Shown piece after piece: positions 1-64,000 of a DNA stretch of 64,000 bases. The stretch is from Hyphobacterium sp. CCMP332. GTDB lineage: Bacteria; Bacteroidota; Bacteroidia; Cytophagales; CCMP332. The notes under the pieces were generated by a model that saw only the letters and a list, made by a program, of their open reading frames with translations, was not told the DNA's origin and ran no database searches. Made by a program: the position numbers and the translations under genes. The stretch spans positions 186,001 to 250,000 of the forward strand of contig CP058647.1 in NCBI GenBank assembly GCA_014323545.1, in the 5' to 3' direction. Each line of letters starts with the position of its first letter. Position 1 is the stretch's first letter.

Positions 1-436
1 CCTGAAGTGCAAGCAATTTGTACCATGTTTGATATATCCCTGATGAAGAATACCTGTATACCCAAATTGTGTCGCCTTTGGTATCCACTTTAGCTATGAA
101 ATCATTTCCAAAACCTCCCTGGCTATAAAAACCACTTACATAATAAGCGTATTCACCTGGTACCTTGACCATATCTCCACTTATACTGGTTGTTGGCCCT
201 ATTCCTAGCGGTTTTCTCCAAATCAGATTTCCCGCTGTGTCTAACTTCAAACACTCATTAAAATCTGTGGGATCTTCTCCTTGGCCAAAGCCAAAAAATC
301 CACTATCAGCTTCTGCAATGGCTACGAATGATTGATCATTTGGAAGTGAAATAACTCTCTCCCAAACAATGCTTTGAGCACATAATGCATTAACAATAAA
401 TCCCAAAATAAGGAGTACGAGACTGGTTATTTTCAT
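1..436 (-). CDS. Secreted repeat protein, N-terminal part only (cut by window edge)
   Basis: An open frame of 145 codons runs from an ATG at 436-434 to the left edge without a stop. It starts with a clear Sec signal peptide (MKITSLVLLILGF..., likely cut after ALCAQ). The mature part has short repeated strands of the kind 'D..GNLIWRKPLG' and 'D..GDTIWVYRYS', about 70 residues apart. These resemble the beta-propeller-like repeats of secreted Bacteroidota proteins and of the three paralogs at 17.6-22.3 kb. The C-terminus lies outside the window, so a T9SS sorting domain cannot be checked. Function is unknown; an extracellular or surface location is likely. Confidence 0.8.
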   Translation of the reverse strand, partial: MKITSLVLLILGFIVNALCAQSIVWERVISLPNDQSFVAIAEADSGFFGFGQGEDPTDFNECLKLDTAGNLIWRKPLGIGPTTSISGDMVKVPGEYAYYVSGFYSQGGFGNDFIAKVDTKGDTIWVYRYSSSGIYQTWYKLLALQ

Positions 437-530
437 TTTTTAATGATTTTGTCCTTGAACAACAATCTTCCTTCTTTATTCTTTATTTCTAAAATGTATG
501 TGCTAGTAGCCCAATAAGGTTATCAATGTA

Positions 531-566
531 AAAAAAGAAAGAAGATTTATTAAATTCTAAGTCTTC
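531..566 (-). terminator. Likely intrinsic terminator of the RHS operon
   Basis: On the minus strand GAAGACTTA-gaatttaa-TAAATCTTC forms a stem of eight pairs with one mismatch, followed by TTTCTTTTTTT. It lies about 120 bp past the stop of the last gene of the RHS operon and about 95 bp before the next gene. No other strong signal is seen in 437-683; the part from 575 to 660 is somewhat richer in GC but I recognise nothing in it. Confidence 0.5.
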
Positions 567-683
567 GAAGAGCTACTTAGCTGATTAGCCCTCGCACCGT
601 TAGCGCTCAAGCCCTCCTCTTATATTTATCAATCGGGGCTGATGAGGATTAGAACTGAGGCATGAATTATGTGATTTCTGTCT

Positions 684-1151
684 TTAATCACATTCTCCAA
701 TTAATCTTGCACTTACAAAATAGCTCTCTGAACCATCCCCGCTAATAATCCTGACTTTCTCAGGATCACGACTGATCGATTTAAAATCTATACTATCATT
801 TGTAGCCTTGTTATTATAAAAATCAGTTAGAAATACCTTTGATTGAATTTGAAAAACCGACCATTTTGACCCGGAAGGCAATGAATAAAAAGTAAAACTT
901 TGCATACTGTCGTTTTGAAAATAACTGTCACTTATCACGGAATAATCCATGACCTCATAGCTCCATATTACTTTTCTTTCCGAATCGACATCAATATATA
1001 TTCTGAAAGTATAGCTATTACTATCTGAGTCAGAAAACATTGAATCCAGTACAATCATACAGTTCCTTTGGTTAAAATCTTTAGAGGAAAACCTGAAACT
1101 AAAAAAGCTTAAGATGATTAATATTGGGACTACAAGAGATTTGAATTTCAT
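684..1151 (-). CDS. Small exported protein, candidate immunity protein of the RHS-M23 protein
   Basis: This 155-residue protein begins with a hydrophobic signal sequence (MKFKSLVVPILIILSFFSF) and has no lipobox cysteine, so it is probably periplasmic. The rest is polar and beta-rich, with no family I recognise and no T9SS sorting domain. Its ATG lies only 6 bp after the stop of the giant RHS gene, the last position in that operon, and a likely terminator follows. In polymorphic-toxin systems this is where the immunity gene sits, and a periplasmic protein would be the right place to block a peptidoglycan peptidase. The immunity role is inferred from position and export only. Confidence 0.75.
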   Translation of the reverse strand: MKFKSLVVPILIILSFFSFRFSSKDFNQRNCMIVLDSMFSDSDSNSYTFRIYIDVDSERKVIWSYEVMDYSVISDSYFQNDSMQSFTFYSLPSGSKWSVFQIQSKVFLTDFYNNKATNDSIDFKSISRDPEKVRIISGDGSESYFVSARLIGECD

Positions 1152-1157
1152 TTTTAT

Positions 1158-4100
1158 TTATTTTATTCCATCAATTTCATTAGTTACAGGTGGAGGATTT
1201 GGCACTGAGTAAAGTTCAGAAGTTCCGTCTAAATTGTTTTTATATTGAGTTCCATCTTTCTCAGTTTTTATTACACCAGTTAAGGTTTGGTTTCCACCTG
1301 CATTTTGAGATGAAAATTTTGTATCCAGAACTTCATTTGGGTCTACTCTATTTTTTAATCCTCTTCCTGGAGAATTTGTATCTCTTAATTCAAAATGTAA
1401 ATGAGGAGAGCTACTACTTGCATTTCCTGATGCTCCAGTAATTCCGACAACTTCTCCTTCTGCTACATTATCACCTTCTTTAACATATACATCAGCTAAA
1501 TGAGCATATTGTGCATACCTTTTTTCTCCTTCCTCATTATTATATTCTAAAATAAGCTGAATTCCATATGCTCCTCCTTCGGATTCATCACAAATTACCT
1601 TATAAACCTGGGAATTCTTAACTGCTAGAATGTTGGTTCCTTCACTGGCATGTAGATCAAAACCTTGATGAACTCGAGTGCCATTATTTCTTACTTTACC
1701 ATTTAAATTGCTAGCTCGATTATCTCGAACCTGCATTTCAGATAATGGGTCTCCAGGTTCCATCCCATCTTTATCAATTAAACCTATTGGATTATTTAAA
1801 GTATAATTAAAAGGAGAAAATTCCGGGTATTTCGACCCTAGCGGATCCACCTGCAAAAACCTTCCAAAATCCGAATCGTAAAGCCTGGCCTCAAAATAAT
1901 CATAGCCGCTTTCGGCATCGCGCTCTTTTCCGGTGAATTTGAATTTTTCGTTTTGAAGACTGTACTCTCTCAAAATTTTTCCAAAAGGATAATAATCGAT
2001 GACATTGCTGAGGGTACGATTAAAAGCGTTGTCAGTATTTTCTACATTATAAGCCAAACGGGTATTACCCAAATGATCCATTTGATAAAAGGTAGCATTT
2101 TGCATTATGGAATCCTGATAGGCCATTAGCAGGTCTTTTGAGGCTTGGCAATCGCTGATAATAATTTTTATAGCGCCAACCCTTATTTTAAAACCTTCAT
2201 CGGGTTTTAACACTGTATTAGCTTTAAAGATAACTCTTGCGCCTTTAATATCAAGAAAATCATCCTGAAATTCATGATTTAAACAAGGAATATTTGCTTG
2301 TGAATTACAATAATTTACATCGGAAAATTCTACATCCCCACCGCCGAGTATTAGATTTTCATAAAGCAATTCATTGGTCAAATTGTTATTGTCTATGTAC
2401 TTTTTAGTATTGTCCAGTAAATAATTACCTGCCTGAGCAATGGCCCGGCTTGCTACGAAATCGTATCCCATAAAAGTAGGCTTCTGGGATATTTTTGGAT
2501 CGAAACTGCCAAATCTTTCTATACCATAGAGATAATGCTTCCAATCTGAAAGACCATTATTATTTTTTGTAAATACGGCAAGTATTTGATTGCCCTGATC
2601 TCTGAAATAATACTCCCCGGTTTTACTTCCGCCATCATCAGTTTCTTTATATATCCTTATATCGGAACTGTTATATATGTAAGTAGTATTTATTCCATTG
2701 CTCACCAATGTATGTGGCAGATTAGCTCTACCATAATACAATACATTATTGTTGATAAGATCCATAGTAACATTACCGTTATTATCATAAGTGAAGGCAT
2801 TGTTTATACCATTGGCATTTCTGAATTTGTTATTGGCAGAAAGCAATTCCGGATCTGTAATTAAATAATCAACCATATTTCCATTGCTTCCCCATATTCC
2901 AATGTCTTTATAGTCAAGATTACCTATTTCATCGTATTGGTATAAGGCATCACCGATTTTGTAACGACTATTCGGCCCATCCGGTGAATAGCTGTTTGGA
3001 TCATCTTCTTCTCCCACTTCCTGTTTTATAAAAGCATCTGCTTTGACCAATCGGTTGGCCTTGTCGTAATGATATCCGTAAAATGTTTTCCAAGCGGCAC
3101 TAGGATCTTTTGAAGTGAATTGAATCGCATTGATATTGCCATTATAATTATTTGAATAGGTCAGGTACTCCCCTGCAAAAGCTGATGAACCCAAAGGTTT
3201 GAATTGTTCGTATTCTATGGAATCGTCATCGTAATATAAACGGTAATCCATTAATTCGCTATCCAGCATTTTCAATCGCTCGCGCTTTGGCTCATAGCTA
3301 TAATTCAATTCATCAATTTGAGAATTAGTCAATCCGCCATCATGAAAAAAGTATTTTTTTCTTAATATGTGTCCCTTAACGTCGTCATAGACAAAACTGA
3401 GCATCTTTTGATTTTCAGTCAGAATTTTATTTAATCCACCTCGCAATTCTGCCAATCGTCCAAAATGATCGTAAAGCAATGAATAATTATAGTCGATGAT
3501 CCCATCTGTATTCAGATCGATGGTTTTGTTGATTAGTCTGGCCTGTCGATCATAAGTATAATATATGCGATTGATTATACCCGCTTCTGAAGCACTTATA
3601 CCTTTCGGATTGAATTGTGAAGCATATGAACTTTGCAAACCATTTAAATTATAGAAATAATGATTAAGCTCAATAAGCCTGCCATATTCATCGAATCCCT
3701 CTGTTCTTGTCAGTTTTCCTCTGGCATATAAACCACATAAATATTCATCAAATAACTCATCGCGTATATAATTTTTAACAAATTTTGGTTTTCCATATTC
3801 CAGGCGTTTTTCATATTTGAAATTCCCCAATTGGAACTGAGTTCCTCCTTCCTCATAAGAATAGGTTTTAAGATCAGTAGAAAAGTCATAATTCGCAGAA
3901 ATGTTGTTGACCAGACTGTATTTTTTTTGTGCTATTATTCTTCCAAATTGATCGTATTCCAGCTTTCTTATATAGCCATTTCCCTCAGCTCTTAAATTTT
4001 CATCCTGGATGTATTCTATATTTCCTTTTTCATCGAACCATGTAAGGCTAACACCAGCATCCGGGTCGATTTTTTTATACATTAAACCCAGAGAATTATA

Positions 4101-7100
4101 ATAAAATTCGCGAATCTGCCCTTTATCATTGATTGATTTATGAAGATTTCCCGCTGCATCATAGACATAATATGTATTGATTTTCGCATTATCTAAATAG
4201 CTGGTTTGCGCTACTTTTTGACCTCTGCTATTTTGAAATTCCCTGTTCTTTTTACCATCCTGGTCTATTACAGTTAATTGTTTGAAAATTTGCTCAGTTT
4301 CCGGTGCGATTTCATTCAAAATAGAATTGCTCGCTTCTACTTTGCTTTGAAGCGTATTTCTGTCAATTATTTCAGTTATGGAATGTATAGCATGACTTCC
4401 ATTAATATCTAAACCAAAATCTGCAGTACGAAAAGTTAATCCCCTGGTATTTGCCTCTAATAAATTTTCCTGATGATATCCAGAGAAATTAGAAAGCGGA
4501 TCTACTGCATTATTTTGACTCTTGAATGGCTTGTAATTTTTAATTGCCCGGTCCCAGGCATCATAAATAATACTACCTGAATGTATAGTTTTAGAACTAA
4601 AAATGTGATCACTGAAATTATAGCTATTGGTTGACTTGTGAAATTCCCTTCCAAGAGGATCGTAATGAGCTCTTGAAAACAAGGCTGTACTGTCCTCATA
4701 ATGAGTATAGGCATCTACATAATTGTAATTAGACTTCTCAATGAAATTATAATTATTGTAACCCGGCTCATGCGTATTCCAATAATTGTATTTGTAGCTG
4801 TTGGTAATTTTGCCATTCACCTTTGTTTCACTCAATCGCTTGAATCCATCGTATTTAAATTCTGTGACTAATTGATTGGGATCTATGGATTTGATTAAAT
4901 TATACCTTCTATCAAAGAAATACTTTGTTTTTAATGCATCATCGAGCCCAAAACCTTCAATTTTGGAATCAGGAACCCCAAATTGACCAAAATTCATAAC
5001 CCTGTATCGACAAGTCACATCTTTTAGAACAATGGTATAATCACCATTTGCTGCATCCGCATATTTGTATTTTTTCATGGTTTTGACAGGATCTGTAATC
5101 CATGTATAGCTTCTTCCGGGAAATTCCAACAAAGTTCTGAGTTCCTTTTGATCATCCATGATCATGGTCTGACCAAATCTATTTCTACCTATGACATCTG
5201 CATATTTGATATTGTGATATGGAATTACTGGTATAAACTTATTGGTTGTAACCAAAATTACTGAGTCAGAATAATATTCAATGCTGCCATCGGGTAAATG
5301 CCTGACTTTTATATTAGGAACCTCTAGTTCAATTTCGGTATCCTCATAAAATAAAAAATCTTCATTGATCCTTAATGAATTGGAATGATCACTATATAAA
5401 TGATCATTGTATTCATTGCGCCTATTGTCATCAACAGCAATATGCACGCTTTTTAATACACTTAAATTGAGAAACACATTGTCTACATCCTGATCTTTGT
5501 TTGCCAGATCTTTAATTTTCATACCTTTTTCGTCAATAAGGTATTCTTCCCAAATTCCCGAATTTAGATAACTTGTTTTTAACTTATTGTACAAATAGGT
5601 ACTTCTTTTTGGAGCACGATTTTTAATAGCTCTTGCATTTGAACTTCCATTTGCTCCCGATTCGCTTAGTAAATCGCAAAATTCCTGAGGTATATTTTTG
5701 TACTCTATATTATAATCATCAGGATCTATGGAAATTACACCATTTTTATAATCGGAATAGGTCAAAAATTCCATTCTCTTAACATCCTCCGAGCCGGTTT
5801 TATAATTTGTGGTTATGGATTGAAACAGAGCATTTCTCTTTAAATTATCATAGTGAAATTTAATCATCCATGCATCCTCCCTGACATCATTAATAAATTT
5901 AGGACTTGGAAAAGATTCACCTTCACATGGATAAATTCCGTATAATTTTTTATAACGGTAGAGCTTTTGTAAATCAAACATATAATACTGTTCGGAAAGT
6001 GTATAGCTATTGGGTTCATCTGCAGTATAGGATTTTGTTGCACTTAATTGCCAACTCGGTTGAAAGCTTTTATCTATTCGGTAACCTAAGACTGATGACG
6101 GAATGTTATGCAAAATTGAAGGGTCATCCCAAAACATATTCTCATCACTCAAATAAATAAGGTCATGGGTATCACCCTGAACTCCTTTTCTAAGTAATTT
6201 TTTATACTGATCATTGGATGATCTGCCATATACATCAGCATCGTAATACGAATATTCCTTGATCGTATGAAAGTATCCTATTTCTCCACCCTCCATGATT
6301 CTTTCATTTGAATTTGAATTATCTGATGTTTGATCTACCGGATAATAATCAAATTCCTCTTCTTTAACCAGTCTGATAAAATAGCTATCTCCCCCCGGAG
6401 GATCATAGCAATCCATAAATTTTTGATCTTCAAATGGTGAAACCCGAATATCTGCAGCATTGGGTTTTAAATACCAATTGGCATGGCTCATCCCAAATCC
6501 GTCTTTAACAAGATTCAAATCATAGTATTCACCAAATGCGCTTGATTGATCACCGGGATTAAAATTAGCATTTAACTTTTCTGATTCACAGACGGAACTT
6601 GATGGTGTCCAGAATTTTCTTCTGTGATAGTAATTAGCATAGGCCTTGGTGGCTTTATAAGTGTATTTTTTCTCTTTGATCAATTGGCCATTTTCATCAT
6701 ATTCCTTTTTGGATTTAACTTTCCCAAGGAAAAAGTACGGATGATCATCCGGAATTTCTGTCCAATAATTTGGTTGATTTGAAAACGACCCATAATGTTC
6801 ATATTCAACTCTAGCCCGCTTATTTTCCATGCTTGGATCCAGTGGTGGCAACTCAATGGTAGCCTTTTCAAATCCATTAATTGATTGTTGAAATGTGGCG
6901 CCATTGTAATTAATAAGTTTTAGTGAATTGTACTGAAGCATATTTCCATCTGTGATAAGACCTTCAAATTCATAATCCTTATATCTGGGAATTCCATTTT
7001 GATCTATTTTTCCTAATCGACTCACTGGATAAACAACTTCCTGTATGATATTTGGAGGAATTGTTTCAACATTAGCGTTGTAAACAGGTTTTTTATTAAT

Positions 7101-10100
7101 TATTCCAAAATCCCATAATTCACCAAAGTTACTGCTAAAAACAGCATGCTCTTCTTCAGAATATTCAATTAGTGTTTCTCCACCTAGATTATCAATGATC
7201 TTGTTTAACAATACAATTGTTCCTAGTTCAAATGTCAAATTACTATTAGATGAAGGGCAATTCGAGAAAAATGTATGGCATGGTAAATCTGTGCTGATTA
7301 GAGGATTTACTTGATATTCGAATTGAGTCGCAATGAATTCATTGGGATTATCCAGATTGATTCGTTTTACCTCAGAAAGTAAAAAAATATTTCGCTTCCT
7401 ATTTGAGTAAGTAGCTGGGTTTATAACCTGGGCAATATCGTATTCAAAAACCAAATGCTCATATAAATTGTCATCCCAAATGGTATCCACTTCTAAATAT
7501 TCTGCCATGTAATCGTAATAACCCGACAGTTTGTACTTCTTTACTTCTTTAAGTACATATGGGTTTTTAGACATTCTGTTAATCTGAATTGCAGTTAGAG
7601 AAGTATTATGATCTATTAAGGTAGGTGCATTCGTAAAGGATCCCAATGGATTGCCACTTGGACTACAATATACATTGGCTAAAGGGAAGTTATTCCACCA
7701 GGATCTGTGATGAAAATAGTCTTTTGGGTTCCAATTGTTTTCCAACCAGGATGGTGCAAATCCTGCCACCTGAGCTTTATCCATCATATACCAGGTTGAG
7801 CCATTTCCAAAATTATTCGGAATAGGATCCGTATCCCATAACCTTAAATGCTTATCATCTCTGTATTGCGAATAAGTGTGAATCGAATGATTGCCCCAGG
7901 CAAATTGAGGATTATTTGGGCTTTGTGAAATCTGATTTCTATAATGTGAATAGTAAGTTTCGTAATTACTAAAATTGCTTATTAATTGAGAAGGTGAGTT
8001 AGAGTCATCCAGGTCCCATCGGTCTATTTGTTTTAAACCAAAATTGTAAAACTGATCTGAAGTTGCGGGCCCAATTCTAACATGGAAACCATTAAAGCTA
8101 TTGGGCAAGCTTGGAAAGGTAAAATTATTCGACGTATATACTTTGTTAGAGCTATTGTAACTCCATCCACTACTCCATTTAATCAAGTTATTAAATGTGT
8201 TGAAAAAAGAAGTGGACTTGGGAATTGCAGAAACCTTCTCCGGATCGAGATAATCTTTGGTAGGACTTCCTGAATTGCTAAATATATTAATTCCGTTTAC
8301 CGTTGCTTCCGCGTCGGCAGTTCCTATGTAGTCATCTACATCTGAGGCACTTAAGTCGCCGGTAACTAATTCAATATCAAAATTGGCCAATTGTACCCCG
8401 TTGGATTGAATAGTTGTTCTAATTTCATAATTATCACCTGGCACAAAATCAGGGCCCTGTATTCGTTCCGATTCCAGGAAACTATGATCAAAGGCTAAGG
8501 ATGTATGAGTAGGTTTTATTTTTTGTCTGCCAAAATAATATTGACTGTTATTTGTATTTAGTGCATAAGGGTTGCGATCATTGATCAGCGAAATACCATT
8601 GTTTGGATCATTCCAGCTATCAAAAACATTGGCATTGTCAAAATGCGTATTATTTCTTACCTGAGGGTGGCATTTTCTTAAGAATTCATCGGATCTCAAA
8701 TTTCTGTACCTGGTCCAATAATTCGTATTGGAATTAGAAAAAATGATATCGCTACTTGCATTGAATGGCAAATAATTTGTATCACCAATATGTCCTTTTT
8801 GATACACCGCTTTCATAGAATAAAGTGAGTCAAACCTGACTACATAGGGATCGTTTTTCCACAATAACATATTGGCTTCCTGAAGTGAAAATTGGGCATT
8901 GTTATTAGCGTAATTTTGCACATCAAAACTTTCATAGTTTAAATCTAGTTTTTCAACCGGTATATATCCGTTTGACATATCGGCGGCAATTATTGATTTT
9001 AAAAAAATTTCTCGAAATACTGTTCCACAGTTATGAGATTCATTTCCGAGAAAACCCATTTCAGTAAATTTGTCATAGGCTTTCATGTATGGCAACAATC
9101 CGGACAAATCAGGTACATTTATTTCGGGAACGTTGTATGATGCATCCCATGAAGAAAAAAGACCACTATCGTGTGTGTTTCCCTGAAAAAGACCAAAAAC
9201 ATCTTCAATTACATATTCAAGGAAAAAGAACTGGAAATTATTCTGTAGGTATTCCTGATGAAAATTTATTTGACCGTAGGTTTCATATTGAAAGAAAATC
9301 ATTTGGTCACTTTTACCCGGGTCATAGATTTGAGAAGGATACCATGCCGTTCTCTCCAGAACAGGCCTAATGGTTTTTGCCAGGTCATGGCTAATATTGT
9401 TTTCTAGATCCGTTAATTGATTTTGAAATTTTTTAGACATGGCATACTTGGTAATGATGTTTTCTTCCAGACAAGTATTTGGATCATTGGGATCAAATTT
9501 TATACAGACAGTATCTATCTCATCGATAGAATCCAGGGCAAAAATATCCTGTTCTACTAATTCATATTTAAATCTATCCAGTCTGTTGTTGGGGGCATTT
9601 CTTGAATTATTCTTAACATAATCAAATGTAAAAACCCTGCCATCATCCAGTATAACATCCCAAACCCCATTAAAAAATTCGGCTTGAACATATTTTTCAA
9701 ATTGGTCCAACACAAAGACAGCCCTTTCACCTATTTTCTCTTTCAATATCAGGCGGCCTGAAACTTCACCCGGAATACTCAGAAATGGAAAATAATAATA
9801 GGGTTCACCATCTTCATAAAGTTCTTTATTGGTAAAATTTTCTTTTTTGAATTGTAAATTATTAGCCTTGTTTAAATTCTTCTTTGAAATTCTCTTACTA
9901 ACAGTTTTTACTGTAATACTGGGTACACTGACTGTCCATCCATTTCCGTATGGAATACCTCCTACGTGTTCGGGATTATTTGAAACCTGATTTTTGCTAT
10001 TATAGGTCAAATTAGTGGTATAGGATAACCCTCCTGGAGTGCTGACAGATCCCAATTGAATAGTGTTTTGATAATTACCTGAAAAAATATTGACATCACC

Positions 10101-10250
10101 CACATAATTTCCCACTTCCAGTTTAGAAGGTTCTGCTTTATTGGGTGTAGCCATTCCAGGCATATTACCACCCTTGATTTGACCAAATGAATAATTAGAC
10201 TGCAAGACAACAAAAAGAAGGCTCGCACTGATTGTTAATAGCTTATTCAT
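1158..10250 (-). CDS. Giant RHS/YD-repeat protein with C-terminal M23 metallopeptidase domain
   Basis: A 3030-residue exported protein with a signal peptide at residues 1-24 (...NYSFGQ). A long N-terminal part, poor in recognisable motifs, is followed by YD repeats from about residue 1780 to 2500 (for example YDGFKRL, YDAAGNL, YDQFGRI, YDHFGRL, YDNNGNV). The RHS core follows at about 2770-2830 (FTGKERDAESGYDYFEARLY ... NNPIGLIDKDG). After the core comes an M23/LytM domain at about 2860-2970 with the zinc motif HQGFD (H2861, D2865), YAHL (H2917) and HLHFE (H2950, H2952), so all catalytic and metal residues are present. The M23 family cuts peptidoglycan cross-links. There is no T9SS sorting domain. 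Its ATG overlaps the previous gene by 8 bp, so translation is probably coupled. The layout (shell repeats, core, variable enzyme, small next gene) fits a polymorphic toxin; a cell-wall-remodelling adhesin is the alternative. Confidence 0.9.
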   Translation of the reverse strand: MNKLLTISASLLFVVLQSNYSFGQIKGGNMPGMATPNKAEPSKLEVGNYVGDVNIFSGNYQNTIQLGSVSTPGGLSYTTNLTYNSKNQVSNNPEHVGGIPYGNGWTVSVPSITVKTVSKRISKKNLNKANNLQFKKENFTNKELYEDGEPYYYFPFLSIPGEVSGRLILKEKIGERAVFVLDQFEKYVQAEFFNGVWDVILDDGRVFTFDYVKNNSRNAPNNRLDRFKYELVEQDIFALDSIDEIDTVCIKFDPNDPNTCLEENIITKYAMSKKFQNQLTDLENNISHDLAKTIRPVLERTAWYPSQIYDPGKSDQMIFFQYETYGQINFHQEYLQNNFQFFFLEYVIEDVFGLFQGNTHDSGLFSSWDASYNVPEINVPDLSGLLPYMKAYDKFTEMGFLGNESHNCGTVFREIFLKSIIAADMSNGYIPVEKLDLNYESFDVQNYANNNAQFSLQEANMLLWKNDPYVVRFDSLYSMKAVYQKGHIGDTNYLPFNASSDIIFSNSNTNYWTRYRNLRSDEFLRKCHPQVRNNTHFDNANVFDSWNDPNNGISLINDRNPYALNTNNSQYYFGRQKIKPTHTSLAFDHSFLESERIQGPDFVPGDNYEIRTTIQSNGVQLANFDIELVTGDLSASDVDDYIGTADAEATVNGINIFSNSGSPTKDYLDPEKVSAIPKSTSFFNTFNNLIKWSSGWSYNSSNKVYTSNNFTFPSLPNSFNGFHVRIGPATSDQFYNFGLKQIDRWDLDDSNSPSQLISNFSNYETYYSHYRNQISQSPNNPQFAWGNHSIHTYSQYRDDKHLRLWDTDPIPNNFGNGSTWYMMDKAQVAGFAPSWLENNWNPKDYFHHRSWWNNFPLANVYCSPSGNPLGSFTNAPTLIDHNTSLTAIQINRMSKNPYVLKEVKKYKLSGYYDYMAEYLEVDTIWDDNLYEHLVFEYDIAQVINPATYSNRKRNIFLLSEVKRINLDNPNEFIATQFEYQVNPLISTDLPCHTFFSNCPSSNSNLTFELGTIVLLNKIIDNLGGETLIEYSEEEHAVFSSNFGELWDFGIINKKPVYNANVETIPPNIIQEVVYPVSRLGKIDQNGIPRYKDYEFEGLITDGNMLQYNSLKLINYNGATFQQSINGFEKATIELPPLDPSMENKRARVEYEHYGSFSNQPNYWTEIPDDHPYFFLGKVKSKKEYDENGQLIKEKKYTYKATKAYANYYHRRKFWTPSSSVCESEKLNANFNPGDQSSAFGEYYDLNLVKDGFGMSHANWYLKPNAADIRVSPFEDQKFMDCYDPPGGDSYFIRLVKEEEFDYYPVDQTSDNSNSNERIMEGGEIGYFHTIKEYSYYDADVYGRSSNDQYKKLLRKGVQGDTHDLIYLSDENMFWDDPSILHNIPSSVLGYRIDKSFQPSWQLSATKSYTADEPNSYTLSEQYYMFDLQKLYRYKKLYGIYPCEGESFPSPKFINDVREDAWMIKFHYDNLKRNALFQSITTNYKTGSEDVKRMEFLTYSDYKNGVISIDPDDYNIEYKNIPQEFCDLLSESGANGSSNARAIKNRAPKRSTYLYNKLKTSYLNSGIWEEYLIDEKGMKIKDLANKDQDVDNVFLNLSVLKSVHIAVDDNRRNEYNDHLYSDHSNSLRINEDFLFYEDTEIELEVPNIKVRHLPDGSIEYYSDSVILVTTNKFIPVIPYHNIKYADVIGRNRFGQTMIMDDQKELRTLLEFPGRSYTWITDPVKTMKKYKYADAANGDYTIVLKDVTCRYRVMNFGQFGVPDSKIEGFGLDDALKTKYFFDRRYNLIKSIDPNQLVTEFKYDGFKRLSETKVNGKITNSYKYNYWNTHEPGYNNYNFIEKSNYNYVDAYTHYEDSTALFSRAHYDPLGREFHKSTNSYNFSDHIFSSKTIHSGSIIYDAWDRAIKNYKPFKSQNNAVDPLSNFSGYHQENLLEANTRGLTFRTADFGLDINGSHAIHSITEIIDRNTLQSKVEASNSILNEIAPETEQIFKQLTVIDQDGKKNREFQNSRGQKVAQTSYLDNAKINTYYVYDAAGNLHKSINDKGQIREFYYNSLGLMYKKIDPDAGVSLTWFDEKGNIEYIQDENLRAEGNGYIRKLEYDQFGRIIAQKKYSLVNNISANYDFSTDLKTYSYEEGGTQFQLGNFKYEKRLEYGKPKFVKNYIRDELFDEYLCGLYARGKLTRTEGFDEYGRLIELNHYFYNLNGLQSSYASQFNPKGISASEAGIINRIYYTYDRQARLINKTIDLNTDGIIDYNYSLLYDHFGRLAELRGGLNKILTENQKMLSFVYDDVKGHILRKKYFFHDGGLTNSQIDELNYSYEPKRERLKMLDSELMDYRLYYDDDSIEYEQFKPLGSSAFAGEYLTYSNNYNGNINAIQFTSKDPSAAWKTFYGYHYDKANRLVKADAFIKQEVGEEDDPNSYSPDGPNSRYKIGDALYQYDEIGNLDYKDIGIWGSNGNMVDYLITDPELLSANNKFRNANGINNAFTYDNNGNVTMDLINNNVLYYGRANLPHTLVSNGINTTYIYNSSDIRIYKETDDGGSKTGEYYFRDQGNQILAVFTKNNNGLSDWKHYLYGIERFGSFDPKISQKPTFMGYDFVASRAIAQAGNYLLDNTKKYIDNNNLTNELLYENLILGGGDVEFSDVNYCNSQANIPCLNHEFQDDFLDIKGARVIFKANTVLKPDEGFKIRVGAIKIIISDCQASKDLLMAYQDSIMQNATFYQMDHLGNTRLAYNVENTDNAFNRTLSNVIDYYPFGKILREYSLQNEKFKFTGKERDAESGYDYFEARLYDSDFGRFLQVDPLGSKYPEFSPFNYTLNNPIGLIDKDGMEPGDPLSEMQVRDNRASNLNGKVRNNGTRVHQGFDLHASEGTNILAVKNSQVYKVICDESEGGAYGIQLILEYNNEEGEKRYAQYAHLADVYVKEGDNVAEGEVVGITGASGNASSSSPHLHFELRDTNSPGRGLKNRVDPNEVLDTKFSSQNAGGNQTLTGVIKTEKDGTQYKNNLDGTSELYSVPNPPPVTNEIDGIK

Positions 10251-11850
10251 AAATCAGAATTTTGAAGTTATTAGAAAATAGATTGGTATGTATTTGAAGT
10301 ATATATAAACCCTTCCGGTAGGAATTTAGATTAATAGCCAGGCTTATTGTACCAGTTCCGGTTGCATGATATATTTCCTTCCCTTCCATTGCCGCAAATA
10401 ATTTTAAACTCCAATAGGTAAATGTGTCTTCAGATAAAATATTTACCCAATCACTGCTGGGGTTTGGATAAATAGAGACGTGATTCATTTCGTGATTTTC
10501 ATTCCAATTTTCAATGCCGGAAATTAGAGGGGAGGTACAACCTTGTCCTACCACATCGAACAATTTCTTAATCGTATCCGCTTTGTTAAGTAATTGGGTT
10601 ACGCTGGAATAAGCAATTGGCGAAATGGTATCTAGTGCCGGAAAAACAACCAGGTCAAAACACTCGGATTCATTTGGCGAAAGACTGAAGGGTCCAATAC
10701 TGCCTAAAGCTCTTTTATCATATCCCGGTCCGCTTTCCTGATTTACACCATTATTAAAAAGAAATTTGGTATAAGTCGTATTAATTGTATCTGTTCCATT
10801 TCCAGTCTGGCTTATTTTATTTCCATTTTTCCATAGCCCATGCAGATAATTGTTGGCTTCTATGGGATTTTGAGGATTGCCATTTATGGAATTGATACTG
10901 TTATTATACCCTATAAAAGAATTGAAATTATTAATTAAGAGCATCAAACCCTGAGCGGGAATGAAATTGCCATAGTCGTTATCTGAATTATCAGCATTGT
11001 AAGCATAAAACACATTTAGTGCACTGTCGCAGCCAATATAATCATCGCTTCCTCCTCCTATATCAAAGTCAAACCAGAGACCGAAGTAAACATCCTTGTA
11101 CTTAATTTGACTTCTATTTTTTAAAACTACATTGAGAAAAACACAGTCTTTAAAAGCATCATACTCATCCTCCAGTACATAGGCATAGGTCCTGATTTCT
11201 ATATTAAGTCCGGGCACAGATGGATTAAGACCTGTTCTATTACCCGAAATATCATTATTGAGGAAATATAAATTTTCTGTTCCAAGTGCTAATGGGAAAT
11301 CGCCATTTTGAATAGATTCGTAATTTCCATTATTATTTAAGTCGAAAAATGGTGCTAATTTTTTTGACATCCCTGAATTGACATTCCCATTTCCCGGCCA
11401 GTTTATAATTGAGGAGGGAATGACATAACCGGGCATTCCAAAATTTTGATTGAAATCAATTACCGTACTTTTTGAAATTTTAAAAATGCCATTCCTGCTT
11501 TGATCATTATAAGGTGGGTTTCTTGCAGGACCTGCAAAAAAGCAGTCAAAACTATTTGGATAGGTTTTAAAGGAACTGTGTAAAGCATTCGTTGAAGAAT
11601 CAATCCCCGTCAACCAATAGGATGACGCAAATATGGTTGAATTACCAGATCCTTTTGGGAATTCAAATCCGGTCTCCAGACTGTTGAGATTAGTAGAAAA
11701 GAGATAAGCTTTTGAATCGAATTTCGCAATGACATTATCCAATTCAAGTCGATCAGAAATATTCTGTCCATTGGATCGACAAAATACAATTGCTAATAAC
11801 AAGCCAATAAAAATTGATTTTTTGAAAATGAATGTGGAAAAATCAATCAC
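10243..11850 (-). CDS. T9SS type A cargo protein (535 aa)
   Basis: A secreted protein with an N-terminal signal sequence (about residues 10-28, ending CRSNGQ) and a T9SS type A sorting domain at about 458-535 (VSIYPNPSSDW ... GLYILQIH). The central part, about 430 residues, is rich in Asn, Gly and aromatic residues and has no enzyme motif I recognise. The only plausible start is a GTG (11850-11848). It overlaps the upstream gene's stop by 8 bp, and its own stop overlaps the RHS start by 8 bp, so the three genes form one coupled unit. It is expected on the cell surface or outside the cell and may act together with the RHS protein; that link is inference. Confidence 0.85.
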   Translation of the reverse strand: MIDFSTFIFKKSIFIGLLLAIVFCRSNGQNISDRLELDNVIAKFDSKAYLFSTNLNSLETGFEFPKGSGNSTIFASSYWLTGIDSSTNALHSSFKTYPNSFDCFFAGPARNPPYNDQSRNGIFKISKSTVIDFNQNFGMPGYVIPSSIINWPGNGNVNSGMSKKLAPFFDLNNNGNYESIQNGDFPLALGTENLYFLNNDISGNRTGLNPSVPGLNIEIRTYAYVLEDEYDAFKDCVFLNVVLKNRSQIKYKDVYFGLWFDFDIGGGSDDYIGCDSALNVFYAYNADNSDNDYGNFIPAQGLMLLINNFNSFIGYNNSINSINGNPQNPIEANNYLHGLWKNGNKISQTGNGTDTINTTYTKFLFNNGVNQESGPGYDKRALGSIGPFSLSPNESECFDLVVFPALDTISPIAYSSVTQLLNKADTIKKLFDVVGQGCTSPLISGIENWNENHEMNHVSIYPNPSSDWVNILSEDTFTYWSLKLFAAMEGKEIYHATGTGTISLAINLNSYRKGLYILQIHTNLFSNNFKILIYE

Positions 11851-13069
11851 GTTTTAAGATTAATTTTGTATTAAAAAAATGCACACCACATTCTTCCTCT
11901 GCCTTCAAAATATAAATTCCATCGCGAAGGTCATTTGGAAATTGAAAGCTGCCATTAAGATTCGCGACTACTCTTTTAAATATTGTTTTGCCTTGTAAGT
12001 TTATTAATGATATTTCAAAGGAACCGGATGTTAAAGAAGAGTGAATTTCACATGATCCATTATTAGGGTTAGGGTAAACATTGAATTTTTGTCTTTTAGT
12101 TTCAGAGTCAATTGACGTTAAGATTGGAGCCGTGATTTTGTACATTCTGTTCCTTATAGAAAAATAAACGGTACCTGAAGAATTGGCATCTGCCTTTACA
12201 TATAAGCCGCTTCCAACATTCCAGCCCATTGTAGAATCAAAAATGACAAGACTTGAACCATCGTATACCATCAAATAATTTGTATCCATAACCACATATT
12301 TATTATTGGGAAGTGAGGTAAATCCTGATGTGGAGTGAAAGTGACTTATGGATACACCATGACTCGAGAAATATTCTATGTTCAGGACCGTATTATTCTC
12401 TACTTCTACAATACCATCGACATAATGCATGAAAATTTTATTCCCAATGCTGTTGTCATAACCCAGGATAAAATTTGCACCTACAATATCAGAGCTGGCA
12501 ATGCTTGTGACAGTATTTGTAGATTTATTATAATAGCCTAAAGAATCTACTGAGACGAACCCGTTGTACCCAAACAAATACAAATCAGGATTAATTTCCA
12601 ACATCGGGGCGCTGTAACAGCTCTGGGTGTTTGACAAAGGCAATACTGTAATGCCATTTGAATCCAAAATAGCGTAGGAATCTCCAAGTCCGTTTTCTGT
12701 TAATATTCTTCCATCAGACAATTGAATCATAGTTACCGGAAATGGAATGAAATAAGATGAGTCACCAGGGAAAGTATAAGATCCATTGGAAGTCCACGAA
12801 GTAATTCCGTGGTTGTCTGCTGAAAAGAGTATGTTTCCAAAGCGTCCTTTGGATGCCGGCCGATTCGTATTGGATACCTGCTGAATTAAAACGGAATCAT
12901 CGTAAATGTAAATCCCGGAACTGTTAGAGAGCACGATATGATCATTGTCATCAATAAAAAAATCATAATTCGAACTGAAATTATAAGTCCAGGAGCTGAT
13001 ATTCAACCCTTGCCCAAATGATACTGAAAATGCAATTAGACTTAACAGAATAGAACCTAAAACCTTCAT
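11843..13069 (-). CDS. T9SS type A cargo protein with propeller-like repeats (408 aa)
   Basis: A signal peptide (MKVLGSILLSLIAFSVSFGQ) is followed by repeated short strands (for example 'IYIYDDSVLIQQ', 'MVYDGSSLVIFD') that suggest a beta-propeller fold. A T9SS type A sorting domain ends the protein at about residues 329-408 (FNVYPNPNNGSCEI ... GIYILKAE). It is exported through the outer membrane. It lies 7 bp after the tail-fibre-like gene and overlaps the next T9SS gene by 8 bp. No catalytic residues are evident; binding or adhesion is the likely role. Confidence 0.85.
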   Translation of the reverse strand: MKVLGSILLSLIAFSVSFGQGLNISSWTYNFSSNYDFFIDDNDHIVLSNSSGIYIYDDSVLIQQVSNTNRPASKGRFGNILFSADNHGITSWTSNGSYTFPGDSSYFIPFPVTMIQLSDGRILTENGLGDSYAILDSNGITVLPLSNTQSCYSAPMLEINPDLYLFGYNGFVSVDSLGYYNKSTNTVTSIASSDIVGANFILGYDNSIGNKIFMHYVDGIVEVENNTVLNIEYFSSHGVSISHFHSTSGFTSLPNNKYVVMDTNYLMVYDGSSLVIFDSTMGWNVGSGLYVKADANSSGTVYFSIRNRMYKITAPILTSIDSETKRQKFNVYPNPNNGSCEIHSSLTSGSFEISLINLQGKTIFKRVVANLNGSFQFPNDLRDGIYILKAEEECGVHFFNTKLILKRD

Positions 13070-13076
13070 GACACAC

Positions 13077-14069
13077 TTATTTTAATTTGGTTTTTAACAT
13101 TTCATTTTCTTTGTTAAGTGCGATAACATGAAGTGTCAACTCCTCTATTTTTTTAAGCAGCAAGGCATCCATTTTAACCATATCGTATCCATTTTTAATT
13201 ACATCCTCTTCATTCGGAATTTCAGGGAGGTGGCCATGGTCGGAAATGAAGGTTTCAAGTTCGGACAGCCCCAGTAAATCATAATCTGTATTAAAAACCT
13301 GATCGTTCCATTCACTCACATGATCCACCACCACTTCCTGAAATACGCCGGTGCCTTGTACAATTAATTTATTATTTGGGTCTGATTGAGCGTTGTATAT
13401 AGTCGCCGGGTCGCCAATCAGCACCTGATTTTCAAAAAAGGCTTCGTTTTGTGATTTGAGAATTCCCTTTAGTGTAGAAGGGCCATTAACGATCAGGTCA
13501 TTCGGAGCCGTACTTGCATTCAAGCCAATCCTCACCGTTCCATAAACGTTGAGGTCGTATTCCGCTCCGGAAACTGGCATTCCAAAATTGGCTTCATTGC
13601 CGGAGTATTTTACCTTATGCGTGCCGTCTTTGATAAAACCAAGGATGCCTTCGTCGTTTTCCAAATCCCAAACATGCTGCTGAGCCGTATATTCCATGTA
13701 AGAAATCCCTGCGGGGCCACCGCTTCTTTGTTCTCCCCCACCCGTATTGCCGGCACCATTATCATCGATGGTTCTGTGATCCAAACGAATAGTCGGTATT
13801 GGAGCGATAAATTCGGGGTTTTCCTCATCTTCATATCCAATTATGTGCAATTGTTTTTGAGGCAAGTAAGGGGTTTGAGCCTGTTGATTGATATTGGTAG
13901 CAGGAACATCCAACTCGGTGGAATAAAAACCTATGCCCACATTTCCAACCGTTGCCATGGCACCTCCATCTTCACTTTGAATGTTAAAATCAAATTTCGA
14001 GTGCCAGGTTTGTGCCGAAAGGGTTGCGACGAATAAAACGATCAGGCCAAAAGATAATAGCGCTTTCAT
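13077..14069 (-). CDS. Secreted tail-fibre-like protein with C-terminal coiled coil
   Basis: The ATG at 14069 gives a clean signal peptide (MKALLSFGLIVLFVATLSAQ, 330 aa in all); a TTG two codons upstream is less likely. The middle is made of short Gly/Asn-rich strands like phage tail-fibre and repeat adhesin proteins. The C-terminus (W..QVFN.DY.L..L.ELE.FI..HGHLPEIP...V..NGYDMVKMDALLLKKIEELTLHVI) is a well-known Bacteroidota module that ends in a helical coiled coil, related in layout to tail-fibre chaperone ends. No T9SS domain is seen. It is the first gene of the RHS operon. I found no consensus TAnnTTTG promoter box in the 193 bp upstream. Confidence 0.8.
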   Translation of the reverse strand: MKALLSFGLIVLFVATLSAQTWHSKFDFNIQSEDGGAMATVGNVGIGFYSTELDVPATNINQQAQTPYLPQKQLHIIGYEDEENPEFIAPIPTIRLDHRTIDDNGAGNTGGGEQRSGGPAGISYMEYTAQQHVWDLENDEGILGFIKDGTHKVKYSGNEANFGMPVSGAEYDLNVYGTVRIGLNASTAPNDLIVNGPSTLKGILKSQNEAFFENQVLIGDPATIYNAQSDPNNKLIVQGTGVFQEVVVDHVSEWNDQVFNTDYDLLGLSELETFISDHGHLPEIPNEEDVIKNGYDMVKMDALLLKKIEELTLHVIALNKENEMLKTKLK

Positions 14070-14262
14070 AAGCAATGTAATTATTGATGAATATCGCTAA
14101 GCTATAAAAGAGGGCTATTCGGAAAATGACTATTTAGTGTAAGGGTAATTTGAAAGTGTAAAAGCCAAGAATCTAAAAACTAAGCAAGCAGGGCAATTCT
14201 AATTATTATCACTAATAAAAATTATATAACAGCAATCACTCCCATTAAAAAATCAAGAATTC

Positions 14263-15309
14263 TTAATTGTAAACAGTGCTAATCTTACTGGAAATGATAA
14301 GTTCCGTTAATTTCTCTGTAAAAATTATAGCCCCTGCACCATTGAGATGGCCGCGGTCAATGATGTATTTGGCTTGATAGAAATAAGGATATGATTCGCG
14401 GTCAGCCATTTGTAAAATGTTTTTTTCCGGCAGACAATTTATAAATGGCAGGGTCTGCTGATAATCCTTTAATGTAAGACGGGGTGGAATTAAAAACAGC
14501 AAATGGCAGTTTTTCTTCTCTGCTTTTTCAATCAGCGTTTGTAGTTTTTTTTGCAATACTTCATTGCAGCGGGTATTCTTTAACAATGCATTTACTTTCC
14601 CCGAAGCGCGATAGCGCCTTTCAATTTCCAGACTGTCGGAAAGGCGTTTTTCCCTGATTTTGTTATGGAAATCATTTGGATGTCTTTTTTTTATCTGATC
14701 ATCAATACTCACAAAACCGGTAGTTGTCCTCGAATCGCCCAGCTTGGTTGTTTTTTGTTTTTGAAACAATTTGGGATAAGAAGACAAACGGTAAATAAAA
14801 CTAATACTGTATTTTATTAGCAGTTTGGTCTTTTCAGGCAAAGGCAAATTTGAATTAATGATAAAATTTAAGGCATAATAATAATATGGGAAATTGTTCC
14901 AATAGCTGGCCTTATGGGAAAATATATTTCTTGAATAAAGATTATTAAAAGACTGCAGTTCGATAATTATAAGATCCAGTTCTGAATCCTTCACATCCTT
15001 TTCAAGGAATTTTTCAAGAAGGAAATAAGACTCCGGATTAAAAGTTCCCGGCAGTGAAAAATTGTAAGATGCGCTTTTATAATCGGCCATTAACCGATCA
15101 TAAACTTCCGGAGATATATGATGATAAATACGGCTAGATCCAAAAAAAAGGGTATTGATGTCTTTTGTCTTTTTCAGTGCCTTGTAAGTCTGAAGTTTTT
15201 TATTGAATTCTTCATTTTCCAAAGCATAGGGAATGGTATTCCTTACAGCAATAGACAAAAGCAAAAGAACAAAGAGAAATAAGAGAAACTTTTGTAAGAA
15301 TGCAATCAT
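14263..15309 (-). CDS. Membrane-anchored SGNH-hydrolase-like protein
   Basis: A 348-residue protein with one N-terminal membrane helix (residues 4-22) and a periplasmic domain. It has the GSSR block at 57-60 (the nucleophile block of DltD/AlgX-like SGNH proteins) and a C-terminal D-R-G-H-L-N block at about 318-323 that supplies the Asp and His. Such proteins move acyl groups onto polysaccharides, usually with an MBOAT acyltransferase. Here no MBOAT neighbour exists; the gene sits alone between the RHS operon and a tRNA. It has the same layout as the MBOAT partner at 60963-61922. The substrate is unknown. Confidence 0.7.
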   Translation of the reverse strand: MIAFLQKFLLFLFVLLLLSIAVRNTIPYALENEEFNKKLQTYKALKKTKDINTLFFGSSRIYHHISPEVYDRLMADYKSASYNFSLPGTFNPESYFLLEKFLEKDVKDSELDLIIIELQSFNNLYSRNIFSHKASYWNNFPYYYYALNFIINSNLPLPEKTKLLIKYSISFIYRLSSYPKLFQKQKTTKLGDSRTTTGFVSIDDQIKKRHPNDFHNKIREKRLSDSLEIERRYRASGKVNALLKNTRCNEVLQKKLQTLIEKAEKKNCHLLFLIPPRLTLKDYQQTLPFINCLPEKNILQMADRESYPYFYQAKYIIDRGHLNGAGAIIFTEKLTELIISSKISTVYN

Positions 15310-15418
15310 TGATTCAAAGAAAAATAAATTGGGTGGATTATTATTCTTTTGATTGGAAATTTAAATCTAATAAAGGCGATCTCGCTCCAGCCTACAATAG
15401 ATATTATATAATTGGAAT

Positions 15419-15449
15419 AAAAAAACCTCAACAAAATATAGTGCTGAGG
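15419..15449 (-). terminator. Terminator hairpin, copy A (second hairpin)
   Basis: On the minus strand CCTCA...TGAGG forms a stem and is followed by TTTTTTT. It duplicates the hairpin at 15680-15710 and lies about 110 bp upstream of the SGNH-like gene. Confidence 0.5.
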
Positions 15450-15451
15450 TT

Positions 15452-15492
15452 AAAAAAAGCCCTGAAGTAGAGCTTACAGTTCAATTCAGGGC
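15452..15492 (-). terminator. Terminator hairpin, copy A (first hairpin)
   Basis: On the minus strand GCCCTGAA...TTCAGGGC is a perfect 8-bp stem followed by seven T. It duplicates the tRNA terminator at 15713-15752; the loop differs at three bases while the stem is unchanged. Confidence 0.55.
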
Positions 15493-15510
15493 GCTTCGCG
15501 TGATCCGGCC

Positions 15511-15629
15511 TTAAAGGACTTCGCCTTTATAGCAGGCTGGGGCTCCCCGATACTCGCTATACTCGATCGGGATAAAATCCCAGATGCTTGTTCCTCGAAC
15601 GGGACCTTGCTTTTTAATCGCCGTAATGA
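15511..15629. other. Spacer between the repeats with palindromes and tRNA-like pieces
   Basis: No gene is seen. The stretch has a perfect short hairpin (taaagg-acttcg-ccttta, 15512-15529), a second one (cccgat...atcggg, 15546-15571), and pieces like the T-arm of the tRNA (gctggggctc, then ctcgaacgggacc). An inverted 10-mer aggctggggc (15534-15543) / gccccagcct (15645-15654) links it to copy B. It looks like a decayed tRNA-Lys 3' half split by small palindromic insertions. Confidence 0.4.
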
Positions 15630-15679
15630 AATAAAGGCGATCTCGCCCCAGCCTACAATAGATATTATATAATTGGAAT

Positions 15680-15710
15680 AAAAAAGCCTCAACAAAATAT
15701 AGTGCTGAGG
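15680..15710 (-). terminator. Second terminator after tRNA-Lys
   Basis: CCTCAGCA...TGTTGAGG on the minus strand, followed by CTTTTTT. It is a back-up hairpin in tandem with 15713-15752. Confidence 0.6.
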
Positions 15711-15712
15711 TT

Positions 15713-15752
15713 AAAAAAGCCCTGAAGTAGAACCTACGGTTCAATTCAGGGC
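15713..15752 (-). terminator. First terminator after tRNA-Lys
   Basis: GCCCTGAA...TTCAGGGC on the minus strand, a perfect 8-bp stem with TTTTTT directly after it, starting 9 bp past the tRNA 3' end. A canonical intrinsic terminator. Confidence 0.8.
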
Positions 15753-15760
15753 GCTTCGCG

Positions 15761-15833
15761 TGATCCGGCTGGGGCTCGAACCCAGGACCCACGCCTTAAA
15801 AGGGCGTTGCTCTACCAACTGAGCTACCGAATC
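15761..15833 (-). tRNA. tRNA-Lys, anticodon UUU
   Basis: The minus strand folds into a full cloverleaf of 73 nt. The acceptor is GATTCGG/CCGGATC, the D-arm GCTC/GAGC, the anticodon stem ACGCC/GGCGT with loop CTTTTAA (anticodon TTT), the T-arm CTGGG-TTCGAGC-CCCAG, and the discriminator is A. The CCA end is not encoded (CGC follows). A consensus promoter lies upstream and two intrinsic terminators follow. Confidence 0.95.
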
Positions 15834-15841
15834 ATATCAAT

Positions 15842-15871
15842 AAAAAAAGGAGGTTTATTATCTTTGCCTCC
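15842..15871 (-). promoter_or_regulatory. Terminator-like hairpin in the tRNA leader
   Basis: On the minus strand GGAGG-CAAAGATAATAAA-CCTCC is followed by seven T. It lies between the predicted tRNA promoter and the tRNA 5' end, so it would be in the leader transcript. It could attenuate, guide leader processing, or block minus-strand read-through. On the plus strand the same loop holds the -7 box of the BatE-like gene. Confidence 0.4.
15859..15866 (+). promoter_or_regulatory. Candidate -7 box for the BatE-like gene
   Basis: TATCTTTG matches the Bacteroidota TAnnTTTG box and lies 44 bp before the ATG. No TTG is seen at the right distance upstream, so the call is tentative. Confidence 0.4.
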
Positions 15872-15886
15872 TGCAAAATCAGGGTG

Positions 15887-15916
15887 CAAATTTAGACAGT
15901 CAGAATTAAAATGCAA
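15887..15916 (-). promoter_or_regulatory. Consensus promoter of tRNA-Lys
   Basis: On the minus strand TTG (15916-15914) is followed by 19 bp and TAAATTTG (15894-15887), an exact fit to TTG-N17-23-TAnnTTTG. Its -33 box lies inside the first codons of the divergent BatE-like gene. Transcription would start about 45 bp before the tRNA. Confidence 0.7.
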
Positions 15917-16633
15917 AGACATTATATTTTTTATTCTTTATCGCTTTTAAACTTCTATTTTTTATTCGCTGTAATGCCCTCAGAGGCATCGTCTATTGAA
16001 CATGCAGACTCGCTTTTTGTTCAAAAAAAATATACACAAGCTTTTAATATTTACGATTCACTTTACAATGATGCGGGCTATCAGTCCGAACAAATGCTGT
16101 TAAAAATGGCATTCATCAAAGAAGGGCTAAATGATTATACCAATGCCATTTATTATCTCAACCAATATTATGAGCTGAGCTACGATGAAAAAACCATCGA
16201 CAAGATCTCCGATCTGGCAGAGGCGCATAAATTAAAAGGCTATAAATACGATGACCTGCGATTTTTTGAGTCGCTCTTTAATCGCTACAAATCCGAAATC
16301 ATGTGGATTGTATTGGCTTTGGCCATGCTCTTTGCTTCGATTTCCCTCATCAAATACTTCAATAATAAAAAACCTTCCATTACATCCTTGGTAATGGTGG
16401 CTTTGTTGGTAATTTGTGGTTTATTAATTAACCTTCTTCCGGATTTCCGGCAAAATGGAATACTTACTGAAAATGCTTTGATTTATTCGCTGCCGAGTTC
16501 AGGAAGCGAAGTGCTGGAAACAGCTGAAAAGGGAAGGCGTGTAAGAATACTCGATGAAATGGGGGTATGGAAGGTTATTGCCTATGATGAAAAGCAAGGC
16601 TATGTGAAATCAAATCTGGTAAGAAAATTCTGA
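15911..16633 (+). CDS. BatE-like TPR and SH3 membrane protein
   Basis: A 240-residue protein with a signal peptide (residues 1-26), TPR-like helices at about 28-115 (ADSLFVQKKYTQAFNIYDSLY; YTNAIYYLNQYYEL), two membrane helices (about 128-150 and 156-174) and a C-terminal SH3-like domain at about 180-240 (VRILDEMGVWKVIAYDEKQGYV). This is the layout of BatE from the Bacteroides aerotolerance operon; no other bat genes are near, so the name is by layout only. It is the sole plus-strand gene and diverges from tRNA-Lys. Its TGA directly abuts the stop of the convergent SDR gene. Confidence 0.8.
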   Translation: MQRHYIFYSLSLLNFYFLFAVMPSEASSIEHADSLFVQKKYTQAFNIYDSLYNDAGYQSEQMLLKMAFIKEGLNDYTNAIYYLNQYYELSYDEKTIDKISDLAEAHKLKGYKYDDLRFFESLFNRYKSEIMWIVLALAMLFASISLIKYFNNKKPSITSLVMVALLVICGLLINLLPDFRQNGILTENALIYSLPSSGSEVLETAEKGRRVRILDEMGVWKVIAYDEKQGYVKSNLVRKF

Positions 16634-17449
16634 TCACTTGAAAGGGGAATCTTTTTCCTTGGCTATGGCATTGTAAACAAGCTTATCCATAAATCCTGGA
16701 AACCACTTGTTCATAAAAACGGTTAATTTGCCCTGCGCGGTCAGGGTAAGGTATTTCTTTTTCTTTATAATGGCTTTTAAAATATGTTTTGCCACGGTTT
16801 CGGCCGACATCAATTTGGATTCATCAAAGGGTGTTTCACCTTGCTGTTTGCCTTCTGAGTTTAAGGCCGTATTTCTTATGTTCGACTCAGTATAGCCCGG
16901 ACAGGCAATTAAAACATGAACTTTGCTTTTGTACAACTCGGTTCTCAGCGACTCCAAAAATCCCTGCATGGCAAATTTGGAAGCCGAATAGCCGGTTCTG
17001 CCGGGCAAGCCTCTATAACCCGCAATAGAAGATACCCCGACGACAAATCCATCGTTTTTTATTATTTCATCGATACAGACTTTGGTCGCGTAAACCGTTC
17101 CAAAAAAGTTGATCTGCATAAGTCTTTCAATGACTTCCACTTCGGTTTTGGAAAACAATGCTCTCATGCTTATTCCGGCATTATTAATTAGGCCATCTAT
17201 TCTTCCAAAAACCTTCATGCAGGCCTCAAACATCTTTTCATTATCTTCAAATTGGCTGACGTCACAAGCAAGTCCATTTGCTGAAATATCTTTAGCGATC
17301 AAATCAGCAATCGCTTCCTCCAGTTTTTCAGGATTTCTACCCGTGATAAATACAGAGTATCCGTTTTTACCAAATACCTCCGCACAACCCTTCCCTATTC
17401 CCGAAGAAGCACCAGTTATAATGACAACAGGATTTCCATTTTCTGACAT
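16634..17449 (-). CDS. SDR family oxidoreductase
   Basis: A 271-residue classical short-chain dehydrogenase/reductase. It has the NAD(P) motif GASSGIG (13-19), NNAG (88-91), Ser139/Ser140 and the YSASK pair (Y153, K157). The family reduces ketones or oxidises alcohols with NAD(P)(H); the substrate is not evident. The C-terminal tail (about 235-271) has a hydrophobic patch seen in DltE/YqjQ-like members. The start ATG lies 5 bp after a consensus -7 box, so the mRNA may have little or no leader. Its stop touches the stop of the convergent BatE-like gene. Confidence 0.9.
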   Translation of the reverse strand: MSENGNPVVIITGASSGIGKGCAEVFGKNGYSVFITGRNPEKLEEAIADLIAKDISANGLACDVSQFEDNEKMFEACMKVFGRIDGLINNAGISMRALFSKTEVEVIERLMQINFFGTVYATKVCIDEIIKNDGFVVGVSSIAGYRGLPGRTGYSASKFAMQGFLESLRTELYKSKVHVLIACPGYTESNIRNTALNSEGKQQGETPFDESKLMSAETVAKHILKAIIKKKKYLTLTAQGKLTVFMNKWFPGFMDKLVYNAIAKEKDSPFK

Positions 17450-17453
17450 ATAT

Positions 17454-17483
17454 CAAATATAATTATTCCCTGCATGCAAACAA
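17454..17483 (-). promoter_or_regulatory. Consensus promoter of the SDR gene
   Basis: On the minus strand TTG (17483-17481), 19 bp spacer, TATATTTG (17461-17454). It is an exact match to the Bacteroidota consensus. The ATG follows only 4 bp after the box, so the transcript should start at or beside the start codon. Nothing else is seen in the rest of the 138-bp gap up to 17587. Confidence 0.65.
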
Positions 17484-17587
17484 TAAAGAGCGGACCTAGC
17501 TTTTGGTTTGTCTTGAACTATAATCAACTGGTTAAAATGCATATTTTAAATGATGAATTAATAGGATTTAAAAGGGAAATATCTTTT

Positions 17588-19057
17588 TCAGAATCCTTCG
17601 CAGAAACATGTTTTATATTCAATAGTCTCAATTCTAGGTATTAATTCGTTGTAGTTATTCACTGGATACTGAATATCATCTTTGGCTGAATAATTCCAAT
17701 CAAGAGAAATATCAATGTTAGATCTATTTAATTCAACTATTGAAAAACAATCATCATTAATTTCACCATTCAAAGTAGGAACTTTGTGAACAATTAAATC
17801 CTTTCTTCCGGTTGTGCTAAGCCCATCTGTTTCTCCTACAAAATAAATTGAATTATTGACATCGTCTATCACTAATTGTGAGTTAAAGTTTGAAATAAAT
17901 TTTTCAAATCCACCTGCATCATATCTTACAGCCCAATTGACATTATAAGAAAATTCATCAATACTTATTAATACAAAATCCTTATTAGTGCCAACCCCAT
18001 CCATAGTGCATAGTATGATATAATTAGTACCTGATTGTCCGATTTCAAAAGGCTGTAGATTATCACCATATGAACTTAATAATTCAAAAAACATTTGGTC
18101 AAAATTTCCTTTTTGAATTACGTTTCCATTGGAGGGGTCAATTGAACACAAATAACCATTATAAACCGTATCCGATGCTGCATTCAGACTTTCATTAGTG
18201 CCAATTCCAATCACAGCATATTGAGAAGAACTTACTCTACATATATCACGACCATACATTCTTCTATAAACCCCATCATATTCGTAATATTTCTTATTGA
18301 AAGTAAAAGGACTAGGTAAAGGATCATTTGGATTTAATGTATGGTCAGCACTTCCAACTGTAACACGTCTGCTAGCTTCAGCAGAAAACCCGTCAGTAAT
18401 TATCGATCCAATCATTACTGACTTATCATTTTCATTAATTGCACTAACCCATGTCTCGGTACTTAAGTTTTTATCAAAAGCATAAATATTATTTGACGTG
18501 ATTGTTCCTGTCGACAAATCGACTTCAAAATAAATGGCATCTGCTCTTTGCAAATTTGAGTTGGCTTGTCGGTTAATTCCCCCCGGTTCTTGTTTTATAT
18601 AACCATAAACCAAATACTTCGAGTTGTCGGTATCTTTTAACTCAATCTCGCTGAAATGAATGTAATTATTTGCTTCGCCTAATACTTTTTTCCAATTGAA
18701 GGTATTTGTTGATAAATTAAAATTGAAAATAAAGCTTTCCTTATTTGTCTTACTATTATATCCAACGGCAATTATTTCCGAATTTGTTATTTCAAAGTCA
18801 GTCACAATATCAGAAAAGCTCGTAATCGGCAAATCTAATTTCCTGACAACATTCCCATTTGTTTGCATTTCGAGAATCAATACATTGTCGTCTACACTTC
18901 CAAGAATGAACAGGTTTCCACTTTGTGGATGCATTTTTATACAATGACCAGACATGTCTTTAGCTCCCGTAGAGCTGACAATTTTGACAAAGTAATCATT
19001 CTGAGCAATTGAAAAATTACATGATATGATAAATAAAATAGAAATTAGATATTTCAT
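17588..19057 (-). CDS. Secreted propeller-like protein, paralog 3 (no sorting domain)
   Basis: A 489-residue protein with a signal peptide (...FSIAQ) and repeated strands such as 'LFILGSVDDNVLILEM' and 'IIAVGYNSKT', probably a beta-propeller. It shares DMSGH near the N-terminus, RMYGRDI in the middle, WAVRYDAGG..F and the final residues CFCEGF with the neighbouring gene. It ends there and lacks the T9SS sorting domain of paralog 1. It would therefore stop in the periplasm, or use another route. Function unknown. Confidence 0.85.
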   Translation of the reverse strand: MKYLISILFIISCNFSIAQNDYFVKIVSSTGAKDMSGHCIKMHPQSGNLFILGSVDDNVLILEMQTNGNVVRKLDLPITSFSDIVTDFEITNSEIIAVGYNSKTNKESFIFNFNLSTNTFNWKKVLGEANNYIHFSEIELKDTDNSKYLVYGYIKQEPGGINRQANSNLQRADAIYFEVDLSTGTITSNNIYAFDKNLSTETWVSAINENDKSVMIGSIITDGFSAEASRRVTVGSADHTLNPNDPLPSPFTFNKKYYEYDGVYRRMYGRDICRVSSSQYAVIGIGTNESLNAASDTVYNGYLCSIDPSNGNVIQKGNFDQMFFELLSSYGDNLQPFEIGQSGTNYIILCTMDGVGTNKDFVLISIDEFSYNVNWAVRYDAGGFEKFISNFNSQLVIDDVNNSIYFVGETDGLSTTGRKDLIVHKVPTLNGEINDDCFSIVELNRSNIDISLDWNYSAKDDIQYPVNNYNELIPRIETIEYKTCFCEGF

Positions 19058-19105
19058 ATATAACGTAGTTTGTGCTGAAAAAGGGTAGTACGAATGAATG
19101 TCAGT

Positions 19106-20533
19106 TTAAAAACCTTCACAAAAACAAACATCCTGATGTAAGATATTCAATTGGGCAGGGGTGGTAAAATTTTTAAATTTCCAATTAAATGGAGTCATTG
19201 AATTTAAAGTCCATGATTCTAAATGATCTACAAAATAGGAATTGATAATAAATTCCTGACTACAAAGACCATTTATTATTCCCTCATCTTCATCCTTTAT
19301 AGAAGCTTTGTAGATGATAAGATCATTTCTTGAATTTTGACTGCTATAAGCATTGCTTTGTCCCACAAAATATGCCAGCTCATTAATATCATCAACTACC
19401 AATTGACCATTGGTATTTTGATTGAATGTTTCATCGGCACCAGCGTCATATCTTCTAGCCCAATTTATAATATAATTGTCCCCTGAAGCATTTTTCTTTA
19501 CACTTAATAAAATGTGGTCTAAGCCGGAACTAATGCTATTAAAACTTGCTAAAATAATGAGGTTGTCAGTGCCTGAAGCTACTACTTCGAAGAACCGGAG
19601 ATCACTACCCACTGCGGCATCCCCAACAAATCTTTTTTGAATTCCAGTTGTTCCTGAGGCATCAATTTCCGTTAAATAACCAACATATCTGTCACTACTG
19701 TTTCCTGCACAACCCCATCCGGCCGTTCCTATGCCTATAATTGCATATCCATTATTCTTTTTAATTATGTCTCTTCCGTACATTCTATTGCTGTTCGAAG
19801 TGTTTTCGAAATAGAATTTATTGGCTGTTAGTGAATTTGTAGTATGATCAAACTTGGATAAAGTTATTCGTCTGAAACATTCGTCAACACCCCTAATGGT
19901 AGCACCGGCTATATACGAATTACCATTATCATAAACAGCACTAGTCCAGTCGTCTGAGGTGACATTTCCATTAATTGTTGCTGCGTATCTATATACGGTA
20001 TTAGGTATCAAATTTCCGTTGAGGTCCAATTTTAAAATCAGAGCATCGGTTAAAGAAGAACCTTGACAATAACCATATACCATTAATCCGGGGGTCGGGC
20101 TTTGTAAATCTATTTCTATGTCCCGAAAATAATATTCGACATTTCCTTGACTCGGGCTGAACAACCAATTAACCCCGTTTCCAGGAATATATTCAAATAC
20201 GAAAGCCGCTCTATTATTATCGACTTTATTGTATCCACATCCATATATGGATCCATTGTAAAATATTAAATCTTTAAGATCATCGACGTCCCCTGTGAGA
20301 TTAAATTGATCTTGCCAAATGATAGAACCATCGGGGTCCATTTTTAAAAGAAAAATATCGTCGCCTACAGATCCTCCAATAATCAGATCACCATTATCAT
20401 CGAAAACAAGACTGTGCCCAGACATATCATTGCCCGCTTGATCTCTTACAACCTTAATAAACGGTCCATTTTGTTGTGCAAATGTTAATGACTGAAAAAG
20501 GAATACTATTATTAAAGAATATAGCAGTTTCAT
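19106..20533 (-). CDS. Secreted propeller-like protein, paralog 2 (no sorting domain)
   Basis: A 475-residue paralog with a signal peptide (...SLTFAQ), DMSGH, LIIGGSVGDDIFLLKMD, RMYGRDI, WARRYDAGADE and the same CFCEGF end. It begins 6 bp after the stop of paralog 1 and 48 bp precede paralog 3, so the three are likely one operon. No T9SS sorting domain is found in frame or in the downstream gap. Confidence 0.85.
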   Translation of the reverse strand: MKLLYSLIIVFLFQSLTFAQQNGPFIKVVRDQAGNDMSGHSLVFDDNGDLIIGGSVGDDIFLLKMDPDGSIIWQDQFNLTGDVDDLKDLIFYNGSIYGCGYNKVDNNRAAFVFEYIPGNGVNWLFSPSQGNVEYYFRDIEIDLQSPTPGLMVYGYCQGSSLTDALILKLDLNGNLIPNTVYRYAATINGNVTSDDWTSAVYDNGNSYIAGATIRGVDECFRRITLSKFDHTTNSLTANKFYFENTSNSNRMYGRDIIKKNNGYAIIGIGTAGWGCAGNSSDRYVGYLTEIDASGTTGIQKRFVGDAAVGSDLRFFEVVASGTDNLIILASFNSISSGLDHILLSVKKNASGDNYIINWARRYDAGADETFNQNTNGQLVVDDINELAYFVGQSNAYSSQNSRNDLIIYKASIKDEDEGIINGLCSQEFIINSYFVDHLESWTLNSMTPFNWKFKNFTTPAQLNILHQDVCFCEGF

Positions 20534-20539
20534 ATCGAA

Positions 20540-22339
20540 TTAATTTTTAATTATTTGCTTCAAGTATCTATTTCCATTGTCATCTATTACATTCAAGAAA
20601 TAGACACCATTCCTTAATCTACTAATATCAATCATATGGTCGCCAGCTAAATTTTGATCTGTTATAAAGCTAGTTCCGAAAAAGTCCATCAGTCTTAATT
20701 CACTAATTTTTGCCTCTTTATTTGACAAGGAAATCGTTATATTATTATTACTTGGGTTAGGATAAACATTCATTGAAGCCAAATCAATAGGTTTTTCTAC
20801 TTCTTCATCAATTCCTTCTTCCTGTGTCTCTACAGTATAAGCTCGTTTAAATGGAGAGAAGTCACCGTAACTATAGCATTGACATTTATCTAAAATTTGA
20901 GGATCTTGTACATTTTGGTCAAAAAAGCTAACATCTAATCCAATAGTTGGTTCATTATCATTGAAATTTATAGGATTAAAAATAGTATGAATAGTTTCTA
21001 ATAAGTCAATTTTTTCACCACACAAGTAACCTGCCTTGCCATTTGCTCCATCAATTTTGTATAGAAGCAAATCTGTTCTTAAATTATCATCATCGTATGC
21101 ATTGGTCTTACCCGTAAAGTAGACAATATTGGAACTAGCGTCATAGGCTAATTGAGAATTATAATTCATAGAAAAATTTTCATCAAGTCCAACATTATAT
21201 CTGTAAGCCCATAAATTTGAATTGCTTAGTTGATCATCTAAGGCTATTAGTGCAAGATCTACATCGCCATTAAGATTACGCACTGTTGCTAATATGTAAT
21301 AAGAAATATTATTTGGGAAAGGTGTATCATGAATAATTTCTTGAAATCTTAAATCAGATCCTTGACTATGACTTATGTCATACATATAAGAAGTTCCCAT
21401 TATCGCTCCTGGTATATGACCTTGAATACTTCCGTCGGCAATAACAGCCACATAACTTTCATAAACGTTATCATTGTTATCATCCCCAATTGCTACGGCA
21501 GACAATACATCTCCGGAGGTGGCAGAATCAACTCCATAATCTAAATCACTTCCATACATCCTATGACCATCTAACCAATTTTCAAAATAAGTGGTACCAT
21601 CAGTGAAAATATTTTGAGTATGATTGTGTACGAGGGAAGTAGCTCTACTTGCACCACTACCTCCGGCAATCATAGATCTTCCAAACGTAAATGACGAATT
21701 TAGGCCCTGTTTATATAGAATACTTATAAAATCATCAGAACCGTTTTGATATTGAGCATTATCAAAAATACGTTCATACACTTGAGTGCCATTTAGTGGA
21801 TCCAGCTCAATCATTAAAGCATTTGAATTGAATACACCAATATGACTTCCAACTACTCGAAGGACATTTTGAACTGCATCGAATGCCGCACCACGGAATC
21901 TAATATCTGGGTCGTTTCGATCTGTTTCATATACCCAGTTTAAATTGTTATTGTTGGCAAGATCAATGCACAGTACAAATCCAATCCTATCATTATTAAA
22001 TCCAGGAAGTGTTTGATTTTGACCAATTACAAATAAAGTCGATCCCTCAATAACTAAGTCGGTAACCCGATCCTCAAAATTTGTAATATCATATTCGTGT
22101 TTCCATAAAATATTACCATCGAGGTCAGTTCTCATTATCAGCACATTATCATCAATTCTCCCTCCAATTATGAGTTCCGCATTATTATAAAGTTTAACAC
22201 AATTTCCTTCAAGATTTCTTTCTTCAAATTGGTAAACTTTTAAGCCTGGATCAGTTTGTGAAAATAATTGGTTATTAAAAAATACCGTAATAATTACGGC
22301 CTCTAAAATATTTTTTAGCCTGAGTTTCATTATAAACAT
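20540..22339 (-). CDS. T9SS type A cargo protein, paralog 1 with sorting domain
   Basis: A 599-residue protein, first of three tandem paralogs. A signal peptide (...NNQLFSQ) is followed by the shared propeller-like region (LIIGGRIDDNVLIMRTD; RMYGSDL; GSDLRFQE; WAYRYNVGLDE). The region ends at CQCYSYG, the counterpart of CFCEGF in the others. Unlike them it goes on through an acidic linker (about 495-520) to a T9SS type A domain at 524-599 (NVYPNPSNNNITIS ... NGVYFLNV). It should reach the cell surface. Two ATGs are possible (22339 and 22330); the choice does not change the signal peptide. Confidence 0.88.
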   Translation of the reverse strand: MFIMKLRLKNILEAVIITVFFNNQLFSQTDPGLKVYQFEERNLEGNCVKLYNNAELIIGGRIDDNVLIMRTDLDGNILWKHEYDITNFEDRVTDLVIEGSTLFVIGQNQTLPGFNNDRIGFVLCIDLANNNNLNWVYETDRNDPDIRFRGAAFDAVQNVLRVVGSHIGVFNSNALMIELDPLNGTQVYERIFDNAQYQNGSDDFISILYKQGLNSSFTFGRSMIAGGSGASRATSLVHNHTQNIFTDGTTYFENWLDGHRMYGSDLDYGVDSATSGDVLSAVAIGDDNNDNVYESYVAVIADGSIQGHIPGAIMGTSYMYDISHSQGSDLRFQEIIHDTPFPNNISYYILATVRNLNGDVDLALIALDDQLSNSNLWAYRYNVGLDENFSMNYNSQLAYDASSNIVYFTGKTNAYDDDNLRTDLLLYKIDGANGKAGYLCGEKIDLLETIHTIFNPINFNDNEPTIGLDVSFFDQNVQDPQILDKCQCYSYGDFSPFKRAYTVETQEEGIDEEVEKPIDLASMNVYPNPSNNNITISLSNKEAKISELRLMDFFGTSFITDQNLAGDHMIDISRLRNGVYFLNVIDDNGNRYLKQIIKN

Positions 22340-22382
22340 CTTGTTGTTGTGCTAGGTAAATTATAATAAGATTAAATTATTT

Positions 22383-22390
22383 CAAAATTA
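22383..22390 (-). promoter_or_regulatory. Candidate -7 box for the paralog operon
   Basis: TAATTTTG on the minus strand matches TAnnTTTG and lies 43 bp before the ATG of paralog 1. The nearest TTG upstream is 26 bp away, slightly too far, so the -33 box is weak. Confidence 0.4.
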
Positions 22391-22436
22391 ATTAATGAAA
22401 ATTATAATCTTCACCGCAAAAACTTATTACCCCCCC

Positions 22437-23027
22437 TTATCTGAAAATGCTCAAAACGGTTTGAAACAGAATAGCTATATCTCCCCAAAAAGTTCTCTTC
22501 CTTAAATACTCCAGATTAAAACTCAGTTTGACCGGCATAATTTCCTTAATATAGAATTCCTCAGGATTGTCCTGGCCTGCCAACAGTTCATTTTCATTTC
22601 TAAACTGAATGGAAGCATAATCCGTAATGCCCGGTTTAATGCTAAATACTTTCATTTGTTCCTCGGAATAATGCTCAACGTATTTTCTTACCTCAGGCCT
22701 GGGGCCAACAAGACTCATTTCGCCTTTTAATACATTAAAAAGTTGCGGGAATTCATCGAGTTTATATTTTCTCAAATAATAGCCTACTCTGGTAATTCGG
22801 GAGTCGCGACCGCCCACCGTGATGAGCAAGCCTTTTTTGTCGGCATCCTTATGCATGCTCCTGAATTTTAACATACCAAAATCACTATTTCCCTTACCTA
22901 CTCTTTGCTGTTTAAAAAAAACCGGAAAACCTGAATCGATAACAATTAAAATCGCAATGATTAGGAGAATAGGCGAGAGAATTAATAAGCCAAGAAAAGA
23001 AACAATGAGGTCTAAAAATCGCTTCAA
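22437..23027 (-). CDS. Small phosphoglycosyltransferase (PglC-like)
   Basis: A 196-residue monotopic sugar-phosphate transferase that moves a phospho-sugar from a UDP-sugar to undecaprenyl phosphate, the first step of glycan assembly on the inner membrane. It has the N-terminal re-entrant hydrophobic segment with Ser18-Pro19, KFRSM (54-58), the catalytic Asp91-Glu92 pair and GPRPE (108-112). The length is that of the minimal PglC type, without the large N-terminal part of WbaP. It starts with TTG and overlaps the aminotransferase by TTGA. It is the last gene of the polysaccharide cluster. Confidence 0.92.
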   Translation of the reverse strand: MKRFLDLIVSFLGLLILSPILLIIAILIVIDSGFPVFFKQQRVGKGNSDFGMLKFRSMHKDADKKGLLITVGGRDSRITRVGYYLRKYKLDEFPQLFNVLKGEMSLVGPRPEVRKYVEHYSEEQMKVFSIKPGITDYASIQFRNENELLAGQDNPEEFYIKEIMPVKLSFNLEYLRKRTFWGDIAILFQTVLSIFR

Positions 23028-24223
23028 ATAACTTTTTGATATGCGTTTAGCAGTTCACTAACTAAATATTCCACTTCAACATTTTTTAGTTGTGGGTAAA
23101 TGGGCAGTGATATTTCACTTCGATAGAGTTTTTGAGCCACAGGATAATTGGAAATATCATAACCCAGTTTTTTAAAATAGGTCAGGTTGGGAAGCGGGTT
23201 GAAATGTACATTTACAGAAATGCCCTTCTCGGCCAATATACTTATGATTTTGTCGCGTTTCTCTTCAGTGATATTTCTTATCCGAAGCGGAAACAAGTGA
23301 TATGAAGGCCGTGTGTCTTTTTTAATTTCAGGCAAAATCGCCCAGTCGTATATCTTCAATTGTTCAATATAGGCATCAAAAACCCTTTTGCGTTCCTTGT
23401 GAAGTGACTCGTATTTCCTCAATTGAACCAGGCCAATGGCAGCGGCGATATCCGGCATATTGATTTTAAGGCCTTTCATCACGATGTCGTATTTCCAACC
23501 TCCGGCTTGTACCTTTGTAAAAGCATCTTTGGTCTGACCGTTTAGCGACATCAGCTTAAGCCACTTATATTCTTCGGCTTCATCGAAATTTTTGGGAAGA
23601 TTTAAGGTAATTGCTCCTCCCTCTGCTGTGGTTACATTTTTTACAGCGTGAAATGAAAATACGGAAAGGTCGCAAAGTTTGCCTGAAAACATATCACCCT
23701 GTTTGGCGCCAATAGAATGAGCGGCATCCGCAAGCACCATAATTCTGTTTAATTTTTCCTGTCTTTCACCGTCCGGGACAAACTGATCTGCAGTGCTTTC
23801 CGCTACCTTGTTGATTGAATAATAATCAGCCAGCCCTCCGCCGAAATCCACCGGCATTATAATTTTTGTTTTTGCATGTATCTTAGAATAAAGCAGATCG
23901 GGATTCATCATAAAATCCTCACCCACGTCGATCATTACGGGTTTGGCTCCGGCATGTAGCACGGCCAGGGCCGTAGCTGCATAAGTGTAAGCCGGAATGA
24001 TCACTTCATCGCCTTTTTTGAGATCAAACCAGTTACAGGCCAATAGCGCTCCCGAAGTCCAGGAGTTAACACAAAGGGCGTATTTTGTGCCCACATATTC
24101 CGCCATTAGTTCTTCCAGGGCCTTTACTTTTGGCCCTGTGGTGATCCAGCCCGAGTTTAAACTCTCCAGTACACTCTCAATGACATCTGAATCTATATAA
24201 GGTGGGGAAAAAGAAATTTTCAT
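23024..24223 (-). CDS. DegT/DnrJ/EryC1 sugar aminotransferase
   Basis: A 399-residue PLP enzyme that adds an amino group to a keto-sugar nucleotide. The PLP lysine is K195 in SFHAVKN; the sheet before it carries VLADAAHSIG (PLP Asp166). It lies between the PglC-like gene and a GNAT gene, an order like pglC-pglD-pglE in bacillosamine loci. It may make a 4-amino-4,6-dideoxy sugar from the product of the 4,6-dehydratase at 33079-34080; that link is inference. Confidence 0.9.
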   Translation of the reverse strand: MKISFSPPYIDSDVIESVLESLNSGWITTGPKVKALEELMAEYVGTKYALCVNSWTSGALLACNWFDLKKGDEVIIPAYTYAATALAVLHAGAKPVMIDVGEDFMMNPDLLYSKIHAKTKIIMPVDFGGGLADYYSINKVAESTADQFVPDGERQEKLNRIMVLADAAHSIGAKQGDMFSGKLCDLSVFSFHAVKNVTTAEGGAITLNLPKNFDEAEEYKWLKLMSLNGQTKDAFTKVQAGGWKYDIVMKGLKINMPDIAAAIGLVQLRKYESLHKERKRVFDAYIEQLKIYDWAILPEIKKDTRPSYHLFPLRIRNITEEKRDKIISILAEKGISVNVHFNPLPNLTYFKKLGYDISNYPVAQKLYRSEISLPIYPQLKNVEVEYLVSELLNAYQKVI

Positions 24224-24856
24224 TTAAATATATTTGACCATTTGCAATGAACCCGAGTCCAATTTAGCCTTTTCCCATCCATTTCTTAAATAAGATTTAA
24301 TGGCTTTATCATTATCTGATTTTACAGTTAGCAACATCTTATTAAGGCCAATATTTTTAGTCCTTTTTTCAAATTCCTGCAATAGAAATGAACCATAACC
24401 TATGCCGTGAAATTTTTGATTTACACCGATGACCACAAGGCCTGTATAAGGGTCCAGCTTTTTTTCTGATTTTTCCGCTTCGCTTATTTCCGGTTTCTTA
24501 AAACGGTAAAGCAAATTTCTCAATACAAAGCTGTACTTTTTCAGCAATTCACCATGAAATAAGAGCCATGGTCTCATAAGAATTGATTTAACTGCCGAAT
24601 TAAAACTGTATTGAGTCATGGCAGAAGCTGAACCCGTTGCGAGCTCACCATCAACAACAAGGCCTCCACAATAGCCAACTACTTCATTATCTACCACCAA
24701 ATGAAAAATAAATGCCTTGGGCGAAACAATGTACCACTCGAGCATTTTGCATAAATAGTTTTTGCCCATTCGCGATGAAAGCGATTTTGGGAATGCCGAT
24801 TGATGACATTCTGATAGTCTGGCCAGATCAGAATAATTACTCGAACTTAAATTCAT
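24224..24856 (-). CDS. GNAT acetyltransferase
   Basis: A 210-residue GNAT-fold protein. The acetyl-CoA loop is seen as KFHGIGYGSFLL (about 153-164), and the C-terminal part NDKAIKSYLRNGWE fits the family. It abuts the aminotransferase and overlaps the next gene by 20 bp. It probably acetylates an amino sugar or another part of the glycan; the acceptor is unknown. Confidence 0.8.
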   Translation of the reverse strand: MNLSSSNYSDLARLSECHQSAFPKSLSSRMGKNYLCKMLEWYIVSPKAFIFHLVVDNEVVGYCGGLVVDGELATGSASAMTQYSFNSAVKSILMRPWLLFHGELLKKYSFVLRNLLYRFKKPEISEAEKSEKKLDPYTGLVVIGVNQKFHGIGYGSFLLQEFEKRTKNIGLNKMLLTVKSDNDKAIKSYLRNGWEKAKLDSGSLQMVKYI

Positions 24857-26066
24857 TTTCCATCTTGGAGATAAAATTATCGATGATCACATTTCTGTCA
24901 AATTCCAACTTCGCAGTCTGCAGTGCGTTGTTTTCGAATATTTTTCGCTGTTCGGAATTATTGAGCAAGGCAATGTTTTTCTTCAGCGTTTCAAAATCAC
25001 CCGTTTTAGCGCAATAGCCCAATTTGTATTTTTCAACAATGGCGGCACCCTCTCCTTCACCAAAAAACAATATTGCTTTTCCAGAGGCCATGGCTTCGTA
25101 AATCTTTGATGGCACGGCCCCGTAAATGGCTCTTGCCAATGGCACCAAATAGGTATCGTACTGCGAAATAATTTGAGGTATTTCATCCCTGCTAACCGTA
25201 CCGTGATAATGAATTGCGCTATCCGGCTTTGCTTCAATAAGTTCCAGCAATTCCTGTCTTTCCCCGCCATCACCGTAAATATGAAATTCACAGTTTAGCG
25301 CATTAAAGTCAACTTTTTTGCAGATATCCACTATTCCTTGTGCAAAGCCCAGCAATCCGGCATAAACAATTTTTTGTTTTTCACCGCTATGCACAATTAC
25401 GCTGTGATTTTTAAATCTATTTATATCCACTCCATTTCGAAACAAAATTGCTTTTGTTTTGGTTTTTGATCGAATATGATCAATAATTTCTTGTGACTGG
25501 CCCGAAATCAAATCGGATCGCTGATAAAGAAAGCTTTCGATGCCTTCCAAAAATTTGTATAAATACCCATCATTGATTGCCCCCATTTCTTTGGCGCTGA
25601 GTGGCCAGATGTCAGAAATATTGAATAGAAATTTGGCCTTTAACCTTCGCGATAGAATCCAACCTGTAAAACCTAAAAGTAAAGGCGGACTTTCAACGAA
25701 TACGACATCGGGTTTAATTTTTCGCAGTTTGTTATAAGAGCGGAGAGTATTTAAAGAAAAAGTAATCATCGACCAAATCCTCGGAATTGCTCTTTTAGAA
25801 TTTGATGTGTAAAAATTATATCTGAAAACTGTGCACCCTTCCAGTTCTTCTTGAATAAATCGTTTAGATCGATAATCTTCAAAGACTATGCCTTTGGGGT
25901 AATTGGGCATTCCCGTTACCACAGAAACTTCATAGCCTCTATTTTTAAAACCTCGCATAGTTTCCAGCAACCTGTTGGGAGGTGCTCCCATTTCAGGATG
26001 AAAATACTGGCTGAGAATGCTGATCTTTTTTATGTTACTCAAAGGGCCGGCTTGTCTTTTTGCCAT
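24837..26066 (-). CDS. Glycosyltransferase family 4 (WbuB-like)
   Basis: A 409-residue GT-B enzyme. Its start ILSQYFHPEMGAPPNRL and region WPLSAKEMGAI are typical of WbuB-type transferases. The C-terminal half has the donor site IVYAGLLGFAQG and the EX7E region SKIYEAMASGKAILF. It transfers a sugar to a lipid-linked intermediate in the cytoplasm. It overlaps both neighbours by 20-28 bp. Confidence 0.88.
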   Translation of the reverse strand: MAKRQAGPLSNIKKISILSQYFHPEMGAPPNRLLETMRGFKNRGYEVSVVTGMPNYPKGIVFEDYRSKRFIQEELEGCTVFRYNFYTSNSKRAIPRIWSMITFSLNTLRSYNKLRKIKPDVVFVESPPLLLGFTGWILSRRLKAKFLFNISDIWPLSAKEMGAINDGYLYKFLEGIESFLYQRSDLISGQSQEIIDHIRSKTKTKAILFRNGVDINRFKNHSVIVHSGEKQKIVYAGLLGFAQGIVDICKKVDFNALNCEFHIYGDGGERQELLELIEAKPDSAIHYHGTVSRDEIPQIISQYDTYLVPLARAIYGAVPSKIYEAMASGKAILFFGEGEGAAIVEKYKLGYCAKTGDFETLKKNIALLNNSEQRKIFENNALQTAKLEFDRNVIIDNFISKMENEFKFE

Positions 26067-26794
26067 TCCAGAATCAAGGATACTCCAAAAGGGTATTTCT
26101 TTTTGGATGCAATTCTATTTCGCTCCAATAAAAATATCTGCTTTAGCGTATCATTTAAAAGTCCCGGTTTAAATTTTTCAAAATCGGATTTATGCCCATC
26201 TGATTTTTGGAAAGGAGATAAGAGTTTATTGGCGAAACGGGCCATTAAAACCAAAGGATAGAGATAAAAATTGAAATAACTGCAGTTTTGAAGTTCCCCT
26301 TCTTCCCGATCAAACAAAATGCTTAGTTCATTCCTGGTATATCTTCGAAAATGATGATTTATTTCATCGTGTTCAGACCATAAATGCATAAAAGCCGGAA
26401 CCGTAATCAAAATTTTACCTCCGGGTTTGCATACGCGGATCATTTCAGATACAGCCAAATGGTGATCTTCAATATGTTCGATAACATCAAAAGCGCAAAT
26501 GAGGTCAAAACTGTCATTCGTAAATGGCAATTCAAGCAGTGAACCATTGATATAATCCAATCCATTTTTTTGACTTGAATAATCTATGCAATCCTTATCA
26601 AATTCCATGGAAACAACTTCTCCATAATTTGAAAGCCAAATGGAATTGGCGCCGGTACCCGTTCCGGCATCCAGAATTTTAAGTTTTGATTTGCTAAAAT
26701 TGCTTACATAAGCTTCTAAAATCTTTGCCCTGGCGAGAAACCACCAATGATTTCTTTCAAAATCGTAATACTGTTTATAATAAGCTTTTTCCAA
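26039..26794 (-). CDS. Class I SAM-dependent methyltransferase
   Basis: A 251-residue protein with SAM motif I at 41-50 (LDAGTGTGAN), an acidic end of strand 2 (SMEFD) and motif FDVIEHI. The N-terminus YYDFERNHWWFLARAKIL is common in methyltransferases of glycan clusters. It starts with TTG 2 bp after the stop of the GT2 gene; no ATG lies near. It may methylate a sugar or a lipid-linked carrier. Confidence 0.85.
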   Translation of the reverse strand: MEKAYYKQYYDFERNHWWFLARAKILEAYVSNFSKSKLKILDAGTGTGANSIWLSNYGEVVSMEFDKDCIDYSSQKNGLDYINGSLLELPFTNDSFDLICAFDVIEHIEDHHLAVSEMIRVCKPGGKILITVPAFMHLWSEHDEINHHFRRYTRNELSILFDREEGELQNCSYFNFYLYPLVLMARFANKLLSPFQKSDGHKSDFEKFKPGLLNDTLKQIFLLERNRIASKKKYPFGVSLILEWQKDKPAL

Positions 26795-26796
26795 TC

Positions 26797-27741
26797 TTAA
26801 TTTTCCTTTCTTACTACTTCATCGACTAAAAACAAGGGCCTTTCTTTTACCTGAAAATAGATTCGGGCGAGGTACTCTCCAATTATTCCCAAAGACATCA
26901 TTTGAACTCCGCTGAACAAACTGATCACGGCAATAAGTGAGGTAAATCCAGATGGAACGGCATGACCTGCAAATTTTGAATAAAGCACATAGGTAAAATA
27001 AATACCTGAAATCAAAATAGTATATAAGCCCAGCCTGGTGATCATTTTTAGAGGTACATAACTGAAATTAAAAATTCCATCGTAAGCCAATTTGAAAAGT
27101 GCTTTGAAATTGTATTTGGGTTCGCCGGCAAATCGCTTTTCCCGTTCGTATTCAATGCCAATTTGTTTGAATCCCACCCAGGTACGTATACCGCGAACAA
27201 AACGGCTTCTTTCGGGCATCTCCTTTATGATGTCATTGACTCTTTTTGAAATCATACAAAAATCACCGCTGTCGACCGGAATTCTTATATCGGATAATTT
27301 TCTGAGAATTCTGTAATAAAGCCAATAGAGTATTTTCTTCGTCGGCCCTTCTTTCCTCTTTTTACGCACGGCATAAACCACCTCATAACCTTCTTCAATT
27401 TTGCTGTAAAAAGATTCCAGGAGCTCAGGCGGATCCTGAAGGTCTCCATCAATAATCAAAACAGCTTTAGAAGCATTGGAAAATTGCATGCCGGCGCTTA
27501 CAGCTATCTGATGTCCGAAATTTCGACTTAGAAGAACGGAAACGTAATTAGCATCGTCCAAAGATTTTGCTTTAATAAGTTCTGCCGTTGCGTCTTTACT
27601 GCCATCATTCACCAGTACAATTTCAATGTTTCGATCAGAACTTTGAATAAGACTATCCAGACGTTTGAAAAGTTCCGGAATCACATTTTCTTCATTGAAG
27701 AGGGGAACAATTACTGAAATCTCAGGCTGCAATGGGTTCAT
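26797..27741 (-). CDS. Glycosyltransferase family 2, polyprenyl-phosphate type
   Basis: A 314-residue GtrB/ArnC/dolichol-phosphate-mannose-synthase-like enzyme: VPLFNEE near the N-terminus, DGDLQDPPE (98-106) as metal and nucleotide site, and two C-terminal membrane helices (about 237-260 and 267-298). It makes undecaprenyl-phosphate-linked sugar for a periplasmic GT-C enzyme. The next gene codes for exactly such a GT-C protein, overlapping by 20 bp. Confidence 0.9.
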   Translation of the reverse strand: MNPLQPEISVIVPLFNEENVIPELFKRLDSLIQSSDRNIEIVLVNDGSKDATAELIKAKSLDDANYVSVLLSRNFGHQIAVSAGMQFSNASKAVLIIDGDLQDPPELLESFYSKIEEGYEVVYAVRKKRKEGPTKKILYWLYYRILRKLSDIRIPVDSGDFCMISKRVNDIIKEMPERSRFVRGIRTWVGFKQIGIEYEREKRFAGEPKYNFKALFKLAYDGIFNFSYVPLKMITRLGLYTILISGIYFTYVLYSKFAGHAVPSGFTSLIAVISLFSGVQMMSLGIIGEYLARIYFQVKERPLFLVDEVVRKEN

Positions 27742-29041
27742 TGTCTTTTTTTGTTAGTAGAAGAAAGCCAAAACTCGCTAAAAAATAAATAATCGGCCTT
27801 GTCGGGAAAAGATATCTTTGCTCTATGTATACGATGCCATTAAAAATCCAAATGGCTAAAATTATGGAAATGAGCGGCCAGTACTTTTTCCAGCTCGACT
27901 TTTGAATAATAAAAAACAAAGCCAATAGTAGTATAAGGTAATTAATAATATTCAAGGCAATGGTAATGGCATAGTAAACGGTTTTGCCCTTAATCCCGAA
28001 AATTGAAAATGAATCGGTGGATATGGAATTGATTCTCAAGGTATTTCCAAAAATAATTCGAACAAAGAACTGTTTGACAGCCATAAAAGGATGTTCTTTT
28101 AAATCTCTAATAATCCAATCATAATAAACCCCGCTTTTTGAATCATTGCTGTTTTCAATTTGCGATTCGAGTGCATGTACCGAAGAGATATAATTCTGAT
28201 AATCACGGCTGTCTGATCGGTTGTTGCCATCCCAAAATCGCCAATCGAACTCTTCTGTTCGAAATTGAAATCGGCCAATATGAATGACATAAGCCAGGTA
28301 GGTTTCCTGATTCAAAGTTTGCCTTTCATTTGGAAGCATTTTAACAAATGTGGTGATAAGAACTATTACCAGTCCGGCATATACAGAAGCCAAAAGGTAT
28401 TTTCCCGACATAGGTCTTTTCTTAAAATACCAATAATAGAGCCCCAGAGAGAAAATAATTGGAAGACACAAAATGGAATTTGGGCGGGAGAGCACCAAAA
28501 AGATCAATCCTAAAACAAATGTCCAAAATCCCTCTTTTTTTTGAAACTTAATGAATCCGATAATAATCAATAAAACCGATAAAAATGCCGGGCCTTCGGC
28601 TAAAATACCCATTGAATAATAGACATGCAGTGGAATGATAAATACAAAGAGGGCGAATATATTTGATATTTGAGCCGAAAAAATTCTTAATAGGGATTTA
28701 TAAGCCCAGAATAAAAAAATTGTCGATAAAACACAGATCCAGACTCTGGCAAAATTAACCAATCGGACATCCGAAGGGTTTTTTCCGGCCAGAAAATACG
28801 GAAGAGTATAAAATAAAACCGGTCCCGGAGCCTTGGTAATGGATATTTCATTGTAGCTGTTCAGTCCGTGAAGATAAGCAGCGATGGATTTGGCCTCTAT
28901 ATGAAAATCCTGATCGCCAAGCACCTTAGCTTTTACCGGGAAAAACAGGATCGCCGCGAAGAGTAATAAGTTGATAATGACGAGTGGAATCCCATTATCC
29001 CTATTTGATAAATGCTTTAAAAAAGCATGAAGAAATTTCAT
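27722..29041 (-). CDS. GT-C fold integral membrane glycosyltransferase
   Basis: A 439-residue protein with about ten membrane helices and a first periplasmic loop containing the acidic pair GDQDFHIEA, as in ArnT/GT39-like enzymes. It likely uses the polyprenyl-phosphate sugar made by the overlapping GT2 gene and adds it to the glycan in the periplasm. Its substrate is not visible in sequence. Confidence 0.8.
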   Translation of the reverse strand: MKFLHAFLKHLSNRDNGIPLVIINLLLFAAILFFPVKAKVLGDQDFHIEAKSIAAYLHGLNSYNEISITKAPGPVLFYTLPYFLAGKNPSDVRLVNFARVWICVLSTIFLFWAYKSLLRIFSAQISNIFALFVFIIPLHVYYSMGILAEGPAFLSVLLIIIGFIKFQKKEGFWTFVLGLIFLVLSRPNSILCLPIIFSLGLYYWYFKKRPMSGKYLLASVYAGLVIVLITTFVKMLPNERQTLNQETYLAYVIHIGRFQFRTEEFDWRFWDGNNRSDSRDYQNYISSVHALESQIENSNDSKSGVYYDWIIRDLKEHPFMAVKQFFVRIIFGNTLRINSISTDSFSIFGIKGKTVYYAITIALNIINYLILLLALFFIIQKSSWKKYWPLISIILAIWIFNGIVYIEQRYLFPTRPIIYFLASFGFLLLTKKDNEPIAA

Positions 29042-29093
29042 GTGTCTAAGACTTGCTCCATTTTGATGGCATCAATTATTAAATGCTCTTCAA

Positions 29094-30410
29094 TTAAATT
29101 TCTGAATAAAAGTGTTTGATTTTTCCATTGGGCGAACGCTCGATTTTGTCAAGATACTCAATTTCAAGTTTTAAGCCCTTTTCCAAATAATCATCCAGCA
29201 TTTTATTGATTTGTAAAGTTTCTTCATGATTTAGCTGACGATCGGCTACCACCTCAAACACAAAGGTGTCAATTGCCTTTTGTTTTACAACAAATTCACG
29301 AATAGCACTTCCCGATTCCAGTATTTTCCGGGAAATATAATAAAAGGTAAGCCCGCCTGCTTTTTTCCCACTTGGCAAGTGAATGATATCAGAAGTTCTG
29401 CCTGTCAATTCCTCCAGAATCCCTGGGTTTTCACGTTTCAGTTTGCCATAGTCGCCAATATCATATCTGATAAAAGGCATGGCCTTATTGAATAAACTTG
29501 TGATCACTATTCTGCCTTCATTTCCTGGTTCAAGCACTTTGTCATTATCATCCAGAATTTCCAAATAAATATTTTCGTTTGAGATTCTCCACTCACCTCG
29601 CTTATCGGTCATAGCGATAACATCCATTTCAGAAGCGCCGTATTCATTGAGTACTTCCACCCCCAAAGCCTTTTCAATAGTAGATTTATCTTCTTCCGTA
29701 CACATCTCTGAAGTAACAATACAGGCTTTCAAGCTTGGGCACAAATCTTTCAGAATTACATTTTTGCTTTCCAGATATTTGGCAAAAGCCAGAATTGAAC
29801 TGGTATAGCCATAGACAAAGGCAAATGGTTTTCGTTTGAATTTTTTCAGAAAAATCTCAAGCTGCGCCGGACTTAAATCGTGCACCGGAAAGCGATGTCG
29901 ATTAAATAAAAAATCTTTTAACTGTTCAATTTTCCGTTGTTTCCCTCTAAGGGGGATTCCATAGAATCTGGCCTGCTTCATACCCAGACTTAAGCCATGT
30001 TCATCATAAGACCTGTAAATATTGGCATAGGTCCTGGCATGGGCATATTTGTCCTTAGCATAGAAAAAAGGATGACCTGAGGAACCGGAAGTATTTCCTA
30101 CATGCACATTAGATTTTTGAATTCCTTCTGACAACATTTCTTCTATTGGTTTTTGGAAATCCTGTTTCCGCATTATCGGTAGATCTTCCCAATTCTCAGT
30201 CTGATCTGATGAATTTTTTTTCCGGTACAAAGGATTATTCTTCGTATGAAAATTATAGATATCCCATTTCCTATTATTAAGCCAAACATTTTTTTCCTCC
30301 GGACTTTTAAATGATTGATTCAATTCAAGAATATCCTTCATCGCTTTTTTCAAAGGAAGGCCATTTAAAAGCAATACCATTCTGGCAATTAAAATTCTAA
30401 ATGCTGTCAA
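29094..30410 (-). CDS. CapK/PaaK-like adenylate-forming enzyme
   Basis: A 438-residue protein of the phenylacetate-CoA ligase-like group found in capsule loci (CapK). It has NTSGSSGHP (106-114), YGASE (about 257) and RYDIGDYG (about 315). The family activates a carboxylic acid with ATP; in glycan clusters the acid is presumed to end up on a sugar. The start is a TTG at 30410; an ATG at 30380 would give a protein 10 residues shorter. There is a 52-bp gap to the GT-C gene. Confidence 0.85.
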   Translation of the reverse strand: MTAFRILIARMVLLLNGLPLKKAMKDILELNQSFKSPEEKNVWLNNRKWDIYNFHTKNNPLYRKKNSSDQTENWEDLPIMRKQDFQKPIEEMLSEGIQKSNVHVGNTSGSSGHPFFYAKDKYAHARTYANIYRSYDEHGLSLGMKQARFYGIPLRGKQRKIEQLKDFLFNRHRFPVHDLSPAQLEIFLKKFKRKPFAFVYGYTSSILAFAKYLESKNVILKDLCPSLKACIVTSEMCTEEDKSTIEKALGVEVLNEYGASEMDVIAMTDKRGEWRISNENIYLEILDDNDKVLEPGNEGRIVITSLFNKAMPFIRYDIGDYGKLKRENPGILEELTGRTSDIIHLPSGKKAGGLTFYYISRKILESGSAIREFVVKQKAIDTFVFEVVADRQLNHEETLQINKMLDDYLEKGLKLEIEYLDKIERSPNGKIKHFYSEI

Positions 30411-30446
30411 ATGAGATATTCGGGTCTTTTTTTGTGTTAATCTTTT

Positions 30447-31529
30447 TCAATGGTTCTTCATCATATTCATTTGCACCTCAAATATGGTTTCCACATCGAA
30501 ATTTTTTGATTTTGAAATGTTATTTCTCCCAATTTCTTCAATCATTTCAGGGTTTTGAATTAGACTTTGTATTCCGGAAATCATCAAATTGTATTGTCCC
30601 GGCTCGTACAAAAACCCATTTTTATTTTCTTCGATAATTTCAGGAATGGCTCCGACTTTCGTAGATAAAATCAACATGCCTGTGTACATGGCCTCTAAAA
30701 TGGAAATGGGCAATACTTCAAAATAACTTGGCAAAATAAAAACATGGGCTCTTTCGAGAATTTCGTGCTTTTCTTCTTCACTTATAAAACCCTCAAGTTT
30801 TACTCTTCCAAGTGCAATCTCTTTTTCCAAATCTCCGGAAATTTGCGACTCCATTTCTCCTTTACCAATAATTGTGAAAATAAGGGACTCTTCAGCGGAA
30901 AAGGCCTGAATAATTTTTATTAAATCCAGGACGCCCTTGCCCTCGTTCAAGGCACCGAGAAAAACAATTTCAATTCTAGCCGAAATGTTTTTACTGTAAT
31001 TATAATTTTTAAATCTATCTGGGATTCTTACGGGATTGTAAATTACCCTTGTGTTCTCACAGCCGTATAAGTCTTTAAATTTGTTCTTCCAGAGTTCGGA
31101 GCCCACCACTATTGCATTGGGTAATTTTAAAAGTTTTGGTACCATCAAACGATTGAAAGTTCCGGAATTCGTGAATTTGAAAAAGGCACCTCCCACCAAA
31201 TTCAGATAGGTTTTTTTAAATAGTAATTTAGCAATTATCACATATAAAATCTTATCATAAAATCCTGTGTACGAGGAGCTTAAAATATAAACATCCCTAA
31301 CTGATGCTTTGATAAGCATTTGCCAGAACTTCCATTTGAGTATAATACTTTCAAAGAAGCGACTAATAGTATTTTTATGATTGAAGCTTGTATTAAAATA
31401 ATGGATGCCCTTCCGCTTAAATATTCCAGCATCCCGGTACATCAAAGAGATCATGGTCATTCCGCCTTCATAAGACGGTTCAGGCATGAGGAAAAGTATA
31501 GACTTAACCTTTTTCTTTTGCATGATCAT
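30447..31529 (-). CDS. Glycosyltransferase family 4
   Basis: A 360-residue GT-B enzyme. The C-terminal half has VFLGALNEGKGVLDL and the EX7E region YFEVLPISILEAMYTG. The N-terminal half has the start SILFLMPEPSYEGGMT. Its start overlaps the epimerase by 26 bp. It adds one sugar of the repeat unit; donor and acceptor unknown. Confidence 0.85.
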   Translation of the reverse strand: MIMQKKKVKSILFLMPEPSYEGGMTMISLMYRDAGIFKRKGIHYFNTSFNHKNTISRFFESIILKWKFWQMLIKASVRDVYILSSSYTGFYDKILYVIIAKLLFKKTYLNLVGGAFFKFTNSGTFNRLMVPKLLKLPNAIVVGSELWKNKFKDLYGCENTRVIYNPVRIPDRFKNYNYSKNISARIEIVFLGALNEGKGVLDLIKIIQAFSAEESLIFTIIGKGEMESQISGDLEKEIALGRVKLEGFISEEEKHEILERAHVFILPSYFEVLPISILEAMYTGMLILSTKVGAIPEIIEENKNGFLYEPGQYNLMISGIQSLIQNPEMIEEIGRNNISKSKNFDVETIFEVQMNMMKNH

Positions 31530-32376
31530 AACACTGCTTCAAACCTTCACGAATACCGGTTTTTAGTCCGAAATTATACTCTTTTTTGGCTTTACTAATG
31601 TCTGCCTTAATCTCAAAAACTTCGGATTTTCTTATTTCTTTTTCTTCAATTACGGCCTTATTGTATCCACTTATTTCCAGTAGTATTTGTACTATCTCCT
31701 CAACTGAAAAAGATTCTCCGGAGCCGGCATTAATTAAATCGAATGATTTCTTTTTTGAAAAATCTAAAACTTTAATTATCAGCTCTATAAAATCATCAAT
31801 ATATATTAAGTCTCTTCTTGGTTTAAGGGTTTTAAGGCTTATCTCCTTGCTTTGCTCATCAATTATTTGACGGATGATTGTGGGAATGAGAAAATGGGCG
31901 CTCTGCCCGGGACCGTATATATTAAATGGTCTGATAACCAGGGCCGGCACATTGTATTTCTCAGCATAAAAGCCGCATAGACCTTCAGAAACAAATTTTG
32001 AATAGGCATATGGATTTGCAGGATCAACCTTATGGCTTTCATTTATTGGTAAATATTCAGGTATGCCATAAACATAAGTACTCGGATAAATGATTTCCGA
32101 ACCCCATAATCTGCACTTCTCCAGTACATTTCTGGTTCCGTTTATATTGACATCCAAATACTTTGATGGATTTTCCCAGCTTTCGGGTACAAAAGTAAGT
32201 GCCGCTAAATGAATAACCTTTTCCGGCCTTTCAGAATCGTATTTATCAAAACTTTTGAGTTCTCTAACATCGCCGTCCTCTTTTTTATGAGCCAAAACCA
32301 TGTACCCTTCTGCATTGAGTTTTTTACAGAGCATTTGACCTATAAAACCGCCCGAACCTGTTACAAGAATTTTCAA
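31504..32376 (-). CDS. NAD-dependent epimerase/dehydratase (extended SDR)
   Basis: A 290-residue extended SDR with GSGGFIG (7-13), YPSTYVYG and the catalytic Y123-K127 (NPYAYSK). It converts a nucleotide sugar (epimerase, dehydratase or reductase). It starts with TTG in a TTGA overlap with the nucleotidyltransferase and lies two genes from a 4,6-dehydratase, so the three may make one deoxy-sugar nucleotide. Confidence 0.88.
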   Translation of the reverse strand: MKILVTGSGGFIGQMLCKKLNAEGYMVLAHKKEDGDVRELKSFDKYDSERPEKVIHLAALTFVPESWENPSKYLDVNINGTRNVLEKCRLWGSEIIYPSTYVYGIPEYLPINESHKVDPANPYAYSKFVSEGLCGFYAEKYNVPALVIRPFNIYGPGQSAHFLIPTIIRQIIDEQSKEISLKTLKPRRDLIYIDDFIELIIKVLDFSKKKSFDLINAGSGESFSVEEIVQILLEISGYNKAVIEEKEIRKSEVFEIKADISKAKKEYNFGLKTGIREGLKQCYDHAKEKG

Positions 32377-33086
32377 TTCTTCAGAAAAACGTTTTTGTTT
32401 TTTTCAAATTCATCAATAGCAATTGAATAGTCATCGGGTCGCCCTATATCCAGCCAATAGCCATTATGGCGTTTTACTGAAGGATATTTTTTTAACTCAA
32501 TCAAATCTTTCATCAGGTGGTCAAATCCATAAAAAGTATCCTCGGGAATTACCTCTAAAATCTCTGAACTGGCCATGTATATGCCCATACTCACTTCAAA
32601 ATTAGTAGAGGGTTTTTCTTTAAAGTCCTCAAGCTTGTTGGCTGCATTTTTAATTAATACGCCATAATCATTTATATGCGTACGACTATAAGATGAAATC
32701 GTGAAAATGCTATTGGTGCTAACATGCTCTTCATAAAATCCGGAAAAATCCAGATCAGTGAGAATATCGCCATTCATGACCAAAAAATTGCTGTCAAGGT
32801 TGTCAATTAATTTCAAAGGCCCCATCGTGCTCAATGGTTTGTTTTCCAAAGAGTAGGAGATTTTAATCCCCCATTTTTCTCCATTTCCAAAGAAGGCTTT
32901 AATCAATTCGGCCTGATGATTAACGGCAAATATCAAATTGCTAAATCCATTTTCCTTGAGTTGTCGGATAATGACCTCCAAAATTGGAAATTCGCCTATG
33001 GGCATAAGTGGTTTTGGTAAAACAACGGTATAGGGTTTAAGCCGGGTGCCTTTTCCCCCGCAAAGTATGACAGCTTGTTTAGACAT
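32373..33086 (-). CDS. Sugar-1-phosphate nucleotidyltransferase
   Basis: A 237-residue enzyme with GGKGTRL (10-16) and the PKP motif (24-26), NGD at about 104-106 and a C-terminal DIGRPDDY. It joins a sugar 1-phosphate with an NTP to give an NDP-sugar. It has the short catalytic domain only, without CBS or acyltransferase domains. It overlaps the two SDR genes on both sides (8 and 4 bp). Confidence 0.88.
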   Translation of the reverse strand: MSKQAVILCGGKGTRLKPYTVVLPKPLMPIGEFPILEVIIRQLKENGFSNLIFAVNHQAELIKAFFGNGEKWGIKISYSLENKPLSTMGPLKLIDNLDSNFLVMNGDILTDLDFSGFYEEHVSTNSIFTISSYSRTHINDYGVLIKNAANKLEDFKEKPSTNFEVSMGIYMASSEILEVIPEDTFYGFDHLMKDLIELKKYPSVKRHNGYWLDIGRPDDYSIAIDEFEKNKNVFLKN

Positions 33087-34080
33087 TGTAAATATTGGCT
33101 TTGTACATTTTTAAATTTTTATCATCTGAAAACCACTTTATCGTTTCGCTTAGGCCTTCTTTTAAATTGTAATTTGATTTAAAGTTCAATAGCTTTTTTG
33201 CTTTGCTGTTATCACACAACAATCGATGTACCTCAGATTTTTCGGGTCGGATTCTTTCCTGTTCTGAAACTACTTTTACCGTCTTTCCCATGAGTTCGGC
33301 AATAAGCAATACAAGATCACCAATAGAAATTTCGGATCCGCTACCCAAATTGATTATTTCTCCATTTATATTGCTCGTTTCTGCGGCTTTAATAAACCCT
33401 TCACAGGTGTCAAGGACATAATTAAAATCCCTCGTTGGACTGAGATCACCAAGTTTTATTTCTTTTTTTCCATTTGCTATTTGAGAAATGATAGTTGGAA
33501 TAACCGCTCTTGCCGATTGTCTGGGACCATAAGTATTGAATGGCCTTATCACAACCAGTGGAAGTTCAAATGCATTGAAATAACTAATGGCCATGGCATC
33601 TGAAGCGATTTTTGAAGCGCTGTAAGGCGATTGTGCTTGCAATGGATGTTTTTCATCGATAGGGACGTACTGTGCAGTACCATACACTTCGCTTGTAGAA
33701 GTGTGAAGTACTTTGCTTACTTTGTTTTTTAAGGCGGCCAGGCAAATATTTGATGTGCCGCTAATATTGGTATCAATATAACTGCCCGGAGAGTGGTAAG
33801 AATAGGGAATTGCTATCAGCGCTGCCAAATGAAATACAATGTCAATATCTTTTGTCAGTTCATAACAGAAATTTAAATCCCGGATATCCCCCGAAATGAT
33901 TTCAAGATTATCAGGTTGATCATTGGCATAGACCTCGAGCCAACCCCAGCTGTTTTGCGAATTGTATTGCACCAATGCTCTCACCTTTGCTCCCGTTTTT
34001 AAAAGTGACTCTGTCAGATTAGAACCTATAAAACCATCGGCTCCGGTGACCAGACATTTGTGTTTTTCTAATTTATCCAT
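33079..34080 (-). CDS. legB: LegB-type NDP-sugar 4,6-dehydratase
   Basis: A 333-residue extended SDR with GADGFIG (13-19), YNSQNSWGWL, HLAALIAIPYSY, TSTSEVYG (127-134), Y153-K157, RPFNTYGPRQSARAV and LSPTRDFNYV. This run of motifs is typical of LegB, the NDP-GlcNAc 4,6-dehydratase of legionaminic acid synthesis. The other leg genes (legG, legI, legF) are not in the window, so here it probably feeds a DegT aminotransferase to give a 4-amino-4,6-dideoxy sugar. Confidence 0.82.
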   Translation of the reverse strand: MDKLEKHKCLVTGADGFIGSNLTESLLKTGAKVRALVQYNSQNSWGWLEVYANDQPDNLEIISGDIRDLNFCYELTKDIDIVFHLAALIAIPYSYHSPGSYIDTNISGTSNICLAALKNKVSKVLHTSTSEVYGTAQYVPIDEKHPLQAQSPYSASKIASDAMAISYFNAFELPLVVIRPFNTYGPRQSARAVIPTIISQIANGKKEIKLGDLSPTRDFNYVLDTCEGFIKAAETSNINGEIINLGSGSEISIGDLVLLIAELMGKTVKVVSEQERIRPEKSEVHRLLCDNSKAKKLLNFKSNYNLKEGLSETIKWFSDDKNLKMYKANIYNV

Positions 34081-34107
34081 AGGCTTATTAATGGGCTGCT
34101 TAAATTA

Positions 34108-35286
34108 TTAGGTATTAAAGTAGGATTTTATCTCTCCTGATATTTTTACTCCGAACTGGTCGAGGGTATTGTCCTTTGCCAATTCACGGGCATTTTTGAT
34201 CATATTTTTTCTCAATTCTTCCTTATCAATAATTTCATTTATCGATTTTACAAGACTTTCTACAGATTTTGGTATTGAGAGTATTCCATGCCGGTAATTA
34301 TCCATAAAATATGGGATTGATCCAACTTCACTCGCAATAACCGGTAAGGAATTGGCCATGGCCTCCCAAATCGTTCTGGGAAAACCTTCAAATCCACTTC
34401 TGGACGCAATACAGTAAATATCACATGAACGGTAGAGTTCATTTAATTCTGAACCGATTTTCAATTTACCATGCCATTGTACAATTCCCTCATTGCCCTG
34501 TTTTGCGGCCTCCCCTTTTAGTTTATCAATAAGATCATTTCTTTTTGTCAGAGAAAACCCGGCAATATGAAATTCTATCTTTTTATTATCGGAATTAATG
34601 ATTTTTAAAATGGCCTCCAGTATATCTTCCAAGCCTTTGGCTTCGTCGATACGGCCGGTATATAAGATCTTTATTACATCTCCCTGACAAGTATCTTCCC
34701 TGTCGTAAAAATCAGCTTTCTTAAGAGTGGTTGAGCGGATTAATTGGGTTTTGCCATTGAATTTTAAAAGTTTGTTTTGTTTTAAACGGCTATTGGTTAT
34801 GCACAATATATCAGAGGCTAATTTGTTTTGCAGGTTTTCATAATAATGGGCCCATAATTTTATCAATTGCTTTTTTAGCCAATTGCCTTTCATGCTTGAT
34901 AATCCGTCAATGTAGTCGCCAACGACATAAATCGCAGATTTTTTTGGAAACCTTTTGATAATGAAATTTGAAAGTGGACTTGGTGTCCGACAAAGTATAG
35001 CATCGAATTGCCCCTCGTATCTTTTGAATGTTTTGAGATAGTGCATAACTCTCATCAACCTCTTTGGGAAACTTAAATGAGGGCCAAGACCGATGACTTT
35101 AATGTTTTTAGATAGGATTTCATAATCCATATTTTTCATTTCATGCGCCAAAGGACTGTGCAAAAAACACAAGATGATTTCAAAATGGACGGCAATAGAA
35201 TCCAAAAAAACCCCTTGTTGAGCATCCGTAAAAATTTTGCCATTTTCTTCAAAACAGGGAATATGGTAGTGCACAGCCAGTCTCAT
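34108..35286 (-). CDS. Glycosyltransferase family 4
   Basis: A 392-residue GT-B enzyme. The frame opens upstream at 35391, but the ATG at 35286 (MRLAVHYHIP) forms an ATGA overlap with the stop of the ligase gene and gives a normal GT4 start, so it is chosen. The C-terminal half has ILYTGRIDEAKGLEDI and the EX7E region GFEGFPRTIWEAMANSLP. It adds a sugar in the cytoplasm. Confidence 0.87.
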   Translation of the reverse strand: MRLAVHYHIPCFEENGKIFTDAQQGVFLDSIAVHFEIILCFLHSPLAHEMKNMDYEILSKNIKVIGLGPHLSFPKRLMRVMHYLKTFKRYEGQFDAILCRTPSPLSNFIIKRFPKKSAIYVVGDYIDGLSSMKGNWLKKQLIKLWAHYYENLQNKLASDILCITNSRLKQNKLLKFNGKTQLIRSTTLKKADFYDREDTCQGDVIKILYTGRIDEAKGLEDILEAILKIINSDNKKIEFHIAGFSLTKRNDLIDKLKGEAAKQGNEGIVQWHGKLKIGSELNELYRSCDIYCIASRSGFEGFPRTIWEAMANSLPVIASEVGSIPYFMDNYRHGILSIPKSVESLVKSINEIIDKEELRKNMIKNARELAKDNTLDQFGVKISGEIKSYFNT

Positions 35287-36497
35287 CGAAATGATCTCCT
35301 TTTCCCCCAGTTCATGCCTACAAAACCCAGTGCTATGACAAACCAGGCCATAACATTTAATATGGCAGTAATTACATACAAGTGGATACACATCAAAATA
35401 ATGGAAACAAGTATTATCCTCTGAAAATCAGACACTTTATGAAAAGTAAATAAGCCCGTCAGAATAATAATCGCGAGAATAGAAACGAAGGGCACAAATA
35501 AAAACAATCCCCCTTCGGCCAAAATATTAATATAGGAATTATGCGAGCCGATATCCATAATTTTCCCTTTGTTTATAACATATTCAGCGCCTTCAAACTC
35601 CCCGGGAAGCTGAATTTCATATCCCTGAAAATTGTTCAACCCAATGCCGTACTTCTTGTTTTCATTAAATATTTCCAGACCTTTTTCTACCATTGATCGC
35701 CTGATTAAATAGGATCGATCGGAAGAGAAGACCTCTTCAGTATTGTAAATAATATTATAAGTACGCTCATTCAAACCGTAAATAGTGTCCTGAACAATCG
35801 GCAGCGCAATGAAAAGGTTGCCAAAGAGTGCAATTATAATGGCATAAAAAAGAATTGTTCTAAACCGCAACTGATCAATTAGTAAGGCAGAAACGACACC
35901 ACCAGCCACAAGCAAAGACCCTGCTCTTGAACCGCTTAAAAAGGACAATACAATCAGAATAATACCGAAAAACAGGCCTTTTTGTTTACCGTTTTTAGAA
36001 ACAAAATGATAGGTGGCAATCGGAGTAAAACAAATGGCTAGAAATGAAAAGGCATTTTGTGAATAATCCTTGAATATTGGTATTAATTGAAAACCGATAC
36101 GCTGAAAAATGTGATAATAAAGCACGCAAATTATCAGACCGAGTAGAATTGCATCAAAAATGGCCCTCAGACTTATGAAATTTTTTATAGAGTTAAATAG
36201 TATAAGTATTAATGACCAATACATATAATTTAAAATAACCAGGCCTGAGCTATCCTGATCTGAACTATGGGCATATGACAATAAGGCTCCTATGGCAAAG
36301 GCTATGGCCAGGAGTGAAAAGGTAGAAAAAAGCTTTACAGGTTTTCCCTTTTCAATGAAATAGAAATAGATAAAAAATGGGAAAAAATAGAAGGATATAT
36401 TGAATACAACCTGTATAAACTGCAATACTATAAAGAGGGTAAACCAAAAAAGTATTTTCTCTTCTCTTTTATAATATTTATAGTCAATCAAGCGCAT
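35283..36497 (-). CDS. O-antigen ligase/polymerase (WaaL/Wzy-like)
   Basis: A 404-residue protein with about eleven membrane helices and the signature loop GSHNSYINILAEGG (about 315-328), the Wzy_C/WaaL region. It either joins finished glycan to a lipid or protein carrier or polymerises repeat units in the periplasm. In a locus with an ABC exporter the ligase role is more likely, but the sequence alone does not decide. Start and stop junctions are TGATG and ATGA. Confidence 0.82.
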   Translation of the reverse strand: MRLIDYKYYKREEKILFWFTLFIVLQFIQVVFNISFYFFPFFIYFYFIEKGKPVKLFSTFSLLAIAFAIGALLSYAHSSDQDSSGLVILNYMYWSLILILFNSIKNFISLRAIFDAILLGLIICVLYYHIFQRIGFQLIPIFKDYSQNAFSFLAICFTPIATYHFVSKNGKQKGLFFGIILIVLSFLSGSRAGSLLVAGGVVSALLIDQLRFRTILFYAIIIALFGNLFIALPIVQDTIYGLNERTYNIIYNTEEVFSSDRSYLIRRSMVEKGLEIFNENKKYGIGLNNFQGYEIQLPGEFEGAEYVINKGKIMDIGSHNSYINILAEGGLFLFVPFVSILAIIILTGLFTFHKVSDFQRIILVSIILMCIHLYVITAILNVMAWFVIALGFVGMNWGKRRSFR

Positions 36498-37471
36498 CAG
36501 GACATCCAGTATTTATAGATTTCCGGTGAACGATTTTCCCAGTAGGCCATTTCCTCACTGAATAAATAGTCCAATTCTCTTCTGTAGCTTTCCGAATTAT
36601 TTATTTTCTCCTTGTCGTAAATTTTTGCTCTAATCTTTAAAACCCCGCTTTTTAATAATGTTGACTTTTTTACCAGGCGATTTAATCCTATAATCCGAAA
36701 CAGCTGACGCATGGTTCTGGCCAAAAAAGAATTAGCCATGTAAGTCATATTGGAAGATTTTAATTGAATTTCCAATGGATTTTCAAGCCTTAGAAAGTTT
36801 GTTACCTTTTTTAAGGCTTTTTCTGTATCAAAACGCAATTCTTCAAGTGAAATGACTAAACAATTTTCCTTACCAAATTCGTTTTCCCATTTTTCTATAT
36901 AGGCAGAATAACAGGATTCCCTATAATATTTCAATTGGGTGAAATCTTCATCAATGCCCTCTTCAATCCTACTTTTATATTTGCTGTTAAGATTTGGAAA
37001 TTCAATTTTTCTATAATTTATTTTTCCGCTACTCTTAGCTTTTTCTAATTCAGATAATTCAATTGCTGAATTATTTTCATCTTTTTTGAATGCCTCGATT
37101 ACTTCCTTAAGAGTGCGATTTTCAATCTTGTTTCCCTTTTTAACATTGTGCATGTATGCAGAAACAAACCGAGTTTGAGGTTTGCGGATTATAAATACAA
37201 TTTTAACCTTCTCAAAATGAGATTTAATGTTGGCAATGGCATTGGAAGAATAAAGCGCAAGTGTAGATGCATCCAAAAATGTACCCGAAGAATCCATTTC
37301 CGAGGTCAGTTTATCGATATTTCTTTTAAAATCTGCACGCTTTAAACAGAATATCTGTGATTCCTTTAAATCTTTCAATGTAAATAATTGAGGATTCTCA
37401 GCAAGCATGTCGTAAAGCGTTGTAGTACCGCATTTTCTGATACCGGGAATTAAGACCAGACCTGGTTTCAA
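36497..37471 (-). CDS. Sulfotransferase (PAPS type)
   Basis: A 324-residue protein with the PAPS 5'-phosphosulfate loop GIRKCGTTTL (about 9-18) and the 3'-phosphate site FIIRKPQTRFVSAY. It moves sulfate from PAPS to a sugar. The TTG start forms TTGA with the stop of the GT2 gene. One of five sulfotransferases in the cluster. Confidence 0.85.
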   Translation of the reverse strand: MKPGLVLIPGIRKCGTTTLYDMLAENPQLFTLKDLKESQIFCLKRADFKRNIDKLTSEMDSSGTFLDASTLALYSSNAIANIKSHFEKVKIVFIIRKPQTRFVSAYMHNVKKGNKIENRTLKEVIEAFKKDENNSAIELSELEKAKSSGKINYRKIEFPNLNSKYKSRIEEGIDEDFTQLKYYRESCYSAYIEKWENEFGKENCLVISLEELRFDTEKALKKVTNFLRLENPLEIQLKSSNMTYMANSFLARTMRQLFRIIGLNRLVKKSTLLKSGVLKIRAKIYDKEKINNSESYRRELDYLFSEEMAYWENRSPEIYKYWMS

Positions 37472-38502
37472 TTTAAGCTATTTATGTTTTCTGTTTCCAA
37501 AATCTGATCAGCTTTGGTATTCCATTTTTTAAAAGCCGTTTGACGGGATGGCAGTGTATTTAGCAAGTATGTACTTTTTAAAATTCCAATTGATATTCCT
37601 TTGGTTCTTTCTAAATCATTCTTTGACCATTTTAGAATTGAACCCAACATTGATTTAATTAAAGTGCTAAAAATAAGCGCGTAGTAAACCAATAAATAGC
37701 CCACTTTTTTTATAAAGGAGACCTTGTTTAAGCGACAATAATTCAAAGTGTGGAAATACCTTGAAAAGGCATATCTCTTATAAAAGGAAATGGCAGATTG
37801 AGCGTATGCGCTTTGATCTACCACCTGATGATGTATGGCATCAATAGGAAGGTATTGAATAGGCCCCTGTTTCGACAAGGTATAGCTTAAAATAGCATCT
37901 TCACCTTTTCCAAGGCCTCTTTCATAAATATCAAACAACCTGAAATCAAAATTGCGATATAAAAATTCTTTTCTCGTAGCGAAAGCCGGACCTTTTAAAT
38001 AATGCACCATTCCTCCATTTATGGGATATGCCTGTTTCAATCCGTATATCCAGTATTCGCCCGCTTTAAATTTTTTTATTCCCGAAAGCAATACATTGTG
38101 ACGAATTTCACCGGACATCTTTTCTGGATTGTCCCTGTCAAGTTCGATTCCGAGCGATGCTCCTGCTAAATCAGCTGTGGAAAAAAGTGAAAACAACTCA
38201 TGTATTCCTTTGGTATTGGTGATTCTGACGTCATCATCAAAGAAAAACAGTACATCGCCCATAGCTCTTTTATAACCGGTATAGCGTTGAAAGGGCTGAT
38301 TTTGAACAGGGCATTTAATGTGGATAATCTGATCTTCCTTGAAAATACCGGAGTGTTCCGAATCTGATGAATCTACAATAATAATATTTCTGAAAATACC
38401 AATCTCCAACAATTGATCTGCAAGACGGCGGCAGGATTCGGGTCTGTTACGCGTGGCAATTATCGCCTCAGCTTTCAATTGCTTTTGTTTTGGCCTTAGC
38501 AC
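37468..38502 (-). CDS. Glycosyltransferase family 2
   Basis: A 344-residue GT-A enzyme with an N-terminal AEAIIATRNRPES strand and the metal site FFFDDDVRI (about 86-94), then GKGEDAILSY. There is a hydrophobic stretch near 268-286 that may touch the membrane. The start is GTG (38502) or a TTG at 38478 that makes the usual short N-terminus; no ATG is available. It adds one sugar of the repeat unit. Confidence 0.83.
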   Translation of the reverse strand: MLRPKQKQLKAEAIIATRNRPESCRRLADQLLEIGIFRNIIIVDSSDSEHSGIFKEDQIIHIKCPVQNQPFQRYTGYKRAMGDVLFFFDDDVRITNTKGIHELFSLFSTADLAGASLGIELDRDNPEKMSGEIRHNVLLSGIKKFKAGEYWIYGLKQAYPINGGMVHYLKGPAFATRKEFLYRNFDFRLFDIYERGLGKGEDAILSYTLSKQGPIQYLPIDAIHHQVVDQSAYAQSAISFYKRYAFSRYFHTLNYCRLNKVSFIKKVGYLLVYYALIFSTLIKSMLGSILKWSKNDLERTKGISIGILKSTYLLNTLPSRQTAFKKWNTKADQILETENINSLN

Positions 38503-39646
38503 TTAAAATCTGATGATAGAATTGCACGTTTTTCTTAAGAATTTTTTCTGAGGAAAAATGATCTTTTATATGTGCTCTTGCTACTTTCCCCTGTTTTGAA
38601 ATTAATTCGGGTCGACTGAGCTTTTCAATTATCAGATTAGCACTTTCTTCAGAATTATCATAATTGAGCAACCAGGCCCCTTCACCATCTCTGATTATCT
38701 CGGGTCCGCTTGCTTTATTGGCCATGCATACGGGAGTTTCACAAGCCATGGCTTCAATCGCCACAAGTCCAAAAGCTTCTGCCCTTGAGGGCACGAGTAC
38801 CAGACTTGCTTTATTGTAGTGATCAACAAGTTCCGAATGTGGTATTTTTCCAAAAAATTCTACCTTTTCCAAATAGGCATCAGATTTTAGTAATCCTTCC
38901 AACTGATTTTTAAATACAGGATCAAAAGCCCCTAATAGTTGAAGTTTGGTTTGCGGGCGTTTCTCAAAAATTATGTTCATGGTCATAAATAATTCCTCAA
39001 GACCTTTTCTTGGATGAATTCGACCAACAAATAGCAATAGGTTTGGATCTCTGCGAACTTCCTGCTGATTTGTAAAAAAAGTAGTATCCACACAATTATA
39101 AATGACCGAATAATCCTTGTTCATACGCAAGCTTTCAAGTGTAAGATCAGCCATATGCTTTGATACGGAAATAAGCGTATCTGCCATTTGAATATTTCGT
39201 TTTTCAAAGAAATACAATAAGCGACTCATTCGTTTTTTCTCAAAATACTGATAGGCTGAATTGGCACCGTGCATTCTCACAATCAAGTGGCTTTTTGGCT
39301 TTGACCAAAGCGGGCCAGACCAATCGTAACTTTCAATGATATCGGGATTAAAATAGGCAATTTGCTTTTTTAACCTTTTGGATAGATGTTTTCTTTCTAA
39401 ATAAGGGCCGGCACTTAATCTAAACCTGGAAATTTTTATGCCTTTATTCAAATAGGGATTTAGCAATCTGTGAACGATCACACCATTGGAAGATTCAGAA
39501 ATGTCCTTTTTAATTGATTTATCATAACCCAAAACAAGGACATCATGACCCTGCGCAACCAGGTATTCAGCAATGTCTTTAACTACAATTCCAATTCCTC
39601 CATGAGGTGCCGGAGGATATTCATTGCAGATGAAAAGTAATCTCAA
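38468..39646 (-). CDS. Glycosyltransferase family 4
   Basis: A GT-B enzyme of about 392 residues. There is no ATG near the start. A TTG at 39646 gives the standard opening RLLFICNEYPPAPHGGIG and lies 14 bp after the previous stop; a TTG at 39700 would give an odd 18-residue extension. The C-terminal half has LLFVGRIHPRKGLEEL and the EX7E region AEAFGLVAIEAMACETP. It is related to the GT4 of many capsule loci. Confidence 0.83.
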   Translation of the reverse strand: MRLLFICNEYPPAPHGGIGIVVKDIAEYLVAQGHDVLVLGYDKSIKKDISESSNGVIVHRLLNPYLNKGIKISRFRLSAGPYLERKHLSKRLKKQIAYFNPDIIESYDWSGPLWSKPKSHLIVRMHGANSAYQYFEKKRMSRLLYFFEKRNIQMADTLISVSKHMADLTLESLRMNKDYSVIYNCVDTTFFTNQQEVRRDPNLLLFVGRIHPRKGLEELFMTMNIIFEKRPQTKLQLLGAFDPVFKNQLEGLLKSDAYLEKVEFFGKIPHSELVDHYNKASLVLVPSRAEAFGLVAIEAMACETPVCMANKASGPEIIRDGEGAWLLNYDNSEESANLIIEKLSRPELISKQGKVARAHIKDHFSSEKILKKNVQFYHQILSAKAKTKAIES

Positions 39647-39659
39647 AGATTTATTGGAA

Positions 39660-40505
39660 TTAATTGTATTTATTTTTCCAGGTCGACAAGTCCAGATCAA
39701 ATTCTTTTTCCAGACTGTTTATATCCTCTTCAAATAACTGCCAGAGTACATTTTTAAATTGATTGGAAAAAGTTGTTTTCTTATCGGTTTTGCCATAAAA
39801 AACTGGTTTCAAACTTTTCCTTATTCCCGAAGGGGATATTTTACGCAGCCATTTAAATCCATCGCTGGCAATGAGCTTTTTGTATTTAAATTTTTGATGG
39901 TATTCGCCTACGGTGGATTTGCTTTGATTGTAGTTCAGTGAATTGGAAATATCTTCAATATCCAGAAATTGGAATATGGATGAAAGTACTTTTTCCGGCG
40001 AGGTTTTAAAATCATCAAAAAGCACAATTTTGATCTGGTCTTTTGGAAAATACTTTCTGAATTGTTTTAGCTGTAAATAATATTGGCTTCTGGTAATATA
40101 TTTGGATGCATTTAAAATTACTTTTTCTTCATCTTCACCTCTTGCGCCACCTCTTAATTTGTTAAAATCATAGTGTGAGAGACTTCGATCAACAGGATGG
40201 CGTATAACCGCTACAAATTTTAAATCAGGATTGTATTCAAATAAGCGTTTGGCTGTATTTCTAAATTCGGGAAAGGTGCTATACTGATCCGACGCTTCCG
40301 ACCAAAGTTTTGAATTATCCGAAAAATTTGAATGATAAAGATCGATTTTATTTTTCCAGTCTTTCTCGCGATTAAAAAATTGCGGATCTTTTTTTCCATT
40401 GTAAAAATGCAAAGCCGGATGTTGCCTTAACCACCGGTACAGGGAGGTGGTTCCGCATTTCTGGAATCCAATTTGCATGAAACCCACCCTTTTAGATTGT
40501 ATCAA
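39660..40505 (-). CDS. Sulfotransferase (PAPS type)
   Basis: A 281-residue protein with GFQKCGTTSLYRW (about 13-25) for PAPS binding and VAVIRHPVDRSLSHYD for the 3'-phosphate. The TTG start at 40505 is needed to keep the first strand (RVGFMQIG); an ATG at 40478 would cut it. Probably sulfates a sugar of the same glycan. Confidence 0.85.
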   Translation of the reverse strand: MIQSKRVGFMQIGFQKCGTTSLYRWLRQHPALHFYNGKKDPQFFNREKDWKNKIDLYHSNFSDNSKLWSEASDQYSTFPEFRNTAKRLFEYNPDLKFVAVIRHPVDRSLSHYDFNKLRGGARGEDEEKVILNASKYITRSQYYLQLKQFRKYFPKDQIKIVLFDDFKTSPEKVLSSIFQFLDIEDISNSLNYNQSKSTVGEYHQKFKYKKLIASDGFKWLRKISPSGIRKSLKPVFYGKTDKKTTFSNQFKNVLWQLFEEDINSLEKEFDLDLSTWKNKYN

Positions 40506-40586
40506 ATCAGAAATGGCAATTTTTAAGGGCGCTTTTCAGCGCCTGTTGATTGAATTAATACGACTTTATAATTATCGATAAAGTGA

Positions 40587-42716
40587 TTATTCCTTTATCA
40601 ACCTATGTATACTTGAAGATTTATCCGTTTTGATAATTCTTAATATATACTGTCCATTAGGGAAATCCTCTATTACAAATAATCCGGAAGCTATATCGGC
40701 TTCATTCCAGGCCATTAATTTTTTACCACGCAAATCAAAAATTGAAACCATTTCAATTTCATCCAAATTGCCGGTAATTGAAAAATGTCCTGAGTTTGGA
40801 TTTGGGAAAACCTTATTTTCAGATGCATTTAAACCAAACAATACTTCTGAAGCCCTCTTTCCGCCGGCCATTCTAGCCTGAGTATAGGTATAGGTACAGG
40901 TATCACCAAAAGTGGTTGTTTCACCGGTGATAATTGGCCTTACACTTATATTAATAGTACTCAAATCATAGCTGTCATCCAATTGATTAAAGACCAAGTA
41001 TGGAGCCGAAGATGTAATTAGTGTATCAAAAAAGGTATTGTAAACGCTGTATTCATAGCTGGCATCCGCTACCGGGAAAGTCCATATCCTATCCAGTGAA
41101 TCAGTGATGGTGGAACCACAGGTCGGTTTGCGTATATTAATGGTTGGAGCAGATAAAGTAATATCACAATTCGGGCCAAAAGGAGCATTCATACTGTTTA
41201 CTCTGTATCGCACGTCCAGGGTGTAATCCTCCCCATAGGTTGCAGTTGGGAATAAATCGCTTATTCTCATTTTACGTTCATTTGTCTGAACTATAAGTTG
41301 AACAATAGGATCCCCGTCACCTCTTATTCGCCATTCGTAATATTCTGCATTGGCTACATTTTCTGTGTAAAACAATTGGGCCTTATTAGTTACAATGCCG
41401 CCGCAGTCACTGCTCAATAGGCTAATTTGAGGTGTTAGTGATGAAAGCGTTACGGTACATGTACTACCAAAAGCCTGCCATGATCCATCTACAAATGCTG
41501 ATACCTGAATATCATAGTCACCTGCTTCAGTGGCACCCAGGTCTGCCAGCGTAAATTCATTATTTGTACTGTTCAATGTATCAGTGGCTGCAAAAGCACT
41601 GGGGCCTGTCACATTTAATCTGTAATTGGTGGCATTTCCGATGCGTTCAAAATCTATCTGATCACTGAGCAATGTAATATTTCCTCCACATTGTGGGGCC
41701 ATCACCTGAGGTAATTGCGCGGTCAGAACATTGATTGTCCATAATCCGTAATAAGCATCACTCCAAACTCCGGGTCCTCCACTTGTAATTATGCGGTGTC
41801 GGAGATTATAGGTACGGTTATAGGTCATTCCCGTTACTTCGGTCAGATTAAATTTATTGGTGGTATTAACAATATTTTGGGTGGTAAATCCTGTACCACT
41901 TATTTCAAATTCATAAGAGGTCGCAGATCCATTTGTAGTACAATACAAATTATCCTGAAGATTATTAGTAGTATAACCCATGTATTGATAAAGCATTCTG
42001 TTAAGTGTGGATGGAGGCGTATTTAATGGAATCCCTTTCACCACAATTTGATCAAAGAAGAGTTCTTCACTCGAAGAATTACATCGCAAACGTATTCTGA
42101 ACTCAGCCGTATCGCCTGTTACTGCAGTTGTATCTCTAAAAGCTTGCATGGTCTCACTCAAAATGGAGTCCTGCGCTTGTTCTCCCCCGAGGTTGTCAAG
42201 GTCATTGTCCCTGTACATTCTTTGAGAATTGGTACTTGCTGTTGGACCGTTTCTGAATTGCATTAATCTTGTCCAGGAACCCCCGTCGTAGCGCACATCT
42301 ACGTCAAGCCAATCCCGATTACTCCCGGCAAAAAAATCATAATTATTGGCCGACCTTGCACCTAATTTAAAAATGAAAATTAAATCCGAAAAACTATCCA
42401 CTTTTATCTGTCTTGTCGTAAATGTAACCACACCATCGCTCGGGCCACTTGTGGAACGGTCAAGGTCTTCAGCTGCAACTAGATAAGATCCGTTTAGACC
42501 TGTGATGCCAGAGGGCAATCCTGTAAATTGTGCCAAGGTACCTCTACCAAAATATGAGGAAATTCCAAAATCGTAAAACTGATGACTCAGCGTATATCTG
42601 GAATTATTGCCATCGGTTTCAAAATCTTCTACGTAAACATTTACATTTTGACTCGAGGCATTCAGAGTAAAAAGTATAAGGCAGATAAAAAGGGCGGTGG
42701 AGTATCTAATTAACAT
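40587..42716 (-). CDS. T9SS type A cargo protein with CGG-type repeats, inside the glycan cluster
   Basis: A 709-residue secreted protein. The signal peptide (1-23) is followed by a domain starting EDFETDGNNSRY, which resembles the jelly-roll modules of Bacteroidota secreted proteins. From about residue 340 come three repeats about 95 residues long that each begin PxCGGxxT or similar (about 338, 435, 530), probably Ig/FN3-like. A T9SS type A domain ends it (about 634-709, KVFPNPNSGHFSI ... NGQYILRI). It has gaps of 81 and 112 bp on its sides and its own candidate promoter box, unlike the tightly packed glycan genes. Function unknown; it may be a carrier or partner of the glycan. Confidence 0.88.
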   Translation of the reverse strand: MLIRYSTALFICLILFTLNASSQNVNVYVEDFETDGNNSRYTLSHQFYDFGISSYFGRGTLAQFTGLPSGITGLNGSYLVAAEDLDRSTSGPSDGVVTFTTRQIKVDSFSDLIFIFKLGARSANNYDFFAGSNRDWLDVDVRYDGGSWTRLMQFRNGPTASTNSQRMYRDNDLDNLGGEQAQDSILSETMQAFRDTTAVTGDTAEFRIRLRCNSSSEELFFDQIVVKGIPLNTPPSTLNRMLYQYMGYTTNNLQDNLYCTTNGSATSYEFEISGTGFTTQNIVNTTNKFNLTEVTGMTYNRTYNLRHRIITSGGPGVWSDAYYGLWTINVLTAQLPQVMAPQCGGNITLLSDQIDFERIGNATNYRLNVTGPSAFAATDTLNSTNNEFTLADLGATEAGDYDIQVSAFVDGSWQAFGSTCTVTLSSLTPQISLLSSDCGGIVTNKAQLFYTENVANAEYYEWRIRGDGDPIVQLIVQTNERKMRISDLFPTATYGEDYTLDVRYRVNSMNAPFGPNCDITLSAPTINIRKPTCGSTITDSLDRIWTFPVADASYEYSVYNTFFDTLITSSAPYLVFNQLDDSYDLSTINISVRPIITGETTTFGDTCTYTYTQARMAGGKRASEVLFGLNASENKVFPNPNSGHFSITGNLDEIEMVSIFDLRGKKLMAWNEADIASGLFVIEDFPNGQYILRIIKTDKSSSIHRLIKE

Positions 42717-42733
42717 AACTATAATGGTTAAGG

Positions 42734-42741
42734 CAAAACTA
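42734..42741 (-). promoter_or_regulatory. Candidate -7 box for the T9SS cargo gene
   Basis: TAGTTTTG on the minus strand matches TAnnTTTG and lies 17 bp before the ATG at 42716. No TTG is found 17-23 bp upstream. The rest of the 112-bp gap is AT-rich without other clear signals. Confidence 0.4.
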
Positions 42742-42828
42742 CTATTATTTTACGAAAATTACAGGTATTGGTTTAAACATTAAAGAATAAGGCTTTATTA
42801 GGGGTGTAAATTGGTAATCACCTGTCAT

Positions 42829-44040
42829 TCAGGACAGTACTTTCTCAAACATGTTTTCAAACTCATTTAATTGGTGCCTAAGACTACGCCCGGCAACATT
42901 GCTTTTAGCATTTTCACTAAAATTATCCAACAAATCCTTGTCAATTAAGTTCAAAAGGGCTTCTGCAAATCCTTCGGGGCTATATTTTTCTATTACTAAT
43001 CCCGAATATTCATTTTTTACATTTTCAGGCAATCCACCGGCATTTGACACAATACAAGCTTTTCCAAGCATCTGGGCCTGGGTAACAGAATTATTAAAAC
43101 CTTCTTCTATACTCAGCAGTACATAGATATCCGCATTCATCACCAATTGATTGACTTCATTTTGATTTTTCCAACCACAGAATTCAAGCTTATCATTGAT
43201 TTGAAGTCTTTTGGCCTCAAATTTTAAAAACTCCATTTCCGGACCGTCGCCTACAATAATGTATTTGAAATTTAATTCCGGACGATTGTATTTAAGAATT
43301 GACAAGGCTCTCAGCACATAAATATGACCCTTGGTCCAATATAAGCGGGAGCTTGTTATAAGTGTGATTTCTGATTTTTCAGGGTTCACTTCTTTATATT
43401 TGTCCTTAAGGTCTACCGGAAGTGAAGCAGGTTGAATTATGCTTATATTTTTGCTGTCATAACCTTGCGCTACAGCCTTATTTTTTAAATATTCTCCCAG
43501 TACATGTAGCTGATCACAATTTTGGAGAACTTTTCTAAAAGAATCGGGCTCGAAATCAAAGTCCTGGCCTCGTGAACTACAAATCACTTTGGTTTCCTTA
43601 AAAAAAGCCTCAATGCAGATATGTCTGGCCACTTGAAGTGAATTAAAATATACCAGATCGTATTTCCGGCTCAAAAGTTTATGATAATAAATCAGTTGGC
43701 CTATGGACTGATAAAAAGTATAGTTGTTTTTCAAACAGAGTTTTAGAACCAGCAAAGATCGCCTGAATTTAACTAGTAAATAAAAAACGGGAATTATATA
43801 GGCTAATGGATTTTTAGTAAAATTGAAACGCAAAAAAATGCTTTGTTCTATTTTCTTCAATTCCTCATTTCCAATTAGATCTTTGGCCAGTCTTCTTTCT
43901 CCTTTTTTGAATAAAAAGAATTCCAAATTGGGATATTTTAGTTTTAAACCGTGGAATAAAAAACTAATGTAAGGATGCGTAGCCGTTGGCCAAATGCTTG
44001 AAAAAATGAGGATTTTATTCTCAGATTGTTTGTTTTTCAA
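42829..44040 (-). CDS. Glycosyltransferase family 4
   Basis: A 403-residue GT-B enzyme. The N-terminal half has LIFSSIWPTATHPYI; the C-terminal half has TLITSSRLYWTKGHIYVL and the EX7E region SIEEGFNNSVTQAQMLGKA. In place of the usual second Glu of EX7E it has Gln (E-E-G-F...AQ), an unusual variant. It starts with TTG, 3 bp after the sulfotransferase stop. Confidence 0.8.
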   Translation of the reverse strand: MKNKQSENKILIFSSIWPTATHPYISFLFHGLKLKYPNLEFFLFKKGERRLAKDLIGNEELKKIEQSIFLRFNFTKNPLAYIIPVFYLLVKFRRSLLVLKLCLKNNYTFYQSIGQLIYYHKLLSRKYDLVYFNSLQVARHICIEAFFKETKVICSSRGQDFDFEPDSFRKVLQNCDQLHVLGEYLKNKAVAQGYDSKNISIIQPASLPVDLKDKYKEVNPEKSEITLITSSRLYWTKGHIYVLRALSILKYNRPELNFKYIIVGDGPEMEFLKFEAKRLQINDKLEFCGWKNQNEVNQLVMNADIYVLLSIEEGFNNSVTQAQMLGKACIVSNAGGLPENVKNEYSGLVIEKYSPEGFAEALLNLIDKDLLDNFSENAKSNVAGRSLRHQLNEFENMFEKVLS

Positions 44041-44043
44041 GAA

Positions 44044-44880
44044 TTAATTAGGCATTAATTGTTGCGGTTTTTTCCACTTGCTCAAATCAAAACCGCTAAA
44101 ATTTTCAAGTTTTTCAAGATCATCTTTTAGTTCATTGCGAATATAGGCCTCTGTTTCATTGTTCATTTTTTGTTTTTGCGCGATCGATTCTGAAAACATA
44201 CTTTTAAGTGTTTGCCGGATTCTATATGGCATTATTTTTATAATGGGATTATTCAGCACCATTCTTCCTCTATCCGTTAGATAGGAATGATTCAATGATT
44301 GATTGGTTTTGGGCAGATTGTTTATATTATCAAATTCCCTGCCGTCGATTTCAAGGAAATGGCACAAGGTTAAAATTTCAGCTCTGAAATTTTCAATCAG
44401 CTTTTCAAATTGAACGACTTTAATCTGATCGGCTGAAAAATACTTCAGGTATCGCTCAATTTGCATATGATATTTGCTGATTTCGATATAGGCGCGGTTT
44501 TGTCTAATTGCTTCATCTATAGATGTTTTTTCCCTTCCTCTCACCTGCCTATGTGCAAAATGCGATTCAATTCTTTTTACGGGGTCTTTTATTATATAAA
44601 TGAGTTTGATTTTGGGGTTATATTCAAAAATATTGTTGGGTGTATCGGGAAACTCCGGGTAAAAGGAATACATGGTAGAAGCTTCTCCCCTGATTTTTTG
44701 ATCGTCTTTATCAAACAATTCATCGTATTCATCAAGTCTGTCGCGCCAATTTTCCCGAATAAAAAAAGCGGGTTCTTTGATTTTCGAGAAAGAGATCCGG
44801 GAATGAGTAGAAAGTAATTCTGCTAAACTGGTTGTTCCGCATTTTTGAGCTCCGAAAATAATGAAACTGACTTTAGCCAT
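44044..44880 (-). CDS. Sulfotransferase (PAPS type)
   Basis: A 278-residue protein with FGAQKCGTTSL (9-19) and IYIIKDPVKRIESHF for PAPS binding. It overlaps the upstream GT4 by 8 bp. It most resembles the one at 39660-40505 in length and layout. Confidence 0.87.
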   Translation of the reverse strand: MAKVSFIIFGAQKCGTTSLAELLSTHSRISFSKIKEPAFFIRENWRDRLDEYDELFDKDDQKIRGEASTMYSFYPEFPDTPNNIFEYNPKIKLIYIIKDPVKRIESHFAHRQVRGREKTSIDEAIRQNRAYIEISKYHMQIERYLKYFSADQIKVVQFEKLIENFRAEILTLCHFLEIDGREFDNINNLPKTNQSLNHSYLTDRGRMVLNNPIIKIMPYRIRQTLKSMFSESIAQKQKMNNETEAYIRNELKDDLEKLENFSGFDLSKWKKPQQLMPN

Positions 44881-46009
44881 TCAAATTCCAGAATTCCGAA
44901 AATTGATCGCAATGCGATTGTTTTGAAAAATTTTCTCTGGCTTTTTGCTTATTTATGTTTACCCAATTTTCCCTGTCAAATTGATGTTTTATTGCCAGTT
45001 CCATGTTTTTTGCCAGTTCCCCTGGTTTCCCGGGATCAGAAAGAAAGGCATTTTCGCTATTTAAAACATTTTCTATGCCTCCGCATTTTGTGCTTATTAC
45101 AGGTACTCCGGCAGCCATGGCCTCTGCTATTGAGTTTGGAAAACCCTCATCCAGACTAGACTGTATCAGAAAAGCAGCGCGACTCAAACTATCCCTGATC
45201 TCATCGGCACTCAGATTTCCTGTTAGTTTTACATTTTCTGTTAGTCCAAGATCCCGAATCATGTATTCAAGTACTTGCCTTTCATCGCCTTCACCAATTA
45301 TTTCAAGATTGAAATTGGGGATTTTTTTTTTGAGCAAATGACAGGCCAGTAATAGATCCCTATGGCCTTTGATCCAGTGAAGTCTCCCGATAGCTATAAT
45401 ATATTTGTCTAGCGGCATATTGGATATGTCAAAAAATTCTGATGAGACCAGCGTAGGAATGCATTTAATTTTAGCTTCAAACCCTGGTAACAAAGCATTA
45501 AAACGATCGGCTAGTTCTTCATTAACAACGTGTATTCGCATTGCCTTTTCCGCCACACTTTTAAGTTTTTCAAGATACGTGCTATTAGTGAAAGGCATAA
45601 CATTTATATCCGAACCCCTAATGCTAAATGTGAATTTGGTATTCGACGGTAAAAAGTTATACCATTTAATTGCCGTGCCGGCAAAATGAAAATGAATAAT
45701 ATCGGCCTTCTGTCTTTTAAAAAACTGTTCAACAGCAAATTTCTTTATCTGAGATCTTTTTTTAAATGGATATTTAAATACAAAGGATGCTTTTTTAAGT
45801 GTGCTGAGTCTGTCAAAATTAGGAATCGCGAAAGCATTGACTTTGCGGTTTAAGGGACTCTTGATTTTTCCGTTTTCTGAAGTAGAGCCATAGGCTATGC
45901 GTAGTTTAATTTCTGAAATGTTTTCCGAAACTGCATTGAGATGATTAATGATAAAAGGCTCGCCGGGAGGCGTATTTAAAATTGCAAGTAACTTTTTTTT
46001 AGTTTTCAA
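44873..46009 (-). CDS. Glycosyltransferase family 4
   Basis: A 378-residue GT-B enzyme with IIAIGRLHWIKGHRDL and the EX7E region SLDEGFPNSIAEAMAAGVP. It starts with TTG inside the 3' end of the upstream GT4 (11-bp overlap). It looks like a paralog of the next gene, with the same spacing of motifs. Confidence 0.85.
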   Translation of the reverse strand: MKTKKKLLAILNTPPGEPFIINHLNAVSENISEIKLRIAYGSTSENGKIKSPLNRKVNAFAIPNFDRLSTLKKASFVFKYPFKKRSQIKKFAVEQFFKRQKADIIHFHFAGTAIKWYNFLPSNTKFTFSIRGSDINVMPFTNSTYLEKLKSVAEKAMRIHVVNEELADRFNALLPGFEAKIKCIPTLVSSEFFDISNMPLDKYIIAIGRLHWIKGHRDLLLACHLLKKKIPNFNLEIIGEGDERQVLEYMIRDLGLTENVKLTGNLSADEIRDSLSRAAFLIQSSLDEGFPNSIAEAMAAGVPVISTKCGGIENVLNSENAFLSDPGKPGELAKNMELAIKHQFDRENWVNINKQKARENFSKQSHCDQFSEFWNLNG

Positions 46010-47126
46010 TTAATTCTTTATACGTATCTACCCAATATTTTAATTCCAAATCGGGATGAAACTTCTCAATCATTAGTTTTCTGGCCCCTTTTCCAATTTC
46101 TATTCTTAAATTTTTATCCTCGATCAGATTTTGGATGCATTTGGCCATATTTTCATAATCTTTTTTATCGACCAATAAACCGGTTTTCTCGTGAATAATT
46201 GCTTCGGGAATCCCACCAACATTGGTACTTACAATTGGCATCGCCATGGCTGATGCTTCGAGTATTGAATTGGGTAAGGCTTCATTTACTGAGGATTGAA
46301 TATAAATATCAGAATAAGCCAAAAGCTCTTTTACTGATTTTCGGTTCAGATTACCCATAAAATTAACACGGCTATCCAAATCAAATGTAGCTATTTGACT
46401 CCTGATTTCATTTTCCATTTCACCCTCTCCGGCAATAAAATATTCAATATCATTTCCGTTATCTTTTAAATCTCTAATAGCTTTCAATGCCGTTAAATAA
46501 TCTTTTTGCCAGGTAAGTCTTCCTATGGTACAAATCCTGATGACTGGAGACAAGGCGTAATTTCTTTTGCCTGGATTAAAAAATTCTATATCCACAGAAC
46601 GCCGGATTACTTTGCATTTATCTTCCGGTGCATTAAAACCCTCAATGGCTTTGGTTTTAATGTAATCGCTCACAAAATGAAGTAGTTTTGCCTCGCCATA
46701 AATATTTTGAAGTTCAGCTTTCCATTCCGGGTCTTTGGCCGGCCTGACCAATGTCTCGTATCCACGAAAGGAAAATATTTTTTTCTTGTCTTTTAGAAAA
46801 AGGGAAATGGCAGGATACTGTTGTGAGTTTAAAATATGAACCACAGAATTCTGATCTTCTGCCAGGTCTGGAAAATTAAGATAATTTTTTAAATCGATTT
46901 TATTTTTTAGGCCTGAAATAAAATAAAAGGGTAAATTCAAAAAACGTCTAATTCCGGATTTTTGCCTTAATAGAAACAATTGACCTATTGGTGTACAGTG
47001 CTTTTTTTTGGTGAAAATCTTTATCTCAAAACCGGCCAATTGTATCAAACGCAAATACAGTTGATGCCAAAATGGTTGATTAGGATGGGCAAACTGGTCA
47101 AATATTATGGTCAGTTTGTATTTCAC
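45999..47126 (-). CDS. Glycosyltransferase family 4
   Basis: A 375-residue GT-B enzyme with ICTIGRLTWQKDYLTA and the EX7E region SVNEALPNSILEASAMAMP. Its GTG start forms a GTGA overlap with the stop of the GNAT gene. With its neighbour it forms a tandem pair of related transferases. Confidence 0.86.
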   Translation of the reverse strand: MKYKLTIIFDQFAHPNQPFWHQLYLRLIQLAGFEIKIFTKKKHCTPIGQLFLLRQKSGIRRFLNLPFYFISGLKNKIDLKNYLNFPDLAEDQNSVVHILNSQQYPAISLFLKDKKKIFSFRGYETLVRPAKDPEWKAELQNIYGEAKLLHFVSDYIKTKAIEGFNAPEDKCKVIRRSVDIEFFNPGKRNYALSPVIRICTIGRLTWQKDYLTALKAIRDLKDNGNDIEYFIAGEGEMENEIRSQIATFDLDSRVNFMGNLNRKSVKELLAYSDIYIQSSVNEALPNSILEASAMAMPIVSTNVGGIPEAIIHEKTGLLVDKKDYENMAKCIQNLIEDKNLRIEIGKGARKLMIEKFHPDLELKYWVDTYKELIEN

Positions 47127-47689
47127 AAACTTTTGATCGAATAATATTTTCGTCCCACAACTAAGCTCGATACAGACTTTATGAATTCAAATCCCAATTT
47201 TTCAAGGCTTTTTCTTTGTGCAATATTATCTGCAGCTGTATAAATCCAAACTTTTTGCAAGCCTTTCTTCAAGCAATAATCCAGCATGTACCACATTATA
47301 TAAGTATTTAAACCCTGTCCTTGATACTCTTTTTTTACCCTGGTATGATAAATTATGGCAGAAACATTTTTCTCAACTTCAAAATTAAAATTACCTTTTT
47401 GAACAAAGTGCTGACCTTCGAGTTGCAGCCAGTGGTATGCAATAGGATTAGGACCAACATAAGTTAAAAAACAAACAGAATTTCCCGATTGAATCCGTTT
47501 AGTAAATTGAGACTGACTGACATTCCATATTTTTTTTATCTCACTGAAGCTTTCGATTTCGGCCAAACGTACTTCGGGCTCAATAGAAATTATAGGTTTA
47601 CTCAATGGTTTCTTTAAATCGTATTCATAAAAAACTTCTTTATGCGTACCCAATTTAAAATTCTTTATAAATTTTCTAGCTCTGTACAT
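47123..47689 (-). CDS. GNAT-family acetyltransferase
   Basis: A 188-residue protein with a GNAT core: KKEYQGQGLNTYIMW for acetyl-CoA binding and NIAQRKSLEKLGFEF at the end. The N-terminal 50 residues are extra. It probably acetylates a sugar amine. Its start lies inside the 3' end of the deacetylase-like gene. Confidence 0.75.
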   Translation of the reverse strand: MYRARKFIKNFKLGTHKEVFYEYDLKKPLSKPIISIEPEVRLAEIESFSEIKKIWNVSQSQFTKRIQSGNSVCFLTYVGPNPIAYHWLQLEGQHFVQKGNFNFEVEKNVSAIIYHTRVKKEYQGQGLNTYIMWYMLDYCLKKGLQKVWIYTAADNIAQRKSLEKLGFEFIKSVSSLVVGRKYYSIKSL

Positions 47690-48650
47690 CTGATAATCCT
47701 AGAGAGCTCATTTCAAAGTGTCCATATAAATAATCAAAAAGTGTATCTAAACTTTCGAAATAAGATTTTACTTCAATTTCTGTTTGAGCATAAGGACTTG
47801 TTCCCGCTAAAATTTCATTGCTGTGAAACATCATATTCAGTACCGTGGAATGAACTGAATTTGAATAGTTTTTGACAAAGCTATCTGCCAGATTGATCAT
47901 TTCCTTTGCATTACTTTTCCAGGGCCGAAACCAGGTTATTTTGGAAGATTTACCCAATTTTCCCAGTATCTTTTTGTGCCATTTGCTATTATCATCCAAT
48001 TTTCGCAATATGGGTCTTGGCCATTTCATTAAATGCGGATTACCCAAGGTAGCAGGGACTTCCAGAATTTTCATTTTGCCCTTTTTTCTGAAATCTTGTG
48101 TGGATGGATGATAGGGTTGTAAAGGAGCTCCCCAGAAGTTGACTTTACCCTGTTTGAATGTATGCGTTCTAAAACTACAGACAGATGAATCAACGGTGTA
48201 ACCCAGCTCTTCAAGAAATGGAAGTGTATTTTTGCTTATTCCCCAGCGTCCTGCCCGAAATGATTTTGGAGCGTAGTTAAATTTGGATTCAAAAAGATTT
48301 GTTAGATTCTTGAGCTTTTCTTTTTCAACATTAGAATCGTAGGCCAATTGAGGTGTTTTGGTTCGTCCGGCCTCCCAATCAGCCTGGGGTTCAATGAATT
48401 CGCCGTGCAAATGCGTTCCAAGTTCAGCATTTGTGAGTGATTTAAACAAATCCACACATTGCGCGTTTTGCATGACCTCTGGACTTAATAAATAACTCGG
48501 CCTTATATTATATTTTTCAAAGAGAGGGTTGAGATATTTAGGGATGCCATGAATGATATTATCAAATGACATTGGTTTCTTTATTTTCCATGCGGGCCCT
48601 TTATCGCATTCCGTATCAATGCTTATAATCAGGATAATTTTAGCTTTCAT
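47676..48650 (-). CDS. Polysaccharide-deacetylase-like protein (WalW type)
   Basis: A 324-residue protein of the carbohydrate esterase 4 fold. The ATG at 48650 is chosen over a TTG at 48659. Motifs: SIDTECD (D12) for the first acidic site, GTHLHGE (H80, H82) and FRAGRWG. The order fits NodB-like enzymes, though the usual TFDD is changed, as in WalW-type proteins of glycan clusters. It may remove acetyl from an amino sugar so that a GNAT or FemAB-like enzyme can attach something else. Confidence 0.75.
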   Translation of the reverse strand: MKAKIILIISIDTECDKGPAWKIKKPMSFDNIIHGIPKYLNPLFEKYNIRPSYLLSPEVMQNAQCVDLFKSLTNAELGTHLHGEFIEPQADWEAGRTKTPQLAYDSNVEKEKLKNLTNLFESKFNYAPKSFRAGRWGISKNTLPFLEELGYTVDSSVCSFRTHTFKQGKVNFWGAPLQPYHPSTQDFRKKGKMKILEVPATLGNPHLMKWPRPILRKLDDNSKWHKKILGKLGKSSKITWFRPWKSNAKEMINLADSFVKNYSNSVHSTVLNMMFHSNEILAGTSPYAQTEIEVKSYFESLDTLFDYLYGHFEMSSLGLSDVQS

Positions 48651-50457
48651 TTTTATCAAGCCACTTTCCTAGAATAATTAATGACCATATATGGTTTTTC
48701 TTATTGGAATTATAAATATCCTCTAAACCGCTTTGGTTAAAGAACTTAAGTAAACTGCTGTTTTCAGATTTAAAATAGTGACTTAAAATCTCAATAAACT
48801 CTTTATCCTCCTTAATCCATTTTGTTAGTGGAACAGTAAAGCCATGTTTTGGCCTCTCAACAAAATCTTTAGAAAAGGTTTTTAGTAAAATATTTTGAAG
48901 AGGTAATTTGCCTTTAAAGCCATTATTTTGATATTCAAAGTAAAACTCAGGAGGAAGCTTGGAAATAAAATTTGCCAATTTAACATCAACAAATGGTGTT
49001 CTCACTTCCAAGGAATTCATCATAGAAGCTATGTCAACTTTAGGCAACATGTTTCCTTGTAAAAGTAATTTGATATCCATGTTCTGAACTTGTTGAAGAT
49101 CAGATAATTGATTGCCGGAATCAAAAATTGATTTTAAGTAATTTGCATTTTTTTTTGGGCTTATTTTTAAACAGTTTTTCCATAATCTATTTCGAATGAC
49201 ATTATTTAAACCGGGAGTAAGTTTTAACCAATTCTCATAGGTTCTCTGAAGGTCTTTACTCCTATTTTTAATCCTTGAGATTAGTAAATGAGCATGTGAA
49301 CTGAAATTCTTATTTTGATTGTTTAATTTCTGTAACCAGTTAAAATAGGAGTTGTATCCTCCCAGGAATTCATCTGCACCATCACCTGAAAGCACCATTT
49401 TAACTTCATTTGATGCCATTTTACTAAGGTAATAAGTTGGTAAGACTGAGCTATCACCAAAAGGCTCGCCCGAATGATCTATTATGGAATCAATTATACC
49501 TACTGATTCCGCCTTAACTTGAAATTGATAATGATCCAGACCAAATGTTTCTGATGCTTTTTTTGCATAGCCAAGTTCAGAATACTCATCTTCAAATTCA
49601 ATGGTAAAAGATTTAACACCTTTTCCAAGGTATTCACTCATGTATTTGGTAATAATGGTGGAATCAATTCCTCCGGAAAGAAAGGCGCCATATGGCACAT
49701 CAGAATAAGTATGATGAATTACAGAATCTCTGAGTTCATCTTCAAAAGCCTCAGAAAGATCTTCAAACTTTGTATTAAAATCAGGATTAAATTCAAAATT
49801 GTAGTATTGGTGTTCTTTGAGACTATTGGTATTTAAGTTATATGTTAAATAATGGCCCGGTTTAAGCTTTCTGATTTCGTTATAAATAGTAAAGGGTGCA
49901 GGGATATAGTTTAATTTTAGATAAAGATCAAGCGCATTTAAATCCAGGGTCAAATTTGTATTCCCTAATGACTTTAAAGCATTAATTTCTGAAGAAAAGG
50001 CGAAGGATTCGTTTTCGTGAAAATAATGCAATGGCTTAATGCCAAAATGATCCCTGGCAATTATTATCGAATCTTGTGCTTTATCATAAAATGCAAAGGA
50101 AAACATCCCTCTAAGGTAATTCAGGCTTTTTGTACCATCGATTTTTAAAGCTTCCAAAAGGACTTCAGTATCTGATTTAGTTTTAAGATTATTCAACTTT
50201 AATTTTCGAGCAATTTCTTTATAGTTGTAAATCTCACCGTTGAATATTAAAACATATCTTCCATCCTCACTTATCATTGGTTGAGTCCCATCTTTTACAT
50301 CAATTATTGATAATCTTCTGTGGCCTAAATGCAAATTTTTGCTATTGTAAATACCACTTGCGTCAGGACCTCTGTGAAATAATTTATGTAATGACTGTTT
50401 AAATTCCTCAATATCAAGTGTTCCGTTTTTGCTGTGATATCCTAGTATTCCACACAT
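48640..50457 (-). CDS. asnB: Asparagine synthase (glutamine-hydrolysing) family
   Basis: A 605-residue two-domain amidotransferase. Cys2 is the glutaminase nucleophile (MCGILGYHSK), followed by HRGPDASG and FNGEIYNY. The synthetase domain has the ATP loop SGGIDST (261-267). It uses glutamine to amidate a carboxylate through an AMP ester. In O-antigen loci this family often amidates sugar acids rather than aspartate (as with WbpS), which is more likely here because of the context. Confidence 0.88.
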   Translation of the reverse strand: MCGILGYHSKNGTLDIEEFKQSLHKLFHRGPDASGIYNSKNLHLGHRRLSIIDVKDGTQPMISEDGRYVLIFNGEIYNYKEIARKLKLNNLKTKSDTEVLLEALKIDGTKSLNYLRGMFSFAFYDKAQDSIIIARDHFGIKPLHYFHENESFAFSSEINALKSLGNTNLTLDLNALDLYLKLNYIPAPFTIYNEIRKLKPGHYLTYNLNTNSLKEHQYYNFEFNPDFNTKFEDLSEAFEDELRDSVIHHTYSDVPYGAFLSGGIDSTIITKYMSEYLGKGVKSFTIEFEDEYSELGYAKKASETFGLDHYQFQVKAESVGIIDSIIDHSGEPFGDSSVLPTYYLSKMASNEVKMVLSGDGADEFLGGYNSYFNWLQKLNNQNKNFSSHAHLLISRIKNRSKDLQRTYENWLKLTPGLNNVIRNRLWKNCLKISPKKNANYLKSIFDSGNQLSDLQQVQNMDIKLLLQGNMLPKVDIASMMNSLEVRTPFVDVKLANFISKLPPEFYFEYQNNGFKGKLPLQNILLKTFSKDFVERPKHGFTVPLTKWIKEDKEFIEILSHYFKSENSSLLKFFNQSGLEDIYNSNKKNHIWSLIILGKWLDKNES

Positions 50458-50458
50458 C

Positions 50459-51502
50459 TTAATTGTGTCTTGATAATAACTTATTCTTTAAATCGACTAC
50501 TTTCTTAAATTTTTTTATTCGCTTCAAATTTTTAGAGTTTCTGTTTTCAATATCCATAAAAATATAATCTTCTTTTTCTCTGGCATATTGGGTTTTATAA
50601 GGTGATTCCCCTCTCATGAAATTAAACTGAATGATTTTAGGATTGTGAAAAGCAGATTTAAGGGTTTCGAATAACAGTATTTTACTTGGTGAATAAAACT
50701 TATAATTTTCGTCAAAGGCCGGGGTATAATGATACTGAATACCATCTTTCAGAAAATCCAATTGATAAGCCCATATTTTATCATCACTACCTAAAAGATA
50801 CGACAATTGAATCCATCCCTTTTTTTCATAAACCTCTACTACCTCCTCAAGCATTTTTCTATGGGCATTTCTTGAAAATGCATTTTGCTGACCAGTGCTT
50901 TGTCTTCGTTGATCATAAATTGTTAATAGCTTTTCAAGATGATCTTTTATATTTTCGTGTTGTTCAACCACTTTATAGCTTAAATTAGCTTTCTTCAATC
51001 GATTAAACCTACCTCTAACATCCCTTAGACTTTTGTGAAGAAAATCATTATAATAGCTATCCCAATCTGCTGTCGTATCAACAAAATAGAAATGTCGATG
51101 TCTACGAATGGAAACCTGAAATCCAGCCTCTTCCATAGATGATTTAAATTCAAACCAGCCCGAAGATGATTCAGGGACATAATACAAATGCAAGAAATCC
51201 CATTTATCTATAATGCTTAAAAGGTGATCTTTACAGGAATTAGCAAATTCCTTGTAGCCTTCATTTAATAATGGAAATAATACAAAATCATTGGGGCCGT
51301 GACCTAGTGGGAAGAGATGCTTTTCATTAAATAATCGATATCGGACTTGTTCCCTAATTTCAAATTGAAATTCTGAATTTTCTTTTCCCAGATTAACAAT
51401 ATTTTTAGTGTTGATACTAAAATTCTTGTTGTAGATTTTAAACCATTCTTTTTGGGAGTGAATATTGTAATTATTACCCCTGATTGTCTTTACTATCCCC
51501 AA
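50459..51502 (-). CDS. CelD/BcsL-like GNAT-fold protein
   Basis: A 347-residue protein of the double-GNAT type found next to polysaccharide genes (Acetyltransf_6). The middle has LHKSLRDVRGRFNRLKKA and the second half GSDDKIWAYQLDFLKDG and YSPSKILLFETLKSAF. The only near start is TTG at 51502, which overlaps the GT2 by 29 bp. The family is thought to acylate sugars or to transfer amino acids from tRNA in the FemAB manner; which one applies here is open. Confidence 0.72.
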   Translation of the reverse strand: MGIVKTIRGNNYNIHSQKEWFKIYNKNFSINTKNIVNLGKENSEFQFEIREQVRYRLFNEKHLFPLGHGPNDFVLFPLLNEGYKEFANSCKDHLLSIIDKWDFLHLYYVPESSSGWFEFKSSMEEAGFQVSIRRHRHFYFVDTTADWDSYYNDFLHKSLRDVRGRFNRLKKANLSYKVVEQHENIKDHLEKLLTIYDQRRQSTGQQNAFSRNAHRKMLEEVVEVYEKKGWIQLSYLLGSDDKIWAYQLDFLKDGIQYHYTPAFDENYKFYSPSKILLFETLKSAFHNPKIIQFNFMRGESPYKTQYAREKEDYIFMDIENRNSKNLKRIKKFKKVVDLKNKLLSRHN

Positions 51503-52439
51503 AAAGTCCTTTTAATTCGTAATATAATCGCATTTGAGAGCGGTCAATACGTATCAACTGCAAAAAATAATAAAAGGATTTAAACCAGTTTTTCTTTTCA
51601 ATATAATATCTCATTAAACCTTTGTAACCCGACACAATTCTGGGATTAAACAGTTCTTTGTATTTTCCGGAAGTATATTGATTCATGGAACTAAAAAACT
51701 TTACTTTGTTCCTGGAATGTTTAAAGCTATCGTTCTCATTTTTATGACTAAATCCTTGTATTGTTTTTCTATAAACTGACATTTCATCCGGTAATACATA
51801 AGCAAAGCCATAATTAGTCATATTTAACAAAATCACATAATCGCCCACTGTAGATTTTGATATTAAATTTTTATCTGTCAAAGCAGATTTTCTGAAAACA
51901 AAACTGGAAGTATGAAAAGTTGGACCTACTTTTGTCATCATTTTGACAATGTCTTTCTGGTATAGTTTTCTTCCAACATATTTGGAATTAGGACGCTTTT
52001 CACTATTATATTCAATGTTATCTTCAATAATTACACCCGTAACATGTCCGCAAATGTTAAAATCAGGGTTAGATTCAAGAAAGTCAACCTGTTTTTGAAG
52101 TTTGTTATCATCAATCCAAAAATCATCCCCTTCACATAAGGCTAAATATTTGCCTTTTGCTTTGGGAATTAAAAATTGAGAAAGTGGATTAATATTTTTT
52201 CTAATCCATTGATTATCAGACTGGTAAATTGCTCTAATTTTTCCTCGATTCTTAGATTCACATTCTTTTATTATAGATTGTGTAGAATCTGTTGAAGCAT
52301 CATCATGTACCAGTATTTCATATTTGAAATTAGTTTTTTGATTCAAAAGTCCTTTAAGACAATCATTAATATAATTTTCATGGTTGTATGCGACAGTACA
52401 AATTGACAATAATGGTTCTTTATTTTCTGATTTATTCAT
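51474..52439 (-). CDS. Glycosyltransferase family 2
   Basis: A 321-residue GT-A enzyme. It has LSICTVAYNHENYI at the start, EILVHDDASTDST and the metal site LCEGDDFW. The C-terminal 100 residues are helical and basic. It overlaps the next gene by 29 bp. Confidence 0.87.
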   Translation of the reverse strand: MNKSENKEPLLSICTVAYNHENYINDCLKGLLNQKTNFKYEILVHDDASTDSTQSIIKECESKNRGKIRAIYQSDNQWIRKNINPLSQFLIPKAKGKYLALCEGDDFWIDDNKLQKQVDFLESNPDFNICGHVTGVIIEDNIEYNSEKRPNSKYVGRKLYQKDIVKMMTKVGPTFHTSSFVFRKSALTDKNLISKSTVGDYVILLNMTNYGFAYVLPDEMSVYRKTIQGFSHKNENDSFKHSRNKVKFFSSMNQYTSGKYKELFNPRIVSGYKGLMRYYIEKKNWFKSFYYFLQLIRIDRSQMRLYYELKGLFGDSKDNQG

Positions 52440-53367
52440 TAGCTATTGCCACACAGAAACCGTTTACACCAAATCCATTTCCATTATAAAAAAGTATCTT
52501 TCTGTCTCCATCTTTTACAACTGCGGGGTAAGCTTGCATTAGATTATCATAGTTAGTTTCACCTATTTCCAATCCGGATTTATCATCCATTCTGCTCCAC
52601 TTTGTTGGGCTTTGCTCAACAGCTTCAGCATATCCAATTCGATAACTTTCCGGGCCGTCTCTAAAATCCCTACTCCCGCGATATGTAAACCACATTTTTA
52701 ACTTGCCATTTTCGTGAATTACAGTTGGTCTTGCATTAGCCTCTTCCTTTGTAAGAGGTTCAATGCATGTAATATTATCTCTTTCCCAATCCAGTCCATT
52801 TTTAGAGTGAGCATATTTAATATGATATACTGATTCGGGTTTATTATCTACCAAGACCCAATCTGTAGCAGAAGCATACCACATATGCCAGGTGTTATTA
52901 AAATGCATTACCCATGGAGAGATGACGAAAAAAGGTTCAAACTTTGAGCGATCAAGTATCGGGCCATCATATTTTCTTAGAAATGTATCTCCATTATCTT
53001 TACTGACACCAAGCCCTACTGCATTTTTATAAGGAACTTTAAAACTTACACTATAAGCTGTATAATAAAGGTAAATCTCATTATTTTCCTGAATTGCGCA
53101 AGTACATATTGTTCCGCAATCGTCAAACATTCCAATTCCACCAATTTCCATAACAGGTTCTTTTTTGATATATAAAATTTTTGATGGATCTTTTCTGTCT
53201 AAGTCCACATAAGAAATCATACTTTCACCTTTTTGACTTCTTCCAGTGAAATAAACTCTAATTTTATCTTTCAGTAATAAAGGGGTCGGTGTCATCGCAT
53301 GACTTTTTACCCAATCTGGTTTTTCTTTTCTAAGATCAAAAACAAGTCCTAATTTATTCCATTTCAT
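52432..53367 (-). CDS. GH43-like beta-propeller protein
   Basis: A 311-residue protein starting at the ATG at 53367 (MKWNKLGLVFDLRKEKPDW), 11 bp after the previous stop. Upstream ATGs at 53409 and 53472 would overlap that gene and are less likely. The repeats (MTPTPLLLKDKIRVYFTGR; IYLYYTAYS; WHMWYASATDW; LKMWFTYRGS; RKILFYNGNG) are the blades of a five-bladed propeller like GH43/GH32 enzymes. Such proteins occur in O-antigen loci and their activity there is unclear. It has no signal peptide, so it acts in the cytoplasm. Confidence 0.75.
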   Translation of the reverse strand: MKWNKLGLVFDLRKEKPDWVKSHAMTPTPLLLKDKIRVYFTGRSQKGESMISYVDLDRKDPSKILYIKKEPVMEIGGIGMFDDCGTICTCAIQENNEIYLYYTAYSVSFKVPYKNAVGLGVSKDNGDTFLRKYDGPILDRSKFEPFFVISPWVMHFNNTWHMWYASATDWVLVDNKPESVYHIKYAHSKNGLDWERDNITCIEPLTKEEANARPTVIHENGKLKMWFTYRGSRDFRDGPESYRIGYAEAVEQSPTKWSRMDDKSGLEIGETNYDNLMQAYPAVVKDGDRKILFYNGNGFGVNGFCVAIANE

Positions 53368-53377
53368 AATATCCGAA

Positions 53378-53836
53378 TTATAATTGTAATCCCATTGACC
53401 AAAAATCATTTCCCCACCAGTGATTTTTATGCTCACCTTCGAGGACCATTCCGACTTTTTCGTAAAATTCAACTGTCCTTCGATTTGGAACAGTTAGTTT
53501 AACTTTATGAGCTTTTTTCTCTTTATATAATTTACAAGCCTCATGAAACAAGGCTGTCCCTATTCCTTTTTTCTGGTTTGTATTATCTACCAAAACCCAG
53601 ATTATGGTACCAACTCCACCTTCAACAGGGGTTCCAAGAATAACCCCCGAAGGCTTATTTTCGTCCAACGCCAATAGAAAGACCCAATCTTTGGAGCTTT
53701 TAACTTTATCAGCAGTCCAAGGATCCGAAAAATAGCTCAAAGCTTCCTGCGGTAAATTAATGGTGCTATGTATAAGGTGACGAAGCGTTTTGACATATAA
53801 GTCTCTGTAATCTTCCTTTACTTCAATAATTTTCAC
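53378..53836 (-). CDS. GNAT acetyltransferase
   Basis: A 152-residue single-domain GNAT with the CoA site NTNQKKGIGTALF (about 85-97) and PNRRTVEFYEKVGM at the end. Its ATG forms ATGA with the stop of the methyltransferase gene. Acceptor unknown. Confidence 0.85.
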   Translation of the reverse strand: MKIIEVKEDYRDLYVKTLRHLIHSTINLPQEALSYFSDPWTADKVKSSKDWVFLLALDENKPSGVILGTPVEGGVGTIIWVLVDNTNQKKGIGTALFHEACKLYKEKKAHKVKLTVPNRRTVEFYEKVGMVLEGEHKNHWWGNDFWSMGLQL

Positions 53837-54456
53837 ATTAATTCCTTTCTAATATGAACAGTATATTCATATAGTCCGTAATCCATCAGAATCCTAATAT
53901 GTCTTGAACATTTCGCTACCAGGAATGAAACTACTTCATCAAGTTCCCAATGAAAAAGGTCTTCACGTTTCCAATCTACATGGGTGCTCATCACATTGAA
54001 TGCCAGCCCTTTGCGACAGCTTTTGAAAGCAGATTGAATGATGTTTTGTGCAAAATCGATCATTTGTGCCTGACTCATTTCACGTTTCTCTGTTAGTACA
54101 CCGTTCATGATCACATAATCAAATTGACCCTGTTCATAAGGCTGATCAAGTATGTCGCGCACTTCGAATTCATTATCCGTATATTTTTCTTTTGCAGCGG
54201 AAATCATCTTTTCAGAAATATCAGAGCCGAAATAGGTGATATCATCCAATTGATTCCGTTTCATAAAATCAATTAGTAAGCCTGCCCCACACCCAAGGTC
54301 AAGTAATGTCACGTTTTTTTCGGCAATTATACTCGTCAAGACTTTGAATCTGCTATCAAGATCCTCAGGATTTGGCCAATCCATTCCCCTGGCAGTGGGG
54401 CCATGTTCTTTTAATTTTTTTTCGTAATGCTCTTTTAGTGTTTTATAATCTTTCAT
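53833..54456 (-). CDS. SAM-dependent methyltransferase
   Basis: A 207-residue protein. The ATG at 54456 (MKDYKTLKEHYEKK) forms ATGA with the FemAB-like gene and is preferred over a TTG at 54468. SAM motif I is LLDLGCGAG (51-59), followed by GSDISEKMI and FDYVIMNGVL. It probably methylates a sugar or lipid-linked intermediate. Confidence 0.86.
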   Translation of the reverse strand: MKDYKTLKEHYEKKLKEHGPTARGMDWPNPEDLDSRFKVLTSIIAEKNVTLLDLGCGAGLLIDFMKRNQLDDITYFGSDISEKMISAAKEKYTDNEFEVRDILDQPYEQGQFDYVIMNGVLTEKREMSQAQMIDFAQNIIQSAFKSCRKGLAFNVMSTHVDWKREDLFHWELDEVVSFLVAKCSRHIRILMDYGLYEYTVHIRKELM

Positions 54457-55442
54457 GATTTTTTCCAATATGCCGGAAAATAATCTGAATCAATTGGTCC
54501 TTTACAAATTCGATCACACAAATCCAGATACGTTTGCCTATCTACTATTTTCTTATAAACAGGGATAAGGGATTTTTCTCCACCAAACCTCCTTTTAAAA
54601 GCTTCTAAATGATCTCCTTCACTTGCTCCACCTCCAAGATTGAACTTTAATATACCTTTGGCTTTTAAACTTTTAATTCCTTCCCAAAGTAATAACCTGG
54701 TAAGATTTCTTCCCTTATCATCCGTAGCATTAATAAAATACTCTGCACAATTCTTATTCGATAATAATATTACGACGGCATGTACCTCACCATTAATTGT
54801 TCCGGCTAATGCAATCGTGGAATCTAAATCTATTAATTCTAAAAGTGTTTGTTCTTTAAAATGATAGTTTTCACCCGCGCCAACTCTGTCAAGGGTGTCT
54901 GCATATAATTTAGGTAATTTACTTATAATGAGTCCTTTATCTGAATTTATGGCAATTGATAAATCTTTGTATACTTTTTTTAACTCATATTTATGACCTT
55001 TAGCCATGCTTGACCAAAGCTGATCTTCACTTAATCTAAGATCCAGCAAAAAAGATGTTCTATTACATTCAAATAAATCGGATGGTTTTCCACCGAATAA
55101 TGGATGAGACATTAAATAGGCTGTTGCGACATTTTGAGACTTAAACCAATCTAACATTGTTAATTCTACACTATCAGATTCAGTGCCCCAAAATATAATG
55201 CCTCCAAAACCATAAGGTGTATAAATATCTTGTGCAGTTCCATCTTTACTGCGTTTGGAAAAAACACTAATTGCCCCAGAATCATTAAAGTCAATTCTTA
55301 ATAACGAAATTTCTTTTTCTTGTGAATAGCTTAAAGCATTACAATATTCCCAAGAATGGAAAATAGAATAACTTAAATCTTTAAGCGCCAGATTCCATTC
55401 TTTTTTATCTTCTAGTTTTATAATTTTTACTTCTAAAGACAT
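54453..55442 (-). CDS. FemAB/GNAT-like acyl- or aminoacyltransferase
   Basis: A 329-residue protein, start at ATG 55442 (MSLEVKIIKLEDKKEW); the frame is open to 55550 but that would run into the PhyH gene. It has features of the FemAB group: YTPYGFGGIIFW, a long second GNAT half with HAVVILLSNKNCAEYFINA, and FNLGGGASEGDHLEAFKRRFGG at the end. FemAB proteins move amino acids from tRNA to cell-wall or sugar amines. Here the acceptor is likely an amino sugar. Confidence 0.75.
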   Translation of the reverse strand: MSLEVKIIKLEDKKEWNLALKDLSYSIFHSWEYCNALSYSQEKEISLLRIDFNDSGAISVFSKRSKDGTAQDIYTPYGFGGIIFWGTESDSVELTMLDWFKSQNVATAYLMSHPLFGGKPSDLFECNRTSFLLDLRLSEDQLWSSMAKGHKYELKKVYKDLSIAINSDKGLIISKLPKLYADTLDRVGAGENYHFKEQTLLELIDLDSTIALAGTINGEVHAVVILLSNKNCAEYFINATDDKGRNLTRLLLWEGIKSLKAKGILKFNLGGGASEGDHLEAFKRRFGGEKSLIPVYKKIVDRQTYLDLCDRICKGPIDSDYFPAYWKKS

Positions 55443-55449
55443 GCGAATG

Positions 55450-56217
55450 CTACAAAAACAACCTCTTTCTATTTGGGTCAAAATATTCTTCATATGAAGT
55501 AGGAGGTTGACTGTAAAAGCCAAGCTTCTGCAATACTTTTTCTGAAACATTGGATAAATCGATATCCTTAAGCAATCTCGGGGTGTCTATATATTGTTTC
55601 ATCCATGGTCTACAAACATTTAAAGTGATAGCATGTCTCCACGATTCAGAATTGTTCTTACCTCCAGCATGCCACATTCTGGTATTAAAAAACCAAGCTG
55701 TGCCGGCTTTAATTGTCAATCTTTGTGCGTTCTTATAAAATTCATCATCGTCGGGCATTTGTTCGCTTTTCTGACTGCCCTCTAAATAGTATGTTGCTCC
55801 GTTTTCAGGAGTAAAATCAACCAATGGAATTAACACCCCCATTCGTAAAATATAATCATCTAAATAAATAGGGCAATCCACATGGACATGACTCGAATCA
55901 TTTCCGGATTTGGGTGGCATGGACGAAGAGGTATACGAATATAATATTGAGTTCTCACCTAGCACCCAATCCATTGGATCTGTGACTTTTTTGTTATCCA
56001 ACAAATCAAGAAAAGCCCCACCATATTTGGCATTTGACAATACATAACCGTAAAACTTATAATCTTTAGTTCCTACGAATTCCAACTCCTTTTTCAGCGC
56101 CAGTTCTAACTCTTTTGTAGCCCTTTTAATGAAATCACTATCAACAACATTGTCAATAATGACGTATCCTTTATCATTAAATTCTTCTAAAAAAGATTGC
56201 TTATCATATTGTTTCAT
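55450..56217 (-). CDS. PhyH-family Fe(II)/2-oxoglutarate dioxygenase
   Basis: A 255-residue enzyme with the iron triad HVD (H112, D114) and a distal His183 (MWHAGG), with R194 for 2-oxoglutarate. The family hydroxylates carbon centres. In sugar clusters it may hydroxylate an acyl or amino-acid group, or a sugar; the substrate is not visible. It lies between WbqC and the FemAB-like gene. Confidence 0.85.
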   Translation of the reverse strand: MKQYDKQSFLEEFNDKGYVIIDNVVDSDFIKRATKELELALKKELEFVGTKDYKFYGYVLSNAKYGGAFLDLLDNKKVTDPMDWVLGENSILYSYTSSSMPPKSGNDSSHVHVDCPIYLDDYILRMGVLIPLVDFTPENGATYYLEGSQKSEQMPDDDEFYKNAQRLTIKAGTAWFFNTRMWHAGGKNNSESWRHAITLNVCRPWMKQYIDTPRLLKDIDLSNVSEKVLQKLGFYSQPPTSYEEYFDPNRKRLFL

Positions 56218-56239
56218 CTTGCAAAAATTTATTCTTTAA

Positions 56240-56938
56240 TTAAACCAATTCATATTCTTCTAAAAGATCTTTAATAATTGACTTTTTATTAAACATCATA
56301 ACATCGATAATGGAAAGGTAAGGGACAAAGTCTTTTGAATATTGATTATACTGTAATTCTCCTGTGCTAATAAAATTTAGTTTCATTCTTTCATTATCAA
56401 ATCGTTTTTTATCATACAATAAACGGCCATTTATTGGATTTATATAATGATCACAGCCTTCCTTTTTGCAAATATCGATAATCCGATCCTGACCGCTAAG
56501 ATCTTGATTATTATAACCTTTTGAGCTATAAACAATAGCAGTGGTCAAATCAAGGTAATCAATAACTTCTTTCAATGAATTTATTATAAACTTTGAAAGG
56601 TTCGTTTCTTTATTATTGATACTTCTAACAACTATTGGGAATACTTTGTCGAAAAAGGGTGACTTTTTGTATGCCATTTCAATACTTTTCAATAACTTTT
56701 TTCTCCATTTATCCTCTGAAGACACTTCTATTTCATTGATTTTCTTATTTTGACTAGCCTCGAGAAGTGGTATAGAAAATTTATGAACCCGCCCATTTAT
56801 TAAAATCTGATTTCTATTAATCCAGCCCTTTTTAATGAAATTAACATCATCATAAAATATAAATTTATCTACTGCATTGATTAACTGAAAATAGCCCAAA
56901 TAGGGGAATATATAAGGTTGCATAATTGCTAGCTTCAC
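56240..56938 (-). CDS. WbqC family protein
   Basis: A 232-residue protein with the family start KLAIMQPYIFPYLGYFQL, FIFYDDVNFIKKGWINRN and HYINPINGR. WbqC genes are common in O-antigen loci next to DegT aminotransferases; their reaction is not settled, though roles in sugar N-acylation have been proposed. The GTG start forms GTGA with the aminotransferase stop; a later ATG would cut the first strand. Confidence 0.9.
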   Translation of the reverse strand: MKLAIMQPYIFPYLGYFQLINAVDKFIFYDDVNFIKKGWINRNQILINGRVHKFSIPLLEASQNKKINEIEVSSEDKWRKKLLKSIEMAYKKSPFFDKVFPIVVRSINNKETNLSKFIINSLKEVIDYLDLTTAIVYSSKGYNNQDLSGQDRIIDICKKEGCDHYINPINGRLLYDKKRFDNERMKLNFISTGELQYNQYSKDFVPYLSIIDVMMFNKKSIIKDLLEEYELV

Positions 56939-58020
56939 AAACCGTATTTTTGTGTTCTTTGCATTAATCTTGAGATCATATCCTGTTCTTCCTTCGTCAA
57001 ATCGTGATATAAAGGAAGACAGAGAATCCGTGAAGAAATATCATCAGATATTGGGGTTTCCTTTTGAGTTACATAATCTAATTTGGAAAGCGAAGGGTAG
57101 AAGTATCGACGTGGAAAAATTTCAGCTTCTTCAAGAACTTTTTTTATTTCTAGAACTTCTTGTTCATCGTTTAACAGTATAGGATAATAAGAAAAATTGT
57201 AATCACAAGAACTCTCAATTTGCTGTTTTTTATAAACAAGAGGTTTTAATATCATATCATAATATTTTGACTGTTCTTTGCGACTTTCAAGAATCAAGTC
57301 TATATCCTCGAGAACACAAAGCCCCATGGCAGCGTGAAATTCAGAGTTTTTACCATTGATACCGAGTCCATGAAAAGTTGTTGGTCCTGAATGACCAAAG
57401 TTCCTCATAAAAGCTACTTTTTTAAGAATTTCCGGATGTCTTGTAACGATCAATCCTCCTTCTGTTGAATGCATTATTTTAGTTGCATGAAGACTTAGGG
57501 TACTTAGATCGCCGTATTCAAGAATAGACTTTCCTTTATAATTTGTACCAAAACAATGCGCCGCATCATAAATTACTTTTAGCTTATGCTTATTGGCAAT
57601 TTTTTCTATTGATTCAATGTCACATGGATTTCCAAAGCAATGTGTTGCCAGTATTGCTGATGTTTTATGGGTGATAGACTCTTCTATTTTACTAGGGTCT
57701 ATATTGAAGGTTTCCGGAGAAATATCAACATAAATTGGTTTGCATTGCTCCCAAACAATACTGCTGGAAGTGGCAACGTAGGAGAAAGGTGTGGTAATTA
57801 TTTCACCCTTTAGTTCAAGGGCTTTAATAGCAATTTGAAGTGCTATTGTCCCATTGCCAACATATGCCAGGTGTTCGACTTTCAGATATTCTTTTAAAAG
57901 AAGCTCAAATTCATTGACCAGTGGACCATTATTGGTTAGCCACTGTCTTTTCCATATGTCATCAACATATTTTTTAAATTTTTCTTTTGATGGTAAATAT
58001 GGTTTGGTCACCGGAATCAA
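56935..58020 (-). CDS. DegT/DnrJ/EryC1 sugar aminotransferase
   Basis: A 361-residue PLP enzyme with VIYDAAHCFG (Asp152) and the PLP lysine K181 (SLHATKIMHSTEGG). It is related to but distinct from the aminotransferase at 23024-24223. Next to WbqC it likely makes an amino sugar that WbqC then modifies. The TTG start (LIPVTKPYLP) agrees with the family N-terminus. Confidence 0.9.
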   Translation of the reverse strand: MIPVTKPYLPSKEKFKKYVDDIWKRQWLTNNGPLVNEFELLLKEYLKVEHLAYVGNGTIALQIAIKALELKGEIITTPFSYVATSSSIVWEQCKPIYVDISPETFNIDPSKIEESITHKTSAILATHCFGNPCDIESIEKIANKHKLKVIYDAAHCFGTNYKGKSILEYGDLSTLSLHATKIMHSTEGGLIVTRHPEILKKVAFMRNFGHSGPTTFHGLGINGKNSEFHAAMGLCVLEDIDLILESRKEQSKYYDMILKPLVYKKQQIESSCDYNFSYYPILLNDEQEVLEIKKVLEEAEIFPRRYFYPSLSKLDYVTQKETPISDDISSRILCLPLYHDLTKEEQDMISRLMQRTQKYGL

Positions 58021-58026
58021 AATGAT

Positions 58027-58851
58027 TTAGTTTTTATTCCAATCAAATTCTTGTCCAATTAAATTGAATAGTTTTTCATTGTATGGTTTAAATAAATTTT
58101 TAAGAATGGCTCCCGTATCAGAATTAATTTTTAAATGATACTTTCTTTCATTCATATTTGAGGCACGCAGTTTTTGTTTATTATCAATTCCAATAAAATT
58201 TAAAATTTCTTTATGAACTAACTCGACGTTTAATTTGTAATAATTACTTTCCAATATCATTATTTGATCTTTTGGAAAAACCTTCAAATAATTATTTACC
58301 TGATCATAATAAATTCCTCTTCTTAAATAGCCGTATGGATCGCGATACCAATTTACTGATTCAATATTCATTAGTTCATTTTGAATTGCCTCTTCAAAAG
58401 TACGCTTATCCTCTAGTTTAAAATGATTCCTTGACAGGTGAAAATTATGATACATTGTCCAAGCTGAATAAGCCCTTGAAACGGGCTCTCTCAATAAAAT
58501 TATAATTTTAATTTTTGGATCATAATTAAAGATTCTTTTTGCACATTCAGGATGGTATAAATACTCAGGTGTTGCTTCAAATGTAATCTGATTTTTATTG
58601 ATTTGATGAGGTTTTGGAAAATTAGTATGGTAATAATAATGACCCCTCAGTTTATATAATGAATCGTTTGAAAAATAGCCCATTTCCTTAATCGGAGGAG
58701 CTATGATTTCTGAATGTGAAGACAGATATTGAAACAAAGCTGATGTTCCTGCCTTTTGTGCACCTACAATTAGAAAGGATGGTTTTGTGTGGTATCCAAA
58801 TTGAACGAAATAATTATTGATTTTTTCGCGTTTTTGTTTGGAAGGGATCAT
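58027..58851 (-). CDS. Sulfotransferase (PAPS type)
   Basis: A protein of 274 residues from the ATG at 58851; a GTG at 58860 would form a GTGA overlap with the upstream gene and is also possible. PAPS site IVGAQKAGTSALFQYL, 3'-phosphate site IILLREPVSRAYSAW. It is closely related to the next gene, a recent tandem duplicate in layout (same NVDREP/RNP...RAYSAW region). Confidence 0.87.
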   Translation of the reverse strand: MIPSKQKREKINNYFVQFGYHTKPSFLIVGAQKAGTSALFQYLSSHSEIIAPPIKEMGYFSNDSLYKLRGHYYYHTNFPKPHQINKNQITFEATPEYLYHPECAKRIFNYDPKIKIIILLREPVSRAYSAWTMYHNFHLSRNHFKLEDKRTFEEAIQNELMNIESVNWYRDPYGYLRRGIYYDQVNNYLKVFPKDQIMILESNYYKLNVELVHKEILNFIGIDNKQKLRASNMNERKYHLKINSDTGAILKNLFKPYNEKLFNLIGQEFDWNKN

Positions 58852-58856
58852 TTTAA

Positions 58857-59645
58857 TCACCAATTAAAATCTTCACCAATTAATTCTGATAATCTCTTAT
58901 TGTAAGGAGAATAAAAATCTATTAATTTTTTATGAGTCTCCTTAGAAATTTCATACTGATATGAGCCTTTTGCTTTTTGCTTTTTATTTTTTTCAACAAA
59001 ATCAAATGGTGTAACATCTAGAAATTCACAAATTAATAGGTTAAATTTCTTTTTATTCTGCCAATATTTTTCACTTTCCAATATCAATATTTGATCCCTA
59101 TCAAAAATTTTAAAAAGATTTAAAATCTGATTAATGTAAATTCCTTTGTCAAGATAAAAATGTATATTCATAGTGTCTTGTACTTTGTTTAATTCATTAT
59201 CTATTGCTACTTCAAATGGCCTGGTCTCCAATAATTTTTTTTCTCGACCTTCGTCTTTATATAAATTTGAAAACATATTCCAAGCTGAATAGGCTCTTTT
59301 GACAGGATTTCTTAGTAATACAATTATCTTCGCATTTGGATTATATTTTTTTAATCGTTCTAATGCTTTAGGAAAAAACAAGTAAGATGGAGTAGCTTCT
59401 AAAAGAATTTTTGAAGACCAAAAAGAAATTTTAGGGAATTGTTTATAATACCAACTGACACCTTGATTTAAATATTTATGTTCAGAAGAGAAAAAGTGAA
59501 CTTCTTTATTAAATGAAGTAATTATTTGTGGATGATCTTTTAGTGTTTCAAATAATTCTGTAGTCCCCGATTTCTGAGCGCCTATAATAAATGCTGAACA
59601 TTTTTTTAACAACCTAACTCTGTATAAGACATTAATAATTGGCAT
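58857..59645 (-). CDS. Sulfotransferase (PAPS type)
   Basis: A 262-residue protein from ATG 59645 (or 264 from GTG 59651). PAPS site IIGAQKSGTTELFETL and 3'-phosphate site IVLLRNPVKRAYSAW, then FEVAIDNEL. It overlaps the Wzt gene by about 14 bp. Very AT-rich. Confidence 0.87.
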   Translation of the reverse strand: MPIINVLYRVRLLKKCSAFIIGAQKSGTTELFETLKDHPQIITSFNKEVHFFSSEHKYLNQGVSWYYKQFPKISFWSSKILLEATPSYLFFPKALERLKKYNPNAKIIVLLRNPVKRAYSAWNMFSNLYKDEGREKKLLETRPFEVAIDNELNKVQDTMNIHFYLDKGIYINQILNLFKIFDRDQILILESEKYWQNKKKFNLLICEFLDVTPFDFVEKNKKQKAKGSYQYEISKETHKKLIDFYSPYNKRLSELIGEDFNW

Positions 59646-60927
59646 CCTCACTTATTTCTTCCCAATTAAACTGTGGCTTTAACCAACCTTTTGATTTCCC
59701 CATCCATTCTCCTAATTTTTGGTTTGGAGGGCCAATCCTAAAAAAAACGACATCTATATATTTTTTCAACAACCTCGTTTCCATCCCAAATTTTACGATA
59801 TGAAAATTAACTGAAAATTCTCCTTCATTAAAAAATGGGGAAGGTATTGTACATTGGATCTTATGATTGCCAGTATTGAATTTTTGGAATTGAATATTTC
59901 TTGAACTAGTTACAAATAGAATATCTCCTCTCTCATTCTTGAATTGTAATGTAAATCCAAAATCATTTGATGGCTTTTGAAGAAATTCAAATTCAAGCAA
60001 AATCAATATATTCTTGTCCATTGGAAAATGATTTGTTAAGTTATGATCTTCAGAATGAATTTGAAGTGAATTTATTTTAATAAAGTCTTCCTTTAGATCT
60101 CCTTCCTCATCAAATAAATACTTTGAATCACCAATTTTATTGATGGATAAGTAACGATCTACCACTGCTTCAGACTCACCCTTGAACACAAGATTGCCAT
60201 TTTTTAGCAATAACGCCTTCGGGCATAAAGATTTAACCGCATTCATGTTATGGCTTACAAATAGTACGGTTCTGCCTTGCCCGGAAATATCTTCCATTTT
60301 ACCAAGACATTTTTTCTGAAATTCTGCATCACCTACTGCCAGTACTTCGTCTATAATTAAGATTTCGGGTTCAAGGTGTGCTGCTACACTAAACCCCAAA
60401 CGAACTTTCATTCCGCTGGAGTAAAATTTAACAGGGGTATCTATGTGTTTGTGCACACCGGCAAAATCAATGATTTCATCCAGTTTTGAATCGATCTCCC
60501 TTTTGGTCATCCCCAATATGGTCCCGTTCATATAGATATTATCGCGGCCACTAAGCTCAGGGTGAAAGCCTGTTCCAACTTCCAGCAGTGAAGAAACTCT
60601 GCCTTTAATTTCAATCTCTCCGCCGCTCGGTGGTGTTATTCGGCTTAAAATTTTTAATAGGGTACTCTTCCCAGCCCCATTATGCCCAATGATTCCCAGC
60701 ACCTCACCTTTTTTGACTTCAAAACTAATATCTTTCAAAGCCCAAAAAATGGTATCGTCTTCCCCATCCTTGAAAGAACTCAATCGCATAATCCGTCTAA
60801 GGTTACGCAAGGGGTAAGTAATCGCATTTTTAATATGGCCTGCAAAAGTGTCGGCCTTTTCATGAGTTCCTAAGCGATAGCGTTTGCTTATATTTTTGAC
60901 AGAAATTACAATATTGGAATTAGTCAT
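59632..60927 (-). CDS. wzt: ABC transporter ATPase, Wzt type with C-terminal glycan-binding domain
   Basis: A 431-residue ATPase. Walker A GHNGAGKST (81-89), signature YSSGMKVRLG (169-178), Walker B ILIIDEVLAVGD (189-200). The C-terminal part (about 265-431) is a beta-rich domain like the Wzt carbohydrate-binding domain, which recognises the finished chain end. It powers export of undecaprenyl-linked polysaccharide through the Wzm channel across the inner membrane. Confidence 0.9.
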   Translation of the reverse strand: MTNSNIVISVKNISKRYRLGTHEKADTFAGHIKNAITYPLRNLRRIMRLSSFKDGEDDTIFWALKDISFEVKKGEVLGIIGHNGAGKSTLLKILSRITPPSGGEIEIKGRVSSLLEVGTGFHPELSGRDNIYMNGTILGMTKREIDSKLDEIIDFAGVHKHIDTPVKFYSSGMKVRLGFSVAAHLEPEILIIDEVLAVGDAEFQKKCLGKMEDISGQGRTVLFVSHNMNAVKSLCPKALLLKNGNLVFKGESEAVVDRYLSINKIGDSKYLFDEEGDLKEDFIKINSLQIHSEDHNLTNHFPMDKNILILLEFEFLQKPSNDFGFTLQFKNERGDILFVTSSRNIQFQKFNTGNHKIQCTIPSPFFNEGEFSVNFHIVKFGMETRLLKKYIDVVFFRIGPPNQKLGEWMGKSKGWLKPQFNWEEISEDANY

Positions 60928-60962
60928 TTATATATTGGCTTAAATCAGCAAAATCAATGGAG

Positions 60963-61922
60963 TTAAATAACAATTTGAGGCTTTAAAATTGACTTTAAAT
61001 CATTGGCCAGGGTTGCGCTGAAAACCTTTGAACCATTTTTATTTAAATGCAAGACATTATAAAAAAAGTCTTTGTTATAATTGATTTCATCTTTGGAGTA
61101 GTCCAGAAATAGCAAACTGTGTTTTGAAGCTATATTTTCATACAAATTGATTAAGGATGCCCTATTCTCTATAAATAACTGGCCTTCGATATATTCAGGT
61201 GGGTAAACCAGAATCAATTTCGTGGAATTGTTTTGGCATTCAATTATAAAATCCTCAAAAAGATCTATACTCTGAGAATCCAAATCGATTTTATAGGATT
61301 TAAATTTGTTTTTTGCCCTGTCAAAATCTTTGTTCCATGTTTTATCATTTGCCCTAAAACCCTTATACCGAATTTTTTTTGAATCCACTTTCCCATACCA
61401 TGAAAATAGAATATTGGCCATTGCATTGGTGTTGCCTGAATAGCGGATCAATGGAATAAAGAAATCGTATTTTTCAAAGCCCAGATAATCCGAGGTGTAT
61501 TTATAAAAATGCTCATTGAAGAGCATGTATGGAAGAAATTGATTTAGATTATATAAATCGGGCCTTTTTTGTAAAGTGGCATGATCGACAATTTGAATTA
61601 TGTATTCAGGACTTCCATTGTATTTCAGATTTAGGCTGTGTCTCAAATATTGCAATTGAAAATTGTGCCCGTCAATTCCAAAATTATAGGCGGAAATTCC
61701 TAATGAATCCTCAATTATTTGCGGATCGATTTGAACCCAGGCTCTGGAACTTCCATAAATAAGAAGAGGATCTTCGACTTCCGCTTCCAAAATGTCATTC
61801 CATACTGAAAACTCACCGATTTCTGTTTTAGCAAGTGATATTGAAAACAGCCGATCCAAAGGATAGATGACTGCCAGCAACAAAATAAAAAAGAATAATA
61901 GGGTTTTAAGAAATCTTCTCAC
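60963..61922 (-). CDS. SGNH-hydrolase-like partner of the MBOAT protein
   Basis: A 319-residue protein with one N-terminal membrane helix (6-22). IYGSSRAW (55-62) is the nucleophile block and NVLHLNKNG near the C-terminus the Asp/His block. With an MBOAT it forms a two-part O-acyltransferase: the MBOAT passes an acyl group across the membrane and the SGNH protein moves it to the sugar. It starts with GTG directly after the MBOAT stop with no gap. Confidence 0.8.
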   Translation of the reverse strand: MRRFLKTLLFFFILLLAVIYPLDRLFSISLAKTEIGEFSVWNDILEAEVEDPLLIYGSSRAWVQIDPQIIEDSLGISAYNFGIDGHNFQLQYLRHSLNLKYNGSPEYIIQIVDHATLQKRPDLYNLNQFLPYMLFNEHFYKYTSDYLGFEKYDFFIPLIRYSGNTNAMANILFSWYGKVDSKKIRYKGFRANDKTWNKDFDRAKNKFKSYKIDLDSQSIDLFEDFIIECQNNSTKLILVYPPEYIEGQLFIENRASLINLYENIASKHSLLFLDYSKDEINYNKDFFYNVLHLNKNGSKVFSATLANDLKSILKPQIVI

Positions 61923-63368
61923 TTAAAACTGGAAATAAATAAACTCCTCTTGTTTTCCCGCTAATAAAATAATTGCAAATACGATTGCATAATAAGCCAG
62001 CCAACGCAGTGGCCTTGATTTTAAACCAAACATTTTCTGAATGGCAAATTCATTTGTCCTACCTTGCCATTCCACCATGGTAAATACCAATATTAAAAGC
62101 AGCAATACTTTTAGAAATAGAAAATCTTTCGTAAAAGGAATTGAAAACAGATCCATGCTCAGCATATGGCTGTAATAGTCCATCGCATGGGCAATGGATT
62201 CCGATCTAAAAAATATCCATGCCAGACAGGTAATTAAAAAGGTAATTCCAATGGATAAAATGGTTTTTATATCCGGAAAGAAACGGCCCTCTCCTGCTGT
62301 ATCCAGATTTTTTCGATTCTGTCCAAGGATCATCAAGGGTAAAAAGTAGAGAGCATTTAAAGCACCCCAAACAATAAAGGTCCAATTGGCGCCATGCCAA
62401 AAACCACTCACCACAAATATGATCATGATGTTTCTTATCTGCATGTATTTGGATCCTTTGCTTCCTCCCAGAGGTATGTATAAATAATCGCGAAACCAGG
62501 TGGAAAGGGAAATATGCCAGCGTCTCCAGAATTCAGCTATGTCTCTGGAGAAATACGGGAAAGCAAAATTTTTCATCAGGTCAAAACCAAAAAGACGGGC
62601 CGTACCTATGGCGATGTCAGAGTAACCCGAGAAGTCGCCGTATATCTGAAATGCAAAGAGCACTGCTCCTAATAATAATGTGCTCCCCGAATAGCTCTCC
62701 GGATTGTCAAAGATCATATTGACATAATAGGCGCAGTTGTCAGCTATCACTACCTTTTTGAACAAACCCCACAATATTTGTCGACAGCCATCTACTGCAA
62801 GGCCATAATCGAAGACGCGTTTTTTGAAAAATTGAGGTAAAAGATGAACCGCGCGTTCAATGGGTCCGGCCACCAGCTGTGGAAAAAAACTCACAAAGGC
62901 TGCAAAGGCCAGAAAATCGCGTGTGGGTTTTAAGTTGTTGCGGTAGATATCGATGGTATAACTCAACGTTTGAAAGGTGTAAAAACTTATGCCCACCGGT
63001 AACACGATATTCAGTGAATCACCATTGATTTCTGTGCCAAAAAATGAGAAGGCCCTTGTGAAATTATCGAGGAAAAAATTATAGTATTTGAAGAAGCCGA
63101 GTAATCCCAGATTGGTTAAAAGACTCAGAATCAGAAGATACTTGCGTTTTTGTTTGGTGGAAGTCATTTCCAAACGCAGACCGACCAAATAATCCACAAG
63201 GGTACTGAAAATTATCAGCGACAGAAAACGCCAATCCCACCAGCCGTAAAAAATATAACTGGCGATGACCACAAAGAGATTTTGCCATTGCAGCTTATTT
63301 CTAAGCAGCCAGTATATGCCGAATACAATTGGAAGAAATACCGCAAAATCAATGGAGTTAAATAGCAT
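61923..63368 (-). CDS. MBOAT family O-acyltransferase (AlgI/DltB-like)
   Basis: A 481-residue protein with about eleven membrane helices. The catalytic His325 lies in SGFWHGANW and the second conserved His285 in RRWHISLSTWFRDYLYIPLG. The start FNSIDFAVFLPIVF is typical of AlgI-like proteins. It moves acyl (often acetyl) groups from the cytoplasm for transfer to the polysaccharide. It lies between the two halves of the exporter, which suggests acylation and export are linked. Confidence 0.92.
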   Translation of the reverse strand: MLFNSIDFAVFLPIVFGIYWLLRNKLQWQNLFVVIASYIFYGWWDWRFLSLIIFSTLVDYLVGLRLEMTSTKQKRKYLLILSLLTNLGLLGFFKYYNFFLDNFTRAFSFFGTEINGDSLNIVLPVGISFYTFQTLSYTIDIYRNNLKPTRDFLAFAAFVSFFPQLVAGPIERAVHLLPQFFKKRVFDYGLAVDGCRQILWGLFKKVVIADNCAYYVNMIFDNPESYSGSTLLLGAVLFAFQIYGDFSGYSDIAIGTARLFGFDLMKNFAFPYFSRDIAEFWRRWHISLSTWFRDYLYIPLGGSKGSKYMQIRNIMIIFVVSGFWHGANWTFIVWGALNALYFLPLMILGQNRKNLDTAGEGRFFPDIKTILSIGITFLITCLAWIFFRSESIAHAMDYYSHMLSMDLFSIPFTKDFLFLKVLLLLILVFTMVEWQGRTNEFAIQKMFGLKSRPLRWLAYYAIVFAIILLAGKQEEFIYFQF

Positions 63369-63388
63369 GTATTAGCTCTAATTTAGAT

Positions 63389-64000
63389 TTAGGCCACATC
63401 GGCGAAGTTTCTTTCCATTTTTCTAAAATAAAAGGAGCCAAAAACAAAGAGTAAAACCGATACCATTGCCCCTATGCCAATTAAATCCCAGGGCATAGCT
63501 TTTGTGCCCAGGAATGAAGACCGCATTCCTTCAATTACGCCTACCATAGGGTTGAGGGCATAGAAATACAAATATTTTTCCGGAATTATTGATATGGAAT
63601 ACACTACAGGAGCCGAATACATTAAGATTCTTACCATAAATGACATGGCGTGGTTTACGTCTCTGAACTGAACCGCTAACGCAGATAAGATCATCCCCGA
63701 ACCAATGGAAGTGAGCACCATTATCAATAATAGAATCGGCAAATAAATGATATTGTATGAGGGAATAAAATTATAGTATAAAAACAATCCTATCATCACG
63801 ATAAACCCAATTGAAAAATCAATGAATTTTGTAAAAACAGCTGATAAAGGTAAAATCAAACGCGGAAAATAAACTTTTGACAATAGGGCTTTATTTGCAG
63901 TCAAACTATTTGAAGATTCGGTTAACATACCACTGAAATAATGCCAGGGAACCATTGCTGCAAAACTGAATAGAATGTACGGCACACCATCGCTGCCCAA
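63389..64000 (-). CDS. wzm: ABC transporter permease, Wzm type (N-terminus outside the window)
   Basis: 203 residues of an ABC-2 permease, cut at the right edge. Five membrane helices are visible, with the motif FSGMLTESSNSLTANKALLSKVYFPR in the cytoplasmic loop and ALNPMVGVIEGMRSSFLG, as in the polysaccharide exporters Wzm/TagG. The frame is open to base 64000, so the start is missing. The partner ATPase is the Wzt gene at 59632-60927. Confidence 0.9.
   Translation of the reverse strand: MGSDGVPYILFSFAAMVPWHYFSGMLTESSNSLTANKALLSKVYFPRLILPLSAVFTKFIDFSIGFIVMIGLFLYYNFIPSYNIIYLPILLLIMVLTSIGSGMILSALAVQFRDVNHAMSFMVRILMYSAPVVYSISIIPEKYLYFYALNPMVGVIEGMRSSFLGTKAMPWDLIGIGAMVSVLLFVFGSFYFRKMERNFADVA

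Follow-up and report, generated by a model that had tools for sequence, protein, structure and literature searches.

A gene for a T9SS cargo protein lies inside an O-antigen-type polysaccharide locus of Hyphobacterium sp. CCMP332, and its position raises the question of whether the protein acts with the glycan made there, is the one protein joined to it, or lies among the glycan genes by chance. The preliminary description of this DNA took the embedded gene as a possible mark of the protein that is joined to a sulfated glycan. The window referred to below is the whole 64,000-nt stretch analysed, and its genome is numbered G000. The likeliest answer is that the surface protein acts together with the glycan, on which it is anchored beside many other cargos, and the first reading is partly supported.

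The cargo gene and the surrounding glycan locus

The features of the locus, with the basis of each assignment in brackets, are as follows.

20540-22339, minus: second T9SS type A gene, 599 aa, at the locus edge, adjoining the initiating sugar transferase gene at 22437 (tail match)
35283-36497, minus: Wzy_C / O-antigen ligase-like membrane protein (domain scan)
36497-37471, minus: sulfotransferase (domain scan)
39660-40505, minus: sulfotransferase, next downstream of the cargo gene (PF00685, E 1.2e-14)
40528-40543, minus: hairpin GGCGCT-GAAA-AGCGCC, downstream of the cargo gene and not followed by a T run (z -2.3)
40587-42716, minus: T9SS type A cargo gene, 709 aa, ATG start (ORF, tail models, reciprocal best match in the G002 locus)
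40590-40811, minus: T9SS type A sorting domain, residues 636-709 (PF18962, TIGR04183)
40881-41999, minus: four FN3-like repeats, residues about 240-332, 341-425, 436-523 and 531-612 (sequence, AlphaFold2 model, Foldseek)
42009-42653, minus: N domain, residues 22-236, predicted beta-rich by a poor model (AlphaFold2 model, Foldseek)
42654-42716, minus: signal peptide, residues 1-21, approximate and placed by eye (MLIRYSTALFICLILFTLNASS)
42734-42741, minus: candidate Bacteroidota -7 box, 17 nt before the cargo ATG, of a motif no commoner than chance
42829-44040, minus: GT4 glycosyltransferase, next upstream of the cargo gene (domain scan)
44044-44880, minus: sulfotransferase (domain scan)
47676-48659, minus: locus marker protein with deacetylase-like motifs, SIDTEC, GTHLHGE, RAGRWG and MFHS (motifs, genome matches)
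48640-50457, minus: AsnB-like amidotransferase, WbpS-like as a lead only (best NCBIfam model TIGR03108 eps_aminotran_1)
50459-51502, minus: PF13480 acyltransferase, VimA-like as a lead only (Pfam)
58027-59651, minus: two further sulfotransferases, 58027-58863 and 58857-59651 (domain scan)
59632-60927, minus: Wzt-type ABC exporter ATPase (model match)
65590-66555 in window numbering (L038:1590-2555), same gene run, just past the window end: WbpB homologue (PDB WbpB 3oa2, E 5.6e-109)

The cargo gene is enclosed by an O-antigen-type run of minus-strand genes that extends from 22437 to 66555 and encodes GT4 and GT2 glycosyltransferases, Wzy_C, sugar-nucleotide enzymes, the AsnB-like protein, acyltransferases, five sulfotransferases and Wzt/Wzm, with Wzm named from position and synteny in place of a model match. 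Beyond the window end lie genes for a 179-aa protein, UpxY (over cut-off), WbpB, Wzc (over the eps_fam cut-off) and a Wza-like protein, the last named from context, as NCBIfam gave no match at E ≤ 1e-20. Five of the eight PF00685 matches in the genome fall in this run, and the sulfotransferase genes alone suggest that the glycan is sulfated.

The AsnB-like protein scores 422 bits against TIGR03108 eps_aminotran_1 (E 3.8e-126), under the cut-off of 817, and 401 bits against asn_synth_AEB, over the cut-off of 267. The 47676-48659 protein matched no Pfam or NCBIfam model, and its motifs, seen by eye, follow patterns that we take to be deacetylase-like. Models for VimA, VimE and pepcterm_femAB gave no match at E ≤ 0.01 to the 47676 and 50459 proteins, and neither VimA nor VimE was found among the locus proteins scanned. 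WbpB, the AsnB-like protein, the PF13480 acyltransferase and the deacetylase-like protein are leads that hint at a Wbp/Vim-like pathway but do not establish it. Elsewhere in the run, a DltB-like O-acyltransferase (61923-63368, minus strand; TIGR04091 E 1.5e-43, under cut-off) adjoins a 319-aa protein with no NCBIfam match (60963-61922), and O-acylation of the glycan by the DltB-like enzyme is possible.

The genes of the run are tightly packed and the cargo gene interrupts the packing, as had been described. The 43 gaps have a median of -4 nt; four of them are 80 nt or longer, and the cargo gene is flanked by two of these (112 nt before, 81 nt after). The promoter box ascribed to the gene, TAGTTTTG, is present 17 nt before the ATG and has the form TAnnTTTG, which we take to be the Bacteroidota -7 box consensus. 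The motif is no commoner in the window than chance (62 found versus a shuffle mean of 89.9) and no clear -33 element was seen near it, so that the box is weak as proof of a promoter of the gene's own.

The encoded 709-residue protein ends in a sorting domain that exceeds the cut-offs of both Pfam (Por_Secre_tail PF18962, residues 636-707, E 3.8e-7, 30.7 bits, cut-off 27) and NCBIfam (TIGR04183, residues 636-709, E 4e-9, 36.3 bits, cut-off 23), which bears out its description as T9SS cargo encoded in a glycan locus. Besides the tail, no Pfam domain was matched at E ≤ 1. The body comprises an N domain of about 215 residues and four repeats of about 90 residues. The label CGG-type, given to the repeats earlier, fits two of them (C343-G-G, C438-G-G), whereas the third such start is CGS (C533-G-S); repeat 1, which begins near residue 240, contains no Cys. 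As a second Cys follows each C-G-G/S start by 74-79 residues (C420, C517 and C607), repeats 2-4 may each hold one disulfide. The AlphaFold2 model of the protein is poor overall (mean pLDDT 55.6), with block pLDDT of 44-82 over the repeats; values of about 70-82 fall in repeat 3 and in parts of repeats 1 and 2. Foldseek matched the repeats to FN3 domains and GhpA fragments with low TM-scores. The N domain modelled alone was also poor (pLDDT 50.1, pTM 0.53), and with this model Foldseek returned, at low confidence, carbohydrate-binding modules (best E 7.9e-4), MAM domains and a gingipain adhesin domain (E 0.017). These matches give a hint, no more, of a jelly-roll fold, which was dropped as firm evidence because the model is too poor. 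The cargo protein may be adhesin- or lectin-like, with a beta-rich head, whose fold we infer from the model, an FN3-like stalk and a cleavable tail.

The genome contains a PorU gene (NF033707, 1267.6 bits, cut-off 420, G000:C1:1589067-1592417) and, in 3.33 Mb, 117 TIGR04183 matches, of which 114 are over cut-off and one lies in PorU itself. The genome search gave 116 matches (113 over cut-off) and omitted the window's gene (G000:C1:226590), which hmmscan places over cut-off and which was added; because of this omission the T9SS counts from the genome search are lower bounds. At this density, 1.47 tail matches are expected per 41,780 bp, and a random stretch of this size has a 66% chance of containing one or more. 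Position alone is therefore no evidence of association and was rejected as such. In Porphyromonas gingivalis, the cargos are reported to share an A-LPS anchor (PMC13086638; PMC9143113). One anchor is likewise expected for all type A cargos, so that the gene need not single out the protein joined to the glycan, as had been proposed.

Further left in the window, two more T9SS-tailed genes (10243-11850 and 11843-13069, minus strand) overlap by 8 nt, with a 3030-aa ORF (1158-10250) downstream of them. Two 155-aa ORFs, one at 684-1151 and the other roughly 5 kb to its left (L037), have identical first 15 residues (MKFKSLVVPILIILS) and are an apparent duplication.

Conservation and parallels

Three genomes of the family were examined, the window's own included: G000, G002 from another genus, and G001 from the genus of G002. 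Apart from the own genome, only G002 yielded a match that was not confined to the tail, with 31-32% identity across the full length, and a single-protein search without the tail matched 14 of 390 genomes of the order, at full length in G000 and G002 only. The G002 contig is orthologous to positions 15911-87051 of the own genome (window numbering), housekeeping flanks included. The cargo proteins are reciprocal best matches, and their genes lie in corresponding sub-regions of the orthologous loci, displaced by three genes between the two genomes. In G002 the gene sits packed between glycosyltransferase genes: there is a 22-nt overlap between its start and the upstream one, and the following one has an open frame from the cargo stop, with the nearest ATG/GTG/TTG 270 nt on. 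The glycosyltransferase neighbours are 29-37% identical between the two genomes, similar to the 31% of the cargo; reciprocal best matches in the locus range from 26 to 60%, versus up to 75-77% for the housekeeping flanks. For the T9SS gene at 20540, the G002 contig gave no match at E ≤ 1e-4. Since 23 of the 40 other ORFs in 22437-64216 also have a reciprocal best match in G002, retention of the cargo gene is not exceptional. The 47676 marker has matches in five of 390 genomes, at full length in G000 and G002 only. Neither cargo nor marker was found in G001, whose contig ends shortly after Wzt and so covers only part of the locus.

The locus was probably inherited by G000 and G002 from a common ancestor, and the two therefore count as one event. 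The association of cargo and locus is real and is conserved in two genera, and the keeping of the gene in the same operon by a relative in another genus suggests that the protein works with the glycan.

A looser parallel to this two-genus association occurs in G273, from another family, where a protein with the same four-repeat-plus-tail layout is encoded inside a glycan locus. Its gene has a Wzy_C gene on one side and, on the other, a gene whose glycosyltransferase match falls slightly short of the cut-off. One end of that locus is formed by Wza, Wzc and UpxY homologues and the other by WbpE, WbpD and WbpB homologues; the locus contains two sulfotransferases, and its WbpB is 60% identical to that of the window's genome. 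Against the single window protein the G273 protein matched with E 4.5e-15 over residues 256-488, and HHalign of the G000/G002 pair against it gave 99.5% over residues 217-709, which include all four repeats and the tail. N-domain homology between G000/G002 and G273 was not found, so the insertion may have been independent. Candidate proteins of G273 matched NF053580 VimE (E 0.0029) and TIGR03019 (E 0.0027), both far below cut-off. No homology was found between the 50459 acyltransferase and the G273 candidate, and that between the 47676 protein and the G273 deacetylase-like protein was unconvincing (HHalign probability 10%). Sulfotransferase genes accompany the cargo gene in all three loci (G000, G002 and G273), a co-occurrence that the preliminary description had suggested checking.

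A repeat profile was built from three members of the protein family without the tail; G000, G002 and G273 are its rows in the order search and score by construction. At E ≤ 1e-6 it matched 68 of the 345 genomes searched in the class, one of them the window's own, and at E ≤ 1e-3 it matched 35 of 380 in the order, a figure that counts the three source genomes; both results contradict the description of the repeats as uncommon. The ORFs around related proteins were compared with a set of glycan genes, here called the panel. In the class, 40 places were compared, many of them shortened by contig ends; three (L098, L127 and L107) had at least two panel genes nearby and five (L095, L106, L124, L129 and L130) had exactly one. 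The relevant genes lie on the same strand at L107, and on the opposite strand at L098 (G602) and L127 (G627), which come from one other genus and have repeat proteins beside AsnB- and GT4-like genes. Among 20 further places in the order, one had two or more panel genes (L154, other strand) and five had one. No glycan cluster was present at the 11 partial matches (L027, L029-L036, L041 and L042), several of which gave single generic hits, and the N-domain homologues of Winogradskyella and Aestuariibaculum lie outside glycan loci. The possibility raised at the outset, that the gene occurs in relatives only at unrelated places away from glycan genes, does not hold for G002, which keeps it in the orthologous locus, but few related proteins elsewhere lie beside glycan genes.

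WbpB was found in 15 of 83 genomes at E ≤ 1e-60. Twelve further WbpB stretches were taken, of which six show a clear glycan cluster (G049, G017, G035, G008, G011 and G046); the others (G064, G050, G063, G078, G036 and G021), with no clear cluster or too short a contig, were left out of the six-locus count. With a tail model made from 12 seed sequences of the own genome and iterated once, an embedded T9SS gene was detected in one of the six, G008, where it is flanked by a Wzc homologue and a 178-aa gene and encodes a different kind of protein (919 aa, G008:C22:100083-102842, L179). G017 has one T9SS gene immediately upstream of Wza, in the same orientation, and two on the other strand just past WbpB (L168-L171); G046 has three immediately outside its WbpB locus, also on the other strand (L188-L189). 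A general rule that glycan loci of this sort carry cargo was rejected, as no T9SS gene lies inside the remaining five clear WbpB loci.

Working member, passenger, carrier or antigen

We give about an even chance to the reading that the T9SS type A surface protein belongs to the O-antigen-type locus as a stable, working member, anchored by PorU and acting with the glycan. The cargo would be exported by Sec and then by the T9SS, its tail would be cleaved off and, by analogy, PorU would join the protein to LPS, with the polysaccharide and at least one linking-sugar enzyme (WbpB) supplied by this locus. The gene would be kept in the operon because the protein acts with the glycan, most likely displayed on it or binding it. 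The type A tail, the PorU gene and the orthology of the G002 contig count for this reading, as do the retention of the cargo at 31% identity where gene 20540 has no counterpart, and the presence in G000 and G002 of both cargo and 47676 marker, neither of which was found in G001. The G273 parallel and the loss of cellulase anchoring in a Cytophaga hutchinsonii ugd mutant also favour it. Against it stand the ease of chance placement, the 23 other ORFs with reciprocal best matches in G002, the unrelated N domain of G273 and the scarcity of glycan genes near related proteins elsewhere. A passenger gene is a serious rival and a quite plausible one: the gene would be one of more than 100 for T9SS surface proteins, placed in the locus by chance and inherited, with a function unrelated to the glycan. 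Such an origin fits the high density of tails in the genome, the two large gaps with a hairpin after the gene and a possible box before it, the shift by three genes between the two genera, and the location of related proteins mostly outside glycan loci. It fits less well with the retention of the cargo gene where 20540 has no counterpart in the G002 locus, with the 22-nt overlap between the G002 cargo and its upstream glycosyltransferase, and with the comparable gene inside a glycan locus of another family.

The strict form of the first reading makes this one protein a dedicated carrier covalently joined to the sulfated glycan. The type A tail, PorU, WbpB in the same run and sulfotransferases in all three loci agree with it, but 114 matches over cut-off bear the same kind of tail, the P. 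gingivalis cargos share their A-LPS anchor, and a T9SS gene is lacking inside five of six clear WbpB glycan loci; we consider a dedicated carrier very improbable. It is also unlikely that the protein is a glycocalyx or phage-facing surface antigen, an exchangeable cassette varying together with the O-antigen-like chain, since G000 and G002 have the same protein rather than different ones, even though identities in the locus (26-60%) are lower than those of the housekeeping flanks and the locus of G008 carries another T9SS protein in a different position. A cargo gene retained in a WbpB-bearing glycan locus suggests a likely anchor glycan for this order, and provides a natural reporter protein for testing it.

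Comparison with known anchoring systems

The literature searched, mostly titles and the beginnings of abstracts, contained no description of a T9SS cargo gene inside a polysaccharide locus. Cytophaga hutchinsonii belongs to the same order as the window's genome. Its ugd mutant reportedly lost the O-antigen together with outer-membrane anchoring of the T9SS cellulase Cel9A (PMC11858162).

The T9SS/A-LPS system of P. gingivalis resembles the present one in the type A tail, the PorU gene, the WbpB homologue, here in the locus, and O-antigen-type genes; its function is treated in PMC4031482 as well as PMC13086638. WbpB is reported to be needed there for the sugar that joins cargo to LPS (PMC7468200). 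Here, unlike in P. gingivalis, the cargo gene lies inside the glycan locus along with sulfotransferases, and the Wbp/Vim genes recognised among the locus proteins scanned are WbpB plus leads. Linking sugars for T9SS cargo are described as known from a few oral bacteria and as differing among them, P. intermedia using another sugar and having no WbpB, WbpD, VimA or VimE (PMC11969387). Over the repeats, Foldseek matches link the cargo protein to FN3 stalks and to the Aureispira grappling-hook protein GhpA (PDB 9flu and others), although at 12-17% identity and low TM-scores, and GhpA, to go by its fragment titles, has thousands of residues in contrast to the 709 here.

In exosortase/rhombosortase bacteria, FemAB-type acyltransferase, deacetylase and asparagine-synthase-like genes are reported to lie near glycosyltransferases or wbp genes (PMC7468200). 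The AsnB-like protein, PF13480 acyltransferase and deacetylase-like protein near glycosyltransferases give the present locus a similar composition to PEP-CTERM/exosortase EPS and GlyGly-CTERM/rhombosortase loci. It differs from PEP-CTERM/exosortase systems in that the sortase is PorU, encoded elsewhere in the genome, and the cargo tail is of the T9SS; no exosortase was found among the locus proteins scanned. A bolder and rather doubtful proposal is that some Cytophagales carry a self-contained surface unit, which would make a sulfated LPS-type anchor glycan with a WbpB-derived aminoacyl-uronate linking sugar and would also supply a dedicated T9SS protein, anchored to the glycan and binding or organising it. 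If true, such a unit would be the T9SS counterpart of the exosortase-EPS loci.
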